A DNA stretch of 64,000 nt. Source: Prostheceraeus crozeri (lineage: Eukaryota > Platyhelminthes > Polycladida > Euryleptidae). A model generated the notes under the pieces. It was given only the letters and a program-made list of their open reading frames with translations. It made no database searches and was not told the DNA's origin. Of the stretch, positions 1 to 64,000 are shown piece after piece. The position numbers and the translations under genes are program-made. Where the stretch lies: positions 434,001-498,000 of the forward strand of contig CAJQUW010009225.1 of the NCBI GenBank assembly GCA_907163375.1, written 5' to 3'. Within the stretch, counting starts at the first letter, position 1. Every line of letters starts with the position of its first letter.

Positions 1-3000
1 TTCCGGAATTATATATATGTGGCCTATTATCTCTGGAAAAAACTATCTAGCCTCTCAACAACCTGCGGAATTGCCCAATCTATCGCCCAGGTAGCAGAAG
101 TTCGCCATTTTAACAGATAGTTCGCCTAATAGAATGTCACTGATGTTTGGTCTAGACATTCTTAGCTCTCCTCCAAAAGTTATTAAATAATTTACTGATA
201 TTTTATATTATTCGCTGTGATTCAACTTGACATTAATGTGTTAATAGAGTCATGTGTGTTATTCGACGAACATTCTTGACGTCTGTTCTTACATCTGAAC
301 TCAATTTTCCTGAAATATCAAATTTAAGAATCGAGATGAGACATTTATACTGCTGAATATGTATTAACTTAACATGCTGCTTATGATATGTAAAACACTA
401 AATTAATTCCACATAGCACTCAGTTTTACATCTCATAAAACAGGTCATATAAATTGAAAATAGAAACATCGCTTCGACTGGCGAACTCTGAAATGCACTA
501 AATAGAACACAACTTTTATCTCGCAATCCTCTTGTTTTTCCACGCATCATGTAAGCTCTACATGTAAAACTTGACGCATTCACTAAACCCAATTATACTT
601 AATTCACGCTTGAGGAAGAGCATCCAAGCTTCTGATGCAGTTATTAATTCAATTGAGTAATATGTGTTTGAGCTTTCAGCAATTCATGAACTGTAATTCT
701 GAGCGCGATTCTTTATAGGGCCTATCATAATACTAATTAGAAATGTAGTGCAGGATTAATAACAATTAATTTGATATATATATTAATATCTATTAATTTG
801 ATAACCTGTTGATATTTATGTTATTCTATGTAAATATCGCCTTCATATCTGCTAACGCTAAAATAACTCCTTACCTCCCATACAAGCTTAAGAATATAAG
901 GTGAAAAATAGAGATGACAATTTGACCTAAGGAATCATGATTGCAGGTGGCCTATTTCAATTCTACTGTTGGTCCAAGACAAGTTAAATAGCATTTTTAT
1001 AAAAATTCCGCAAATTCCCCAAGTATAAATGCTTAAATTCCCTGAAATTTTTCGGTCACTGGTATGCTCCGCGACACTTTTGATGATTGAAATTTTGGTT
1101 CTAATGTGGGTTGGCGAATTTTGTACGCCTCGTGAACTCACTATTGTGGAGCGGTCTCTGATGGAGGCTTACAATTTTTGCGTTGTCGTTTTGATTCCTG
1201 CGCATGAAGCGTTTACCAATGTTTTTCCTAAATAATGGAAAACTCGTATGCACATGTAAAATGTAGCGGCGAAAGTCCGAAAACCAATTCGTTTTATCTC
1301 AAATGCGAGGCCCTTCGACTGTTGTGAACAGCCATGTTAAATATTGCCGCTGATAAAGGCCTTTCAGTATATGAGATACAATTCATCGGGTTTTAGACAT
1401 CTCTCTCCAATGTTTTGAGTTATTAAAAACTCTTTTGGTTGGTCGGTGGAAAATTTCATGATAGATAACTTTCTTGAACGTTTCACTTACAAGGGTCTGA
1501 CCGCTTTTAACGGACTTCTCACCATCATCTAATGAAATTTTAGCACTTCCTTATCGACACAAAGTTCCCTAGTCCATGCCTAGTCATTGAACCGTTTATT
1601 CCTTATAAGTGGACTACAAGCTCGGTCACAATTCCAATCGCAGCGGAAACGGGATTGAGAACGGTCTGATAGAAGTCAGGAAATACTTGTTAAGTGCGCA
1701 GTAAAACACTACGCAAAGTTGCCATTGACGTGTTAATTCGATTTCATTTTCGAAAGGAAGATTCGAGATCAAAATTACTCTGACTTCGTATAATTGCTCA
1801 GTTTGGATAATTTCACTGGCTCGTATGTACAAAACGCATTCCCATGATATCAATATCGAATTCATATATATTCATTTTGCCAATGTTCATCAATATCAAT
1901 GTCGAATTCAAGTCAGGAATGATATATGTAGTTGGATTAGTCACTGATATTATTCACTTTACTTTTCAGTTGACAACTGCTTATTATTGCATAAATTAAA
2001 ATTTCGCTGTGAACATATCAGCTCTAGTCATCTAGAATCAACTAGTTAGTGTAGACTAGATGAGTCGAGTGAATCTTTGCTTTCTTGTAAAAAAACAACT
2101 TGTCGTAAGATTAGGAGAGAACTCTTGTGATTTCATCATGACTGACCTCCTATATTGACAACTTTATATACTCATCCACGCAACGGAACACATGGTGCGG
2201 ATACATGGTGTTGTTGTAAATTGATGGATAAAAGAGCTATCGACGTAGATAATGGAATTATCTGTCATCTTTGATGCTATCAAAGAAAAAATAATCCTCG
2301 AATTCAATGCACCATCTATATTTCCCAAAATTGTGCAATTCAGTGAAAGGCTTTGAAAATTTGGTCAGAAATAATGCTGTCTAAAGGTAGATTTGAAATG
2401 CTCGATCGTTGTTGAAACAGTACCTTCAATGCTTATTCTTGCAATGTACGTGGAGTCCATCATGTGAGACTGAGATTTGACTCCTTTCAACAAGGTTCAT
2501 GATTAAATGACATGTAGCTTATTGTGATGAATATCTTGGATATGAGGCAAATTCAGGATGTCTATGCGTCATTTTTATTCATCTTGTGACTGAAATGCAT
2601 CATTATTTCTTTTTCAAAAGATTTCATAGATACTGTATTTGTTTTGGAAAAGTGTATCTGACTCCACTTCCGCGGACAGTTACTTATATTGATAGTTTCA
2701 TTTCTTTACTGCTTTGAGCTGTCTGGCCTTCAGAAAACCGGAGATATGCGTGATCGTTCTTATAACTATTCGTCTGATAAATTATGCTAGTCTCGCTTCA
2801 AACATCATTCGGACACCGTAGAAATGTCAACATGCGTCTGTTGCTCCATTTGCGCTTTCGCTTGCCAGATGCAGAGGATGTATTAACTACGCAAATATAT
2901 ACCTTGTTATGAACTAATCCTTGCTGTCGTACTGAACATTTTAAGATATCTCACTTTCATGGAGCAGTAAGGTTAAGGAACACTTGTATTTGCAGGTATT

Positions 3001-5500
3001 TCTAACATCTTTTAGGGTTGAAGCAGGTTAGGGGATGTCATTAGCTTTCACTTGGCTCGAGGAAGTTGATAATTTAAAACTTTTAGCTTAGAAACTGCTC
3101 CCTCCTCTTGTTATTTTGCTTTTAAGTTTTATTGTCACTCTCAGTCAGTATTTCTGTTACAGTTCTCTTAATTATGTGATCGTGAGTTATTTTCATTTTT
3201 CTTTGTTTTATTTTACTTTCGTCTTCATATTTGTTTCTTCACTTCTCATCTATTTGTCTCTGTTATCATCGTTTGCGTAGCGGCACCTGTATTGCATAAG
3301 CTCTTCTGTTTCCCTTGATTAATCGCGGTTGAAAAAAAATTATCAAGTTTTTGCAATGCATTAACGATTGTTGTTTTGATACAATTTATTACAGAAGTTG
3401 ATTTACAGCGTCCTACGTTGAAATGAGCATGTCCTTCAACGAAGTTAGTTACTAAAAGGACTCTCATGAATTTGTCTCGCAGACCGCATTAAGCCCACGG
3501 GCTGAAGATTTTCCTCCCTTAAGTATACCTTACTGGCTCTGAGCTACAATGCAAAAATTTTATGCAGGTGTATTATCATGAATTTGATTTCAGATCTGAT
3601 TTGTTGGATAAGATTCAGCAGCACAAATTTGCTTTTCAGATCACATCTTTTCTCTATCAGTTGGAAATCTTGTTTTATAAGAACATAGTGGCATATCGTT
3701 TGTGGCAAAATCGTGGCTGACATTTAGAAAACGGTATCATTCGATCAGTATCATAAGTCGTCCACGTGTTTTACTTGAGATTTCTACACACAATTCAGTT
3801 GAAATAGTAGTGCGACTTTAAAAAGTACAGATGTGAAATGTTTCTCAAAACGGCAGTCTAAATATTTGCAAAGGATTGATAGCATGAAAACGGATAACAA
3901 TTATGAGCAATTCTTTCAATAAGTGTTCGTGATTTGAGAGGCAGATAATTTCCTCTGTCTAAAATTTGAGAAATATTGAGCAATGGCATGTGTACGCATC
4001 CATGAGCAGTATTGCGAAGGAAACGATCCTGCGAATCATTTGATAATGTCTGAATAATTGGATTTTGTTATCGATGAATACAGATTCAACTGACGGATCA
4101 AATTGAGCATCCGGCATGTTTGAGATTCCTACAACAGTCTGAAGGTTCCTTGTTTGAAGGAGTTCGACATACGTGTGTATTAATTTGTAATGAATGAGAA
4201 ACATCGCCAAGTAAATTGCACAATGTAATAAAGAGAGGGAGGTTGACAGCCGATAGGGAATATGCATGATATGCGAGAGATCATGCAGATTAGCATATTT
4301 TTGCGTCTGCTGATTTTGGTTATTTGCCGAATCTAAACGCCGAAATGATCATACTCGTAGATAGTCAAAATACACGCAGTTATGACAACAGCAAATCAAA
4401 AGTGAGGAATTACTGTAGCATTTTGATTATCCGCCGCATCTGTTTTCACATAATTGAATTCGCATGCACAGACTAAGTAAGAATGCGATTTAACTTAGGT
4501 TTTTTACGGTAATGGATTTTGATTCACAGGGTGTTTTCACATGCGTGAAATTCATGCACAAACGTGAATGATTACAAGATTTTGTCATCAATATAATCAT
4601 CATCGACAGCAGTTTTCCTTTCTTTTGAGGAGTTGCTGACGTTCTCCAAGATAATGCACCATTTTGAATCTCGCTCGATCCACCACTTTCAAACTGTCTC
4701 TGCATTTCTCAGCACATTGCTCTAGCACGTGTTGGTCTTCCTCTTTTTCACCATCCCTCATTTCCGAAGTTGCATGCTCTCTGCACTAGATGTCTCTTAT
4801 CTTTTCTAAAGATGTGACCAATACTCAGTTACTCCTTTTCATACAGCTCAAGAACGGTCTTATCATTATTCATATCATTAAAATTTCTGTTCTTCTGAGG
4901 ACACAATTTTCTATAGATCTTTCGTTCAACGTCTCTCAGTTATGACTGTTCGGATGCATGCTTTATAAAGATTATCCCTTTTAATCGGTAAGTTAAGTTT
5001 CATCCTCACAGAACCGAAAATTTGAAAGTTGACTTAAGCTTCGTCCATCCAAGTCGGCTTCTTCTGTCAATATCTGTCTCGCAGCACTGCTGTTGATTGC
5101 GTCACCGTGATAAAAAGACCACCTCATGGCCACCTTGATCCACATTGTTAACAATCTTCGTATCCATTGTTTTGAACTTCATGAATCTTTTGATGCCTGC
5201 GCAGCTGGCACGTACCCATTTTGACAACAGCAGCATCTCTCAGTAATTCCTACTACTCGCTTTGAAAATCATGAAATCAAGCTTAACTTATATAGTGTAT
5301 TTTTGGACACGATAATTCACTTTCCTTCTTTTGACGCTAACTCGGTGTAATTCTTCTCTGTTACTATTAAAATGGAAGCTAATCATGACAGATCAAAAGA
5401 TAATTCTTCTAATTTATCTTTCTGATCGGTCTCAGCATCAATAGCGACAAATGTTCATTTTTCTGAAGTTTCAATTATGACATTGTTCCTGCAATTTCAT
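1..5500. other. Host intergenic or intronic DNA, no gene seen
   Basis: AT-rich sequence with only short chance open frames on both strands. I see no domain, no convincing exon flanked by splice sites, no RNA gene and no terminal-repeat element. It may be intron or spacer of a host gene. Confidence 0.5.
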
Positions 5501-5599
5501 AGCTTTTAGCAATGTGATGTGATGGAACGAATCACTATCATTTTGCTGATACACTTGTGTGCATGCTCTTATTTTGCTTTAATACAAACGTTGCAGGAC

Positions 5600-5730
5600 G
5601 GTCACTGGCCATTTGCGGGGCTACCTATATCAATATGCTTAATGCTACTAGGACATAGCCTTAAGAATGCATTCTGCAGTGTTGATTTCGGCTTTTATAA
5701 TCATCACCTTGGAAATTTTACTTTCCGATA
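5600..5730 (+). CDS. Possible host exon, hydrophobic segment
   Basis: The open frame follows a good splice acceptor (pyrimidine-poor but ending GTTGCAG at about 5597). It encodes a stretch rich in W, P, F, L and I (begins DGHWPFAGLP, then ICLMLLGHSLKN), which would fit part of a membrane segment. No donor or partner exon is clear and the frame ends in TAA at 5729-5731. I do not recognise the protein. This may be chance; the frame was chosen only because the residues after the AG look protein-like. Confidence 0.15.
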
Positions 5731-7139
5731 AAGGTATTATTCTTGAATTTATTCAGACAAATGACATCTTTTAGATAGGTTTTAATGCTTGGAGCTTTAA
5801 TAGTAAATGTAAAATAACTTCGTTACGAAGGAAACGAGAGTTCGTGATGAGTAATTACTTGTAGTAGCTCAGAAGATAATTGCAAGAAGTTCGCGCGCAG
5901 GTGTTTGATCATCAGATAGTGCAAAGAAGTTTGATAAGAAAATTCGATGTTGAATTTATCATTGTATATGTCATTTTCATTCAGATCTTTCAATTAGCAA
6001 CCCTACTGATAATCCTCAATGTGCTGTTCTGGAAATGTTCCCATGAACTATCATTTTCAAAATGACAGGAAATTTACCCTCTCTTTGACAAGTAGATCAG
6101 ATATCGGAAGCATCGTGCTTCTAATATAACAATGCATGCTTTGAAATCTGCAACCCTCTTGTGGGATCTTCTTGTGGGTTTCTTTCGTCTCGTTAATAAT
6201 GTTGGCTTTTTGAAGGTGGAAAATAGATAGTTAATTCAACCGCAAGTTGCAATTCAAGAGAAACAATCTTTTCATGATGAAATGGTCCTATGCTAGATTG
6301 GAGAACTGTCCTCCGAAACGGTTTGGTATCAATTTATTGCGATATATTATACTTTGATGAATTAATCTCAAATGCATTCTGACGTCAAATTTATTTGCAA
6401 GTTAATGATGAAAAGAAGTTCAGATCTTTTCTCGCTGTATGTATTCAGTGCAATGTTTTGACAGCCAAATTTTGCTGGTTTTACCCGATAGTTGTCACAT
6501 CCGACGAATTTCAAAAAGTTCATAAAGCAGGCATATCGACAGTTTTAGACAATAAACTACACTTAGTACTACAAGAAAAATTGAAAGTGCATATGAAATT
6601 CAATTGCTAGATCTACCCTTATACACAATAAAAATTTTTGAAACACGTGCATTTTTATTTATCATTTCTACCCAATTAAGCAAATGGTTTTATGGAAAAA
6701 TCTACTTTGTAGCACTCGATTTGTGTTTGCCATGGACCTCAGATGTATTAGGACGCGGCACGATAATCATATTGGTGTACCTCTGTTGGTTTGGTTTGAT
6801 CAAAGTACAACTAATAACAGCGTAATGTTTCTTTAGAACAACCCTTAATTAGGAACATACGGATATTTAAATGGCCGTAGTTGACCTGGCTTAATCGATT
6901 CTCTAATTCAAAATTGTTACAATGAAACTCCTGACATAGATTGACGGGGTGCACGTTGTAATGCAAATTTCTTAAGACAGAAATCTCACTTATTAACCTA
7001 TCAGGTATGATATTGCGGTAATTACTACATAATGAACTTTGCAACCACCAACTGAAGATTATACACAGCTTCGTGTAGCGTCCATATGCATCAAACGTCC
7101 ATGGTATTTGTATGCAGTTTTTTAGTTGGTGCATGCACT

Positions 7140-7344
7140 ATTCCATCTGCAGTCTACTCGTCCTGCTACAGATGCTTGCCCCAATTGCGATTTTAAGCCA
7201 CCCATGGACTGGATGAAGATGTCAAATACTTCTGTGCAACACTATTGCGATAAAAGACTGGAAATTTACCTCGTTTTAACGGGAATGCTCCTTGTAGCCG
7301 TGCTCGCAATAGCCGAGGCATTAAAACCGAGGCCGAGGATGTGA
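7140..7344 (+). CDS. Possible host exon with one membrane helix
   Basis: After an acceptor-like CATCTGCAG at about 7149, an open frame reads through a C-x2-C pair (DACPNCDF), a polar stretch, then a strongly hydrophobic helix (IYLVLTGMLLVAVLAIAEAL) and a basic stop-transfer tail (KPRPR). This is the pattern of a single-pass membrane protein. The frame ends in TGA at 7342-7344; a donor GT within GAGGATGTGAAT could instead splice on. Its relation to the serine-rich frame at 7770 is unknown. Family not recognised. Confidence 0.3.
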
Positions 7345-7769
7345 ATTACTATTACTTACTATCAATTAATAATTTTGTACATAAATTTTATTGGGACTTT
7401 CCGTCATGCTCACTCTAAGTGAACTTGTTATAAGAAATTCTTCATTAGTATGACATGCGCTGCATACTTTTCATTCGATACGAGTACGCAAATCTTGTGT
7501 AACTTTCACACCTTTTGATTGTAGATGAAAAGCATGTGACTTTTTCAATCCATAATTAAAGTAATGCAGTATAATGTCCCATCTGAATTATAATGAATAA
7601 TTCATCTATGATGTGCCCAATGTTTCACCTATACGCTTTCAATTAACAATGTAATTTCGACACTTGAAAAAAGTAAAATTCCTCCGTCTTAGCTATCAAC
7701 ATCGGCAATGATATCACTCTTTTATTAAATGCATCGCAAATTTCAATTCTGATTCATTTATTTTTCAGA

Positions 7770-7987
7770 TTCTGGCCTCCTTAGAGAGTCTTGCTCGCTC
7801 TTTGCCGAAGATGCATCGGTCTCATTCGGAGCCAAGCATGACTCGAGCAAGTTTTCATCGTGCTGAAGAATCAGATTTAAGTAACTTCCTGTGCGCCTCT
7901 CCAAAGACACCCATCAATTCCCATTTGACTGGAAATACCTACTTCTTTCCAAACCCTTCGAGTAGTTCCGGCGCCAACAAGTATTGA
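7770..7987 (+). CDS. Possible terminal exon, serine-rich tail with RSHSEPS motif
   Basis: A strong acceptor (TTTATTTTTCAG at about 7758-7769) is followed by an open frame of about 72 codons ending in TGA. The peptide begins ILASLESLARSLP and contains HRSHSEPSM, a phosphosite/14-3-3-like sequence typical of cytoplasmic tails, then a low-complexity end (NPSSSSGANKY). Codon use and sequence look coding. It would suit the last exon of a host membrane or signalling protein, but upstream exons are not identified with confidence. Confidence 0.4.
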
Positions 7988-8442
7988 TTGATTAATTGTT
8001 GAATATATGAAAACTCATGCTGGTCATTTCTGAGTTTTCATCAATACGGCTTCAATTGTGATGATCACTAGCCTTGTATTGTTATGCATCCTGTACTTAG
8101 TCAACGTTTTTCATATCATTCTAGTGCCCGCGTTATACGATAAATATTGGCGATCATCTCTATAGAAATCGACTATCGCTGTGATTTTGCGCTACTCTGT
8201 AAGAGTATCTTTCTGAAGAACAATTGGATCATTTTATGTCACTTCCATGAAACGGATATTGTCTGAAATGTTTAATGATGTCGTGATTCATCGAATGCCT
8301 CGTTTATGACAGAAACCATTTGCGATACATGTTAGCTGAAAAGGATGGCGATGTTATAGGTTACGATCTCTTTTCGTTAGTTTTTCCTATATCAATCATC
8401 TTTAAATTGAAAGAATTCGATAGCAATTACTATCCTTTAAAT

Positions 8443-9210
8443 CAATGGTGCCCAACTTAAGAATCGCAATATTGTTTTAGAAGGGTCGTGAAGGGTTAGC
8501 TAGAAATGTATTGCATAAATACAAGACAAGCAATAAGTCTCTCAGAAACATGTCAGAAGTACAGGATAGGCCTCTTCTTCCATGTGACCGAGCTAATCTG
8601 CTTATTCTGCTGTCATCTTAGTAACGGGCACATTTTCCTTCTTTTGTGACATTACAACATGGAATGCAGATTCCACTTATTGTGTGAGGAAGGCAGACTT
8701 AAGACTATTGCTAGCTGCTTTTCTTCAGCTTGCTGTCGTAAACGTGATTGCCGAAGAAGCTTTACATTAACTATTTGAAACGGAATCCAATTAAAGTTGA
8801 ACGAGACAATTGCAAGCAATAAAAAATCAAGAATTTCGGATCTGTATGAGGTATCGCATACTGAGCGCATCCACTGTGCTGTTAGTATTGAGCCATGATA
8901 AGAAGGAAAATGTGGAATCACCTGCAATTTCACAGTGCTGCTATCTAGCTGATGTTGTATTCGTTAATGGCAAAAAAAACGAAAGATGGACATTATACGA
9001 TTATAAAGATACCCCCAGGATCGTCCCTTCCATAACGTACTGGAAAGTAAATGACTTATGACCGAATGACTTATATGGCCAAGCTAGTATAATTTCACAC
9101 CCAAAAATAAAAGCAAGACTGACAAAAAAATTAAAAAAATCTGTTGAAGGAGTCACTTTAAATTTGCTCAATAAAAAGGGGTCGCGGACGAAATAGGTTG
9201 GGAACCGCTG
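8443..9210. mobile_element. Non-autonomous hAT-like element
   Basis: The ends are imperfect inverted repeats (left CAATGGTGCCCAACTTA; right reads in reverse CAGCGGTTCCCAACCTA). The flanks are 8-bp near-duplications, CTTTAAAT at 8435-8442 and CTTTAAGC at 9211-9218 (6 of 8 match), the size expected for hAT. GGGTCGYGGA-like sequence lies inside both ends. Interior open frames on both strands show no transposase domain, so it is probably an internally deleted or decayed copy. Confidence 0.5.
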
Positions 9211-9218
9211 CTTTAAGC

Positions 9219-11888
9219 GAACGGCTATCCTTGTTTCTGATCCATGCCTTATGTGATAATGTAGTGTCATCTGTGCTAATAGATCCCAATAGATATTTCT
9301 TTCTCTTAATCTTGACGTGTTTAAAAATTAATCTTCAGCTGTTTATCAAGTATACACTGGAGCTGACTTTCTTGAGGAAATGAGATTGGAGGATTGTTTT
9401 TTTGAAAACATCACACCACTACAGCTCCTAGGAAATGTATTGTCCCAATGGAAGTTTTCAGCCATTTTGTCCCATTTTCAAAATTACAAGCAGGTGTGCA
9501 GTTGACACCTTTTTGAAATTCAATCGATTTAGATAAGGGAGACAATACAATGCAATCATGTGTCAAATCCAAGAAGTATATTGCAAACTACGTTCATTTA
9601 CGAAATTCACAAAACTACTCTATTTATTATTTTCGTATGCGAACAAAATTTTCATGAATTTTGAATTGTCACATGAAAGTATTTAATGTACCACATGATC
9701 TGAATTGCTTGCATTTTAAAGCTTATTATCTGAAGTTCACACTTAGAATATGAAATCTATTGGACGTCTAATTACGATTCTACAACAGAAAATGCGCTAA
9801 AACGGAAGTGGCATTTCAATTAAGACATTCATTAAGACAGGCATTTCATGTCAGTCGCAGTGTAGCAGTGTGACATTTCTAGATTCAAAGTGATTGTCTT
9901 CCTCTTAGATTCATTGCCAACGACTGCGTTCATTCAAATGAATTTTAGTTAAAGATAGATTGAAAATACATGTTAGAGATGTATGTACAGTTCCATTTTT
10001 AATTTGTATTGCCAGCTCTGGTTTGTGATCTTCTGCTGTGATTTGACTTGCTTTGAACTTTTATGTAGCTGTCTAGCTCTATGCAATCGTCTACAGCTCA
10101 GTGTTAGTGAATCTGGTCAAGATAGCTAGATCATCGAGTTCGAGTACTAACAGATGCTTATTTTCCGAATATCACTTTGATTCATACTGATTCATGTCAG
10201 TTATCCTAAATGATCCCATGTTGATTCTGCATAACTATAGTAAGACAATTGTTATCAAGTTTTCTTTGACACTTTTTAACTTTTAGTCATAATTTTTAAC
10301 TTGTAATTTTGACACTTGCTCTATTTGTCTATGTCTACTTGTATTATTTAAATCATCGAATTGAGATGAAATAACTGTTTAAGGAAGTTAACGTATTTCA
10401 ATTATTATATGCAGATATCAAAAAAGGCATTATCACCTGAAACATTAATTGTTGCCTCTTTTAACAGTGCTTTTTCGAAAAGAACAATAGAAAATTTGTC
10501 GTTGAAAAATATATTTAGTTCGTCTAGTGCATCATTAAAATCAATAGAGGTGTTGACATTTGATAATTAAAGCACCTCGCACTTTATTGACTCTATAAAG
10601 AAAGCTATCGAAGTTACAGTCGTCTTGAAGTGCATTAGCTTGTATATCTTCTCATCGAGGTTACTTATCCATTTTCATTGTTCTGTGATGCATATGGTGC
10701 TTCTATATATTTAACCATTTTTCATCATATTTAGGCCCATATTATATCATTCAACCTGACTCATCGGTTAGCATTCAATTACATGACAGCAATAATTAAG
10801 ATGTACATGCAGTTATCAATTTTAATCTGAGGTTTGAGGTCACCATTGCTCGTTAATAAGTGATAATGATTAGCGTACTGGCATCCATTTCTAAGAGTTT
10901 GATCATGGGGAGTTATGTACGCGAAAAGTCTGTATGTTGACTACCAAAATTTTTAATTTCATTAGTCTTTAAAAGTTGTAATTTGCTAATTGACATTTCG
11001 CCTTCTACGCTTATACTTTTAATATATTAGGTCTTCCTTGAATTGCGAAAGTTATTTGTAAATTTAAATTATTTATATGCATGGGATCGGGTTTTCAAGA
11101 GTTTATCTTTTTTTCTCTGTTCCAAAGAGAGGAAGGAAATGTCAACTTTCTTGGTCACTCCCCTTAATTTATGATCAAAGCCAATATAAATAATGTACAG
11201 ATTACACGTAATTCTCCTCTGCCGTTGGCCTTCACGTGGTGCGGTCGTGTTATGGACCCTGATCATGAAATTAAAGGAAGTAACCCAGAAAGTTGGTAAT
11301 CCTTTTCTTTGGAAAAACAAAAGAATTATTTAAAATGTAGAATTCAAATGTTGATGTATTTGAGCTGATTTAAGTAAATGATAGTCGTACGTGATAACAG
11401 GATAAGCAAAAACATAATCAGCTGAAACCCGGCAACATTATTTGCGAGAAACCAGTGAGTAGATACTTTTCAGCATTTCTTTGAAGAAAAATCCTTCCCC
11501 TTCCCGTCTTTCACTTGCGAACGAAATGTGTTCTACAAGCAATTTGAAAAGTATAGACCTTTTCATATTTTATTGTGCGAAAACATTCTACAAAACGAGA
11601 AGCTGGTTGTTACAAAGGAAGGATAAATGCCTGTGTCGACAATCATTGTAAATTCTGATACATCGCACTTCTTCAATAATGTATTGAAATGGTTTCTTCA
11701 TCATGAGGTATCATGACTCAGTTGATTATCCGCGGAACTGCGCTTTTCTGATCATGTACTCAAGTCCTTGGTATGGGTGTTTTGTACAGAATCAACAAAA
11801 AATGGTAAACATTATTTTTGTACGTCACCATGTCACCAGTGTAGTGTGCTTGTCACACACGATGGACAATAAATATTCATTTCCACAC
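9219..11888. other. Gene-poor host DNA
   Basis: Nothing beyond short chance open frames is visible. No terminal repeats, tRNA-like boxes or coding exons were recognised. Confidence 0.4.
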
Positions 11889-12073
11889 TCAAACTTGCCG
11901 ATTTTCTAATTGTGTCAACGGGGCTTGTGAAGAAGACGCAGACATGCGAGAAAGTGAACGCACTCGTCGAATTGTCACGAGAAAGGAGAGTAATAAGAGA
12001 AGGAATAACGCAGAAATGGCAATCAGTAGCCATCGGTAGATAAGTTCGTTGTTGAAGGTTGGCCGTCCGCCCC
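11889..12073 (-). CDS. Possible host terminal exon with one membrane helix
   Basis: On the minus strand an acceptor (TTTCATTCCAG) is followed by an open frame to a stop at 11889. The peptide has a short ectodomain side (RPTFNNELIYRW), one clear hydrophobic helix (LLIAISALFLLLLLSFLVTI) and a basic, serine-rich cytoplasmic tail (RRVRSLSRMSASSSQ). This is the usual layout of the last coding exon of a single-pass membrane protein. The open frame continues upstream to 12149 without a splice, so the acceptor is inferred. Family not recognised. Confidence 0.35.
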
Positions 12074-12149
12074 CTGGAATGAAAGGAAATAGTTGGTAAA
12101 ATTTCATCGCAATATTTGAGACATTATATAGGGTACTTGAGGATGCCAT

Positions 12150-15100
12150 ACTCCGAGGTTACTCGAAAATCCTCGTTACAAGGAAACCGGATATTTTTGA
12201 ATATTTTTTCTCTGTGAATGGTCGCATTGTCGAGCTTTACAGTGAGATAGCTCACATATAACTCACAAAAGCTGCCTGTGATTTAGCTTCAGCTGATGAT
12301 TAATTTCTGAAATGAAATCGATTAGTTAAGGGTAGGCCTTGCAGCATATCTTGTGGAAGCACACATTCGGCTGCAGGCCCATTGTCTAGAAGCATAGAAA
12401 ATTAAGTTTATTAAAGATATAATAGGACCATAACATGAATTGAAGACGTAATTACTCAGTTTCCCCTGAGTTGGATGTAACCAAAGAGGGATAGCTCAAG
12501 GATATAGGCCTGCCATACTTCGAACAGTATTTTGAGTCCCTTCAGTATTTCTTCGATAAGACCACGCTGGTTCTATGAAAAACATGCAATGCATTCTCAT
12601 CGGGCTATCCGAATTTTTGCAAAATCTTTGTATTCTATAATATACGTGACTATGTTCCACGCAATTTGATTAGGCCTACTGACTCATTGCGTGAGATTCA
12701 TCTTGAATCACTTCGCAATAAGCAACTGTCATATTTTTCCCTCATAACTTGTTGACACGAAGTTACTGACCAGAGATTAGCCACCAACGTAAAAATAGAC
12801 AACTACAATCAACTGCCCACGCAAAAATGAATAGTGTGTGCTTTGATAAAAGACCATCCATGTTCAGCCATGCAGGTAAGATATCATCTCCAAAATCTTC
12901 AGAGTATTCACCTGAATTGGAAATATGAAACTCAGTATCAGGTTCACCACTCTGTGACTGACTTGTCGCTATTAAAGCCATATATTATAACAGATCGAAC
13001 TTCAAACATATGTGCGGGAACTCAACGTGGGCAGCTAAATGACTTAATGAGACGCATCAGTTTGAAGAATTCCGTAAGCTAGGCTACATAGTGGCTAAAA
13101 CAGATGCAATAACAGATGCTCGTCACTGATGCAATGTCTGTACAGTCTCTTGTTAATTATATTCATTTACGGTGCGGCACATAAAACCATTTTCCAAAGT
13201 AGTGTAAATAATTTCACAATTTCAGAATGCACTCATGTTTGTTTGCCCTTTTAAACTGAATAGGCCTACTGCGTTCGATTTAGACCACTCTTTTTGAGTT
13301 CATGCGATTATCACGCACAAATTAGTCACCCATGAAATTTTACCATACATAAATTCAGATATTGCTTTAGAGTTCAGTAGAAGAATAAGACTCAAATTGT
13401 CCGCATACTTGATTTGACTGGCAGATAATTGCACTGATAGGAAATCCTTGAAAAATACAACGATGTTATACTGTACAGTATATTAGCACCACTAACATTG
13501 GTATGACAGGATTGACAGTTTGTGAAATAAACTTTTACGATCGATAACAAACTGCTGGGGGAGAGCGTAGCAATACTCACAACATTTTGTACTTTTATGT
13601 TTACGGCTTGGTACTTTTTCGTCCCATACCTCCATGAGTATGTAGCTTATAGTACAAGCTTATATGAAAATGGTAGTGATGATTCAAGACACATTTTAAA
13701 TCTTACTTTCTTCAATGTCAGTCATAATATAACGATAATCATAGACTTTATAAGAATTCATAATTTGGTAGCATACTTTTCGTCCCATACTTTCTTATCG
13801 CACAATGGGACGTTTTAGTACTAAAGTCAGATTTCTATGAGTGAATTTAATTATCTGTATTTCACCAAATAGTTGGCATATCACTAATTCGATAAAAAAC
13901 AAGAAAAAAATCTTAAATCTAAACCGGCTTCAACAAGTAAGGATAAAGGATTTTGACAAATCCTCACTAAAACGCTTTTCGCGGATAATAAGGCTCTTAA
14001 TTAAACATGAAGGTCAATGAAAATTTTTCTTCTTGAATCGAAACGAAATCACTTCTGGAGACACATGTGAGTATTTGGAGCATGAGCAAAAAATATTCTG
14101 ACCCTTTTTTGGTCGAGGAAGATTTTGAATAGCAGTGATGAGACGAAGGCGGAACGTCAGCAATGCACACACCAGTGGCAACAATGCGTTGAAAAGACGA
14201 AGTCAAATCAAACTGCTGACATAGCTACACTTCAAGCTGTCGTCTTTAATTCAATGATTTCGTCCGATTTGTATAAAGTTTTGTCTGTGCATAGAGAATA
14301 TACCCAACTGCGTGTATTTAAAGATTTGTGACAATTGATTCTTTTTTACGGATTTAAGACAAATCTGAAATGGTTGGGGAGATATTTTATACCTATGCCA
14401 TTTCATGCCTTTTTTCATGTAGCAGCGCCTATGTCGCATGGGTTAGTAGTAAAAACTAGTAATGCTAGTAACTCAATATCTTGTGCTGAAAGCAATTTAA
14501 TTAGTCACTTTATTTCTTCTGCGGTCAGCCTATTGAATACAGAGACTATATGAAACACGTCAGTTCCCTAATAAAATCATGAGCATGTACATGTGCTTTT
14601 GCATGTGCAACATGTGAATTGGCCTATGCATTTTATAGAAATCAAGTTTTCCATCTTTTGGTAATCCATATCGGTATTCCACATATATTTCTATATATTG
14701 TCCAAAAAGTTATTTTGACAACTTAAAATTAAGTCATCTATTTATTAAGGAAAAATCTTTAATGAGGATATGATAAAATATCAAATGCTTCACTAAAAAT
14801 TATTTGCGAGGATTTTTAGTAGATCATTACTTCAAAGAAGTCATTCTTAAAAGCTGTAATCTTTTTCTGATTTATAAAGTGGAATCGATCGACACTTGAG
14901 TAATGCCAGGCAGATTGCCAAAGCGAGTTCCTTCATTCCTTCCTTTGAAGCATCGCATTGGAGTTGACAAGCTAATTCTAGAGTGTCACAAGAAAGCTGT
15001 GCAGATTTTATCTTTTCTTGTGAGATTCCCGCCACGTGAAGCTTTCATTACTTGAAGAACGCTAACTGCCGATTAACTCGAAATATAACATTAGATTTGA

Positions 15101-16422
15101 CATTAGCACTCGATCTCTCTTCCATGACAATGTCTACTTTCCTTAGTAAAGACTCTTTAGCGTTTAGTAAAGATGATGTACTGTTTTCCAATTCATTAAC
15201 ACAGCTTCTACAATCATCAATCTCGAGGTCAAGATAAAATTTATGCGAACATGTACAACGTCAATTATGCGTAGGCCTACGTGCCTCTGGAATCATTAAT
15301 ACAATGCGTAGTCTCGACGATCCGATATTTTCGAAGATGTTGATCAACATAAATGTACTAATGTCAAAAGGCATGTTTCACAATCAAATGCAACCGAAAG
15401 CTCTTCAAGTTGAGATATAGGTCGTCATAGTAGAAGATTTAGTTTGCCATGTACAAATGCCACATGCATGAAATAGGCCTATTGCATGTGATGCAGTCAT
15501 TCATATGTCCAAGTTGTTCCAATGGCAACTGAAACTGAAATGTGTCTGGGTCTGAAACTGAGCGCCCAAAACACGCCCGAGCCACAGTCATGATGATAAC
15601 GAAGCGATCGCCGAAGCATGTTACAGCAAAGCATGTTTTCAACAAATGTAATTTCACAACGATTCAAGCCTAGGGCATAGGATAAGCAAGGCTAAACTTC
15701 CCCTTACATTAAAACAAGTTTAAATGAGAGTTCGAACACAGAGTATGACTTGATGCGTATTACTAAACCATCTATGAAATACACAAATGTCATTTTTTTC
15801 ACAACGAATATCTGTTTGTTTCATGAAAAGAAATAAATCCATGTACAAATTTGCGTCAAATTTTCATTACAAAAAAGTGAAAATCAGTAAAAAGGTAGTT
15901 ATAATCACTAAGCTATACTAATTGCAGTACATGAGCCATTATGTGATAGCAAATGATTTTCATTTGCAATCCGCAGTATCAGGCCTACTTGCCGTGCAAA
16001 ACTCATGACTTGTGTCTTAAATGGGTAACCATTAGCTGTCTTTGGATTCACCTAGAAAAAAAAAACTTTAGCGACTCAACATCAATTCCGGTGTAATTAT
16101 GGACTGGAAGAAGTTTATTGTTCAGCAAGATATCCATTATAAAGCGTTCATTTCATCGACAACCCATACGCAGAATTCCATGGTCCATTAATCGCTAATA
16201 ATACGTAACTAATAATACGTATGCAAATATATACCGCAATGCATGATTAATCTACTGCAAATAATTCTCTGAAATTGGTACAACGGGATCTCGTACGGCA
16301 TCTTCCGAAATAATTGTTGCAAAAGTACAATGCCAGCGAATATTGATGAAGCTTCAACATTGAATTTTTGACAGGGACATAGTTGAAAAGTAGAAAGCCA
16401 ACTTCTAATAGAACGCAGGCAC
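12150..16422. other. Gene-poor host DNA with one decayed coding-like patch
   Basis: Mostly short chance open frames. The one exception is the coding-like patch on the minus strand at 14847-15240, listed separately. No complete mobile element with both ends was found here. Confidence 0.35.
14847..15240 (-). pseudogene. Decayed coiled-coil-like coding fragment
   Basis: Two adjacent minus-strand open frames look coding by composition. The upstream one (about 15237 to 15050) reads DLEIDDCRSCVNELENS and a heptad-like acidic/basic run, then stops. The second, in another frame (15035-14847), reads EKIKSAQLSCDTLELACQLQ, a helical run with regular leucines. They could be one coiled-coil protein broken by a frameshift, either a host pseudogene or part of a transposon ORF. 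No family is recognised and neither end is defined. Confidence 0.25.
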
Positions 16423-16430
16423 ATTATGGG

Positions 16431-17881
16431 TAATGTTTGTAATTCCCGGGACAATTTCAGATCCCGGGAATTCGGGACAAAGCCTCTTCGAATCCCGGGA
16501 TTTTTCCCGGGACAAACCGAAATTCCCAAAATGTCCCATGTTGTTGGCAATTTTGCTAGCTCGACTATTTTCTAGGTGCATTGGAAGGGTCTGTATTTAC
16601 CAATTTATTTTACTGGTGGCTATTTTCGAGTTGTATTGGAAAGGTAGTCCGAGATTATTCATCATCCCAGCCTTGTCGTGGACGTTGACATTCATATACC
16701 GACGATTTCTTGTACTGGTCCATTCATCCAGGGTGATTGAGAATCTTTCTCCGTTCGAAACGTTGTCGGCGATTTCTTTCTTGACTTCAGCGACGATCGC
16801 ATGATGATATTCGATAATCAGTTTCATAACAGTCTTTTCACACTTTGGTGGCGTATATCCTTGTGCAGAAATAGAATTCCGAATGAACTTGCTCCTTGTG
16901 ATTGTACGTATTGAATTGCCGTCCTCTGCTGCTAGTCTTACCAGTATTTCTGCTAGTGATGATCGCTTAGCAGACATGAAAGCTCGATCTAGAGTTTGTT
17001 GCTTCACTTTCTTCCTCCTCTGTGACGGTTGATCAGTCATGTCTTCATCAGCTTTGCGTTTCTGGGGCACAAGCTCACGATGAATGTTCTTCAAATGTCT
17101 TAGCAAACCGCTAGTCGATGATCCTTTGAAGCCGATAGAAGCTTTGCAAATATTTCAGATGGCCTTCAAGCCAGCATCGTCTTTCGTAAAATAGTTCCAG
17201 GCGGGTGAATCCATGGCTTAGACATTGCACTGCATTGAACTCTCAACTCGAAGGAGTAGTCTATATACTACGGGCATTCTTCTTGAGCGCTAACACCAAA
17301 ATCAATTTTCATCTCCATGGAGATGGGAAAAGGAATGAAACGGTGACAGTCATCTGGCTTCTCGCACCAATTGTGACCTTGCGCAAGCCTTGCGGTAGCA
17401 GTCACACACACATAGCACAGAATCATACACAGAATACTGTAGTCACACCCAAGACGTCACACACGATCACCCAGTTCTAACATCATGCTATCATACAATT
17501 CATACTCAGCAACAGTGCAACACATGAGTCATTCTGCCGAATGACGCGGCGAAATATGACCTCAGACAAGGACTGCTATTATATTTAGACGTCCTTGCCT
17601 CAGATGAGACGACAAATGTACTATGCATAATCAGAATAGCTAGCTTTTGTGCTATGTACGACGCAGCTAACGGTGCTACTTACTAGCCTTTTACGACTCT
17701 ATACAGACTATGTAGCCAATCATTAACTAAAATATGATAAACGCAGATTCGCACAACTACTATGTAATTTAATAACTTCTTTTTCAAGAAAATTGAATCC
17801 CGGGATTTCCCGTCTCTGTTTCCCGGGATTCGGGACAAGAAAAATACGCCGGGAAATCGGGATCCCGGGATCCAAACACTA
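16431..17881 (-). mobile_element. hAT transposon, decayed
   Basis: A perfect 8-bp duplication ATTATGGG (16423-16430 and 17882-17889) brackets the element. The ends are imperfect inverted repeats (left TAATGTTTGTAATTCCCGGGA; right in reverse TAGTGTTTGGATCCCGGGA) and several CCCGGGA blocks lie near each end. The interior carries part of an hAT transposase on the minus strand. A related CCCGGGAT fragment occurs at about 21512-21590. Confidence 0.85.
16597..17150 (-). pseudogene. hAT transposase N-terminal part (BED finger plus catalytic start)
   Basis: The minus-strand frame reads a BED-type zinc finger (C-K-x-C upstream of GLLRHLKNIHRE), then basic spacers and the hAT catalytic start: RFSITLDEWTS followed by RRYMNVNVH, where the D of LDEWTS is the first catalytic aspartate of the family. 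The frame ends at 16597 soon after this, so the rest of the RNase H-like domain and the hAT dimerisation domain are missing. An in-frame stop also lies just before the finger. The copy cannot make an active enzyme. Confidence 0.7.
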
Positions 17882-17889
17882 ATTATGGG

Positions 17890-18955
17890 GCTGAAAAATA
17901 TGGCGGTCTAGTAGAGGTTCTCCGGCATGTGATACATATGATATGTGATTGGATTCAATGAAGGCCCGCCTGTTTGGAAATCTCCTTTAGTCTCTTGCAT
18001 TTCTCTATTTTGAGTGCAATTGCTTAAGTTAAGCTAGAATTTCTAAAATATAATCGTGGTATCAGTTCGTCAAAATCGAACTTTGAGTATGAGCATTTTC
18101 GATTCGAAATGTCGTATCGTCATGGACCTACCTAAGATATGTGTTCCTAATATGGTCTAAATTCAATATACTCATAATCTGTGTTTATGAGATTAATTAA
18201 AAACTCAAAAGCTAAAATTTTGATCACAAATGCTAATGCTGCTGTAACTAGGGTTTCAAAATCCATGTTGTTGGAAAGGTTTCAAGATAAAATAACATCA
18301 TGTTTTCTATCCTATAGTTTTTTGTTTGTACTGATATTTCATTATTCCAGCATTCTCTTTAATTTCTTTTCAATTGAGCAACTTTGTGTCGGTAACCTCA
18401 ACAACTGTTTTGACGTGTGAAGTAAGATAAATAAATCATTTGTAATGTCGATAACTTGCGTTTCGTAAGCTTGCTGTGTTTCATGTTTATATCATGCTCG
18501 ATTTCTTGAGAGTATTCTGAACCATTCACCTACGTCAAGGATAGATAGCAGCTGGTCTAGTGGCTCATTTCTGTTAATCTCCTGTCACTTTGAATGAACC
18601 ATCATCAAGGAGCCTATTTAACAAGTCTACGTCATGCTTCCTGTGTCATGGAAATCACACCAAATAGAATTTAGTAAAAAATAAACAGACAAGTCGCTAA
18701 TAGGCCTAGCCTATGCCGGACATCTTTCGTGCCATCATCGGTGGACATCATCATACGAATGAGATAGAACTTAAGACAGACAATTTAGCGCAGACAGTGA
18801 TTGTCAAATGAAATGAACACTAAAGACAAATCGGATAAGCAAATGTAATTAAGATTACACCGGACGGAACATCAAAGAATAAAAGATGCAAAAAATAGAA
18901 AAAATAATGCAAAATCTAAATAAAACTCCCAACAGTCACATACAGAGAACTTCAC
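17890..18955. other. Gene-poor host DNA
   Basis: No coding or repeat structure recognised apart from short chance open frames. Confidence 0.35.
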
Positions 18956-19171
18956 TTAGTTGCACGAAGAAAATTTCCTAGTCCACACAGCTTCCTTAAT
19001 CACACCACGCTTCCATATGGACCCCCTATTAATCACAGTGGTGTGCGGAATGTCAACATGATGCCCATCAATTGCCACTTCAGACTTGTAAACATCTTTC
19101 TCCATAATGGCGCTTTGGTGATCCTTCACCCTTGTCTCTATAGGTCTGGCTGCTTCTCCCACCATGAACAC
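18956..19171 (-). pseudogene. Penelope-like element, C-terminal GIY-YIG endonuclease remnant
   Basis: The peptide ETRVKDHQSAI, then HHVDIPHTTVINR and WKRGVIKEAVWTRKF, matches the later half of the GIY-YIG endonuclease found at the C terminus of canonical Penelope-like retroelements: a catalytic-region R-x3-H, then GH-like and W-x-R-x-x-K-E-A blocks. The reverse transcriptase part is absent. A second, plus-strand remnant with the same final block lies at 20160-20250, so two related insertions in opposite orientation flank the hAT element between them. Confidence 0.55.
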
Positions 19172-19276
19172 GGACTCATTACAAGGAATACGATAAACGG
19201 AACCAAGTCAAATTGCAGGATCACGTCTCACTTGCAGCAATAGGGAGCGAAGAGCAACGAAATGTTCCACAGAAAC

Positions 19277-19961
19277 CAGGGGTGCGGAGTCGGAGTCCTA
19301 TCAAATGATAGGACTCCGGACTCCGGCCTATAAAGACCCGAAGTAAAATACAAACAAATTATCTATTCTCGTGCATAGCTGTCACTGTCAACTTTCTCCG
19401 TCAAACAAAAGTACAGAGACAGCAGTGCATGCAAAGCTTGCAATAGTTGAGGGAATGAACCGTAATAGTGAAAAAGGATTGTCTTTTCACTCGGTGATTT
19501 AGCAGAGAAGACAAGCCTTCCTAGCCTCGATCACACTTACGCACCAAAGGTCACATCAGAGACAAAAATGAAATAATAGTTTATTTGAGAACATTACCTC
19601 TTACCCTCACGTTAATTGTGTGTGATAGCTCCTCCAAAGCGCATATTGAAATCGAAAGTGTAGTCATATTTTTGAAGAAGGGGGTATTTTCCTGTCTGGT
19701 AGAGACTGGAGAAAAACCGTCTAAAGCACACATCAGCAAGATGAGAGGACCCGAGTCGCATACATCCAACTTAAAGCGACATTTGATGAACTTTCATCGC
19801 AAATGATTGATAATTGGTGCAGCAATGATCACTAAAAATAGGTTCAGGTAAGCCTATAATGAACTATGCTGTAGGTCACCAGTTTTTTCAAAAAACTAGG
19901 CTATATATGCTTGCCACCCGGAGTCGGAGTCCTATCAAAATGATAGGACTCCGCATCCCTG
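19277..19961. mobile_element. hAT-type element with palindromic ends
   Basis: The ends are inverted repeats (CAGGGGTGCGGAGTC and GACTCCGCATCCCTG). The 8-bp flanks ACAGAAAC (19269-19276) and AAAGAAAC (19962-19969) match at 7 of 8 positions. Just inside each end lies a palindrome, GGAGTCCTATCA facing TGATAGGACTCC. The interior plus-strand frame at 19585-19806 ends in SNLKRHLMNFHRK, the second half of a BED finger. The rest of the transposase is gone, so the copy is non-autonomous. Confidence 0.75.
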
Positions 19962-20061
19962 AAAGAAACATCTATTTATACCTGTCTTAAGACAGTGCGA
20001 AACCACAACAATGTGGCAATGGATGTTGTGCAGAACATCCTCTTATTAGAGGAGGAAAGAA

Positions 20062-20250
20062 ATGTCTGATCGCTACCATCTCTTGCACTCACGCTCTGGG
20101 TCACCCATGTTTGAAAGTGCCTCTCTGAGATTCTTGTTTTCATGTGAAACCATTTCCGGCGAACAAAATCTAATTGATAGAGAGTCGAGATGGAAACGAC
20201 GTGTGATCAAAGAAACTTTGCGGGCTAGGAAGTTTTCTTCGTGCAGCTAG
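20062..20250 (+). pseudogene. Penelope-like element endonuclease tail
   Basis: The end of this frame reads RWKRRVIKETLRARKFSSCS and stops, the same C-terminal block as the remnant at 18956-19171 but on the plus strand. The upstream residues do not resemble the endonuclease, so most of the gene has been lost or is out of frame. The stop codon is 17 bp before the 1.24-kb repeat at 20267, so that repeat may be the 3' region of this element. Confidence 0.4.
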
Positions 20251-20266
20251 GCCAAGTCCTCTGTAG

Positions 20267-21510
20267 TTCTCATACGATGATGAAAGTCATCCCAGTAGCC
20301 ATTTATAATAGAATATAATGCTTACTAATTTAAATTATTAGTTAAAGTAGTGCTAACGAGGACTGATGGCGTTCTCCAATCCGCAAGTGTACAAAGGCAA
20401 TGCTACTGTAACCATTGGATTAATCAGTTCTTAAAAGAACTCAATGTAGCTTTCTCGTGGCAACGAATTAAAATTGATCAGCTTTGGCCCAATATCTGGT
20501 AACAATGGAAATCTTAAGACTTGTACTAATACCATAGATTCCAAACACTGCCGTATACACGTTCAAAACGGACGTCTAATATACTGTACCGACTACAAAT
20601 GCTGATAGTGGAAATAGAATAAGACAATGGTCACCATAGGTTAAGGAAATTAAAAATGGATATTGTAAAACAACAGGAAACCGATGAATAGAAATTGGAA
20701 AAGTGGAGGTAAAATATGGAAATACAACGATGCTACTACACCGATTACAAGTGAACTATATCTGACACTACACAAAGTGGATAATGGTAAGAGTGGATAA
20801 GTGGAAAGTGGATAATGGAGATAAACAATAGAACTACAATGACATTCTACTACACCGAAAGCAATGAAACTATACACACTATACCTAAGACTACACATGG
20901 AAAATACTATTTCTTCACTTGAATTTGTTATCGTCAGTTTCTTCATCCGTCTATAGTACTTCATGTAATTCCTCATTTCATCATTTGAATTACAATACAT
21001 CAACCACTACTTCAGCTACCGGTTAAGGGATATAAAACATAATACTGCAGTCCGTCAGTCATCAGCAGGTACTCGTCTAGTTGTGTTTCGACCCCTAACC
21101 TGAACACTCAAACCCAGACGAGCGGGGTCCCACACATAGTGGCTGACAAAATACTGAATAGGTAATGATATGTCTTGAAAGATATGTCACAAAGATAAAT
21201 CAGACATCATTCAATTGTTGCGTTTCCCACATGTAAACTGATCCTGTCATTAAATTCATCCCATCAATAAATACAGTATGCTTTTTGCGATCCACACATG
21301 TAAACAAATCCTGTACATCAATCTTTGCCTTTTCGATTCCCGCAAGTAAACAGATCCTGTTCATCTTCGAATCCCATAAAGATGTAATAGCTGTGTGATA
21401 AATATGTAATCCGCCTTTGCACAAACTTCGCCTCATACATCAAGACTTAACAATGGGAGCTCTCTCATCTCCCGTTAGCCACGCTAAGCGCTCTGTATTC
21501 ACTCTTTACC
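20267..21510. repeat. 1.24-kb dispersed direct repeat, copy 1
   Basis: This stretch is repeated in the same orientation, with few differences, at 51279-52530. The copies begin TTCTCATA and end near GTATTCACTCTT. It includes a TATAAAAC box (about 21030), but no inverted ends and no long open frame. Possible identities are a Penelope pseudo-LTR, a solo LTR-like sequence or a retroposed untranslated region. The two copies sit either side of the Polinton. Confidence 0.8.
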
Positions 21511-21941
21511 TACGGTTTACAATCCCGGGATCTCGACCCTATTTCCGAGATTAAAAATCCCGGGATTACGTCTTCGAGATCTCGAGATATTTGAAAGATT
21601 GGCCCTGAGTTCCTTCTAAGTGACATAGTTAAGAGAGTCAATGGCTTTTTTGAAAATGCATCTAAATTTTTAATGTTCCAAGTTTGATAAATTGCAAATG
21701 TGCTGTATTTGACGAGCTAGCTGGTTAAGCCTCGTTCACATGATGACACTAGTGTCGTGACATTAGTGCCGAGGAGCAGCGCGAAATCTGAGCTAAATCA
21801 GTGCCGTGACACAAACAGTTCAGACGCTTAATAAACAGTGTTGTGACACTGCTACTCATAGAAATAAACTGTTTATCTGAAGTTCGCTAGAATGGAAATT
21901 GACTCAAGGTCGCGGCACATCCGGGGGAACTAAGTTGGGGC
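21511..21941. other. Left flank of the Polinton, transposon scraps
   Basis: CCCGGGAT blocks at 21516-21565 resemble the ends of the hAT element at 16431-17881. No gene is visible. The last six bases, ATGAAG at 21942-21947, are the left copy of the Polinton target duplication. Confidence 0.4.
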
Positions 21942-21947
21942 ATGAAG

Positions 21948-22510
21948 AGTAGTAAGCAAAACTCCACTTCTGGACCGCGCAAGATGGCGGCCATCGCTGC
22001 GTCCCCCCCCCCTCTGGCACGGCAGAGTGTCGTGGTCGGCCGCCGTGGTGCTTCGTGTCTGAGTCCCCCCCCCTCTGGAACGACAGAGGTTGTGGTCTGT
22101 CGTGGTGTGCCGGCCGGGTGGGTCCACGTTCACAACATGTTCGCTGACGTCCCCCCCCCCTCTGCAACGACAGAGTGTGAGACTCGGGTGAGTTGGTCCG
22201 ACCGCCTGGTTGACGTGGGCGACCGCCAGGATTAGTCTTGAGGCTATAGTGTGTGATGTTTTTGGTGTGTAGCGCCCAAACGAAGCATCGGATGAGAAAA
22301 CGGAGCCCAGATTCGGAATCTACGTGAAATTTTGGGTTAGGAAGGATGTTTCCAGCGAAATCGGAGAGAAAAAATTTTCGGCTGACGTCCCCCCCCCCTG
22401 GACGGCTTGCTTCCAGTGGACGGATTTTGTCGTGCGATAGCTCGTTTGAAAGCTAAGAGTGAGACAAATTCAGTGAAAGAATCGGCTTGTTCGTATCTGC
22501 CTTCGTTTAC
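21948..22510 (+). repeat. Left terminal inverted repeat of the Polinton
   Basis: It is complementary to the right end (about 45258-45996). It is GC-rich compared with its surroundings and contains three units of a C-tract (8-10 C) followed by CTCTG-x7-CAGAG, a short palindrome, at about 22006-22028, 22067-22087 and 22151-22170, and another C-tract at about 22390. The inner third matches the tandem satellite on the right arm (CGGATTTTGTCGTGCGATAG region). Open frames here are shadows of GC-rich repeat. Confidence 0.9.
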
Positions 22511-22691
22511 ATGTGAGACGCCATTTAAGATTTTGGGACATTGGTGAAAAACGACAGAGTTAGAATTTGGGACGTTTTGGGCTGTAGCTTCAAAACGAAC
22601 TATCGGATTGGTAAACGGATGCCAGATTTGGAATCAACTTGATGTTATTGTCCAATGAGGATCATCATCCAATGAGAATCAAGCATTTCTT

Positions 22692-22698
22692 TATAAAT
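22692..22698 (+). promoter_or_regulatory. TATA box of the first Polinton gene
   Basis: TATAAAT lies 108 bp before the ATG at 22800. About 43 bp downstream is a leader sequence (GAATCACACGAGTGACG) that recurs at the same spacing downstream of the PolB TATA box. Confidence 0.6.
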
Positions 22699-22799
22699 AG
22701 CGAGCCTTCCACAGTGAGAATCATTCCATCGTTGAATCACACGAGTGACGGACGCACATTTTCTCTCTCTCTAGTTCCCTGTTCTATTATCCAACTAAA

Positions 22800-23573
22800 A
22801 TGGTAAGTCGCTACTTCCCTCCCTCTCCTCCCTTGAACGCAAACTTAATACAATCTTTTTTCATTTTCAGGCATCTACTCCATCTGCTGCACTAGTAGGA
22901 CAAAATGGCGGTCAAACGTTACAAGGTTCGCTACGGTCAGATCATCTACAACTGAGGCCAGTGGAAGAAACATCCAAGGTACATAATCCTACACCGCTAC
23001 AGCGTAAATTTAAACAAGCCTTGCGTTATGATGATCATAGCGTAGTACTCCAAACGGGAATGCTCCCTTCCACGGATGTCAAGATAATGCACAATCAGTA
23101 TGGGACTACATACTGATCCCCGTGAGTCCGTACATTCGCCACCAACTTGATATTATTGAGGAGTACGTGACATTAAATATGGACATTCCTACTCCTCTTG
23201 CTCAAGAGTGGAAGGCGAGAGATGACAAGGATACTCCCTATAGAAAGATTTGGGATGGTAATCACATTTGCCTACCGGTATCACATTGGTGTACTTACTA
23301 TAAGAAGGAGGAGATCATTCAATACCCATCAGATGTGATGAGCTCGGAGAAGGTACTTGGGATATCCTTTTCAAAGTGAATGGGCTATATTATGGTCGAC
23401 ACAAGGATAATAAAATAGCCTCTCTCTCCATGCATATGGAATCCATCCTATATATTCCGAAACCACCCAACGTGGACGACATAATTGATCAAATCCTTAA
23501 CAGCAGTGGTACGAAGCGCAAGTCGGAGAAGAATGCTACATCAAAACGCAAATCAAAGAAGGAGAATTGCTAG
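22800..23573 (+). pseudogene. First left-arm Polinton gene, unknown function, spliced and frame-broken
   Basis: ATG at 22800-22802 is followed at once by an intron (GTAAGT at 22803 to TTTTCAG at 22870). Exon 2 starts GCATCTACTCC, giving MASTPSAALVGQNGG. The frame stops at TGA near 23114, yet coding-like sequence continues in the next frame (WDYILIPVSPYIRHQLDI; 23122-23376 stretch), and again in the third frame (DILFKVNGLYYGRHKDNK) to TAG at 23573. Each change is a -1 shift (about 23098-23104 and 23345-23352), as after single-base losses. The protein ends in a basic K/R/S tail that could bind nucleic acid. I do not recognise a family. Assembly error is an alternative to decay. Confidence 0.5.
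22803..22870 (+). other. Intron directly after the start codon of the first gene
   Basis: The 68-bp intron has donor GTAAGT and acceptor TTTTCATTTTCAG. The position, between ATG and a GCA/GCT codon, is the same as intron 1 of PolB, which supports it. Confidence 0.7.
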
Positions 23574-23607
23574 TCCTTTCCTAACTCTACCCTATGACAA
23601 TTCGCTT

Positions 23608-23733
23608 ATGTGCTTTGAGTGTCGTAGACGTGGTCTTATTAGATACATTTTACTTCTTCGTTGCCATCATATCATTTGTGTATTTTGTCGTGAAAAGCAT
23701 CGATGTAATTCTTCATTTTGTAATATGTTATAG
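23608..23733 (+). CDS. Small zinc-binding protein, RING-like half
   Basis: The frame reads MCFECRRRG, a hydrophobic stretch, then C-H-H-I-I-C-V-F-C and C-x4-F-C, the spacing of a RING or treble-clef zinc site. The upstream part of the same frame (from 23485) overlaps the end of the previous gene and may be used. A related but longer protein is encoded at 24817-25140. A possible splice acceptor (CCGTTTTAG at about 23766) follows, so this could be the first exon of the exonuclease gene. Function unknown; E3 ligase activity would be a guess. Confidence 0.4.
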   Translation: MCFECRRRGLIRYILLLRCHHIICVFCREKHRCNSSFCNML

Positions 23734-23785
23734 AACGTTTCCTTAGATGTGTAAATTTCCGTTTTAGGCTTCTATCATCATTTTT

Positions 23786-24316
23786 ATGGATTGTGAGGGT
23801 GAACCTGTACAGGAGCTCAGTGCTATTGCTATGAACAATTGGACATATCAGATTGTTAGTGTCTATCATCAACATGCCAACTGCGATCCCAATGTTGATC
23901 AATGGGCGAGAAAACACATTCATGAACTTAATCTGAAATATTTGCAAGACTATGGCTTTTCTTGTGAGAGTGCTCTTCTTATTGACTTTAAACGATGGTT
24001 AGCTGCTTTCAATGTTATACGCATCTTTTGTAATAATCCTGGTAAGGAGAGGAAAGTATTTCCCAATCTAATCATTGATGATATTTTGCTCCCACCTTGG
24101 GATAGTAGAGTGAATCAACATTATCATGAAGTCACAAAACGTTTTAAGGATTTGTGTGTTCCTATTTTGTCTGTTCGTTGTAGTAGCTACGTTCATAACC
24201 AATGCTTCTTTCCTCCTTACCTCAACACTGCCAAAGTCCTGTATGGTTATCATTGCTCGCTGTATGATAGTTACCAGCTGTATCTATTTTATCTCTTTCA
24301 AACCATTGATTTATAA
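23786..24316 (+). CDS. DEDDh-type 3'-5' exonuclease
   Basis: The first residues are MDCEGEPVQELSAI, which carries exonuclease motif I (D-x-E) followed by the usual E-L-x-x-I. Near the C terminus GYHCSLYDSYQLY has H-x4-D (H156, D161), the DEDDh motif III. A middle aspartate-rich block lies at about 97-99. Length is 176 residues, typical for a bare DnaQ/TREX-like domain. Because motif I starts at residue 2, translation probably begins upstream: an acceptor-like TTCCGTTTTAG precedes GCTTCTATCATC, the same form as the ATG-intron-GCA starts of PolB and the first gene. It likely acts on DNA or RNA ends; the substrate cannot be told. Confidence 0.6.
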   Translation: MDCEGEPVQELSAIAMNNWTYQIVSVYHQHANCDPNVDQWARKHIHELNLKYLQDYGFSCESALLIDFKRWLAAFNVIRIFCNNPGKERKVFPNLIIDDILLPPWDSRVNQHYHEVTKRFKDLCVPILSVRCSSYVHNQCFFPPYLNTAKVLYGYHCSLYDSYQLYLFYLFQTIDL

Positions 24317-24403
24317 TGCATGCTTGTTACCATTATTCAATAAATGTTACTATGAGAAGAGTTGTTGTTTTCATGCAATGGATGGGTTAGATAAAGGGCG
24401 ATC

Positions 24404-24814
24404 ATGTCTTTCTCAAACGACTGCGGAACATTACGTTTTCATAGGCAAAGTTTAAAAGGAGCTGTTCAAGATTATGTGATAAAATTTCATAAAGATGAGA
24501 CCGACATCGAAGCAGTGGTCGATGATGCTAGCACTCTATTTCTAGAGTTAATGAATACATTCTCTGATAGCATTATCATGGCGCGATTAGTTGCGAAAAT
24601 TAAGTTTAGTCATTTTGGAAAGGAAGAGGTGGAAAGTCGCTCTTTCCATTTTGCTTCTTATTCAATGGAAGTGGTAGATCACCCCCAAGAATTTTTTAAA
24701 AGACATATGATAAAAATTGCTGAACGTCTTAACGCATTTAACCATCATGGTAGCAGTCTAGTGATTGAAGCGATTTCAGATATTCACATTCAACTTTCCA
24801 TAAAGAAAAATTGA
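24404..24814 (+). CDS. Stand-alone homologue of a PolB N-terminal domain
   Basis: The protein has 136 residues. The second half (EFFKRHMIKIAERLNAF, then HGSSLVIEAISDIHIQLS) has the same pattern as a segment near residues 190-245 of this element's own PolB, where a helix is followed by a hydrophobic I-x-x-I-x-I-x-L strand. It is therefore probably a separate copy of the small domain that precedes the polymerase in Polintons. Its role is unknown; DNA binding or priming is possible. ATGCAATG 31 bp before the ATG is a one-mismatch version of the motif in front of the virion genes. Confidence 0.5.
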   Translation: MSFSNDCGTLRFHRQSLKGAVQDYVIKFHKDETDIEAVVDDASTLFLELMNTFSDSIIMARLVAKIKFSHFGKEEVESRSFHFASYSMEVVDHPQEFFKRHMIKIAERLNAFNHHGSSLVIEAISDIHIQLSIKKN

Positions 24815-24816
24815 AA

Positions 24817-25140
24817 ATGCAGTGGTACTTGATTGTAGCACAACTGGTTTTCGAGCTATGTCTGCTCACTCTCGAAGTATATTCCTTCTGTACATGCGTC
24901 TATTATTTAGAAAAGGCTAGCAAATTCATATCTTCAAAAAGACTTGCTATAGACATCAGTAACGGTGAAACTATGTGTTGCGATGTATGTAAGCGAAAGG
25001 ATGGAAATGAAAAGCGCATCTTCAAGAGATGTAAGCATGCTTTTTGTCAACGCTGTTTCATACGTAATTGCATTCAACTTTGCCAATGTAACCACTGTGA
25101 CATTGCTCATTTCGAGTGTCACTTATGTCGCAATAGTTAG
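24817..25140 (+). CDS. Membrane-anchored RING-like zinc protein
   Basis: The 107-residue protein starts at the ATG of TTGAAAATGCAG. Residues 3-33 are hydrophobic (LIVAQLVFELCLLTLEV), either a signal anchor or membrane helix. Residues 54-104 carry C-C-x2-C, C-x-H-x2-C-x2-C, C-x-C-x2-C and a final C-x2-C, a RING-type cross-brace order (C54/C55, C58, C72, H74, C77, C80, then C89/C91, C94, C101, C104). It may be a membrane E3 ligase that acts on a host protein, by analogy with viral RING proteins. A shorter relative lies at 23608-23733. Confidence 0.55.
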   Translation: MQWYLIVAQLVFELCLLTLEVYSFCTCVYYLEKASKFISSKRLAIDISNGETMCCDVCKRKDGNEKRIFKRCKHAFCQRCFIRNCIQLCQCNHCDIAHFECHLCRNS

Positions 25141-25146
25141 TACCTA

Positions 25147-25157
25147 TGCAAATGTGG
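25147..25157 (+). promoter_or_regulatory. ATGCAAA motif before the small basic gene
   Basis: ATGCAAATGTG (preceded by T) lies 45 bp before the ATG at 25192. It is one of six ATGCAAA-type motifs found 29-45 bp before Polinton genes. Confidence 0.55.
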
Positions 25158-25191
25158 TAAAGATAGGTTTTAGCAAAGACTAACACGGAAA

Positions 25192-25494
25192 ATGGCGAAA
25201 CGTAAAATGACGAAACGTAAAAGTCAAAAGTTTTCTTCAGCCATTCAAGCTCTCCGACGAATGAAAGCAAATCAGCGATACAATGCTATACGACATGCTA
25301 ACGATAAATTCATTTGTGAAATTATTTCTCATGTGAGGAAGTTGAGGACGAAGAAATTAGCGCCAAAACAACGAAAGTTACTTAAGCGATATGCTACGAA
25401 ATTGCGTTTCATCTCCAATCCTAAAGTCGCCCTTCAAAGAAAGAGGAAAACTCTAACACAAAAGGGCGGTTTCCTTCAGCAATACTTCCAATGA
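25192..25494 (+). pseudogene. Small basic Polinton protein with frame-broken tail
   Basis: The 100-residue frame is very basic (MAKRKMTKRK; KKLAPKQRKLLKRYATK) and ends with KRKTLTQKGGFL, a block that recurs at the C terminus of a small basic protein next to the ATPase in many animal Polintons and related viruses. The family usually continues with a hydrophobic glycine-rich tail. Here that tail is present in the -1 frame (25479-25547, starting ILPMIAP), so a single-base change near 25475-25480 has cut it off. The name of the family is not certain to me; a virion or core role is inferred from context. Confidence 0.6.
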
Positions 25495-25549
25495 TAGCTC
25501 CTGCCGTGGGCAACCTATTGGGAAATATCTTTGGCTCTAAGCGTTAATT

Positions 25550-25560
25550 ATGCAAATGTT
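25550..25560 (+). promoter_or_regulatory. ATGCAAA motif before the ATPase gene
   Basis: ATGCAAATGTT lies 29 bp before the ATPase start codon at 25579. Confidence 0.6.
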
Positions 25561-25578
25561 GAGTCTCAAAGTAATAAA

Positions 25579-26196
25579 ATGGATTTCAGACTTCAATGTG
25601 ATAAAGTTCTGACTGTATCAGGTCCATCTCATGCAGGTAAAACTGTTTTCACGCTGAATTTATTGGATAAAAGAAGGGAGTTGTTTAAGGAACCTATCAA
25701 TCGAGTGATTTGGTGTTATGGTATTTATCAACCGTCGCTGTTTCAGGAATTGCAAAGTCGCAACTTTATTCGACATGAAGGAATTATTCCAGTGGATAAA
25801 CTTCAGTCTAATGATGTTGTTGTATTGGATGATTTATTAAAAGAAAGTAAGAATTCAAAAGATGTTACAGATATGTTCACTCGCGCAGCACACCATAAAA
25901 GGTGTTTTATCATCTATATTACACAAAATTTGTTTCCTGATGGAAAAGAAGCTCGTACACGAAACCTGAATACACACTATTATGCTATTTTCAAGAATCC
26001 GCGAGATAAAAGTCAATTTGAAATTTTAGCGCGACAAGTTGCACCCAGAGGATCAAAAGCCTTAATTGAAATTTTTCAAGCAGCTACTGAAAAACCATAC
26101 GGTTACTTATTCATTGACTTTACGCAAGAGTGTCCGGAAGAATTTAGATTTCGAAGTGATATTTTGAAAACTCCCATGATTATCTACAAACTATGA
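25579..26196 (+). CDS. Packaging ATPase (FtsK/HerA, A32 type)
   Basis: The 205-residue protein is one of the Polinton core proteins and would pump DNA into the capsid. Walker A is GPSHAGKT at residues 15-22, Walker B VVVLDD at 80-85, and a sensor-type TQN lies at 115-117. The length is typical of the compact A32-like ATPases. I chose ATG 25579 because the open frame upstream has no ATG and because an ATGCAAA motif sits 29 bp before it. The stop overlaps the next start (ATGA at 26193). Frame intact. Confidence 0.9.
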   Translation: MDFRLQCDKVLTVSGPSHAGKTVFTLNLLDKRRELFKEPINRVIWCYGIYQPSLFQELQSRNFIRHEGIIPVDKLQSNDVVVLDDLLKESKNSKDVTDMFTRAAHHKRCFIIYITQNLFPDGKEARTRNLNTHYYAIFKNPRDKSQFEILARQVAPRGSKALIEIFQAATEKPYGYLFIDFTQECPEEFRFRSDILKTPMIIYKL

Positions 26197-26885
26197 GTTC
26201 TTATTCTCGCATGATTGTTATTCCTCAGGATGAATATGTACAATTGACTGCCATGCAGCAAGTAAAGCAACCTCTTGCAAATCAAATGTATAGGAAAGAA
26301 ATAGATTATCAGCAAAATGTTCACATCAAAGATCCACATCGTGCTGTATTATTACAATCGGAAACTGTTGAGCAATTGAAAAACTTGAAGAATAAGATGC
26401 GTGACTCTGTATCGACTGCTACACCTTTAGCATCTCGCGCACATGCCATATCTCTTTTCAACAGTATTGAACCCCATCTCAATGTAAATGATAGAGGAGA
26501 AATCATTACAGATGAAAATAAAGTGATTGATGCTTCACGTTATGAAGACTTGATTCAGTATGCGACACGTAGAAAGCGCCGTCAGGGCTATGTTCCACCT
26601 GGTTGGTCATACTTTCTTAAACTATTGAAAAAGCATAATGTGCCAAAATTTGCTTTAAATAATGAGACATTGAAAGAACTTGATTCAACAGTGGCTACTA
26701 CTCCAATGCTTCAGGCGATGAAAATGCCAACAAATTGGTTTAAGACGTCACCTGCTACATCCCCTCCCACACTCACTAAGCAAACAAGGGGAAGAACTCG
26801 ACGTAGATCTGTATCGCCACTAAAACTGGTAAAAGGAAAACGTAAAACAGCTCCTCCCAGGAAATACATGTTCTCAGACTATTAA
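26193..26885 (+). CDS. Polinton-conserved protein of unknown function, likely virion
   Basis: The 230-residue protein starts MSSYSRMIVIPQDEYVQL and has a helical, charged middle (RKEIDYQQN; SETVEQLKNLKNKMRD), a QGYVPPGWSYFLKLLKK block and a basic arginine-rich tail (RGRTRRRS; KGKRKTAPPRK). Proteins with this start and order are found next to the ATPase in other animal Polintons, as far as I recognise. It overlaps the ATPase stop by four bases (ATGA), so expression is coupled or from one transcript. The basic tail suggests contact with packaged DNA. Confidence 0.6.
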   Translation: MSSYSRMIVIPQDEYVQLTAMQQVKQPLANQMYRKEIDYQQNVHIKDPHRAVLLQSETVEQLKNLKNKMRDSVSTATPLASRAHAISLFNSIEPHLNVNDRGEIITDENKVIDASRYEDLIQYATRRKRRQGYVPPGWSYFLKLLKKHNVPKFALNNETLKELDSTVATTPMLQAMKMPTNWFKTSPATSPPTLTKQTRGRTRRRSVSPLKLVKGKRKTAPPRKYMFSDY

Positions 26886-26886
26886 T

Positions 26887-27102
26887 ATGAAGCAGATGTG
26901 TTGCTTGCCATGTAATGAGCCGCCAGAGGTGAATGTCGTTGTCACTTGCACTTGCTGCGCCAGCTCTCATAATGAAACCCCTAAGCAATGTGAACACGAT
27001 CGCAAAACCGCTAAAGCTAAATGCTGCAGTTGTTGTAAATGTAGAAAGGGAAGAAAACAAAAAGATGAGAAGGAGGAAAAAGAGTCAGCCGTCATCGACT
27101 GA
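26887..27102 (+). CDS. Cysteine-rich small protein
   Basis: The 71-residue frame starts one base after the preceding stop and overlaps the integrase start by 38 bp. It has C-C-x2-C, C-x-C-C and C-C-x-C-C-x-C clusters, 13 cysteines in all, and a highly charged K/E tail (RKGRKQKDEKEEKE). The close packing supports a real gene, but the overlap with the open integrase leader means one of the two could be a shadow. Zinc binding or a disulphide-rich small protein is possible. Confidence 0.45.
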   Translation: MKQMCCLPCNEPPEVNVVVTCTCCASSHNETPKQCEHDRKTAKAKCCSCCKCRKGRKQKDEKEEKESAVID

Positions 27103-28153
27103 ACGTTTGAAGTCAATCTATTATGATGTAAAACATCCGGCAGGATTTGCATCTATCAAGAAATTATCAAAAGCGAGTGGTCTTCCACAATCACAAGTGA
27201 AACGATGGTTAAAGGGTCAGGCTACCTATACACTCCACAAACAAGCGAAAAAGAAGTACCGCACCCGCCATTATATTGTTCATGACATCGATGAACAGTG
27301 GCAAGCAGATTTGTGCGATGTTGCCTCCATTTCAAAACATAACTCGGGCAATAATTTTATTTTAACCGTCATTGATATTTTCTCGCGTTATGCGTGGGCT
27401 CAACCTTTAAAAACTAAAGAAGGGAAAGGAGTAGCAAAAGCATTCCAAACAATTTTTCGAGAAGGTCGCATTCCAAAAAGAATTCAGAGTGATCAAGGAA
27501 AAGAGTTTGAAAATCAGCATGTGACAAGATTATTTGAGAGGCATGACATTGAGTTGTTTAGTGTAAAGAGCGCTTATAAAGCTGCACTCGTTGAACGTTT
27601 TAATCGCACATTAAAAAATCGTTTGTGGCGACATTTTACTGCCAACTTGACACAAAATTGGACAAAGGTTCTACAAGATACACTCCATGCCTACAATCAC
27701 TCTATCCATCGTTCTATTGGACTCAGACCAGTAGATGTAAATGCTGACAATGTAGATAAAGTGCGCGAATCATTCCAACGTAAACGCACTCATGTGAAAA
27801 GTGATGTGAAAATTGGCGATAAAGTTCGTATCTCAAAAGTGAAAAGTGTTTTTGCTAAAGGGTACCTCCCGAATTGGACAGAGGAGGTATTTACAGTATC
27901 AAGGATTAATCAAAAAGACTCTCCGACCACCTACAAGTTGAAAGATTACGATAATGAAGAAATTGAGGGTAGCTTTTACCGCGATGAGATTGAGGTAGTC
28001 ACTGAAAGTGAAACATATTTGGTAGAGAAAATCATTCGATGTAAAAAACGGCAAGGTGAAGAATGGTGTCTTGTTAAATGGACTGGTTATCCTTCAAGTA
28101 TGAACTCTTGGATGCGTCGTGCCGACATCTTTCATCTAAGTGATCGACAGTGA
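27065..28153 (+). CDS. int: Polinton integrase with C-terminal chromodomain
   Basis: The protein has 362 residues from the ATG at 27065; the longer frame from 26933 overlaps the cysteine-rich gene and its leader does not look like an integrase. The RNase H-fold core carries QADLCD (D82), QSDQGKEF (D143) and ALVERFNRTLK (E177), the D, D-35-E triad. A short helical N-terminal region precedes it. Residues about 313-356 form a chromodomain (YLVEKII, VKWTGYP, SWMRRADI; the usual W-E-P is replaced by W-M-R). It would join the element's ends to host DNA, making the 6-bp duplication; the chromodomain may direct target choice. Confidence 0.93.
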   Translation: MRRRKKSQPSSTERLKSIYYDVKHPAGFASIKKLSKASGLPQSQVKRWLKGQATYTLHKQAKKKYRTRHYIVHDIDEQWQADLCDVASISKHNSGNNFILTVIDIFSRYAWAQPLKTKEGKGVAKAFQTIFREGRIPKRIQSDQGKEFENQHVTRLFERHDIELFSVKSAYKAALVERFNRTLKNRLWRHFTANLTQNWTKVLQDTLHAYNHSIHRSIGLRPVDVNADNVDKVRESFQRKRTHVKSDVKIGDKVRISKVKSVFAKGYLPNWTEEVFTVSRINQKDSPTTYKLKDYDNEEIEGSFYRDEIEVVTESETYLVEKIIRCKKRQGEEWCLVKWTGYPSSMNSWMRRADIFHLSDRQ

Positions 28154-28156
28154 TTC

Positions 28157-28167
28157 ATGCAAAGTTG
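28157..28167 (+). promoter_or_regulatory. ATGCAAA motif before the pVI-like gene
   Basis: ATGCAAAGTTG lies 38 bp before the ATG at 28195, just after the integrase stop. Confidence 0.6.
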
Positions 28168-28194
28168 TAACTAACAATGTTTAGGGTTTGAGCT

Positions 28195-28650
28195 ATGAAT
28201 CCAACTGCCTCATTTTATTCACGACCCTCCTACGTAAGTGGTGGAGGACAAATTTACATCGGTGCTCGCCGCCAACGTGGAGGTAGCATACTTGGTGCAC
28301 TGAAATCTGTTGTAGCACCTCTCATATCCAATGTCGGTAGATCTTTAAAACGAAATGTTTTAAGTAATGCCGTTGGCTTTGCTGGTGATGTTGCTAGTGA
28401 TCTTTCCAGAGGTAGAAGTTTTAAGAGCAGTTTGTTGAATCGTGGGAAGGAACGCGGTTTAAAAACATTGAAGCAGACCATTGCTGGTGTTACTCAAGGA
28501 AAGAAATCACCTAAACGAATGAGAAAAGGAAGGAGGAAACATCGCGGAGCTGGTAAGGTGCAATCTTCAGTCAAAAGGCATTCACGCAAACGTCGCAGAG
28601 GCTCTAATCATTCATCAGGCGCTAAACGACGACGCTGCTATAACTTCTAA
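28195..28650 (+). CDS. Basic virion core protein, adenovirus pVI/pX-like
   Basis: The 151-residue protein has a glycine-rich start (VSGGGQIYIG; QRGGSILGALK), an amphipathic middle (SVVAPLISNVGRSLKRNVLS, then ADVASDLSRGRSFKSSLLNRGKE) and a long arginine/lysine tail (GRRKHRG, SRKRRRG, KRRRCYNF). This layout is that of the pVI/pX-like proteins of Polintons and adintoviruses: a protease-processed, membrane-active or DNA-condensing core protein. The GG sites are candidate protease sites, though they do not fit the adenain consensus perfectly. It is followed at once by the capsid gene. Confidence 0.65.
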   Translation: MNPTASFYSRPSYVSGGGQIYIGARRQRGGSILGALKSVVAPLISNVGRSLKRNVLSNAVGFAGDVASDLSRGRSFKSSLLNRGKERGLKTLKQTIAGVTQGKKSPKRMRKGRRKHRGAGKVQSSVKRHSRKRRRGSNHSSGAKRRRCYNF

Positions 28651-28652
28651 TC

Positions 28653-29930
28653 ATGGAGTGTAAAACTTCCGGTTTTTGTTTGTTCGATCAACAAGCCATA
28701 CAGACAGATATTCTTAGTTCAAGTATTGTAGATTATCATCCTCGAACAGCTGAGAATGCTGGCCCCATTGAATTTGTTATTCCTGGTGGTAGTGATGACT
28801 ACATAGATTTGAGTTATGCGATGCTTGATTTGAGGTTTAGAATTCAACAAGCAGATGGAACTGCTATTGACGATGCACATAAAGTTGGACTGAACAATTT
28901 ACCATTGACTACATTACTTCGCGATGTTTCTCTAACGATTGGAGAGCAGCAGGTGGAAGGTGGTCAAAGCGATTATCCCTATAAATCATATTTCAATCAT
29001 GTATCACAGTTTCATCCAGCAGCACAAAAAAGTCATATGGAAGCCATGGGATGGTACAGAGATGAAGCAGGAAAATTTGATGTTGAAACAAACAGTGGCT
29101 TTGTAAAGCGATCTGCTATGATTAAAGATAGTAGAGTATGTCAGCTATATGGTCCGCTGAATTTAGACTTCTTTAGACAGTCAAAGTTTTTACTCTGTAA
29201 TACCAGCATGCGACTCAAGCTGACATTGAATAAGCCTGAATTTGCGCTGAATGCATTTGCTAAAGTTGACAATTTTAGAATTCATGTGGAAGATATTGCA
29301 CTTTACATTCGTCGAGTAGTACCGAATCCAAGTGTCATTAGAGGGCATGCTGAAGGTCTTAACCGCCAAAATGCCATTTACCCCGTTCAGCATACAAAGC
29401 TTCTCACCTTTACAATTCCGAAAGATCAAAAGAGTTTCATGAAAGATGGCCTCTTTCCATCGGAAGCACCGAAGCTCCTCATGGTGGCAATGGTTGAAAA
29501 TGATGCATTTAATGGTAATATAAAGAAGAATCCTTTCAATTTTAAACACAATCAGTTAAGTGAAATTGCTTTACGTGTTAATGGTGTGAGTCATCCTGGT
29601 CCACCCTACAAACCAGATTTTGCTTCGGATCAATTTATGCGCAGTTATGTTGATTTTATGGATGTCTTTGGCTTTTACAATACGGATGATACCAACGGAC
29701 TGACTATGAAAGAGTTTAAGAGTGGATATACTATTTATGCATTTGATTTGACTGCTGACAGCGATATTAGTGCACCCTATCGTCAAGCGAACGTGCCTCA
29801 TAATATTCGTTTGGATTTGACGTTCAAAAGAACACTACCTGAGACGATCAATGTATTAATTTATGCAGTCTTCGATTCAAATATTGAAATTACAAAGTAT
29901 CGTGACGTGATTCTTCAGTATAATCGTTAA
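28653..29930 (+). CDS. Major capsid protein, double jelly-roll type
   Basis: The 425-residue protein matches the conserved Polinton/adintovirus hexon-like family (uncharacterised F54H12.2-type proteins). Recognisable blocks are PIEFVIPGGSDDYIDL near residue 38, YPYKSYFNHV near 109, the NAIYPV and KNPFNFKH stretches, and a C-terminal LPETINVLIYAVFD. The length and beta-rich composition agree with the family. The start follows the preceding stop by two bases, and the TAA stop shares its last A with the protease ATG (TAATG at 29930), a tight virion-gene block. Frame intact. Capsid function is inferred from the family. Confidence 0.82.
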   Translation: MECKTSGFCLFDQQAIQTDILSSSIVDYHPRTAENAGPIEFVIPGGSDDYIDLSYAMLDLRFRIQQADGTAIDDAHKVGLNNLPLTTLLRDVSLTIGEQQVEGGQSDYPYKSYFNHVSQFHPAAQKSHMEAMGWYRDEAGKFDVETNSGFVKRSAMIKDSRVCQLYGPLNLDFFRQSKFLLCNTSMRLKLTLNKPEFALNAFAKVDNFRIHVEDIALYIRRVVPNPSVIRGHAEGLNRQNAIYPVQHTKLLTFTIPKDQKSFMKDGLFPSEAPKLLMVAMVENDAFNGNIKKNPFNFKHNQLSEIALRVNGVSHPGPPYKPDFASDQFMRSYVDFMDVFGFYNTDDTNGLTMKEFKSGYTIYAFDLTADSDISAPYRQANVPHNIRLDLTFKRTLPETINVLIYAVFDSNIEITKYRDVILQYNR

Positions 29931-30391
29931 TGAGTTGGTTGACTGCTGACGATATTAAGACTAAAGTGCAGCATAATGCAGACGAAGCGACGTTGAAAGC
30001 TTTCGATAATGTCTATTCACTCGATACCTTACCACCTGCAGTAAATCACTATCCCATCTTTATTGTGCTAAACACTCATTCACAGAATTTAGGCGGTGAG
30101 CATTGGAAAGCGATCTTTATTGGAAAAGACCGACGTGGTGAACTATTTGACTCTCTTGCTCAACCTCCAAATATACCAACACAGCAGTGGTTGAGAAAAC
30201 ATACGCGTCAATATCAGCGAAATGAACGCATACTACAACATCCACTTTCATCAACGTGTGGTGCTTTTGTACTGTACTTCATCTTAAAACGTTTACATGT
30301 ATCTCGATTTGCATCTATTATTCAAAACTTTTCATGTAATCCATCCTCTAATGAAAAAATGATTTGTAAGTTCTATCATGATTTGAAATAA
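29930..30391 (+). CDS. Adenain-like cysteine protease (maturation protease)
   Basis: The 153-residue protein has the C5-type catalytic order: GEHW (H58), ELFDS (D74), a glutamine at about 103 and SSTCGAF (C110), where C-G follows a serine as in the family. The length is typical of Polinton and adenovirus proteases, which cut capsid and core precursors. It starts on the last base of the capsid stop codon. Its own TAA stop lies within AATAAA (30387-30392), so the coding end and the poly(A) signal coincide. Confidence 0.9.
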   Translation: MSWLTADDIKTKVQHNADEATLKAFDNVYSLDTLPPAVNHYPIFIVLNTHSQNLGGEHWKAIFIGKDRRGELFDSLAQPPNIPTQQWLRKHTRQYQRNERILQHPLSSTCGAFVLYFILKRLHVSRFASIIQNFSCNPSSNEKMICKFYHDLK

Positions 30392-30417
30392 AAACATCAT
30401 GTTGGAAAAATTGTTTT

Positions 30418-30963
30418 TTATTTTACAATCCGCTGGGTACGTACATACTCAATGAGATAGTCTAGGATCATATTTGCTTGTTCATGAGATTTTAGTCCAG
30501 TAATGATCACTTTACTATTATGAAAGATTGCCACATGCACAGGCAACCAACAACTAATGAGAGCTGCAGGAAAAAGTTCGGGTTCATAACACAAACTGTA
30601 ACTGCTGGTACGAATCTTCAAAAATGATAGACTGTCACTCAATTGAGTAGAGATCACCATATTGTCCACAGTCAGATTCGACATCACACACCTCTCCCTC
30701 TTCCATATCCGACGTAGTAGTCTTTGTAGCTCTAAGCGCATTGACTGCGCCGATGAATGAGAAAGGGCGCCGAGAATCTGTACAGTCCCATTTGGGAAGA
30801 GTTGAAGATTCCGTGAATTGTTCATCTTCACTACTAACATTTGAGGACGGCCCGGGTAATACTTGCTGTTTGGAAGCTGTTGGCGTAATGTTGTGAGATC
30901 GATTTTGGTGTAGAGTCTGAAGCGACGGAGAATGTTGACGATGGTGTAGCGATGGCGCTTCAT
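30418..30963 (-). CDS. TATA-binding-protein-like protein (TBP core)
   Basis: From the ATG at 30963 the protein has 181 residues, the size of the bare TBP saddle. It shows both TBP repeats: residues 6-88 (YTIVNIL, IDLTTLRQQL, YYPGRP, LQLFPNGTVQILGALS) and 96-176 (LTVDNMV, CYEPELFPAALI, VAIFHNSKVIITGLKS). YEPELFP is the family signature. Three of the four DNA-intercalating phenylalanines are kept (F56, F131, F147); the first is a proline (P40). It would bind promoter DNA in the nucleus. The open frame upstream of 30963 reads through the neighbouring gene and is not needed. The stop TAA lies inside AATAAA. TBP is not a standard Polinton core gene as far as I know. Confidence 0.85.
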   Translation of the reverse strand: MKRHRYTIVNILRRFRLYTKIDLTTLRQQLPNSKYYPGRPQMLVVKMNNSRNLQLFPNGTVQILGALSHSSAQSMRLELQRLLRRIWKRERCVMSNLTVDNMVISTQLSDSLSFLKIRTSSYSLCYEPELFPAALISCWLPVHVAIFHNSKVIITGLKSHEQANMILDYLIEYVRTQRIVK

Positions 30964-31285
30964 GATGAAAGAATGAGTAAATTGAGCGATGTACCTTCCT
31001 TTTATACTTTTCCCAACTACCTTGATGAAATGTGAAGTTAGTATGAAGTTGGGAATGATAGAGTTGAATTCGCCGATTGTTGACGCGCAGCCAGATGCGA
31101 TTTCCAATACGTGAATGTCTTTTCATATAGAAGTATTTCAAGTCCTTCATGATATGATGTAGAGATTGAAAATGACGATAAGATAAAACAAACTCTCTTC
31201 TCACATTTCCAGTTGAATCTTTGAAATAGACGTTTCGATCATGATCCGTTTCAATACGTTGTAGGGAATCTAATTTCCAACTCAT
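30635..31285 (-). CDS. PC4-like protein, copy 2, with overlapping tail
   Basis: The 216-residue frame starts at ATG 31285, 35 bp after an ATGCAAAT motif on this strand. Residues 1-108 are clearly related to the protein at 31308-31664 (DSLQRIETDHDRNVYFK; FQSLHHIMKDLKYF; GSWEKYKRKVHRSI). The strand-strand-helix pattern with V-x-F-K, L-S-x-R-x-F-x-x-L and I-x-x-D-L resembles the PC4/Sub1 coactivator domain; this is pattern recognition, not proven. The paralogue ends where the TBP-like gene starts here, yet this frame continues another 105 codons over the TBP gene, serine- and acid-rich (SSEDEQFTESS; DMEEGEV). Whether the tail is used is open. Confidence 0.55.
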   Translation of the reverse strand: MSWKLDSLQRIETDHDRNVYFKDSTGNVRREFVLSYRHFQSLHHIMKDLKYFYMKRHSRIGNRIWLRVNNRRIQLYHSQLHTNFTFHQGSWEKYKRKVHRSIYSFFHHEAPSLHHRQHSPSLQTLHQNRSHNITPTASKQQVLPGPSSNVSSEDEQFTESSTLPKWDCTDSRRPFSFIGAVNALRATKTTTSDMEEGEVCDVESDCGQYGDLYSIE

Positions 31286-31307
31286 GGTGCGTGGTAATCA
31301 TATCTGA

Positions 31308-31664
31308 TTAAGATTTGCATAGTAGGGCGATGAACTCACGACGAATAAATGTCATGATGGAGCGATGTATGTATCTTCTATACTTCTCCCAATTGTATTT
31401 GCGAAATGAGAAACAGTTTGCGGAATGAGAATGGTAGATTTGAATTTCATTTCTGTAATGTTGAAGCCAAACTTGATCACCCAAGGAGATGAATCTTAAT
31501 GTTTCAAAATATTCCAAATCCCTCATGATATCATTGAGGTTGACAAATTGTCGCCATGTTAATGTAATTCCTCTTGATGTATGACCATGAGAATTTTTGA
31601 AATGTACGTTTCCATCACGATCAACTCTGATATATTGTAGAGAGTCCAAAATCCAAGTCTTCAT
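31308..31664 (-). CDS. PC4-like protein, copy 1
   Basis: The 118-residue protein starts at ATG 31664. It appears to contain two strand-strand-helix units: residues 8-54 (YIRVDRDGNVHFKN, RGITLTWRQFVNL, DIMRDLEYF) and 63-108 (QVWLQHYRNEIQIYH, FSFRKYNWEKYRRYIHRSI). The first resembles the PC4/Sub1 transcription coactivator domain, in which a G-I-S-L strand leads into a helix beginning with Q-W. Basic overall. It is divergent from the plus-strand gene at 31700 across only 35 bp. With copy 2 and the TBP-like gene it forms a minus-strand cluster, which favours a transcription role. Confidence 0.5.
   Translation of the reverse strand: MKTWILDSLQYIRVDRDGNVHFKNSHGHTSRGITLTWRQFVNLNDIMRDLEYFETLRFISLGDQVWLQHYRNEIQIYHSHSANCFSFRKYNWEKYRRYIHRSIMTFIRREFIALLCKS
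31314..31320 (-). promoter_or_regulatory. ATGCAAA motif before PC4-like copy 2
   Basis: Read on the minus strand, ATGCAAATC lies 35 bp before the ATG at 31285, the same spacing as for plus-strand genes. Confidence 0.55.
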
Positions 31665-31699
31665 GATGTTATGCAAAGTTGCAGATTAGCAATATAAAA
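31665..31699. promoter_or_regulatory. 35-bp divergent promoter with ATGCAAA motif
   Basis: This is the whole space between the start codons of the minus-strand PC4-like copy 1 and the plus-strand virion gene. ATGCAAAGTTG at 31671-31681 is 29 bp before the plus-strand ATG at 31700. Confidence 0.6.
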
Positions 31700-33097
31700 A
31701 TGTCGTTTTATCATATTTTGCTTAGCAATGCGGCTACAAAGAGATTTACTAGCAATCGAGCCGCACTCTTTTCTACTCCCATTGATCATGCACAACAGCT
31801 AAATGGGAATTGGGAAGTGGGTGTCACTCAACTTGTTTATAGCAACTGTGTCTATACTTTTGATCATGAGGTGATGACTATTAATATGAGGCGTACAGCT
31901 GCTTATCAATGTGAAAAGGGGTGCCGAATATACATTCCACAGTGGCCAAAGAAAGATCTCTTATCATGTAAAAAGTTTATATATGATTTCTTGAATAAAG
32001 CGTGTAAACATATTGTCCAATTTACTCCGCACAATGATGATTATAATTATGTACATCATGTAGTTGAGAAAGATTGGATTGTTGGTTTAAGTCCAAGTTT
32101 AAGAAATGATTTAGGCTACCTCGCTAGCGCCTTAACAAGCTATGATAATTTTAACGTTAATTACCACATAAGTGGTCATAAACAGTTAATATATCGAGAG
32201 GAAGCTTATTATGTAGATCTTATTCCAAGAAATGAGAAGACGTTGGTGAAGAAGATTGTGATTAAGCCAAGAAAGACAAACATGACTCCTGAAACATTAT
32301 TGAAGAAATTTAATTATCTCCTTCGAGTTGATGACAAACAAGTGGCAACATTGACTTATATTAAATCATCTAATCATATTGCAATAAGTAAATTAAATGA
32401 TGATGATCTAGTATTAGTTTGTTCAAAAGATTTTCATCAGTTCTTACGACATCGTTCTGCAGCTGTTCATGGAAAATCTGATATGCAACATTTACCATGT
32501 GAAAGGTCAAATCAATTTGATACAGAATGGGCCGTATCTTTATACAGAAAGTGTGTAGAGCCTTTTGGTGGTTTCTTACATGAAACAAGAGTGTTGATGC
32601 CTCGCATTATTACTTCGGTTAAATTGGTTGTAGATTATTTAAATGAAGTGATTAATGAGCAACATATTTCATTTTCTGAAAAAGAAGGTACTTTGTCTCT
32701 CACTATAAATGGAAAAGGTATTGAACTAATTATGGATAAAACTCTAATGGACATTTTGGGTTTTGATCAAAATATCTTTAAAAGTGGTACTGTAACCAAA
32801 GCTAGCGCAGACATGTCGCTATCGCGTCGTATTAACTATTTTCAGATATATTCCAATATTGGTGAAGATGTACGTGTGGGAGATGTTGAAGCTCCATTGC
32901 TAGCAATGATACCATACCAGCCAAAAAGCTGCAGTATTTTATCTGAGCATACTTTCAAGAAAGTGCATTATACAAAGCTGAAATCAAACTACATCCCACA
33001 AATTGATATTGCCATTTATGATGATGCTGGTGCGTTGATTCCTTTTCATAAAGATGCTGTGACAAGTATTACACTCCATTTCCGAATGAAGAGTTAA
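31700..33097 (+). CDS. Polinton virion-type protein, copy 1
   Basis: The 465-residue protein starts MSFYHILLSNAATKRFTSN, then LNGNWEVGVTQLVY. The order S-N-x5-F-x-x-N followed by G-x-WEVGV is a recurring start in animal Polinton proteins. I recognise it as a conserved virion-type family, possibly a penton or minor capsid/fibre protein, but the exact role is not certain. It is related to the next gene (33137-34657) in the first 60 residues and in the middle (DTEWAVSLYRKCVEPFGGF compared with DEWWVDIYGDRI). The ATG was chosen because the upstream codons lack another ATG and the promoter motif sits 29 bp before it. Confidence 0.6.
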   Translation: MSFYHILLSNAATKRFTSNRAALFSTPIDHAQQLNGNWEVGVTQLVYSNCVYTFDHEVMTINMRRTAAYQCEKGCRIYIPQWPKKDLLSCKKFIYDFLNKACKHIVQFTPHNDDYNYVHHVVEKDWIVGLSPSLRNDLGYLASALTSYDNFNVNYHISGHKQLIYREEAYYVDLIPRNEKTLVKKIVIKPRKTNMTPETLLKKFNYLLRVDDKQVATLTYIKSSNHIAISKLNDDDLVLVCSKDFHQFLRHRSAAVHGKSDMQHLPCERSNQFDTEWAVSLYRKCVEPFGGFLHETRVLMPRIITSVKLVVDYLNEVINEQHISFSEKEGTLSLTINGKGIELIMDKTLMDILGFDQNIFKSGTVTKASADMSLSRRINYFQIYSNIGEDVRVGDVEAPLLAMIPYQPKSCSILSEHTFKKVHYTKLKSNYIPQIDIAIYDDAGALIPFHKDAVTSITLHFRMKS

Positions 33098-33106
33098 TGC
33101 AAAAGT
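33097..33106 (+). promoter_or_regulatory. ATGCAAA motif before virion-type copy 2
   Basis: ATGCAAAAGT lies 40 bp before the likely ATG at 33137 and directly touches the earlier in-frame ATG at 33107, which argues for the later start. Confidence 0.5.
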
Positions 33107-33136
33107 ATGCTAATATATTTTTCCAATGTGAATAAT

Positions 33137-34657
33137 ATGGAAAGTGAAAATAAGGACTCGTTTCTAATCTACTTGCCCAGTAATGCTTCTATGAATAAAT
33201 TTCCCAAAAATAAACCATCAGACTATCGAGTAGAATTAAATCGGCCACTGCATTTAGAAGGTGAATGGGAAGTTGGCGTTTCTAGTATTTGCTATGATAG
33301 CAATATTCAGAATGTGAATGATTTGGAAGAAATGATATTGACTCCTCGCACCCATGATGGAATAACGATGAATAATGCATTTCAGTTCCCATACAATTTA
33401 ACATCAGATGGAAAGTGGAACTATGAATGGATTCAGATAAAATCAGATTCTTATGAGCCATTTGGGAATGAGAAAATTATTAAGGCATTCAACAGTGGTA
33501 ATACTTCCATCATGAAGAATAAAAATCAGAAAGCTTATGAGTTTACTATCTATCATTGGAGTGGGAGACAGTTCCTCCGCTTTCATTCTTTTACTAAAGG
33601 TCTTACGCTGAGGTTGGATAGTGAATTCTATCCACATCTTGGTTTTGGTCATGGACTACATCTAACGTCAATTGCTACTGCAAATGTTAAAAAAGTTTAT
33701 TCAACTCGAATCAACAAATTTCATTATAGATTTAAAATATTTGATGAAGATGTTGTAGAATGCGAAGAACGCATCATTTTGAAAAAGCGTGGTGTTCAAC
33801 CTTTATCACTTATTGAGTTAGTAAAACGATGGAATGAGACTGTGGGTAAGAAGTATGGAGAGAAAATTATGGCGGACAAAAATAAGTTGGTTATTCAGAA
33901 ATATAATGACAAACTTACAGTTTATTTCTCTCCAACCTTGCGTCATTTTGTAAGACATTATACGCCTATTATTGGAAGCGGTGTGGTGTATGGTTCTCAT
34001 GAATATCACACTAAAGCTGATTCAGTTAATGATGAATGGTGGGTGGACATCTATGGCGATCGCATCAAGAAAATTTACCAGTCTTATGAAGAATCTAAAG
34101 TTGCTATCAATATAATGCCGCGTCTATATCATACAGTTGAAAGCTTCATTCATGTAGTAAATCCTTATATACAACAGAAGTTGAAGCATGTGATGAAAAG
34201 TAAATATGATGTAAAGACACACCACATTTCGTTTTCAATTGAAAAACAACGCGTTGTTCTGAAACTGGGTGATGACATTCAATGTCAATTGAGTAAAAAT
34301 TTGAAAAAACTCTTTGGCTTTTCAATGCTACAAACTGTGTTTGCTGCTGCGCATACGATTGGTATAGAAACACCAATGACACTTGATAAACATGAACAAC
34401 ACCTTTACATTCAAAGTGATTTGATTTTACCTATTTCTGTTGGCGAGAAAAAAGAATACATTTTACGTGATTTCATTCATGATAAAGACGCTTCATATGG
34501 AATAGTCGAGAAGATGTTTGAATCTATTTTCTATCATCCCGTCGTCAAACAAACTATACCCTCTATTGCTATCAAAATTACCAATGGTTTACAAGAGTGT
34601 ATCCATGTGAAAGATACTAAATCCCTCGTAACTTTAGTGTTTCGGAAAACAAAGTGA
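33137..34657 (+). CDS. Polinton virion-type protein, copy 2
   Basis: The 506-residue protein begins MESENKDSFLIYLPSNASM, then FPKNKPSDYRVELNRPL and GEWEVGVSSICYD, a closer match to the conserved Polinton pattern (L-P-S-N-x-S, F-P-x-N, G-x-W-E-V-G) than its upstream paralogue. Both were probably made by a tandem duplication and then diverged. The family is found with capsid genes, so a minor capsid, penton or spike-base role is likely. A longer start at 33107 is possible but overlaps the promoter motif. It converges on PolB; AATAAA follows at 34681. Confidence 0.62.
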   Translation: MESENKDSFLIYLPSNASMNKFPKNKPSDYRVELNRPLHLEGEWEVGVSSICYDSNIQNVNDLEEMILTPRTHDGITMNNAFQFPYNLTSDGKWNYEWIQIKSDSYEPFGNEKIIKAFNSGNTSIMKNKNQKAYEFTIYHWSGRQFLRFHSFTKGLTLRLDSEFYPHLGFGHGLHLTSIATANVKKVYSTRINKFHYRFKIFDEDVVECEERIILKKRGVQPLSLIELVKRWNETVGKKYGEKIMADKNKLVIQKYNDKLTVYFSPTLRHFVRHYTPIIGSGVVYGSHEYHTKADSVNDEWWVDIYGDRIKKIYQSYEESKVAINIMPRLYHTVESFIHVVNPYIQQKLKHVMKSKYDVKTHHISFSIEKQRVVLKLGDDIQCQLSKNLKKLFGFSMLQTVFAAAHTIGIETPMTLDKHEQHLYIQSDLILPISVGEKKEYILRDFIHDKDASYGIVEKMFESIFYHPVVKQTIPSIAIKITNGLQECIHVKDTKSLVTLVFRKTK

Positions 34658-34836
34658 AGTCATTGTGATATGTTTATTGAAATAAAAATATGTATATGAA
34701 AAAGTCTTTTCACAGATATAGGGGGAATGGGCTGACTGTAGGTATATATTCACAAGGAAGAAACGATCTCATACGATACATAAAACAACCATGTATATCT
34801 ACAAAAAGCAACATCAAAATACTGAGTTAAAGTTGA

Positions 34837-37800
34837 TTATGTCAATACATCTCCTGAATGTGGTAGCGTGAGTTTTATTCTTTTGGGTGGAGGTATGTTT
34901 GTGTCAGGATGTCCATGTGGAAGAGATGTGTTATGTCCTATCCAACACCTCTTATCCTCCCATGCTGAAAGTGCTCGTTTCTTGAACGTGTACGTTTTCA
35001 CAGTATGAACTTGAGATTTTAAGATTGTCATATTGACAAACGTTATAGTTTTATTTTTATAGGCCTTCTTATAGGACCGATGTTTCATTTTATGAACAAT
35101 GGATTTTGATATACCTTTAGCACGCTTAATACTATCTGCACATTCTTTTAGTTTCATGGAATACATTTTAGGACGGAGGAGAATCATTTCATCTATTTCC
35201 TTTCCTGCTGTTTCATCCTTAAAACAACCAAGTTTGGCTTTATTCTGTATGGAATAGAGTGGATGAGTGGGATTGTAGTTAGATGTATCGAAATATTTTT
35301 CTAATGACTTACCTACTTCATTAAAATTTAAATCTTTTTGAGTGGTAATTCCTAAAAAGAAACTATCTGTATCACCACCCAGCAAGCGAACCTCTTTTAC
35401 GAGAGGGCATGGTTTTAATATTTTGTAGAAGAGTTGATACATTTCAAGCTTGGAATAATCTAAAACGGCTTGCCCAATATAGATGGGTTTGCACAACTCA
35501 ACTTCTGATTTAATCATTTTAACACCTACAAGATCCTCATCGATGATGTCTCTATCAATGAAAAGAGGTGATGAGGTCAATTTGTGATATTTTTGTTCAT
35601 CAACGACTAGTTTGTAATTCATACGTTTTCTAACATCCTCCATGGTCTTTCCGAATAGACTATTATTCTTATATTTATAAAAATCCTTTTCAAAATTATT
35701 TTGGGCGAGTGCACGTTTTTGACTGTTACTATCTATGTAGGGTTTGAGGAAGGCTTTCTGTCTAAATTTGATAATGCGGTGAACTGACTTTAGAAGCATG
35801 CCCATTTCTAAATAGAATTTTAATATGCAGAAGTGTACGAGATAATTTTTCTTATCATATTGGGTGAGTAAAAGTTTGCGGCATGGTTTGTACCTTGGCT
35901 GTCCACACTCTGTTAAGTTATTATGAAATTGTGACATGAATGGTGAAAACATATCTTCAGTCACTTCGCCAGATTCAGGTGCGAGTGGGAAATCAGCAGT
36001 TTTATTTTTAATACTATTTGGATAAATCAAATCCACTTCAAAATAATATCCCCAATCACCTTCATCTGGAATATTCAGTATGTTTGAAGGGTTGGAGTAA
36101 TACTCAAGCTCATTTTGATTTAACCAACTAAACTCGGAATGAGGTAGTGGTTTAGACAGTGAACTGCCATATAAATTATTTTGGTCATAGTACTTTAGGT
36201 GGATATGATCATCACCTACTGTTTCAGATTTTATATGATGTTTATTTACAAATGTGAGACCACCGCGTATTCCGCGCTCAAATATATTATACATCTCCGG
36301 GTCTTGTAAGAGATGAATGGTCTCACCAGTCATTTTAAAGGCTGATTTAAAGGACATGGCTGGTAGACTGACAAAGTGGATAGGATCTAATTTGTCTTCT
36401 TCTAATGCCACTCGTCGAAACTCCTGAAAGACATCAGCCAGCAAAATGACATCTAATTCTAAGTAAGCGATCATATAATCGCCAAACGTTTTACAATTAA
36501 ATTTTAACCATGCCTCTTGAGCATGTTCATAGTCCTCTACTGGACAATCTTCACCCGTCAAATCGTTTTTGAATTTGTCAATGGAAGGAAGGGTTGTTTC
36601 ATTTAGTTTAGACATTGAGCTAAAATACGCATAAGGAAAGACTCCTTTGCGAGTGATTATTTCATCCGTTAAGTTTGGATAGTGTTTCTTCAAAGTTTGA
36701 CTATGGGGAAGAAACTTGAGATTACGAACGAGAGAAGCTAGTGACGCTGACATGAATTGAAATGAATCTAAAAATTTTATTTCGAAGAAGACTGTCTTAT
36801 TTTCTTTAGTTTTATCTACTGGTACTTTTGCTGTCATTGCCATGAATTTTTCTCTCGTTTGTGCTATTACATTAAACTGCCACGATTTCATCTGGCTCAA
36901 CCCTCCTTTTATGAGCATATGACTGTCATAGCCCTTAAAGTTATGAAAAATGACGGGTAGTACACGACGTCTCAACCTAAGTGAAAAGTTACATTTGGAG
37001 CAGAGTGCGTTTCTAAATTTACCAGTGATGTGATCATGATCACGCACTTTCTTAATTTTATCGTCATCAAACGTTTTATGACATTTAGGACAGGATGTGC
37101 AACTTTCAAATTTTTGTTTGTCTTCATCTGACATATGTAGTGACTTACGCTGCAATTGGGAATCATATGATTGTTGAAATTTTGCAGCTTTATCGAGAAA
37201 TTCTAGAAATTTTGAAATGCAATCTTCACCTTGCCAAGTATGCATTTTGTTTTGTCTATTCCTAAAGTGGTCATGCCATACTTCATAGCAGGATATGGCT
37301 GCTGGCTTGTGGATGATATCATCAATGTAGCATTCTATGTCTGCGTAAATGACACGCAGGGGACTTAATTCGTCACCATTATCCCTATGTGAAAATATTT
37401 TATCTTTGGGCATGCGTTCCATTTGTAATTTACCTCGCTTGCACCATTCATAGTGAGTTTCAAATTTATCTTTACTCCAAAATGAGCGGATGCAGCGGTC
37501 GCATACAAAATGTTCACCTCTTTTAGAGTGCCCCAAGTGAGTGTACAAGCGAGAGATTTTGGGAATACCACAGTAGTGCCATTCCTCGCTATCATCTTGT
37601 TTTACTAATAAGAGGTTGACTACACGTTCATAACAAGTTGAACGTGAATTATAGCGGGCACCCTTCAACCCCTTCTCCCACACGTGAACGACAATTTTAA
37701 TCTTATTATGTTTTTCGAACGTTTCTACATCTTTGATTTTCATGTTGTTACTATCACAACCTTCAAAGTCTAGTTCATCCTCCCACTGTCTATAGCTATA

Positions 37801-38809
37801 GGTGCGATCTCGATGCGCGTTGATATCATTATAGTGAAGGATGGATAGGACTGCATATTTGAAACACTGTGATTTACAATCAACATTGATGACAGCTTTC
37901 TTATTATACAACGTTTTTGGAAGTTTAAATGTGCCTCGAGCTGCATGACTTTCTAATAGGGAAATTTTGAATATGGCTGAGTCCACACCATCAAAAATGA
38001 GAGCGCTGTCGCGTTGATTGAATTTATCTACATTTGATTTTAAACATTGAATGTGAAAATTTAGCCAAGACTCGCAGTCTACAACTTCGGTTGCGGAAGA
38101 GGAAGGAATATGAAACTGTATTCTCTCCGTCACTTGACCCGTTTGAAAATCTATTTTAATATATTTTAGTTTAAGGTAGATGAGCGCCTTCATTCTAAAA
38201 TTGTCTAAATTATTGAAGAGCGCTTCGATAATGTTAGAATTTTGAAGGAGCCACTCAGGAAAATCTACAATTTGAGTATTGGACTCCATGCAGTAGTCGC
38301 GTACTAAATTATTATGTGAAACATTAATGAGGGAGATGGTAGAGGTACCGTTGGTGTAGTGATCATTTGCATGCGTGTGTTGAAGTCTGTGCGAAGATCG
38401 CTGAAAGTGACTATCAAAAGAAAGAGGGCACAAATCGCAAGGAAAGGAGATGTCATCGTCAGAATCAACTTCACCTCCGGAGATTGACACCGCTTTGCGT
38501 TGACACACACGTTGTTTGATGTGTCGAAGGAGACTGTGCTTCCTTGTAAACATATGTCCGCAGTCGGCACATTCCCACTCGTTGCCTTGCCGCGAGAGTC
38601 CTGAGCTGGAACTCACATCACCTGAAAGAGAAATCATTCTTTCATCTCTGTTCAAGCCTCAGTGTAGTGTTACAACCTACCTTGACTCAATAACTCTAAA
38701 CTTTCCTCGAGAAGAGAGGGCGTTGGTGATGAAGTTGTTGCCTGAAATTGAGGAAGATGCTATTAGTCACACGTTTGAGGGAGATGAGAGGAAATTTTCA
38801 ACTTACCAT
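34837..38809 (-). CDS. polB: Protein-primed DNA polymerase B, spliced
   Basis: Exons on the minus strand are 38809-38807 (ATG only), 38741-38681 and 38621-34837, giving 1282 residues in frame. C2H2-like fingers lie at about 38-61, 82-105 and 393-415, and an endonuclease VII-like zinc/HNH block (CPKCHKTF, DHDHITGKFRNALCSKC) at 532-565. Exonuclease motifs are YADIECY (about 449), HNFKGYD (about 582) and YLELD (about 745). Polymerase motifs are YYDQNNLYG (A, about 833), KNNSLFGK (B, about 1006) and GDTDS (C, about 1105). It copies the element from a protein primer in the nucleus. Unspliced, the frame has an in-frame ATG at 38637, an alternative start. Confidence 0.93.
38622..38680 (-). other. 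Intron 2 of PolB
   Basis: The 59-bp intron has donor CAAG|GTAGGT and acceptor TTTCTCTTTCAG|GTGATG. It joins a split glycine codon and keeps the frame into the zinc-finger region. Confidence 0.7.
38742..38806 (-). other. Intron 1 of PolB, directly after the ATG
   Basis: The 65-bp intron has donor ATG|GTAAGT and acceptor CTCAATTTCAG|GCAACA, the same position as in the first left-arm gene. Confidence 0.7.
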
Positions 38810-38945
38810 TTCAACGAAATCAAGTTTAAGGTTGATACTTCTACAAGATAGAGACTTCACTCAAATAATAGTCAAAGAGAGAGATCGTGCGTTCGTCACT
38901 TGTATGATTCACAGATTAAATGAAATGACCTGAATGTCACTTTGC

Positions 38946-38952
38946 TTATATA
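38946..38952 (-). promoter_or_regulatory. TATA box of PolB
   Basis: TATATAA on the minus strand is about 140 bp before the ATG. A leader sequence GAATCATACAAGTGACG follows about 40 bp downstream and matches the leader of the first gene (GAATCACACGAGTGACG) at the same spacing. Confidence 0.65.
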
Positions 38953-39065
38953 CTTTCATCCTCTTCATTCATTGGATGTTCATTCTGATTGGCTGCTTGT
39001 GTATACTTAAGAATTAGAAAAATGTTAAAGTTATCATTATTCAAAGTCAGCATTTCAAAGACAAC

Positions 39066-39503
39066 ATGACAAGTCCTCCAACAACACCAAATACCGCATT
39101 GGAGTTCTCCTCTCCATATACATCAGCAAAGGTGCTCGTTACACCAAATGCACCAAGAAAGGCGAAGGTGGAGAAGACATACAATCTCGACAATATACGA
39201 AAGTTATCATTATCGGAGGAGGATGAAGAGGAGTTGCCCGACCTAACAGGCATACGGTGGAAATATTTACAATATGATGCCGAAGGGGTGATGGAGATGA
39301 CCAGCAAGTCGCACTTGCATCAAATATGGGAGTGGTACACCCCTAACTCCCAACCGCGAACCGTGGCGGAGTGGGCGTACATTGAGAAAGTGAGGGACGC
39401 TGCAGAAGAACGTTTAAAGCAGCTCAACTGTTTTTGTAATCTATGTGAAGCCAGACTCTGGGACGATATTGACGATGAAGACCTTTTGAAATACATGCCA
39501 TAA
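39066..39503 (+). CDS. Polinton accessory protein, unknown function
   Basis: The 145-residue protein starts with a proline/threonine-rich leader (MTSPPTTPNTALEF), has an acidic cluster (LSEEDEEELPDL), then a tryptophan-rich helical part (HLHQIWEWYTPNS; AEWAYIEKVRDAAEERL) with CFCNLCEARLW, a C-x-C-x2-C group that may bind zinc, and ends acidic (DDIDDEDLLKYMP). It is divergent from PolB across about 256 bp that hold the PolB promoter. TAATAAA at the end contains the stop codon and a poly(A) signal. Family not recognised. Confidence 0.55.
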   Translation: MTSPPTTPNTALEFSSPYTSAKVLVTPNAPRKAKVEKTYNLDNIRKLSLSEEDEEELPDLTGIRWKYLQYDAEGVMEMTSKSHLHQIWEWYTPNSQPRTVAEWAYIEKVRDAAEERLKQLNCFCNLCEARLWDDIDDEDLLKYMP

Positions 39504-39568
39504 TAAATGTTTATTTCGTATTATCTTTGCTTTCATACTGACTTACTTGAATGGGGTTTTAGTGAATA

Positions 39569-39958
39569 ATTTAACCATGTATACTTTTTCATTTGGAAAT
39601 AGTAGCACGCTTAGTCTAACTTGTAAATCTAAAAACATTTCATATGGACGATGATGGTAGATAAAATAGTGTCAAATAAATTAAGATAGCTTACACTTCT
39701 GATACAGGGATAGCAATCGACTGCGATCCATGTGTAAAGAGCTTGTTAGACTATGGATGGGCTTAAGTGGATGATTTAACCATGTATACTTTTTCATTTG
39801 GAAATAGTAGCACGCTTAGTCTAACTTGTAAATCTAAAAACATTTCATATGGACGATGATGGTAGATAAAATAGTGTCAAATAAATTAAGATAGCTTACA
39901 CTTCTGATACAGGGATAGCAATCGACTGCGATCCATGTGTAAAGAGCTTGTTAGACTA
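39569..39958. repeat. Tandem duplication, two 185-bp copies
   Basis: 39569-39753 and 39774-39958 appear identical (ATTTAACCATG ... GTTAGACTA), with a 20-bp spacer. Part of the unit (CAGGGATAGCAATCGACTGC) occurs again at 40802-40820 beside a copy of the 142-bp repeat, so this arm has been rearranged several times. No coding sequence is evident. Confidence 0.85.
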
Positions 39959-40302
39959 CGGAAGAGAGAAGTGTGTTATGTTGCGTGTGGCGCGTGAGTG
40001 TCCTCCCATTTCATTCCATTCATCAATTCGTCTCATTGATAGAGACAGGTAGAACTCATGGTTCTCATAACGTATGCAATGGAAAGTTTTAGGCAACCTT
40101 CGACAGTTGGCTAAATGTCGCCCTGGCGCGAATGCATACTACGTTGAGACAGAGGCAATCACTTGCAAACATGACGCAGAGAGGTTTAACAAGATTGACC
40201 ATTGCCGAATGTCCCTTGCGGTATACATAGCTACGGGTTTCACCGCCGCCCTTTACAGGAACGCCCGTCGAAAGGAAGTATTACACCGAACTTCATTTGC
40301 AA

Positions 40303-40444
40303 CGTTCAAGTTGACTGATAGCAGATTCAACTTAATGATAGTATTCGCCAGTCCGAAGACTGCCCAGGGCAAACCGCGAGGAGGTTCTATCATGTCTTGC
40401 CCCATGGTGGCCCTTAAGAGAGCCGATGGTTCGTTCTCGGGAGT
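40303..40444 (-). repeat. 142-bp structured repeat, copy 1
   Basis: It starts 10 bp after the stop of the gene at 40455-40709. Read on the minus strand it can form a CAGUC-UUCG-GACUG hairpin, an AUGAUAG/CUAUCAU pairing around it, and a terminal AAGUUGA/UCAACUU hairpin. Both strands are open for about 45 codons, so a coding origin is not excluded. Two more copies lie at 40826-40966 and 41299-41440. Confidence 0.85.
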
Positions 40445-40454
40445 AACAAGATGA

Positions 40455-40709
40455 CTATTGGCTTGAATAGTCAATGGGTATGACGCTTAGGTTGTCGTAT
40501 ACCCTATACCGCCTAAGCCGTGGTGGTGCATCTGGCACCTTTCGGATGCGAGTGGTATTCGGAGTCCACACCTCATCCGTCCAAACGATCCTCTTGATCT
40601 TCCCCTTCTTCTCATCCTCCTCATCCCACTCGTCGAGGATGATGAAGTCGGGAATGCCGTTGTCTTCATCGGTGAAGACGGGAATGTTGTCGGTAGATGT
40701 CGCTTCCAT
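40455..40709 (-). CDS. Small acidic Polinton accessory protein
   Basis: The 84-residue protein starts at ATG 40709, about 47 bp after a TATATAAG box (minus strand, near 40756). It is acidic in the first half (DEDNGIPDFIILDEWDEEDE) and basic later (KKGKIKRIVW; PPRLRRYRVYD). No family is recognised. Small size, its own TATA box and the 142-bp repeat immediately after its stop define a cassette-like unit shared with the gene at 40974-41240. Confidence 0.55.
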   Translation of the reverse strand: MEATSTDNIPVFTDEDNGIPDFIILDEWDEEDEKKGKIKRIVWTDEVWTPNTTRIRKVPDAPPRLRRYRVYDNLSVIPIDYSSQ

Positions 40710-40825
40710 CGTGACTTAAAATTGAATGAGAAGCGCTACAATCTTCTAGCTTATATAGGGTTTTCAACAATGAATTGCTCAACAGCGAATCAGAATGCTT
40801 CAGGGATAGCAATCGACTGCATAAT

Positions 40826-40966
40826 GTTCAAGTTGACTGATAGCAGATTCAACTTAATGATAGTATTCGCCAGTCCGAAGACTGCCCAGGGCAAACCGCG
40901 AGGAGGTTCTATCATGTCTTGCCCCATGGTGGCCCTTAAGAGAGCCGATGGTTCGTTCTCGGGAGT
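40826..40966 (-). repeat. 142-bp structured repeat, copy 2
   Basis: It starts 7 bp after the stop of the gene at 40974-41240. Sequence appears identical to copy 1 over the repeat, and the flanks differ at once on both sides. Confidence 0.85.
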
Positions 40967-40973
40967 CGTCATC

Positions 40974-41240
40974 CTACAGCCTACCAATTCTGCTGAGAGA
41001 GTCAAAGACTCTCTCTTTGGTAGCACTGTCGACTTCCACACTAACTGGCATGTGAGTATAGAGTGGAATGTAGCGCCATTCCGTTGGATTGACAGCAGTT
41101 GCTGTCATCGGATTGCCAATCCGAGCAAGATTGTTGTGGACTCTGTCTTGCTCCTCTAGCCTGACGAACTCCTCAAATAAATTTCGCGGCCTTATCTGCG
41201 GTCCGCGAGGAGAGCTGACTTGACTGTTCGGCGTCTGCAT
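40974..41240 (-). CDS. Small Polinton accessory protein
   Basis: The 88-residue protein starts at ATG 41240, about 35 bp after a TATATAAAC box (minus strand, 41270-41278). It reads MQTPNSQVSSPRGP, then a helical segment (NLFEEFVRLEEQDRVHNNLA) and ends KERVFDSLSRIGRL. No family is recognised. The very short TATA-to-ATG distance implies a leader of only a few bases, or a start further down. The stop is 7 bp from copy 2 of the 142-bp repeat. Confidence 0.55.
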   Translation of the reverse strand: MQTPNSQVSSPRGPQIRPRNLFEEFVRLEEQDRVHNNLARIGNPMTATAVNPTEWRYIPLYTHMPVSVEVDSATKERVFDSLSRIGRL

Positions 41241-41298
41241 GATTGAAATGAAATGAAATGAGAGGCAGTGGTTTATATACCCCTCTAACGCGACGCAA

Positions 41299-41440
41299 CG
41301 TTCAAGTTGACTGATAGCAGATTCAACTTAATGATAGTATTCGCCAGTCCGAAGACTGCCCAGGGCAAACCGCGTGGAGGTTCTATCATGTCTTGCCCCT
41401 AGGTGGCCCTTAAGAGAGCCGATGGTTCGTTCTCGGGAGT
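41299..41440 (-). repeat. 142-bp structured repeat, copy 3
   Basis: It differs from copies 1 and 2 by only about three bases: GCGTGG for GCGAGG, and CCCTAGG for CCATGG, which keeps a palindrome and closes the minus-strand reading frame. It lies downstream of the coiled-coil gene and just beyond its putative 3' exon. Confidence 0.8.
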
Positions 41441-41537
41441 AAATTGATGGGGTGGTGAAGGCGGGCAAAGATCTGCAATGAAAATGATATGTATTAGAAT
41501 AGGATATACTATCTTATTTACTTTTTCACTTACCAAG

Positions 41538-42728
41538 TTAGTCATCCTTAGGTAGTCTCGCGCGTTTCCGAATCGAAAATTTGTGTAGATGGCCGCGCAT
41601 TCGTAAGCTTGCATGGAGACACTTCTTGCTCGGATGACCGTTGTAGCATAGGATGGATTCGTCTAAATTCTGGTTTACGAGTACTTCGCCGGCCAAATGA
41701 TTGTCCCGAATAGGGATGTGAAATTCAAACAAACGATCCTCATTCACACGTTCCCACTCATCCCTCATGCGCTCCAACTTCTCACACGCCTGCCTCTCAT
41801 CACCCCGCCGAGCCACAGTCCTCTCCAACTCAACATTCCTCGCTCTCAACACACTCATCTCCTTCATCATCTCCTCAAACTTCGCCTCTGCATCTCTCAT
41901 TCTTCTCTCCGCAGCACTCGCCCTCTTCTCACACGCATCATTCTTCTCTTCCAACTCTCGCGTCTTATTCTTCAAATCAGTCACACAACGCCTCATTCTA
42001 ATGTTTTCATCCGCCACCTCCTTCGACTTCAAATCCTTCTTTTTCAACTCATCCAACTCCTTCACAACTTCATCCTTCACTTTCTTCAAACTCTCAAACT
42101 TATTCACTAACAACTCATGCGCCATCTGCTGCGAAACATGTCTCTTCTCTTCATCCTTCAACCACCTCGCCGACTGCATACGAATCCCACCACTCTTCAC
42201 TTTTGGGGAAGATGAGCTCTTCGGGGGGTCGGTGATGACGATGTTGGACACCTCCGATGACGAAGAGCTCAACTTCCTCACACGCTTCCTCACACGCTCC
42301 CTATCTAAATCCACATCATCCTCATCATCACTCTCAAGCACTCTCTTCCGCTGCTCAATCTCACCCTCCAACGACGCAACCGCTCTCGCCAACTCATCAT
42401 TCTCAACAACATTCTCAACAGCATTCTCAACAACATTCTCAACAACATTCGCAACATTCGCCAACATTCGCTCCCTCTCTTCCACAATCAACTGCGTAAA
42501 TCTCAAATCAGTCACTAAACCACCACTACAGTCAGCATGCACTCTGTAAAAACGCACCTCATCCTCATCACCCTTCAGCACTCTACACTTTACGCAAGCA
42601 ACCCTATTCAAGACAATCATGTGGCCGGTGCCCGCCTTCTTCACATGAGCTTTGGCGTCCGCACTGCGATTAACTCGCCCACAAGAGCACATTTTGATGT
42701 GATATTTGCGATTTTTGTCGTTAGCCAT
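41538..42728 (-). CDS. Zinc-ribbon and coiled-coil Polinton protein
   Basis: From ATG 42728 the protein has 396 residues. Residues 10-75 hold C-x-C, then C-x2-C and a further C (MCSCGRVNR, ACVKCRVLKG, HADCSGG), probably zinc binding, with a basic NLS-like K/R run near 150 (RERVRKRVRK). An imperfect V-E-N-V/A repeat lies at about 96-110, and a long coiled coil spans about 185-330 (heptads such as VVKELDELKKKD). The last 35 residues may be out of frame: the other frame (YECAAIYTNFRFGNARDYL) looks more protein-like and leads to a GTAAGT intron. Function unknown; a scaffold or DNA-binding role is possible. Confidence 0.55.
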   Translation of the reverse strand: MANDKNRKYHIKMCSCGRVNRSADAKAHVKKAGTGHMIVLNRVACVKCRVLKGDEDEVRFYRVHADCSGGLVTDLRFTQLIVEERERMLANVANVVENVVENAVENVVENDELARAVASLEGEIEQRKRVLESDDEDDVDLDRERVRKRVRKLSSSSSEVSNIVITDPPKSSSSPKVKSGGIRMQSARWLKDEEKRHVSQQMAHELLVNKFESLKKVKDEVVKELDELKKKDLKSKEVADENIRMRRCVTDLKNKTRELEEKNDACEKRASAAERRMRDAEAKFEEMMKEMSVLRARNVELERTVARRGDERQACEKLERMRDEWERVNEDRLFEFHIPIRDNHLAGEVLVNQNLDESILCYNGHPSKKCLHASLRMRGHLHKFSIRKRARLPKDD

Positions 42729-43326
42729 GTTAGATTTATCGTTAGCTGTAAGATAATGAAATTTGTATAAGTTTGGAATCATGTAGTACAGTCATATTCC
42801 TAAAGAGTGTAGTGAGTGGCACTCGATCCCGTCGACAGCCCGAAGGCCTTGTACCGATCACTAGGGAAGTGAGAGATCTTCCCCGATACCCGCTCTTTAC
42901 AGCTGAAGACATCATTGTCACTGCCCCGAAGTGGTAACAGGAACGCCGAGTCAAAGGTAGTGATCAGTAGCTGGGATCTAACCCCTCAAAGCTGCCTTAG
43001 ACTTAGTTAAATTTCAAATCTGATAGCAGATTTGAACTCAGGATACTTGAAAACCTTAGTCTATATGTTAAAACTTTGAAAAAAGTGAAAATTAAGAATT
43101 TTTAAAAAATTCCGCATTTTACTACTCATACTACTTTTAAAAAATTTTATCAGTAGTAAAGACACTATCAAACTCTATCATACAAACTTTGAAGTAGCAA
43201 GATAGCTTGCCTACTTCAAAAGATAGAGTCCTTTGCACCCGATATCGGGAGCTCAGAGCGACGACCGTCGCTTACCTCGTCTTTCGATGAAGTGATCAGA
43301 CTTACGTTGTCGGGGGTTTATATATG
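42729..43326 (-). promoter_or_regulatory. Promoter, leader exon and 5' intron of the coiled-coil gene
   Basis: On the minus strand a TATATAAAC-type box (43317-43326) is followed by a short leader that ends GACGAG|GTAAGC at 43276/43275. An acceptor ATCTTACAG|CTAACG at 42745 leads to the ATG 17 bp on. This gives an intron of about 530 bp. The splice is inferred from the signals. The intron contains AT-rich DNA and no open frame. Confidence 0.5.
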
Positions 43327-43549
43327 CTCGGAAGAAAACTTAAAATGGCTCTATCTCCGAAAGTATTCATCGTAGCGACATGCGGTTTGTTGCAAACGAT
43401 TCGTCTCATCATTCTTTACAATATGACACCTGAACCATTCTCATATGACCACGGGAAGTTGGTCCGCCAGCACATGTCGATGTAACATGCCACAAGTGAA
43501 AAAATTCCTAAGTGTGAGAGCTCCAGTGTGGTGAAAATTTTGAAAAATT

Positions 43550-45250
43550 TAAAACTTCCGAATTTCAACCTGGGACCTTAACCAAAACATTTTTCATCAA
43601 ATTTCACTGACCTCCCCCCCCTCGTTCAGAGAAATTTGATGAAAAATGTTTTGGTGACGGTCCCAGGTCGAAATTCCACACTTTGGAAAATTTTCAAAAT
43701 TTTACCCATACAAAGTCACTCTGACACTTAGGATTTTTTCAGGTGAGCGAGCTCCGACCTAAAATCTTGTAACCGCTCTAACTTTTGAACGAAGACAGAT
43801 AGGAACAAGCCGATTCTTTCACTGAATTTGTCTCACTCTTAGCTTTCAAACGAGCTATTGCACGACAAAATCCGTCCACTACAAGCCAAGATAGAAGCTA
43901 GCTGTCCAGGGGGGGGGAGGTCAGTGAAATTTGATGAAAAATGTTTTGGTGGCGGTCCCAGGTCGAAATTCCACACTTTGGAAAATTTTCAAAATTTTAC
44001 CCATACAAAGCCACTCTGACACTTAGGATTTTTTCAGGTGAGCGAGCTCCGACCTAAAATCTTGTAACCGCTCTAACTTGTGAACGAAGACAGATAGGAA
44101 CAAGCCGATTCTTTCACTGAATTTGTCTCACTCTTAGCTTTCAAACGAGCTATTGCACGACAAAATCCGTCCACTAGAAGCCAAGATAGAAGCTAGCTGT
44201 CCAGGGGGGGGGAGGTCAGTGAAATTTGATGAAAAATGTTTTGGTGGCGGACCCAGGTCGAAATTCCACACTTTGGAAAATTTTCAAAATTTTACCCATA
44301 CAAAGCCACTCTGACACTTAGGATTTTTTCAGGTGAGCGAGCTCCGACCTAAAATCTTGTAACCGCTCTAACTTGTGAACGGCTGGTCCGATTGACTCGC
44401 AACAAAAAATGTTGTCGAGCAGTTTTTTCTCCTCTTTCAAACGAGTAGCTGTAAGACAAAATCCGTCCACTAGAACCAAAGTTAGAAGATTGTTGTCGGG
44501 GGGGGGGTCAGTGAAATTTGATGAAAAATGTTTTGGTGGCGGTCCCAGGTCGAAATTCCACACTTTGGAAAATTTTCAAAATTTTACCCATACAAAGTCA
44601 CTCTGACACTTAGGATTTTTCAGGTGAGCGAGCTCCGACCTAAAATCTTGTAACCGCTCTAACTTGTGAACGGCTGGTCCGATTGACTCGCAACAAAAAA
44701 TGTTGTCGAGCAGTTTTTTCTCCTCTTTCAAACGAGTAGCTGTAAGACAAAATCCGTCCACTAGAACCAAAGTTAGAAGATTGTTGTCGGGGGGGGGGGG
44801 TCAGTGAAATTTGATGAAAAATGTTTTGGTGACGGTCCCAGGTCGAAATTCCACACTTTGGAAAATTTTCAAAATTTTACCCATACAAAGTCACTCTGAC
44901 ACTTAGGATTTTTTCAGGTGAGCGAGCTCCGACCTAAAATCTTGTAACCGCTCTAACTTGTGAACGGCTGGTCCGATTGACTCGCAACAAAAAATGTTGT
45001 CGAGCAGTTTTTTCTCCTCTTTCAAACGAGTAGCTGTAAGACAAAATCCGTCCACTAGAACCAAAGTTAGAAGATTGTTGTCGGGGGGGGGGGGGGTCAG
45101 TGAAATTTGATGAAAAATGTTTTGGTGACGGTCCCAGGTCGAAATTCCACACTTTGGAAAATTTTCAAAATTTTACCCATACAAAGTCACTCTGACACTT
45201 AGGATTTTTCAGGTGAGCGAGCTCCGACCTAAAATCTTGTAACCGCTCTA
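43550..45250. repeat. About 294-bp tandem satellite, five to six copies
   Basis: Units begin TCAGTGAAATTTGATGAAAA at about 43921, 44215, 44509, 44801 and 45097, after a partial unit from 43628, so the period is 292-296 bp. Two unit types exist: one has ACAGATAGGAACAAGCCG, the other GGCTGGTCCGATTGACTCGC. Each unit carries a G-tract of 7-13. A short inverted copy at 43570-43615 faces the first unit across a C-tract. The last third of the first unit type matches the inner inverted repeat, so the array grew from the terminal repeat. Confidence 0.88.
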
Positions 45251-45257
45251 ACTTTTG

Positions 45258-45996
45258 AACGAAGACAGATACGAACAAGCCGATTCTTTCACTGAGTTTG
45301 TCTCACTCTTAGCTTTCAAACGAGCTATCGCACGACAAAATCCGTCCACTGGAAGCAAGCTGTCCAGGGGGGGGGGACGTCAGCCGAAAATTTTTTCTCT
45401 GCGATTTCGCTGGAAACATCCTTCCTAACCCAAAATTTCACGTAGATTCCGAATCTGGCCTCCGTTTTCTCATCTGATGCTTCGTTTGGGCGCTACACAC
45501 CAAAAACGTCCCAAATTCTAACTCTGTCGTTTTTCGAAAAATGTTGAAAATTTTTTCTCACCGATTGCCTTGAAACTCACCCTACCGATGCAGAATTTCA
45601 CGCTGAATCCGAATCTGACCTCCGTTTTCTCATCCGATGCTTCGTTTGGACGCTACACACCAAAAACATCACACACTATAGCCTCAAGACTAATCCTGGC
45701 GGTCGCCCACGTCAACCTAGACGGTCGCCCACGTCAACCAGGCGGTCGGACCAACTCACCCGAGTCTCACACTCTGTCGTTGCAGAGGGGGGACGTCAGC
45801 GAACATGTTGTGAACGTGGACCCACCCGGCCGGCACACCACGACAGACCACAACCTCTGTCGTTCCAGAGGGGGGGGGGACTCAGACACGAAGCACCACG
45901 GCGGCCGACCACGACACTCTGCCGTGCCAGAGGGGGGGGGGACGCAGCGATGGCCGCCATCTTGCGCGGTCCAGAAGTGGAGTTTTGCTTACTACT
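45258..45996 (-). repeat. Right terminal inverted repeat of the Polinton
   Basis: It is the complement of 21948-22510 but longer. It has an internal duplication of the CTCCGTTTTCTCAT...ACACACCAAAAAC block and a duplicated 26-bp GCGGTCGCCCACGTCAACC unit. It ends with the same three C/G-tract plus CTCTG-CAGAG units and GCTTACTACT. The target duplication ATGAAG follows at 45997-46002. Confidence 0.9.
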
Positions 45997-46201
45997 ATGA
46001 AGAACCAATTAAAAGCTTCGATTTTCACATGTGACTGATTCTAACCCAATGATACAGACGTTGGCAGGTGCATCTAAGTGAAAATGCGTGCGATTTATGT
46101 GCCGTTATTGTGCATTGCATGAAGCTTAATTTCCATTCTAGAGGTTTTATTGTTGTCAATTTCTATGCTGCTACTAGTATTGCTTCTGTAAACTGAAAAT
46201 A

Positions 46202-47860
46202 CAGTCCGTTTCATAAAAAGTGGATCAGCCTAAAATTTGACTAAATAAAACATATGTATGATACAGAAAGCATTTTTCATGTTATTTCATGTCCCTAATA
46301 CATTTAAATGTCCTCATAAAATCTGATAATCTATGATACAGTAACGGTTCTTATGAAGCTAATATTTTGTGGCCCTACCCTTATTGTCAATGACATTACC
46401 AATTCGTCTAGGCATTGATTCGATGATATCGTTGATTTTTGACTTATCTAACTTTCTCCACTCTCTTTTTAACAGTGACGTAAGTTGTGTGATACGCCAT
46501 CTGTAGGTAGCAGTGAACGACGAACGTTACGTTTTAGAATACTCCATACATTTTCTATGGGATTCAGATCGGGAGAACGAGCTGGCCAAGATAATGTCCT
46601 AAGCCCTAATTGAGACTTGCATAAGTTGACTCTACTACTCCTGTGACACGTAGCATTATCATCCATAAATAACCAAGTCGATGGATCACCAAGTTGATCT
46701 GTCATTTGGCCAATGTTCATTCGTAAAACATTCACATAGCGTTCAGAATTCATGGTTCCTTGCTGTATGTGAAGTTCAGAGCGGCCATTGGTCCAAATGC
46801 CAGCCCAAATCAGTAGAGTCGCACCACCTTGTACCCGGGGACGATGTAAATGTCTCGGAATTTCCTGATCAGATTTTATCCATAATCTCAATCGACCATC
46901 ACTATCCTTCAGACGGACTGATGCCTCATCAGACCAGACAACCCGATCCCATTGATTTCGCCAGTGACAATGACTCATTGCCCATCTGAGACGTCTTTGT
47001 GTATGCTGATCTGATAATTCGATCTGAGAGGGCCTATTACAGCTCTTGAAATTCGACTCAATAGGTCTTCTACGAATAGTGGACTTAGAAATAGACGAGT
47101 CTAGTGCAGCCATCTCAGTTAATGAGAGACTTGGATCAAATTTAAAAAATCTCAAAATTAGGCGGTCTCTACGTTTGGATGTTTTGCGTGGACGGCCAGA
47201 GCCCTCTTTACGACAGAGTCGAAAATCATCATTATGCCATCGATGCACATTTGTGTAAGAGACATTTAGTCGCTTGCTTGTAGCTCGCAAAGAAAAGCCT
47301 AGTTCTAGCAAGGCTGACACTTTGCCTTTTGTGAATGCGATCTCGTTATTGTTCATTTGTGCTTTGTTTTGTTTTCAACCGGTAAGAGATAGATTTCTAG
47401 CTGAAAGCAATCAGGAGTGCTGCCAACACCACCACAACGAAGTCAGGAAGCTATGGAACATGAAGTCCAGTTAATCACATGTAGCAGTTACATTATTGTT
47501 GATGAATAATGGTGCTATACTGGCTCTGATTGACCTATTTTCTTTATTTTTGTTTTGCTTGATAGCTTTTGGCTTGTAGAACGACATATTACATAACAAA
47601 GGAAGCAAATGTAATTTTATAAGAGTGAGGTATGATTTCGTGTAACATTGCTAAATGAAGATCAAATTATCTACTACTTTTTTTATCTATAACAGGAAAA
47701 CAACTCAATATTCATGCTTGAAATTTCCAACAATGATATTAGCAAGCACAACTGACATATCTTCCGAATTTCAGAGAAATTCGTTCAAGTTTGGCGGAGT
47801 TAGACAAAGTTGAAGTTAAGGCAATGTTTAAGGGTGATCCATTTTTTATGAAACAATCTG
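46202..47860 (-). mobile_element. Tc1/mariner element, 1659 bp
   Basis: The ends are inverted (CAGTCCGTTTCATAAAAAGT; right reads in reverse CAGATTGTTTCATAAAAAAT) and are flanked by TA dinucleotides (46200-46201 and 47861-47862), the Tc1/mariner target. It contains one transposase gene on the minus strand. It sits about 200 bp outside the right end of the Polinton. Confidence 0.9.
46359..47356 (-). pseudogene. Tc1 transposase, one frameshift near the end
   Basis: The 295-residue open frame (to 46469) has two N-terminal helix-turn-helix regions separated by a GRPRK hook, and the DD34E triad: WSDEA (D143), MDDNA (D233) and NPIENVW (E268), with 34 residues between the last two. After about residue 285 the frame runs to a premature stop. 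The usual Tc1 tail (W-R-K-L, then SMPRRIGNVI and GRATKY) continues in the neighbouring frame to TAG at 46359. One small indel near 46500 therefore separates this copy from an intact gene, which suggests a fairly recent insertion. Confidence 0.85.
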
Positions 47861-47862
47861 TA

Positions 47863-48229
47863 CTTCGTAAATTGATAGCTGAAAGACAAATCACAACGAT
47901 TTAAAATAACGACTAAAGGCCCGTTCAAGGCTCGTTCAGACAGAGCTAGGTTTGCGGTTTGCGGTCTTTGAGGGAAAAACCGTCGAAGAAACCGTCATTC
48001 AACCCAGTGAGTCTCCCGAATTCGCTCTATTGACAGGTCACCGGACTGCTACTGCAGCTGCGCTGTGTTGGTTTTCACACATCGACAACGAACTGTGTCT
48101 CGGTGATTAATTGACGGTGAAAGACACTTTGAAAAGAATCATCAGTTATCGACAAAATGACATTGCAGTTGTATTCATCTTGTTGTTGTGATGAAGACAA
48201 CGTTTCGTTCATCACAATCTACCCAGTGG
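47863..48229. other. Spacer between Tc1 and the Penelope-like element
   Basis: No gene seen. GGCCCGTTCAAGGCTCGTTC near 47918 looks like the end of another transposon but has no partner here. Confidence 0.3.
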
Positions 48230-48275
48230 TTCATCTATGCAGCAAGGCATTAAGGAAAATGTGAGTCGTTTGTTG
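48230..48275. repeat. 46-bp direct repeat, left copy
   Basis: The sequence starting TTCATCTATGCAGCAAGG appears identical at 52570-52615. The two copies enclose the Penelope-like element and the second 1.25-kb repeat, a span of 4.4 kb. Confidence 0.8.
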
Positions 48276-48285
48276 GTCGCGTCCC

Positions 48286-51072
48286 TCATTGAAATTCACA
48301 GAGTGAAGTGAATTGTCGAGCCGAGAAAAGACCATATTTGTGAAGCGATTCATTATTCCTTGTGAGAGCCTTTTTTGTGTAACTCATCAAGTCATGCTGA
48401 GAATAACCTCTAGATTTCATGATATTTAGTGTCTTGTTAGTTTTGTGTACAGCGTCTTGTAACTTCGAGCATATTCTACAATATCTGACTACCTGCGACG
48501 CGAAAACATGAAGGGCCATCTGTATTGGGATCATGCTCTCCGGAAAAGTCAGTTGCACCACAGAGAAAGAGAAGTCATCTACCTTGTGATATACTGAAGT
48601 TCTCAAGCTGTTCTGTGAGATTTGTATTTTCACATCAAGGTAAACTACCTCTTTGTTGCTATCACCATTTCTCTGCGCCAACAAGTCAGGTGGATAAATT
48701 CTTTGAAGCAAATAATCAAAGTGTTTATAATTGACAACACATATATCGTCTATGTATCTTGATGTAGGTGATAAGCGTGCTAAATGATATTTCTTAGTTT
48801 TTATCAAATTTTGCATAAAAACATATTCGCAGTGTAAGAGGAATAGGTCAGCTAGGAGTGGACTAGAATTTCCTCCCATTGGAATGCCTTTAATCTGCCT
48901 GAAAACTAATTTACCGAATGTGACGTAGGTCTGTGATAATAGGAAATGTATGGCTTCTTTTAACGTCTGTTTATCAAAACAGTGATAACCATTATATTTT
49001 TTCATTGAGCAAAAGGACTTATCATATCCAATGCAAATAAATTTTCTATTAGAGGAATTAAACACCAAATCCATAATAGCGAACATGTGATCTTCAATCA
49101 ATTTTTGATCAAGTTTCGTATATAAGGTTGAAAAATCGAAAACTTGCAATGAATGAACTTGTGTCGAACTTAATCTGTGTAGAAATTCTTGTGTGGACTT
49201 TATACTCCAGAAGCAATCGAAACCGCTGTTTCTCTTAATTGCCATACAATATCTCTGAAAATTGTCACGCAAAATACTTAAGGCTGAATTTACTTTGATG
49301 GAAAGCTTTTTCGATGTGCATTGTCGTGCTCCTGCTATGAATCTAAATTTGCATGGAGTTTTGTGAAATTTTGGAATCCAATATAATTTTGGTAATTTTC
49401 TGTCTTTTTCACTGATAGATAGTTTAAACTCGCTTTTCATAATTGTTGTGTGTTGCTCAATTACATTCTGCGCTAAAATTTGCTCTGGACCATAGGTATC
49501 ATTACCTGATATGTTCGACGTGGAAATATCAATTCCCAACTCGGCTAAGAGAATTTGGAGATAAAACTTTTTGCAAATGAAGGCATAATTATTAGATACT
49601 TTATCAACTGGCGTAATTATGACGTCATTCTGCAATTCTTTCAGATTTTTGCCCATTTTGTCATTAATCTTGTGTCGATTACTGTGTGCGCGAAATCTAT
49701 TCGAGGATTTCTTGGCAAGATATATTCGATCTTTAATCAGTGCCATGATTCTTGATTTCCACGCTGAGAATAAAGTAGCCTCAAGCTTCTCTTTCTTACT
49801 TATTTTTGTAATATGCTCATCTAATGAATTACTAATTTGAGTTGTTATGGCACTCCAACTAAGGCTTTTGGGGATTCTGTGTTTGGTACCAAAACTGAAG
49901 AGTTGACGTAAGTCTTCATCATCCACAATATCCAGATCACCCGTTATTACGTGACCATAATGTGGGTAAACAAAGGATTGCCTCTTGCTACATGAGCATG
50001 GATTGTTCATGATGTGCATCACATCCTGAAACTTTAGGTTATTCAAAAAACGTCCATAATTGCAAAACTTCAATGCAGTGGGTTTATCTAATTTATAGAA
50101 TATTTTCGGTGGATAACGTTCTTGAATTGTGCTTGGAATTAGCTTGCACACACTGTGATCGCAGAATATAGACATGAGATTGAGTGAGTCTATTGTCTGA
50201 GATTCGAACGGAATGATTATGGTTGCTCGTTCTTTTACATTTTTGTTCTCCGAGTCTAGGTTAAGTTTATTTTGAATGTATGCTGTTAGTACAAATATCA
50301 TCATGTTTGCCTCATCCCTTGTCTTGCCTAGAATGGCTCTTAGCATAGTTTTAGGGAGAGATTTTAGATGATGATAAAACTTTGACATCCTACGCGTCTC
50401 AAAATAATCTTGCAATTCTTGATAGGTATTGTCAAGTTCCATAATACTTGAGCTTTTTCTACCCGATTTTCTTATTCCATGACTCCTTTTTCGTCTGCTA
50501 ATCGGATAACTAAAAAATTGATCATTGGATATGGACTGCTGAGATACACATCCACCTCCTAAAACTCTATCATTCAAACCCAAGGGGTATAAGGTATTGA
50601 GCATCTTGATATGCATGTCTTCCTTGCGGTTGAGCTCTCTGTTTATCTCTTCCGGTGATATGTATATATTGTCATCAACATGATCAATAATTTGCAATTC
50701 AACATCAGTCCAAGAATGATGATCTTGCTTAAAGTGATTGCTAAGATATGTGTTTAAGTGACCTTTTAATACTGAATGACGATGACCATTTAATCTACAA
50801 TGTAGCGGTTGCTTTGTCTGTCCTACATATTGCATTCCACATCTGCTGCATGATATAAGATAAATAACATTTCTACTTTTACAAGTAAAAACACCTGGCT
50901 GATCAAAGATAAACCGATTGCCTGTACTGAAACTTTCGTAGCAATTTTCGGTATTCAAAGATTTACAGCAAAGACATCTATTGCTACCACAAAATCTAAT
51001 GTTTTTCAAAGTAGAGGGCGCTATCCACTCCTTCGCATTAACGTTGAACACTTTTCGTACCATATAAACCAT
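48286..51072 (-). CDS. Penelope-like reverse transcriptase with N-terminal GIY-YIG (Naiad type)
   Basis: The 928-residue frame is intact. A cysteine-rich finger (CGSNRCLCC) lies at 28-36. The GIY-YIG endonuclease is at about 68-160 (VIYLISCSRCGMQYVGQT, R93, H97, later E). The reverse transcriptase is at about 540-800: KLYWIPKFHK (562), FDFSTLYTK (645, palm motif A), GIPMGGNSSPLLADLFL (729) and RYIDDI (772, catalytic D-D). In canonical Penelope elements the endonuclease is C-terminal; N-terminal placement is the mark of the permuted Naiad/Chlamys clade. It would nick DNA and prime reverse transcription. No in-frame UGA is present. Confidence 0.9.
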   Translation of the reverse strand: MVYMVRKVFNVNAKEWIAPSTLKNIRFCGSNRCLCCKSLNTENCYESFSTGNRFIFDQPGVFTCKSRNVIYLISCSRCGMQYVGQTKQPLHCRLNGHRHSVLKGHLNTYLSNHFKQDHHSWTDVELQIIDHVDDNIYISPEEINRELNRKEDMHIKMLNTLYPLGLNDRVLGGGCVSQQSISNDQFFSYPISRRKRSHGIRKSGRKSSSIMELDNTYQELQDYFETRRMSKFYHHLKSLPKTMLRAILGKTRDEANMMIFVLTAYIQNKLNLDSENKNVKERATIIIPFESQTIDSLNLMSIFCDHSVCKLIPSTIQERYPPKIFYKLDKPTALKFCNYGRFLNNLKFQDVMHIMNNPCSCSKRQSFVYPHYGHVITGDLDIVDDEDLRQLFSFGTKHRIPKSLSWSAITTQISNSLDEHITKISKKEKLEATLFSAWKSRIMALIKDRIYLAKKSSNRFRAHSNRHKINDKMGKNLKELQNDVIITPVDKVSNNYAFICKKFYLQILLAELGIDISTSNISGNDTYGPEQILAQNVIEQHTTIMKSEFKLSISEKDRKLPKLYWIPKFHKTPCKFRFIAGARQCTSKKLSIKVNSALSILRDNFQRYCMAIKRNSGFDCFWSIKSTQEFLHRLSSTQVHSLQVFDFSTLYTKLDQKLIEDHMFAIMDLVFNSSNRKFICIGYDKSFCSMKKYNGYHCFDKQTLKEAIHFLLSQTYVTFGKLVFRQIKGIPMGGNSSPLLADLFLLHCEYVFMQNLIKTKKYHLARLSPTSRYIDDICVVNYKHFDYLLQRIYPPDLLAQRNGDSNKEVVYLDVKIQISQNSLRTSVYHKVDDFSFSVVQLTFPESMIPIQMALHVFASQVVRYCRICSKLQDAVHKTNKTLNIMKSRGYSQHDLMSYTKKALTRNNESLHKYGLFSARQFTSLCEFQ

Positions 51073-51278
51073 GAGAAAATTTGCCAGAGCCTCGAAAAGA
51101 GCGAGGAATTTGCCGAGGTTGGATTTTCAAATTCCTGCTATCTATTGGCATTTGCGCCTAAGTGACTATGTATGATAATTATTCAGATGTGGGACAAATT
51201 AGGCATTTCGCCAGCTAGCAGAGGTCCAGTAGCGGGGTCGTGAAACCACCTGCATCTGAAGACATACTATCCAAGTAA
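51073..51278. other. Spacer upstream of the Penelope-like ORF
   Basis: This is the likely 5' untranslated region of the Penelope-like element on the minus strand. No clear promoter seen. Confidence 0.3.
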
Positions 51279-52530
51279 TTCTCATATGATGATGAAAGTC
51301 ATCCCAGTAGCCATTTATAATAGAATATAATGCTTACTAATTTAAATTATTAGTTAAAGTAGTCCTAATGAGGACTGATGGCGTTCTCCAATCCGCAAGT
51401 GTACAAAGGCAATGCTACTGTAACCATTGGATTAATCAGTTCTTAAAAGAACTCAATGTAGCTTTCTCGTGGCAACGAATTAAAATTGATCAGCTTTGGC
51501 CCAATATCTGGTAACAATGGAAATCTTAAGACTTGTACTAATACCATAGATTCCAAACACTGCCGTATACACGTTCAAAACGGACGTCTAATATACTGTA
51601 CCGACTACAGATGCTGACAGTGGAAATAGAATAAGACAATGGTCACCATAGGTTAAGGAAATTAAAAATGGATATTATAAAACAACAGGAAACCGATGAA
51701 TAGAAATTGGAAAAGTGGAGGTAAAATATGAAATACAACGATGCTACTACACCGATTACAAGTGAACTATATCTGACATTCTACACAAAGTGGATAATGG
51801 TAAGAGTGGATATAGTTCACTTGGAAAGTGGATAATGGAGATAAACAATAGAACTACAATGACATTCTACTACACCGAAAGCAATGAAACTATACACACT
51901 ATACCTAAGACTACACATGGAAAATACTATTTCTTCACTTGAATTTGTTATCGCCAGTTTCTTCATCCGTCTATAGTACTTCATGTAATTCCTCATTTCA
52001 TCATTTGAATTACAATACATCAACCACTACTTCAGCTACCGGTTAAGGGATATAAAACATAATACTGCAGTCCGTCAGTCATCAGCAGGTACTCGTCTAG
52101 TTGTGTTTCGACCCCTAACCTGAACACTCAAACCCAGACGAGCGGGGTCCCACACATAGTGGCTGACAAAATACTGAATAGGTAATGATATGTCTTGAAA
52201 GATATGTCACAAAGATAAATCAGACATCATTCAATTGTTGCGTTTCCCACATGTAAACTGATCCTGTCATTAAATTCATCCCATCAATAAATACAGTATG
52301 CTTTTTGCGATCCACACATGTAAACAAATCCTGTACATCAATCTTTGCCTTTTCGATTCCCGCAAGTAAACAGATCCTGTTCATCCTCGAATCCCATAGA
52401 GATGTAATAGCTGTGTGATAAATATGTAATCCGCCTTTGCACAAACTTCGCCTCATACATCAAGACTTAACAATGGGAGCTCTCTCATCTCCCGTAAGCC
52501 ACGCTAAGCGCTCTGTATTCACTCTTCACC
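51279..52530. repeat. 1.25-kb dispersed direct repeat, copy 2
   Basis: Nearly identical to 20267-21510, with scattered substitutions and a short insertion near 51800. See copy 1 for content. Confidence 0.8.
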
Positions 52531-52569
52531 GCCCCCATATGATGGCTACAAGTCATTGTTAGTCGTTTA

Positions 52570-52615
52570 TTCATCTATGCAGCAAGGCATTAAGGAAAAT
52601 GTGAGTCGTTTGTTG
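52570..52615. repeat. 46-bp direct repeat, right copy
   Basis: Second copy of 48230-48275. It is followed by short GACAGTTGGAAG repeats (52612-52665). Confidence 0.8.
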
Positions 52616-54443
52616 ACAGTTGGAAGTACAGTTGACAGTTGGACAGTAGATGACAGTTGGAAGTTTTAGATTTTGTATTTTTTTTATATTTCTTTGTATC
52701 TTTTATTCTTCGATGTTCTGTACAGTGCTATATTGATTACTTTTCTTTATCATATGATTATTCTTGATATGTCCTCCATACAACTAGTCGTATTTCCGAT
52801 ATCTTTGGTATTCATGTCAGTTGACAATCTCTGTCTACGCTTCTCCTCGTACATGTCTGAACTGTATTGACCGGTACAGTTGCGCTGCATTCGCTTGATG
52901 ATATCCACCGATGGTGGCACAAAAAATCTGCGTCACATCGACAACTTGTCTGGGTTTTTTTATTACATTCGATTTGGCTAGATGGTATTCATGGTATTCC
53001 TCAACATGAAACAGAAAGCACCCCAAGCCCGTTGTTCCATACAATCGATATCATGCTCATCAATTCCTGGGATCTAGATTGTAGTTTAAAGACATAACGT
53101 ATTTAAAAGTATGTGAAAAACACTTTTTGAAACTTGCTTAAAACCACAGTTATGATAAAACCGCCGTTGAAAACGATGTTGTGAAACAATATACAAAAAG
53201 TACAGTTTGCAAAATCAGTTTTAGAATGCTGTTTCATCCCACGTAATGCAATTGCGCCCGTTTTTAAGCAACAGTGTTAAATAGACTTAATTGAACAAAA
53301 CCCATCCCTTTCTGTCACGTGTTGTAGTTACAACTCGAATACAAACTGTCTAGAATATCTGTGACAGTCACTTTTCCCATCGCCTCAACTTTGACAATCT
53401 ACTACTCTGATCAAACACATCGTTTTTCTATTAAGTTTCATGAATAGCGTTGAGTCAATATAGCTCTCTTCAAACATCGATAAAGTGCTCTCAATTCTGC
53501 AACATATCGATAACCAAGCTCTCCTAGAGAGTGGGCCTTATTTAGTGCTGGTCCTCATATGGGACACCTAATCAGGGACAGGTCTGTATCAGGTATAGGC
53601 CTCCCTGACCATTACACATGAAAGAAAATTTCAAGCTAGGACAGGAAAGAACTCGTTTATTTGTGTGAATTACGGTTGTAAACAAATCAACAGCAGTCTA
53701 TGCCCATTATTCAGGGAATTGCTTTCAATTTTTAACGAATTTTTAGGATGGTATTCTAAACGTCGTCAATATTACCCTGTGATCAAATGCAATGTGGTTC
53801 ACAATTCCCACCCAGTAACAGTACATTCACTTGAGGCTATGGTGGGAGACGAATATGTCTACGATTTAGTTAAGAAGCCGCCTTAAAGTAGTAGATTTAT
53901 GACAAAAACCAAAACCAATAAAAAATAACAATGATAATCTGTCATATTTAAAACAATACCGTATTCTCACAGTGACTATCTTTCTCTACACTTTTCTGAG
54001 AGGGTAATTTTCTCAGAGAGTTTAACAATTTGCGATAAAGATTTACGATACTTCCCATGTTCCTTCAGGACATGAAATCATCAAACACTCATGAAACCGC
54101 TGTTCGAGTGAAATAATTAATGACAAGCGCTTTTTGATACAACTAAACAGAGTTGTTTTACGCTGCGATCTTCACGTGATGAGTTAGATGGGACATAATT
54201 TCATTCTTTTACAATCATCAACATGTGATTTTAAGCAGATGCTCTGTGGAAGTAAGTTAATCACCACTAAAGGATGAAAATCAACGTCTGATTTATCAGA
54301 TGATATTTGGGAAGGAAGAAGTATTTCATATACATATATAATTTCAGCTTCACATTTAATTGCTTTTTATACTTTCTTTAATAATGAATAATAATATATG
54401 TTAAATAAATCAAAAGTTATGAAAACAAAACATGGATTCAGTC
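52616..54443. other. Gene-poor host DNA
   Basis: Apart from the short GACAGTTGGA repeats near 52620-52660, nothing is recognised. An open frame at 53665-53886 shows no domain. Confidence 0.35.
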
Positions 54444-54686
54444 TAAAGGTACGTTCACACATGATAGCTGATAGCTGATTGATGACCACTGTTTATCCTG
54501 ATGGCTGATAGTTGACACAACCACTCCTAAAATTAACCGTTCCTGTAAGAAGTGACCTGATCGCTGCTGAGAGTTTCAATTATACCTGCTCTCAGAACCC
54601 GGTCACACTATTATCGTCTATCAACAACTAATCTAAAGATTGTTTATATCTTTGGTTCTTATTTGTGCTGGCGCTTTGAAGTGTGG

Positions 54687-55019
54687 TCACATTTGAGAGT
54701 TGACTATCAGATATTTCATCAGTGGTGGCGATGTAGAACAGTTGAATATTCGTCTCAACACTCCAATTTCCATAAATTTCAGAACAGAAAAGTATGGCCA
54801 CCCCGATTCGCACGTTTTATTTGTGCCTTTACCTAATGTCGACACTTTCATTTTCCTTTGATCGTCATTGAACTGGTTTCGCAGGTTATGATGCTTGCGC
54901 TGTATTTCTTCAACATCGCTTTTCAGCGCAGCTGAGATTGTCTGAAAGACAAGTCTGTGATCGTGTCGCTCCTCTTTAGTCCAACCCGATATTCTCCGTT
55001 CGATACGTCCCACAAACAA
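54687..55019 (-). pseudogene. MADF-like DNA-binding domain of a Harbinger-like element
   Basis: The frame reads W-T-K-E-E-R near the start, then VEEIQRKHHNLRNQFNDDQRKMK, a spacer and CESGWPYFSVLKFME. The order helix, R-x-x-x-N-L-R-x-x-F/Y, then W-x-Y-F-x-x-L-x-F is the MADF/Myb-like pattern of the second protein carried by PIF/Harbinger elements. The tail after FME looks unrelated and there is no usual N-terminal methionine, so the gene is a remnant or an exon. Confidence 0.5.
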
Positions 55020-56062
55020 TGATGGTTCTCATACATTGCGATCAGAATTTCAGTTAATTCGAATATCTGAGTGACAAACTAGAAGCTGCTGCAAATTCTG
55101 GTGTGGATCGATAATTAGGCCTACCGGTAGGGTAATGAGGTAGCCGCCTCCTCTAAGCAAAAATGACTTTCTAGGAACATATTTACACCAGATTCTACCA
55201 TAGGAAATTCGTGAACTTTAAATGATTGAGGTCAGCATGTCAATAGTGATGAATCAATGGAATATGTTTGTTAAAATTCAAAACAGTAGACTCATTATAT
55301 GGGCAAAGTGCCCCTGAGGCATCTTACCCCTTAAGCATGGGCGCTTAACTCTCCACCCCCCCTATCGGTTATTCCACATCAATATCTTGGTCAATATGTA
55401 CGCGAAATCTAGAAAAATACAGGTTTTAGTCTTGAACACTGATATATAATACACACGCACATATATTCCCTTTTATGAAAATATCTAAATGATATTCGAT
55501 TGCGTCAGATAATCTTTTACATTTGTAAAAGTATTTCAAAAAAAGTAGTATATATGATTAAACTATAGTATTTTATAAACAAATTAAGTGGAACGACTTT
55601 TGAACCTAGCACACTTTGCTCTGAGCAGGCATAGCTCGGAGAGTTAGAATATTCTATATCTCCTCTGACTGCTGAGAAATCAATGGGGTGGAGGAGCACT
55701 TACCTCACTTTACCATATTCATCATTTAAAAGTCTAAAGCACTTGCCGAAATGCACACACAATCTATGATTCTCTCCTCATTTCTATGTGTCTATTAAGA
55801 TAACTCATCAGAAGCATTCTTCTTTGGTGAAATTCGAATACTGATGGATGGATGGACAGACTTTGATCTACAGCCTACTAATACCGAGACTAGACTTTAT
55901 TTATCACAGAATGACATGATCTTGAAACGTCGGGAGTTGTTAACAAAAGGAACGATTAGGCTGATAAATATTCACATTTTCCAATTGTATTATTATGATA
56001 TACGAATATTAAGTCACTATTATTTTAAGAAATGGTTCTTGAAACCTGGTCTGTCGGGTTTT

Positions 56063-56810
56063 TAGTCCGGGAGCTAGCGTGAAGTTGTGCAGGGAACGAG
56101 GTAGTACATAAAACTTTCACATAGCATAGTACACCTCTAACCTACTGCAAAACTTCGCGTCTGCCGGATCAGATCATTTGCTTTTCAGAAATAGAGATGA
56201 TAACAAAATCCTATGTATTTCCAATGGTAAAATTGTGACATTTAAGGTGTTGACTTCATTTTTTCGCATTTTTGCTCATAAAAGTTACATAAATTGGTAT
56301 TTTCTTGAACTGGTTATTATAGAAATCATCTACAGATCATGATCTTTCAAATGAGTTATCATTCAGTGACGGAGGATGAAGTAAAGTGTACAAACAGACA
56401 CTTTTCGTTGGTGTAACTGCAAATTTTAACATAGAAATTTCAGGAAAATTGTTGATATACTTTAACGAAAAGTGTCTGTTTGTACACTTTACTTCATCCT
56501 CCGTCACTGAATGATAGCTCATTTGAAAGATCATGATCTGTAGACAATTTCTATAATAACCAGTTCAACAAAATACCAATTTGTGTAACTTTTATGAGCA
56601 AAAATGCGAAAAAATGAAGTCAACACCTTAAATGTCACAATTTTACCATTGGAAATACATAGGATTTTGTTATCATCTCTATTTCTGAAAAGCAAATGAT
56701 CCGATCCGGCAGACGCGAAGTTTTGCAGTAGGGTAGAGGTGTACTATGCTATGTGAAAGTTTTATGTACTACCTCGTTCCCTGCACAACTTCACGCTAGC
56801 TCCCGGACTA
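56063..56810. repeat. 748-bp near-perfect inverted repeat (foldback)
   Basis: Two arms of about 345 bp, starting TAGTCCGGGAGCTAGCG and ending CGCTAGCTCCCGGACTA, are separated by about 60 bp (centre near 56435). Arm differences are few. T-runs flank both sides, but no clear target duplication. It could be a foldback element, a MITE or a source of hairpin RNA. Confidence 0.9.
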
Positions 56811-57568
56811 TTTTTTGGCCATTGATTTCTTACATGACTGAACAATGAAACAATGCTCATATGAAAATTGTACACAACTCAATTTACAACTCAGGAATGA
56901 TAATAACATGCAATCTTAGATATATCAGTTGAAATAATATTATTACCACAACGAATACCATAAAAACATCAATTTGTCAAGCTACCCGAAAATCCTTGTA
57001 CCCTAAAAACATCAATTCAAATAACAGCGAAAGGTTTTAATAACCTATCAAAGAAGGTTGCTGATGAGATGACCCTTTTTTGATTCCCCTATAGTCAGAA
57101 TAAGGTGTTTCGCATGGCTTGATTGCACAAAAAGACAGAGAAGTTAATGAACGCCCGAACATATTGAATTTTATCTATTCTGAGCTCTCAGAACAGTTGA
57201 AATGCATTATGCCTTTACTGATATGATAGACGTTCGAAGCTGATAGTTGAGCTCTTAGGGGTGGTCACATTATATAGAAGTTACTTAGAAGTTTCTATAA
57301 TGTGCAACTATCAGGGCGTTCATCGAAGTTACTATAATGACCCGTTCACAGTATCTCTCAGCTAACACCTATATTTGCCACGCCCGAAATTCTTCGCCGC
57401 CACATCGAAGTTGATAGTTGCTCTCAGGGTTGGCCACACTTGATAGTTGAGCTCGTTATAGCACCTTGATTGACGTTTGAAGTCAGCAACGAAAACCTCA
57501 GTTTAGGCATTTGATTGTCCAATTGCTCAACTATCAGCTATCAGCTCTCATGTGTGAACATACCTTAA

Positions 57569-58893
57569 GGAAAATGCTGACACTTCAAGTAAAAAATGAA
57601 GGAACTTCAATGAGGTAAAGGAGGAAGAAAGGTGCAGTAATTGAATCAAGGTTGCCGACTCATGTGGTGGCCGATATCCAACGAACACATTCCCAAAGTC
57701 GACCGATAACAATTAATTCAGTAAGCTCTACAATCAAATGTTTATAATTCGTCATCCATCCTGATCTCATGCACATTATTTACTTGATCTTTTTATAACA
57801 GGGAATTGTAGCATGACTACGTAGGCCAACTAATGATGACATTGGCATTGCATGTTTCTGCATCATATTTGCCTGATATGCGTCAATCAGGTTTTACTTA
57901 CAAAGTATTCGCTATTTGATATTCTTTACCAGCTCCAAGCAAATAAGTTAACAAGGAATAAATTCTGTACCTTGGTGTCAAAGTGACCTAACCGACAAAA
58001 TCTGAATTTTACAGGAGACGAAAAAAACTTTCTAAAATTCTATTATCGAATGAAAGCATTCATTTTATTGAACAGATTTGACTCTAATGTTCATACTTCT
58101 TAACCGATTACTATATTACTGTATTGACAATGACCTTTGTCATGTACTATTATGGATTTATGTTGATTTGACACGATTTTCTTTCGTATGATGACGGTTA
58201 GGCCAAAATGACAATGTTTGAAAAATCAACATTTATCAAAAATCTGAACCATAGGTTGGCAATTACAGTATCTAAGACACAATGAAGCTTATAATGTTGC
58301 AGCTGTAACTAAATGAAGTCATGGTGTTAACATTTTTCTGAGGTCGACCTCAGACCTTCATATATGGGTTATATGTAGTAGGGATGAAGGGTCGCAAACT
58401 GAGGAGATCTGCTTTCCTCTTCTCCGAAATGGCGAGAGGCGTTGAGTAGCACTGAAAGTAGAACTATTATTTGAGCCATAACGTACATGTATTTATGAAT
58501 ATATTTGGAACACACTTGCTCTAAACGTATCTCATCAGCTTTTTCTGTGCTTCTTCCATTGATTCCTACTCCTTCATATTCATCATGCATACTGTAGTTA
58601 TAAGGCATCAAATTCGGGGCTTCAATTTCAATGGAGTAATTTCTGGTGCATGAAAAATTGAAATATCCAGCTTTCAGCAATTTCAATATTTCCTCTGATA
58701 CTTTATTCTACTTGTAGAAGCTACTTTGACTGATTGGAATTACAGTGAGTAAAGGCGGAGAGGATTTCGCCAATCAAACAAGATTGAACCAATCATTTGG
58801 CACCATCGAAAGCATTCTCTTTTTCGCTTCCTCAATAATAGCATGAACGGAATCACATTACATGTGTGTGTCCAGGTACCATAAGTGTATGAG
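57569..58893. other. Gene-poor host DNA
   Basis: No gene or complete element seen. Confidence 0.35.
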
Positions 58894-59679
58894 TTACCTT
58901 GCACAAAGATGTTGTCTCTGCCAGAAATTTGAGCATTGCAAGACATGTGGATTTTTATTCTGTCCAGCACATGAATCAGAATACAATTTAGATTCTTTGA
59001 TTTCTGGATTATTCTTCAACTTGATGCAAATGAAATCATATAGGCAAGATGTTATCTCATTTCTACCCCTCATGGCAACATCTTCTGACCACATGCAGCA
59101 ACAGGGTGGACCATGTTTGTAGTCATATATTGTCAGGTTGCATACCCAGAGTTGTCGTTTGTAGAAGCTCTCAGAACGGCTCAAGTTCAGGGTAGGAGGG
59201 CACTTTTGAAGACCATAACTTATCATTCCAAAATCCCTTTCATTAGAGTACCGCTGTTTGTCCTTCCTTTTTTGCTCATAAACAGCTTCAGTTTCGTTTA
59301 GGTGAAGCAAATGTTCCTCAGATCGGCTGTCGCCGGTTGCTTTAAACTTGTCACACTTATTGCAAGTGTCTTATTTCAACTTCGTGAACTTGTCATACTT
59401 ATTGCAAGTATCTGATTTCAACTTCGTGAACGATAGATAGGAGTATCCTTTGAACAATTCATAATACAACCACTCTTTTTGAAGCTGTTCACCTTTTCTA
59501 CAAGCTTCCTCCTTATACAAAGAATACATCTTACTAATATTCAATTCAGGTGAAAGAAATAGCTTATCCGTCCTTTCTCTACTACAGTGACTTCGGTATA
59601 AAGGAAAACTTTCAATGTGTTCTCTGATTTTCTGTCTCCCTTCATCAGGAACTTCATCTAAGGTTTGGATGGCATCCAC
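58894..59679 (-). pseudogene. Decayed transposase-like gene with SDSCAGQNKN motif
   Basis: Two minus-strand frames make one protein in order. 59679-59371 reads REHIESFPLYRSHCSRERTDKLF, then LNISKMYSLYKEE and SDTCNKYDK. 59310-58894 continues with QLWVCNLTIYDYKHG, RGRNEITSCLYDF and KLYSDSCAGQNKNP. This order is typical of a widespread uncharacterised animal transposon protein whose S-D-x-C-x-G-Q-N-K-N block probably holds a catalytic aspartate. The copy is frame-broken between the parts and stops before the C-terminal region. I cannot give the superfamily with confidence. Confidence 0.6.
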
Positions 59680-59689
59680 GCTAATCGAT

Positions 59690-60790
59690 TTTTATAATAC
59701 TTGTTTCATTTTCTCTGCGTTTTCTTGATATTGTACGAATTCTGAAACAGCTTATTGCAATTGTACTAAGAAGGAACGATGTGCAAATGCTATGGCTCCC
59801 TGAATCTGTTGAAAGGAAATATTTCCTGCTGCAAGTGCCTTTGAATTTTCTTTATTTTCCGTCCTTCTTCTCCTAACTTCCATTTCAATAATACATCCCG
59901 ATATAAATTGATCTTGTTCGTTGGCTTTTAACTCATAAAATTGACCAAAATCTTTTCACGTTGGTTTTCAGATATCTTATGGTTGCAATCATCTTTCCAT
60001 ACAACTGGCTGCAATTTCAGGTTATCTTTTTCTCACCATTCCTATTGATATACTCCATCCCATAATCTTTCCATCTCTTGTTTTCTTTTCACATAAACAA
60101 TGTCCTACATTCACTTTGACTTGCTTTTTGGTCGAACATTCTGCGTAAAGTGAACGTTTAACTTTTTCATTTGTCAGATAGGTCGGCTCCAAAAAGAAAT
60201 TGGAGGTTATTCACTTAGGTTGAAATGACAGATCTGTATACCGATGAATGAAAATGGAATTCATTGTTAACAATTTCCCCAAAGAAAACTGGGATACTGT
60301 TGTATCCAAAAGTAGTATTAGTTGAATTTTCGAAAAAATGTCGCTTAGGTCACTTTGACACGAAGGTACAGAATTAGTCAATTAACAAGAAAAGCTATTC
60401 TAGCAAGCATGATGCAAAGTGTTCATCGTCATGATGAAAAACTTTTACAAATAATAGTTCTAAATTCAAAATGGTTGGTGTTGTTGAAAGAAACTGAAGC
60501 CATAGAGTAGGTATATTTAGGTATACTTACTATATACCTTTGCTACCTACTATACCTTACTACTTATATACTTACAACTCTATGGCTGAAGCGACATCAC
60601 TCAGAAATGTAATTAGCAAATCTGAGCTCAGCGATGGAACTGTGTAAAGGTTGAGTGACCCGGTGACATCACATCTTTCTTTCCATTTGTATTTTTAGTT
60701 GCATGTTGAATCTGGGGGGGGGGAAGAAAGTAGTACATAGCTAACTGAACTTGATCTTTTAGGTAATAAAAGCAAGACTGCCCAGATTCA
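59690..60790. other. Gene-poor DNA
   Basis: No clear frame. Short A/T/C-rich repeats (ACTATATACC, TATACCTTAC) near 60515-60575 and a G-tract near 60715. Confidence 0.3.
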
Positions 60791-60796
60791 TTTTAG

Positions 60797-61112
60797 AACG
60801 AAAACGATTCATTTTGAGGGTCGAAAATGTTTCAAGCAAAATTGCTAATCATCAGTGACAGGAGAAACAGATATTACAATAAAATAGAGCCTATATACAA
60901 AAGAAGGAAAGTGAACTACATTCCATCAGTTCATAGGTCGTCGGTGCATTTGTAGTGCATGGATTGATTCACCATAGTTCTAGCTATGTCACAAGTTGAA
61001 TATTCATCAATAGGTCGTCGGTACATTTGTAGATGCATGTATTATGTATGCTTATCACTGATGATGTGCAATTTTGCTTGAAACATGTTTGACCCTCAAA
61101 ATTAATAGTTTT
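60797..61112. mobile_element. MITE with about 60-bp inverted ends
   Basis: The left arm (ATTTTGAGGGTC, TGTTTCAAGCAAAATTGC, ATCATCAGTGA; about 60808-60862) is complementary to the right arm (about 61047-61100). Inside lies a direct repeat of TAGGTCGTCGGT (60935 and 61012). Total length is about 315 bp. No coding capacity. The exact ends and target duplication are not certain. Confidence 0.65.
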
Positions 61113-64000
61113 CATTGTAGATAATAATCTTTATAATAATGAGCAGGTTGATAGCTACATACCAGTGACTACTATTCGCCCCAACTATCAAAATGAAATG
61201 TGCGTCAATATGTGCGTGCATGTGCGCCGTACTGTGCCAAATTTCGTAGAATTTGAAGCTCATTTTCTTAACAATCTAATTGCTAATTTGAAATATTTGT
61301 GAGAACCATGAAAGAAAATTCGGCGGCTTAATGACTGAAGTAACTTAAATAAATGTGTGACTTGCAATATCTTGTATGTCAATCAACCTGTCTTTGTAGA
61401 GTTATTGTCTATTGCCTGTATTTTGCATGCTTGCATAAAAATTACATCTGGAAATAAGAATATGAAATTCAATTCAATGCAAATTTTCAAAATAATATTT
61501 TTCAGGCGATAGAGGTTTCCAACACTTTACCCCGTGGCAAACTTTGATAAAACTGATTATCCATTTTAGTCTGACCTTTTGACATATTTCTTCACACGAT
61601 CCTCTGCGTGCTCGCCAATCAGCACACAGACATCAAGAGAAAATGTGTAGTACAAGCATCAAGCGCCAAATAATCACACACTTTCCTCCGATGTTTTGAA
61701 ATATCATAGAGGAATGAGTGGTCGGAAAAGCGCTTTGATTGTAATGGAGGTTTCTCAATTCGGTGAGTGCTATGAAAAGATTCTCTTCAACTGAAGCGAT
61801 TTCCGTGCCAATCGCGGCAATGTTGATCACTGTCAAAGCCATTTCATGGCCACTTCTTCAATATTACACAAAATTTTAGCGATTGCAATTCTATAACTAT
61901 CAGAAAATTTTGCATTTAGCAGAAATTATGCAATAGCAAAATCGTTTTTGCAATTGTGTGTAATGCATCTAAATGTATCACATTCGTTTGGCACATGTTG
62001 GCCTACATGTTGGTAATGTAATGAGGCATCAAATATCCATTTCATGAGCTTTAACATGCATTTTGCGAATCATGGGCGAAATTTTGCATCGCATTTCAGC
62101 TCTTAATCTACTTCGGAAGAGGTCTAACAACAAAGTTGTGAATGACAGAATTTGCCATTCTATCTTGCAAGCGATGCAGATTCAATTAATGTAATTCAAT
62201 TCAAAATCGGAAACATAGAACTCCACGAAATCTAAACAAAATCAATGAAGAAAATTTCTAAAATGAGCTACTACCTATGTTATACTTCTTCAATTTATCA
62301 CTTTCTAAAGCTTTATTTTCTACCGACGTTAATTTTCCCAGTCAAGAGATACTTAGAATGAGGATGCGTAGCCGCTATTGTGTTCTTTTGAAATAATTCA
62401 TTAGATATATTGTTCACACATTTGAAAAGGCCACTTGAAGCATTTACAGATTTCGCAAGCGAGAGCGCCAGACTATAATTTACAACATTCCTAATATCTT
62501 TTTCTATATGTGAGCAGACATTGATTGACACAATTTCGCAACATCAGAGGATTCTATACGATTCACTTATCCCAATTTTCTGAATTATTTCCTAACTGAA
62601 CATGCTAATAAGAAATATTTCCCTGTATCTAGAATAGAATTGAAAATCAAAAGTATTTCAGCCGCTTTTCGATGGAAATATCTTGATGAAGTTTTGAAGT
62701 TTCGCTATGAATTTATGTGAGAATAAATGATTTTCATAAATCAACGAGTTTCATTCGATTAATTTCGAGCTCATAGCATAGAGACGGATCGTTTCAAGTT
62801 ATTAGAGTGTCTCTGTTAATGTCTACTTCTATTACATATTCGTAAATCAATCAAACACATCAATTGTTAGGAGAGAATATAGAAATTTCAACGTTGAAAT
62901 ACATTCAGTAACTACGAAGTTTCAAGCTTTGTTAATGTATTCGCATCTCTTGGCAATTTTTTCAACAACTTGAAATCTGATATAGCATGTTCTCAGAGAA
63001 GCAAATATAATGTAGGCCCTATTCTTATTATCTCATATTGGTGCATGTATAGCTACATTTTGTTGACTATCGTATTTACATTTTATGTTTCTCTATATAT
63101 TTTATTTAAGTGCATAAATAAAAATATATTAGGCCACCTGAAATAACTGCCACTTTTTCATGCATAGGGGTCAATATCGTGAGTAAAACATAGCCTACGC
63201 CTAACACAATAAAGTTGTAATTTTGATTCAGCTGTGAAAATTGAAGAGAGCGCCGATTAGTAAGGGATTTGCATCATCGGTATGAATGCTAATTAATACA
63301 AATGATGGTGCGGTTGTATTAAGATCGCACTAGAAAAAGTCTACATTTTCGCCATGATAGTATCGCCGGCACAAACAAACATAAACTTACCAAAAAATGG
63401 AAGGAATTGTTATATGTAAGGGTCACAAGCATTGACCGAAATGCGATATGTGAAAGCGACGGGCATTATGAGCCGAAAGTTGCAGTTATTGATAGATTAT
63501 TGATGACTGCAATTTGCGCTTTAACTGTGATGTAATGGAGGGTGAAATATGGATGAATATAATCGCACTACTTTCATTTTACATGTAAGAGTCCCAATTT
63601 ACGAGAAATCACGGACTCACTGACTTGTGGCTCTTCTAAGAGGCACAAACTAACCATGTGTCTGATAGAGCAACAAAAATTTATAATTAAGACCGACTAC
63701 ATTAAGCACAAGGGAGTTGCATACTCATGACGAAAATAGAGCAGCTTCCATTGCGATCGTTTCAGAAATGCCACCATGTTGCAAATATCTTCATTATTCC
63801 AGCATTTAGGGCTGTTGTCTCATAAACGATTGCTCTGATACACATACAAGACTGCGATGGCTATTAAGATAATTAATAGAGAAATGCCTAGTCTGTGACA
63901 TAAAAGTTGCAGATGCACAGGTCACAGTCAGAGGGTCTTACAACAGTAAGTTCATCAGACCTGCATTATGCGTATTTATGCTAGTCACTCTCACTTCACA
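61113..64000. other. Gene-poor host DNA
   Basis: No coding exon, RNA gene or complete repeat element recognised. Open frames at 61633-61842 and 62313-62531 show no domain. Confidence 0.35.

Follow-up and report, generated by a model that had tools for sequence, protein, structure and literature searches.

In canonical complexes of the TATA-binding protein (TBP) with DNA, the second of the two TBP repeats sits on the 5' half of the TATA box. TRF2/TBPL1 has lost most of the intercalating phenylalanines and carries a histidine for the phenylalanine of the EPELF signature. Virus-encoded TBPs are also already known: giant viruses, asfarviruses and mirusviruses, whose genomes are far larger than the element described here, encode proteins of the same TBP fold (BFVD matches). 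In mirusviruses, the TBP is present in 59% of genomes and RNA polymerase genes are also carried (PMC10132985). Another set of viral TBPs, typified by BcRF1 of EBV and ORF24 of KSHV, binds the TATT boxes of late genes (PMC4893493, PMC12529657). KSHV ORF24 requires its four phenylalanines and a proline beside the third, and that its DNA face is more polar (PMC12529657). Here we describe a diverged TBP encoded in a Polinton of a flatworm, in which one repeat is kept and the other is rebuilt.

The locus lies in a 64,000-nucleotide stretch of the Prostheceraeus crozeri genome (contig CAJQUW010009225.1, positions 434,001 to 498,000), hereafter the window, and its features are collected in Table 1. 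A sequence-only reading had reported a TBP-like gene with both TBP repeats inside a Polinton, and this is upheld in each part. The element has imperfect inverted terminal repeats of several hundred bases and a 6-bp target duplication on both sides, and the gene falls between its ends, on the strand and in the frame claimed, with 181 codons plus a stop. The protein matches the Pfam profile PF00352 in two stretches (E 7.6e-21; 74.2 bits against a cut-off of 22.9), it matches TBPs of the PDB by sequence (best E 2.8e-14), and its predicted fold is a two-repeat saddle over the full length, with about 20% identity to solved TBPs; structure prediction from the protein alone gave an uninformative model (pLDDT 37.8). 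All 60 database homologs reported at E 1e-3 or better, from 99 candidates, carry PF00352, with alignment identities of 31-78%. Neither result that the earlier reading had named as its refutation, an insignificant profile match or a fold other than the saddle, was thus obtained. The observation of a TBP-like gene inside a Polinton is confirmed as more than chance.

Among the other genes of the element, the integrase is of the retroviral type (PF00665, E 1.3e-10). We take the next product to be a pX-like basic protein, the one after it to be the major capsid protein (MCP) by gene order and size, and the long minus-strand frame to be the protein-primed type B DNA polymerase (PolB), by what we presume to be its motifs NNLYG, NNSLFGKT and GGDTDS. 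Family profile searches gave no credible match for the pX-like protein, the putative capsid protein had no match in Pfam, NCBIfam or PDB, and no polymerase profile matched the putative PolB, which has an endonuclease VII domain (PF02945, E 7.5e-07) and an N-terminal C2H2 finger below the cut-off. For ORFa and ORFb, Pfam and PDB searches gave no credible family match, and a PC4-like identity, which these searches do not support, was dropped. The C-terminal tail of ORFb overlaps the TBP gene in a different frame. An RNA polymerase family match was found for none of the 21 window ORFs scanned, in which the Polinton differs from the mirusviruses, and Polintons therefore probably use the host Pol II. 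An Rfam search of the window had no match. A tandem array of units of about 295 bp occupies 43530-45520, inside or beside the right terminal repeat; just beyond the right end lies a Tc1/mariner-type transposase (DDE_3) at 46469-47356, and a minus-strand ORF at 48286-51072, perhaps Penelope-like, has weak GIY-YIG and reverse-transcriptase matches below the cut-off.

Table 1. Features of the Polinton and of its candidate promoter sites (window positions)
Feature	Positions	Strand	Size	Basis or remark
Polinton/Maverick element	21948..45996		24,049 bp	Termini AGTAGT...ACTACT; inverted terminal repeats and exact ends
Target-site duplication, left copy (ATGAAG)	21942..21947
Target-site duplication, right copy (ATGAAG)	45997..46002
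Packaging-type ATPase	25579..26196	+		Weak Pox_A32 match, E 0.026, below cut-off
Integrase (INT)	26933..28153	+		rve core and chromodomain
pX-like basic protein	28195..28650	+		Presumed
Putative MCP	28653..29930	+	425 aa	Presumed from position and size
Ulp1/adenain-like cysteine protease (PRO)	29930..30391	+		PF02902, E 0.00066, 20.0 bits against cut-off of 20.7
TBP-like gene	30418..30963	-	181 aa	Two TBP repeats; profile, PDB match, predicted fold
ORFb	30635..31285	-	216 aa	N-terminal domain paralogous to ORFa
ORFa	31308..31664	-	118 aa	Paralog of ORFb
g465	31700..33097	+		Paralog of g516, E 6e-17
g516	33107..34657	+		Paralog of g465, E 6e-17
Putative PolB	34837..38637	-		Presumed protein-primed type B; endonuclease VII domain
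TATAAAAG box of TBP gene	30999..31006	-		First T 43 nt before ATG; overlaps ORFb codons
Initiator-like TCATT	30972..30976	-		30 nt downstream of first T of TATA; A 11 nt before ATG
TATGCAAA	25145..25152	+		47 nt before g100
TATGCAAA	25549..25556	+		30 nt before ATPase gene; also TAAGC at -41
CATGCAAA (near-match)	28156..28163	+		39 nt before pX-like gene
TATGCAAA	31670..31677	+		30 nt before g465
AATGCAAA (near-match)	33096..33103	+		41 nt before likely g516 start at 33137, picked by eye to match F3 start; 11 nt before first ATG
TATGCAAA	31314..31321	-		36 nt before ORFb
TAAGCAAA	31717..31724	-		60 nt before ORFa

Residue patterns were compared in 61 aligned sequences, some columns having a residue in fewer of them, with the DNA-contact positions placed by what we take to be the Arabidopsis TBP numbering. 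Most of repeat 2 is kept, with N117, V119 and F165 in all 61 and F148 and T173 in 60; its L163 is replaced by alanine, threonine or serine in every sequence. Repeat 1 retains N27 (49/49 with a residue) and F74 (61/61), and four of its contacts are altered: F57 is proline in 57 of the 58 sequences with a residue, L72 is glutamine in 57 of 61, V80 is glutamine in all 61, and T82 is leucine in 55 and threonine in none. The corresponding residues of the window TBP are P40, Q54, Q62 and L64. Thus P40, the proline pointed out in the earlier reading, which stands at the place of the first intercalating phenylalanine, is characteristic of the family and belongs to a set of four linked changes. The other residues named in that reading are likewise present, namely the YEPELFP signature at 126-132 and F56, F131 and F147, these phenylalanines being kept in 61, 60 and 61 of the 61 sequences. 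The TFIIB-facing E-x-E-L stirrup is also retained (E127 in 60/61, E129 invariant). Accordingly, of the features of a canonical TBP, namely four intercalating phenylalanines and a hydrophobic minor-groove set in both repeats, repeat 2 largely has its share and the protein as a whole lacks the full set. Judged from these residues, a kept repeat 2 on the 5' half would fit a box that is still T-A at its 5' end, and the two minor-groove glutamines could accept G-C pairs that TBP normally avoids.

These features set the protein apart from each of the known TBP systems. With the cellular TBP of the host it shares the two-repeat saddle, the repeat-2 DNA contacts and the TFIIB-facing stirrup, but it is 20% and 39% identical to two host exon pieces, differs in the four repeat-1 contacts, is encoded in a single exon and is not sister to host TBP in our tree. 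TRF2/TBPL1 is also a TBP paralog with altered DNA-contact residues; however, W, H and Y occupy three intercalating places of the host TRF2-type exon, at which the Polinton TBP has the phenylalanines noted above, contrary to the TRF2 pattern. The herpesvirus mimics are likewise virus-type TBPs beside non-canonical assembly-gene boxes and have polar DNA-face substitutions (PMC12529657, PMC4893493). The proline beside the third phenylalanine of KSHV ORF24 corresponds to the invariant P132 of the Polinton TBP. ORF24 has all four phenylalanines and lacks the TFIIB-facing acidic residues, whereas the Polinton TBP has lost one phenylalanine and kept the acidic residues. The boxes differ as well, the herpesvirus one being TATTWAA and those of the assembly-type Polinton genes TAWGC(AAA), which do not fit TATTWAA.

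A PF00352 search of the host genome, in which 150 of 10,982 candidates were scored with a selection favouring intact TBPs, found the canonical TBP (exons, C9306), an exon that we take to be of the TRF2 type (C3829), which points to an animal host, and many element-type TBPs. The window TBP is encoded identically at no fewer than 150 places (150 of 150 scored, from 11,886 first-look candidates, in a list that favours exact copies), eight of which show 0.2-0.7% divergence from the window across 3.5 kb; a 251-bp piece of the element had 911 first-look candidates, with all 40 scored identical. The window family, F1, is recent and very abundant in this 2.05-Gb genome. The gene was also found in other Polintons of the same genome. 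Ten-kilobase pieces were examined around 14 element-type TBPs, three from F1 (L047, L049, L053), three from F3 (L041, L042, L043), one from F4 (L048) and seven from F2 (L044, L045, L046, L050, L051, L052, L054). The order around TBP in F3 is that of the window, ATPase-g230-INT-pX-MCP-PRO-TBP-g465-g516-PolB, with L042 being 42% identical to the window in TBP, 54% in MCP, 64% in integrase and 66% in ATPase; L041 has a similar TBP with a more distant ATPase (32%) and integrase (33-48%). The damaged F4 copy shares this neighbourhood, but with g465 and g516 as an inverted pair, and its piece had no g230 match.

The order in F2 is ORFb-TBP-PolB. Matches to MCP, ATPase, pX, g465 and g516 were absent from all seven F2 pieces of about 10 kb, one of which had an integrase and a weak protease match. 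One F2 element was followed through to both of its ends, which begin with AGTAGT, carry repeats of about 600 bp and are flanked by a 6-bp TATATA duplication. None of MCP, ATPase, protease, integrase, pX, g465 and g516 was matched in it, and many repeat-unit matches lie close to its right end. This capsid-less Polinton family of 19.5 kb (L046, L055, L056; C2114:38881-58342) retains ORFb, TBP and PolB, with g136-like matches in several places. As the integrase is unmatched in six of the seven regions, the capsid-less family may be mobilised in trans by full elements.

In a FastTree phylogeny of 66 sequences, rooted on an archaeal protein and leaving out F4 and five of the 61 aligned sequences (<160 residues), 58 element-type TBPs group together (support 0.58), separate from host TBP, TRF2, plant, fungal, microsporidian and two viral TBPs. 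Searches of the viral collection IMG/VR with P0001, A1 and the capsid protein, and of GTDB genomes with A1, returned none of the Polinton TBP family, and the PolB pattern had no match in IMG/VR; when four cellular TBPs served as the query, two viral TBPs came up. With 55-57% identity to cellular TBP, these proteins of two IMG/VR contigs (L009, L010) are unlike the Polinton family.

Substitution ratios were computed on copies drawn from the TBP-profile search, which favours intact copies. Among F1 copies the omega of TBP is 0.40 (16 copies, five with an in-frame stop) and 0.41 in a second count (13 copies), and for F2 it is 0.44 (9 copies). In the same family the ORFb domain has a value of 0.26, ORFa 0.69 and the protease 0.17; g465, over its first 900 bases and in 4 copies, has 0.58. 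The ORFb tail overlapping the TBP gene has an omega of 0.80; therefore, the TBP frame looks coding there and the tail non-coding. Sequence comparison thus supports the view that the TBP gene is conserved and under purifying selection in other Polinton families also.

Upstream of the TBP gene, a TATAAA followed 30-31 nt on by TCATT is present at 25 of 25 F1, 14 of 16 F2 and 6 of 6 F3 loci, and TATAAA is absent within 70 nt at both F4 loci; as some copies are represented by two loci, the distinct ones number about 24, 13, 3 and 1, respectively. Of the 12 database homologs with an upstream read-through of sufficient length, 9 (all but P0023, P0048 and P0059) show Ile-Lys with His ten codons on, which is how a TATAAA and CAY pair would read. 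The box, TATAAAAG, falls within ORFb codons (W..YKR) that are found again in F2 and F3 (compared by eye in F1, F2 and F3), so that coding constraint alone could maintain it. An earlier suggestion that the element is less dependent on host TBP runs counter to these observations: since three of the four families have a canonical TATAAA at the TBP gene itself, the first step of the element seems to rely on host TBP.

ATGCAAA had been suggested, as an alternative to TATA-type sequences, as a possible promoter of the element's own. It is the commonest 7-mer within 60 nt of ORF starts in the window element, preceding 6 of 24 ORFs of at least 100 aa, and as a gene-start motif it stands; an enrichment over the whole element does not, with nine occurrences in its 24,049 bases (both strands) against 17 in the 39,952 outside. 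TAWGC(AAA) describes the motif better, since TAAGC is the prevailing form at the corresponding genes of F3 and F4 (ATPase, pX, g465 and g516 in F3; ATPase, pX and g465 in F4). The F4 site of g516 is TATGCAAT and that of the ATPase is TAAGCGGC, without AAA. In 16 aligned sites, which take in ORFa at -60 and the near-matches CATGC (F1 pX), AATGC (F1 g516) and GAAGC (F3 INT), A occupies the three positions following GC in 12, 14 and 10 cases, and these positions are less constant than the core. TAWGC occurs at -28 to -48 of 4/18 starts in F1, 4/10 in F3 and 4/6 in F4, the F4 starts of the damaged g516 and pX genes being placed by homology, against a background of 0.028-0.032. The binomial P values (1.4e-3, 1.8e-4 and 9e-6) are descriptive, as the pattern was defined after inspection. 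None occurs in this interval for g230, MCP, PRO or integrase in F1 and F3; PRO has one TAWGC near -70, and g230, INT and MCP of F3 have a partial AWGCAA. For g230, MCP and the protease one would need to suppose transcription from a promoter further upstream. In the F2 element, the core motif or part of it is found at 3 of 13 ORF starts.

The reading that we favour, at about an even chance, is that this Polinton uses its diverged, saddle-shaped TBP as its own core-promoter factor in a two-step switch. Host TFIID/TBP would start the element TBP gene through the TATAAAAG box and the TCATT initiator; the element TBP would then bring TFIIB and host Pol II to TAWGC(AAA) promoters, chiefly those of the ATPase, pX, g465 and g516. 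Repeat 2 would provide a normal DNA grip and the TFIIB-facing stirrup, and repeat 1, with P, Q, Q and L for F, L, V and T, the altered contacts. By likeness only, the protein would work as the TBPs of beta/gamma-herpesviruses do on TATT boxes, and it may activate its own promoter set. The earlier proposal that the element brings its own promoter factor holds as far as a conserved TBP is encoded, and this protein would bind the motif. The wider picture is more tentative, and we place it somewhat below an even chance: a two-tier promoter code, with host TBP on TATA for the regulator and element TBP on GC-centred TAWGC(AAA) for the assembly genes, would parallel the herpesvirus late system by convergence, would work through host Pol II and would be retained in families with capsid proteins that are different at almost half of their positions. 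Against the mechanism, the F4 TBP gene lacks a TATA box, and two F1 boxes (ATPase and g465) are merely 30 nt from the ATG, where a normal TATA-to-start distance would put the RNA start at the ATG itself; the motif could instead be a start-site element. The A of TCATT lies only 11 nt from the TBP ATG, so very short leaders are apparently tolerated, which softens this objection and does not remove it.

That capsid-less F2 keeps TBP, with ORFb and PolB and no assembly genes, fits poorly with a role limited to assembly genes. It favours instead an alternative, which we consider unlikely, in which TBP serves an early or replication programme, or promoters generally, and TAWGC(AAA) is a separate signal, either a start-site element or a host-factor site. 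TAAG is a start-site element in baculoviruses; most F3 and F4 sites contain it, and a start-site element followed by a short leader could likewise lie 30-48 nt ahead of the ATG. However, inspection by eye upstream of the early-type genes showed no other shared box, three families already have a TATA and an initiator of the host type at the element TBP gene, and a host octamer (POU) reading, ATGCAAAT, fits three of seven F1 sites and none of the nine in F3 and F4 and was set aside. The retention of TBP in F2 would also suit a protein aimed at the host, competing with host TBP for TFIIB or promoters and dampening host transcription or the antiviral response, as would the combination of a retained stirrup with an altered first-repeat DNA grip. 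We regard this as quite unlikely, since a pure decoy would have no use for the near-invariant repeat-2 residues N, V, F, F and T (60-61 of 61) or for the new, invariant glutamine on the DNA face.

TBP bends DNA, and the Polinton protein might be an architectural bender for replication ends or integration-site choice; in F2, which keeps TBP and PolB, one element retains its AGTAGT ends and 6-bp duplication, but the integrase missing from six of seven TBP-bearing F2 regions makes an in-cis tie to integration weak, and this role seems very unlikely to us. Least of all do we credit a recently captured, functionless copy of a host gene: TBP is a host gene family, but the 58 element-type sequences group apart from host TBP, TRF2 and the two viral TBPs, omega is about 0.4 and the same neighbourhood recurs across diverged families, so that a mere passenger is disfavoured and highly improbable.

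In the literature searched, which covered few subscription papers, we found no description of a TBP in a Polinton, nor of a conserved Polinton TBP family with one rebuilt repeat, and we do not claim its absence from print; the passages searched likewise made no mention of the timing of Polinton genes. Polintons are regarded as related to many DNA viruses of eukaryotes. The conserved, half-rebuilt TBP described here offers a natural experiment on the ways in which the specificity of a TBP can shift, and the protein and the TAWGC box together open the timing of Polinton gene expression to direct tests in vitro.
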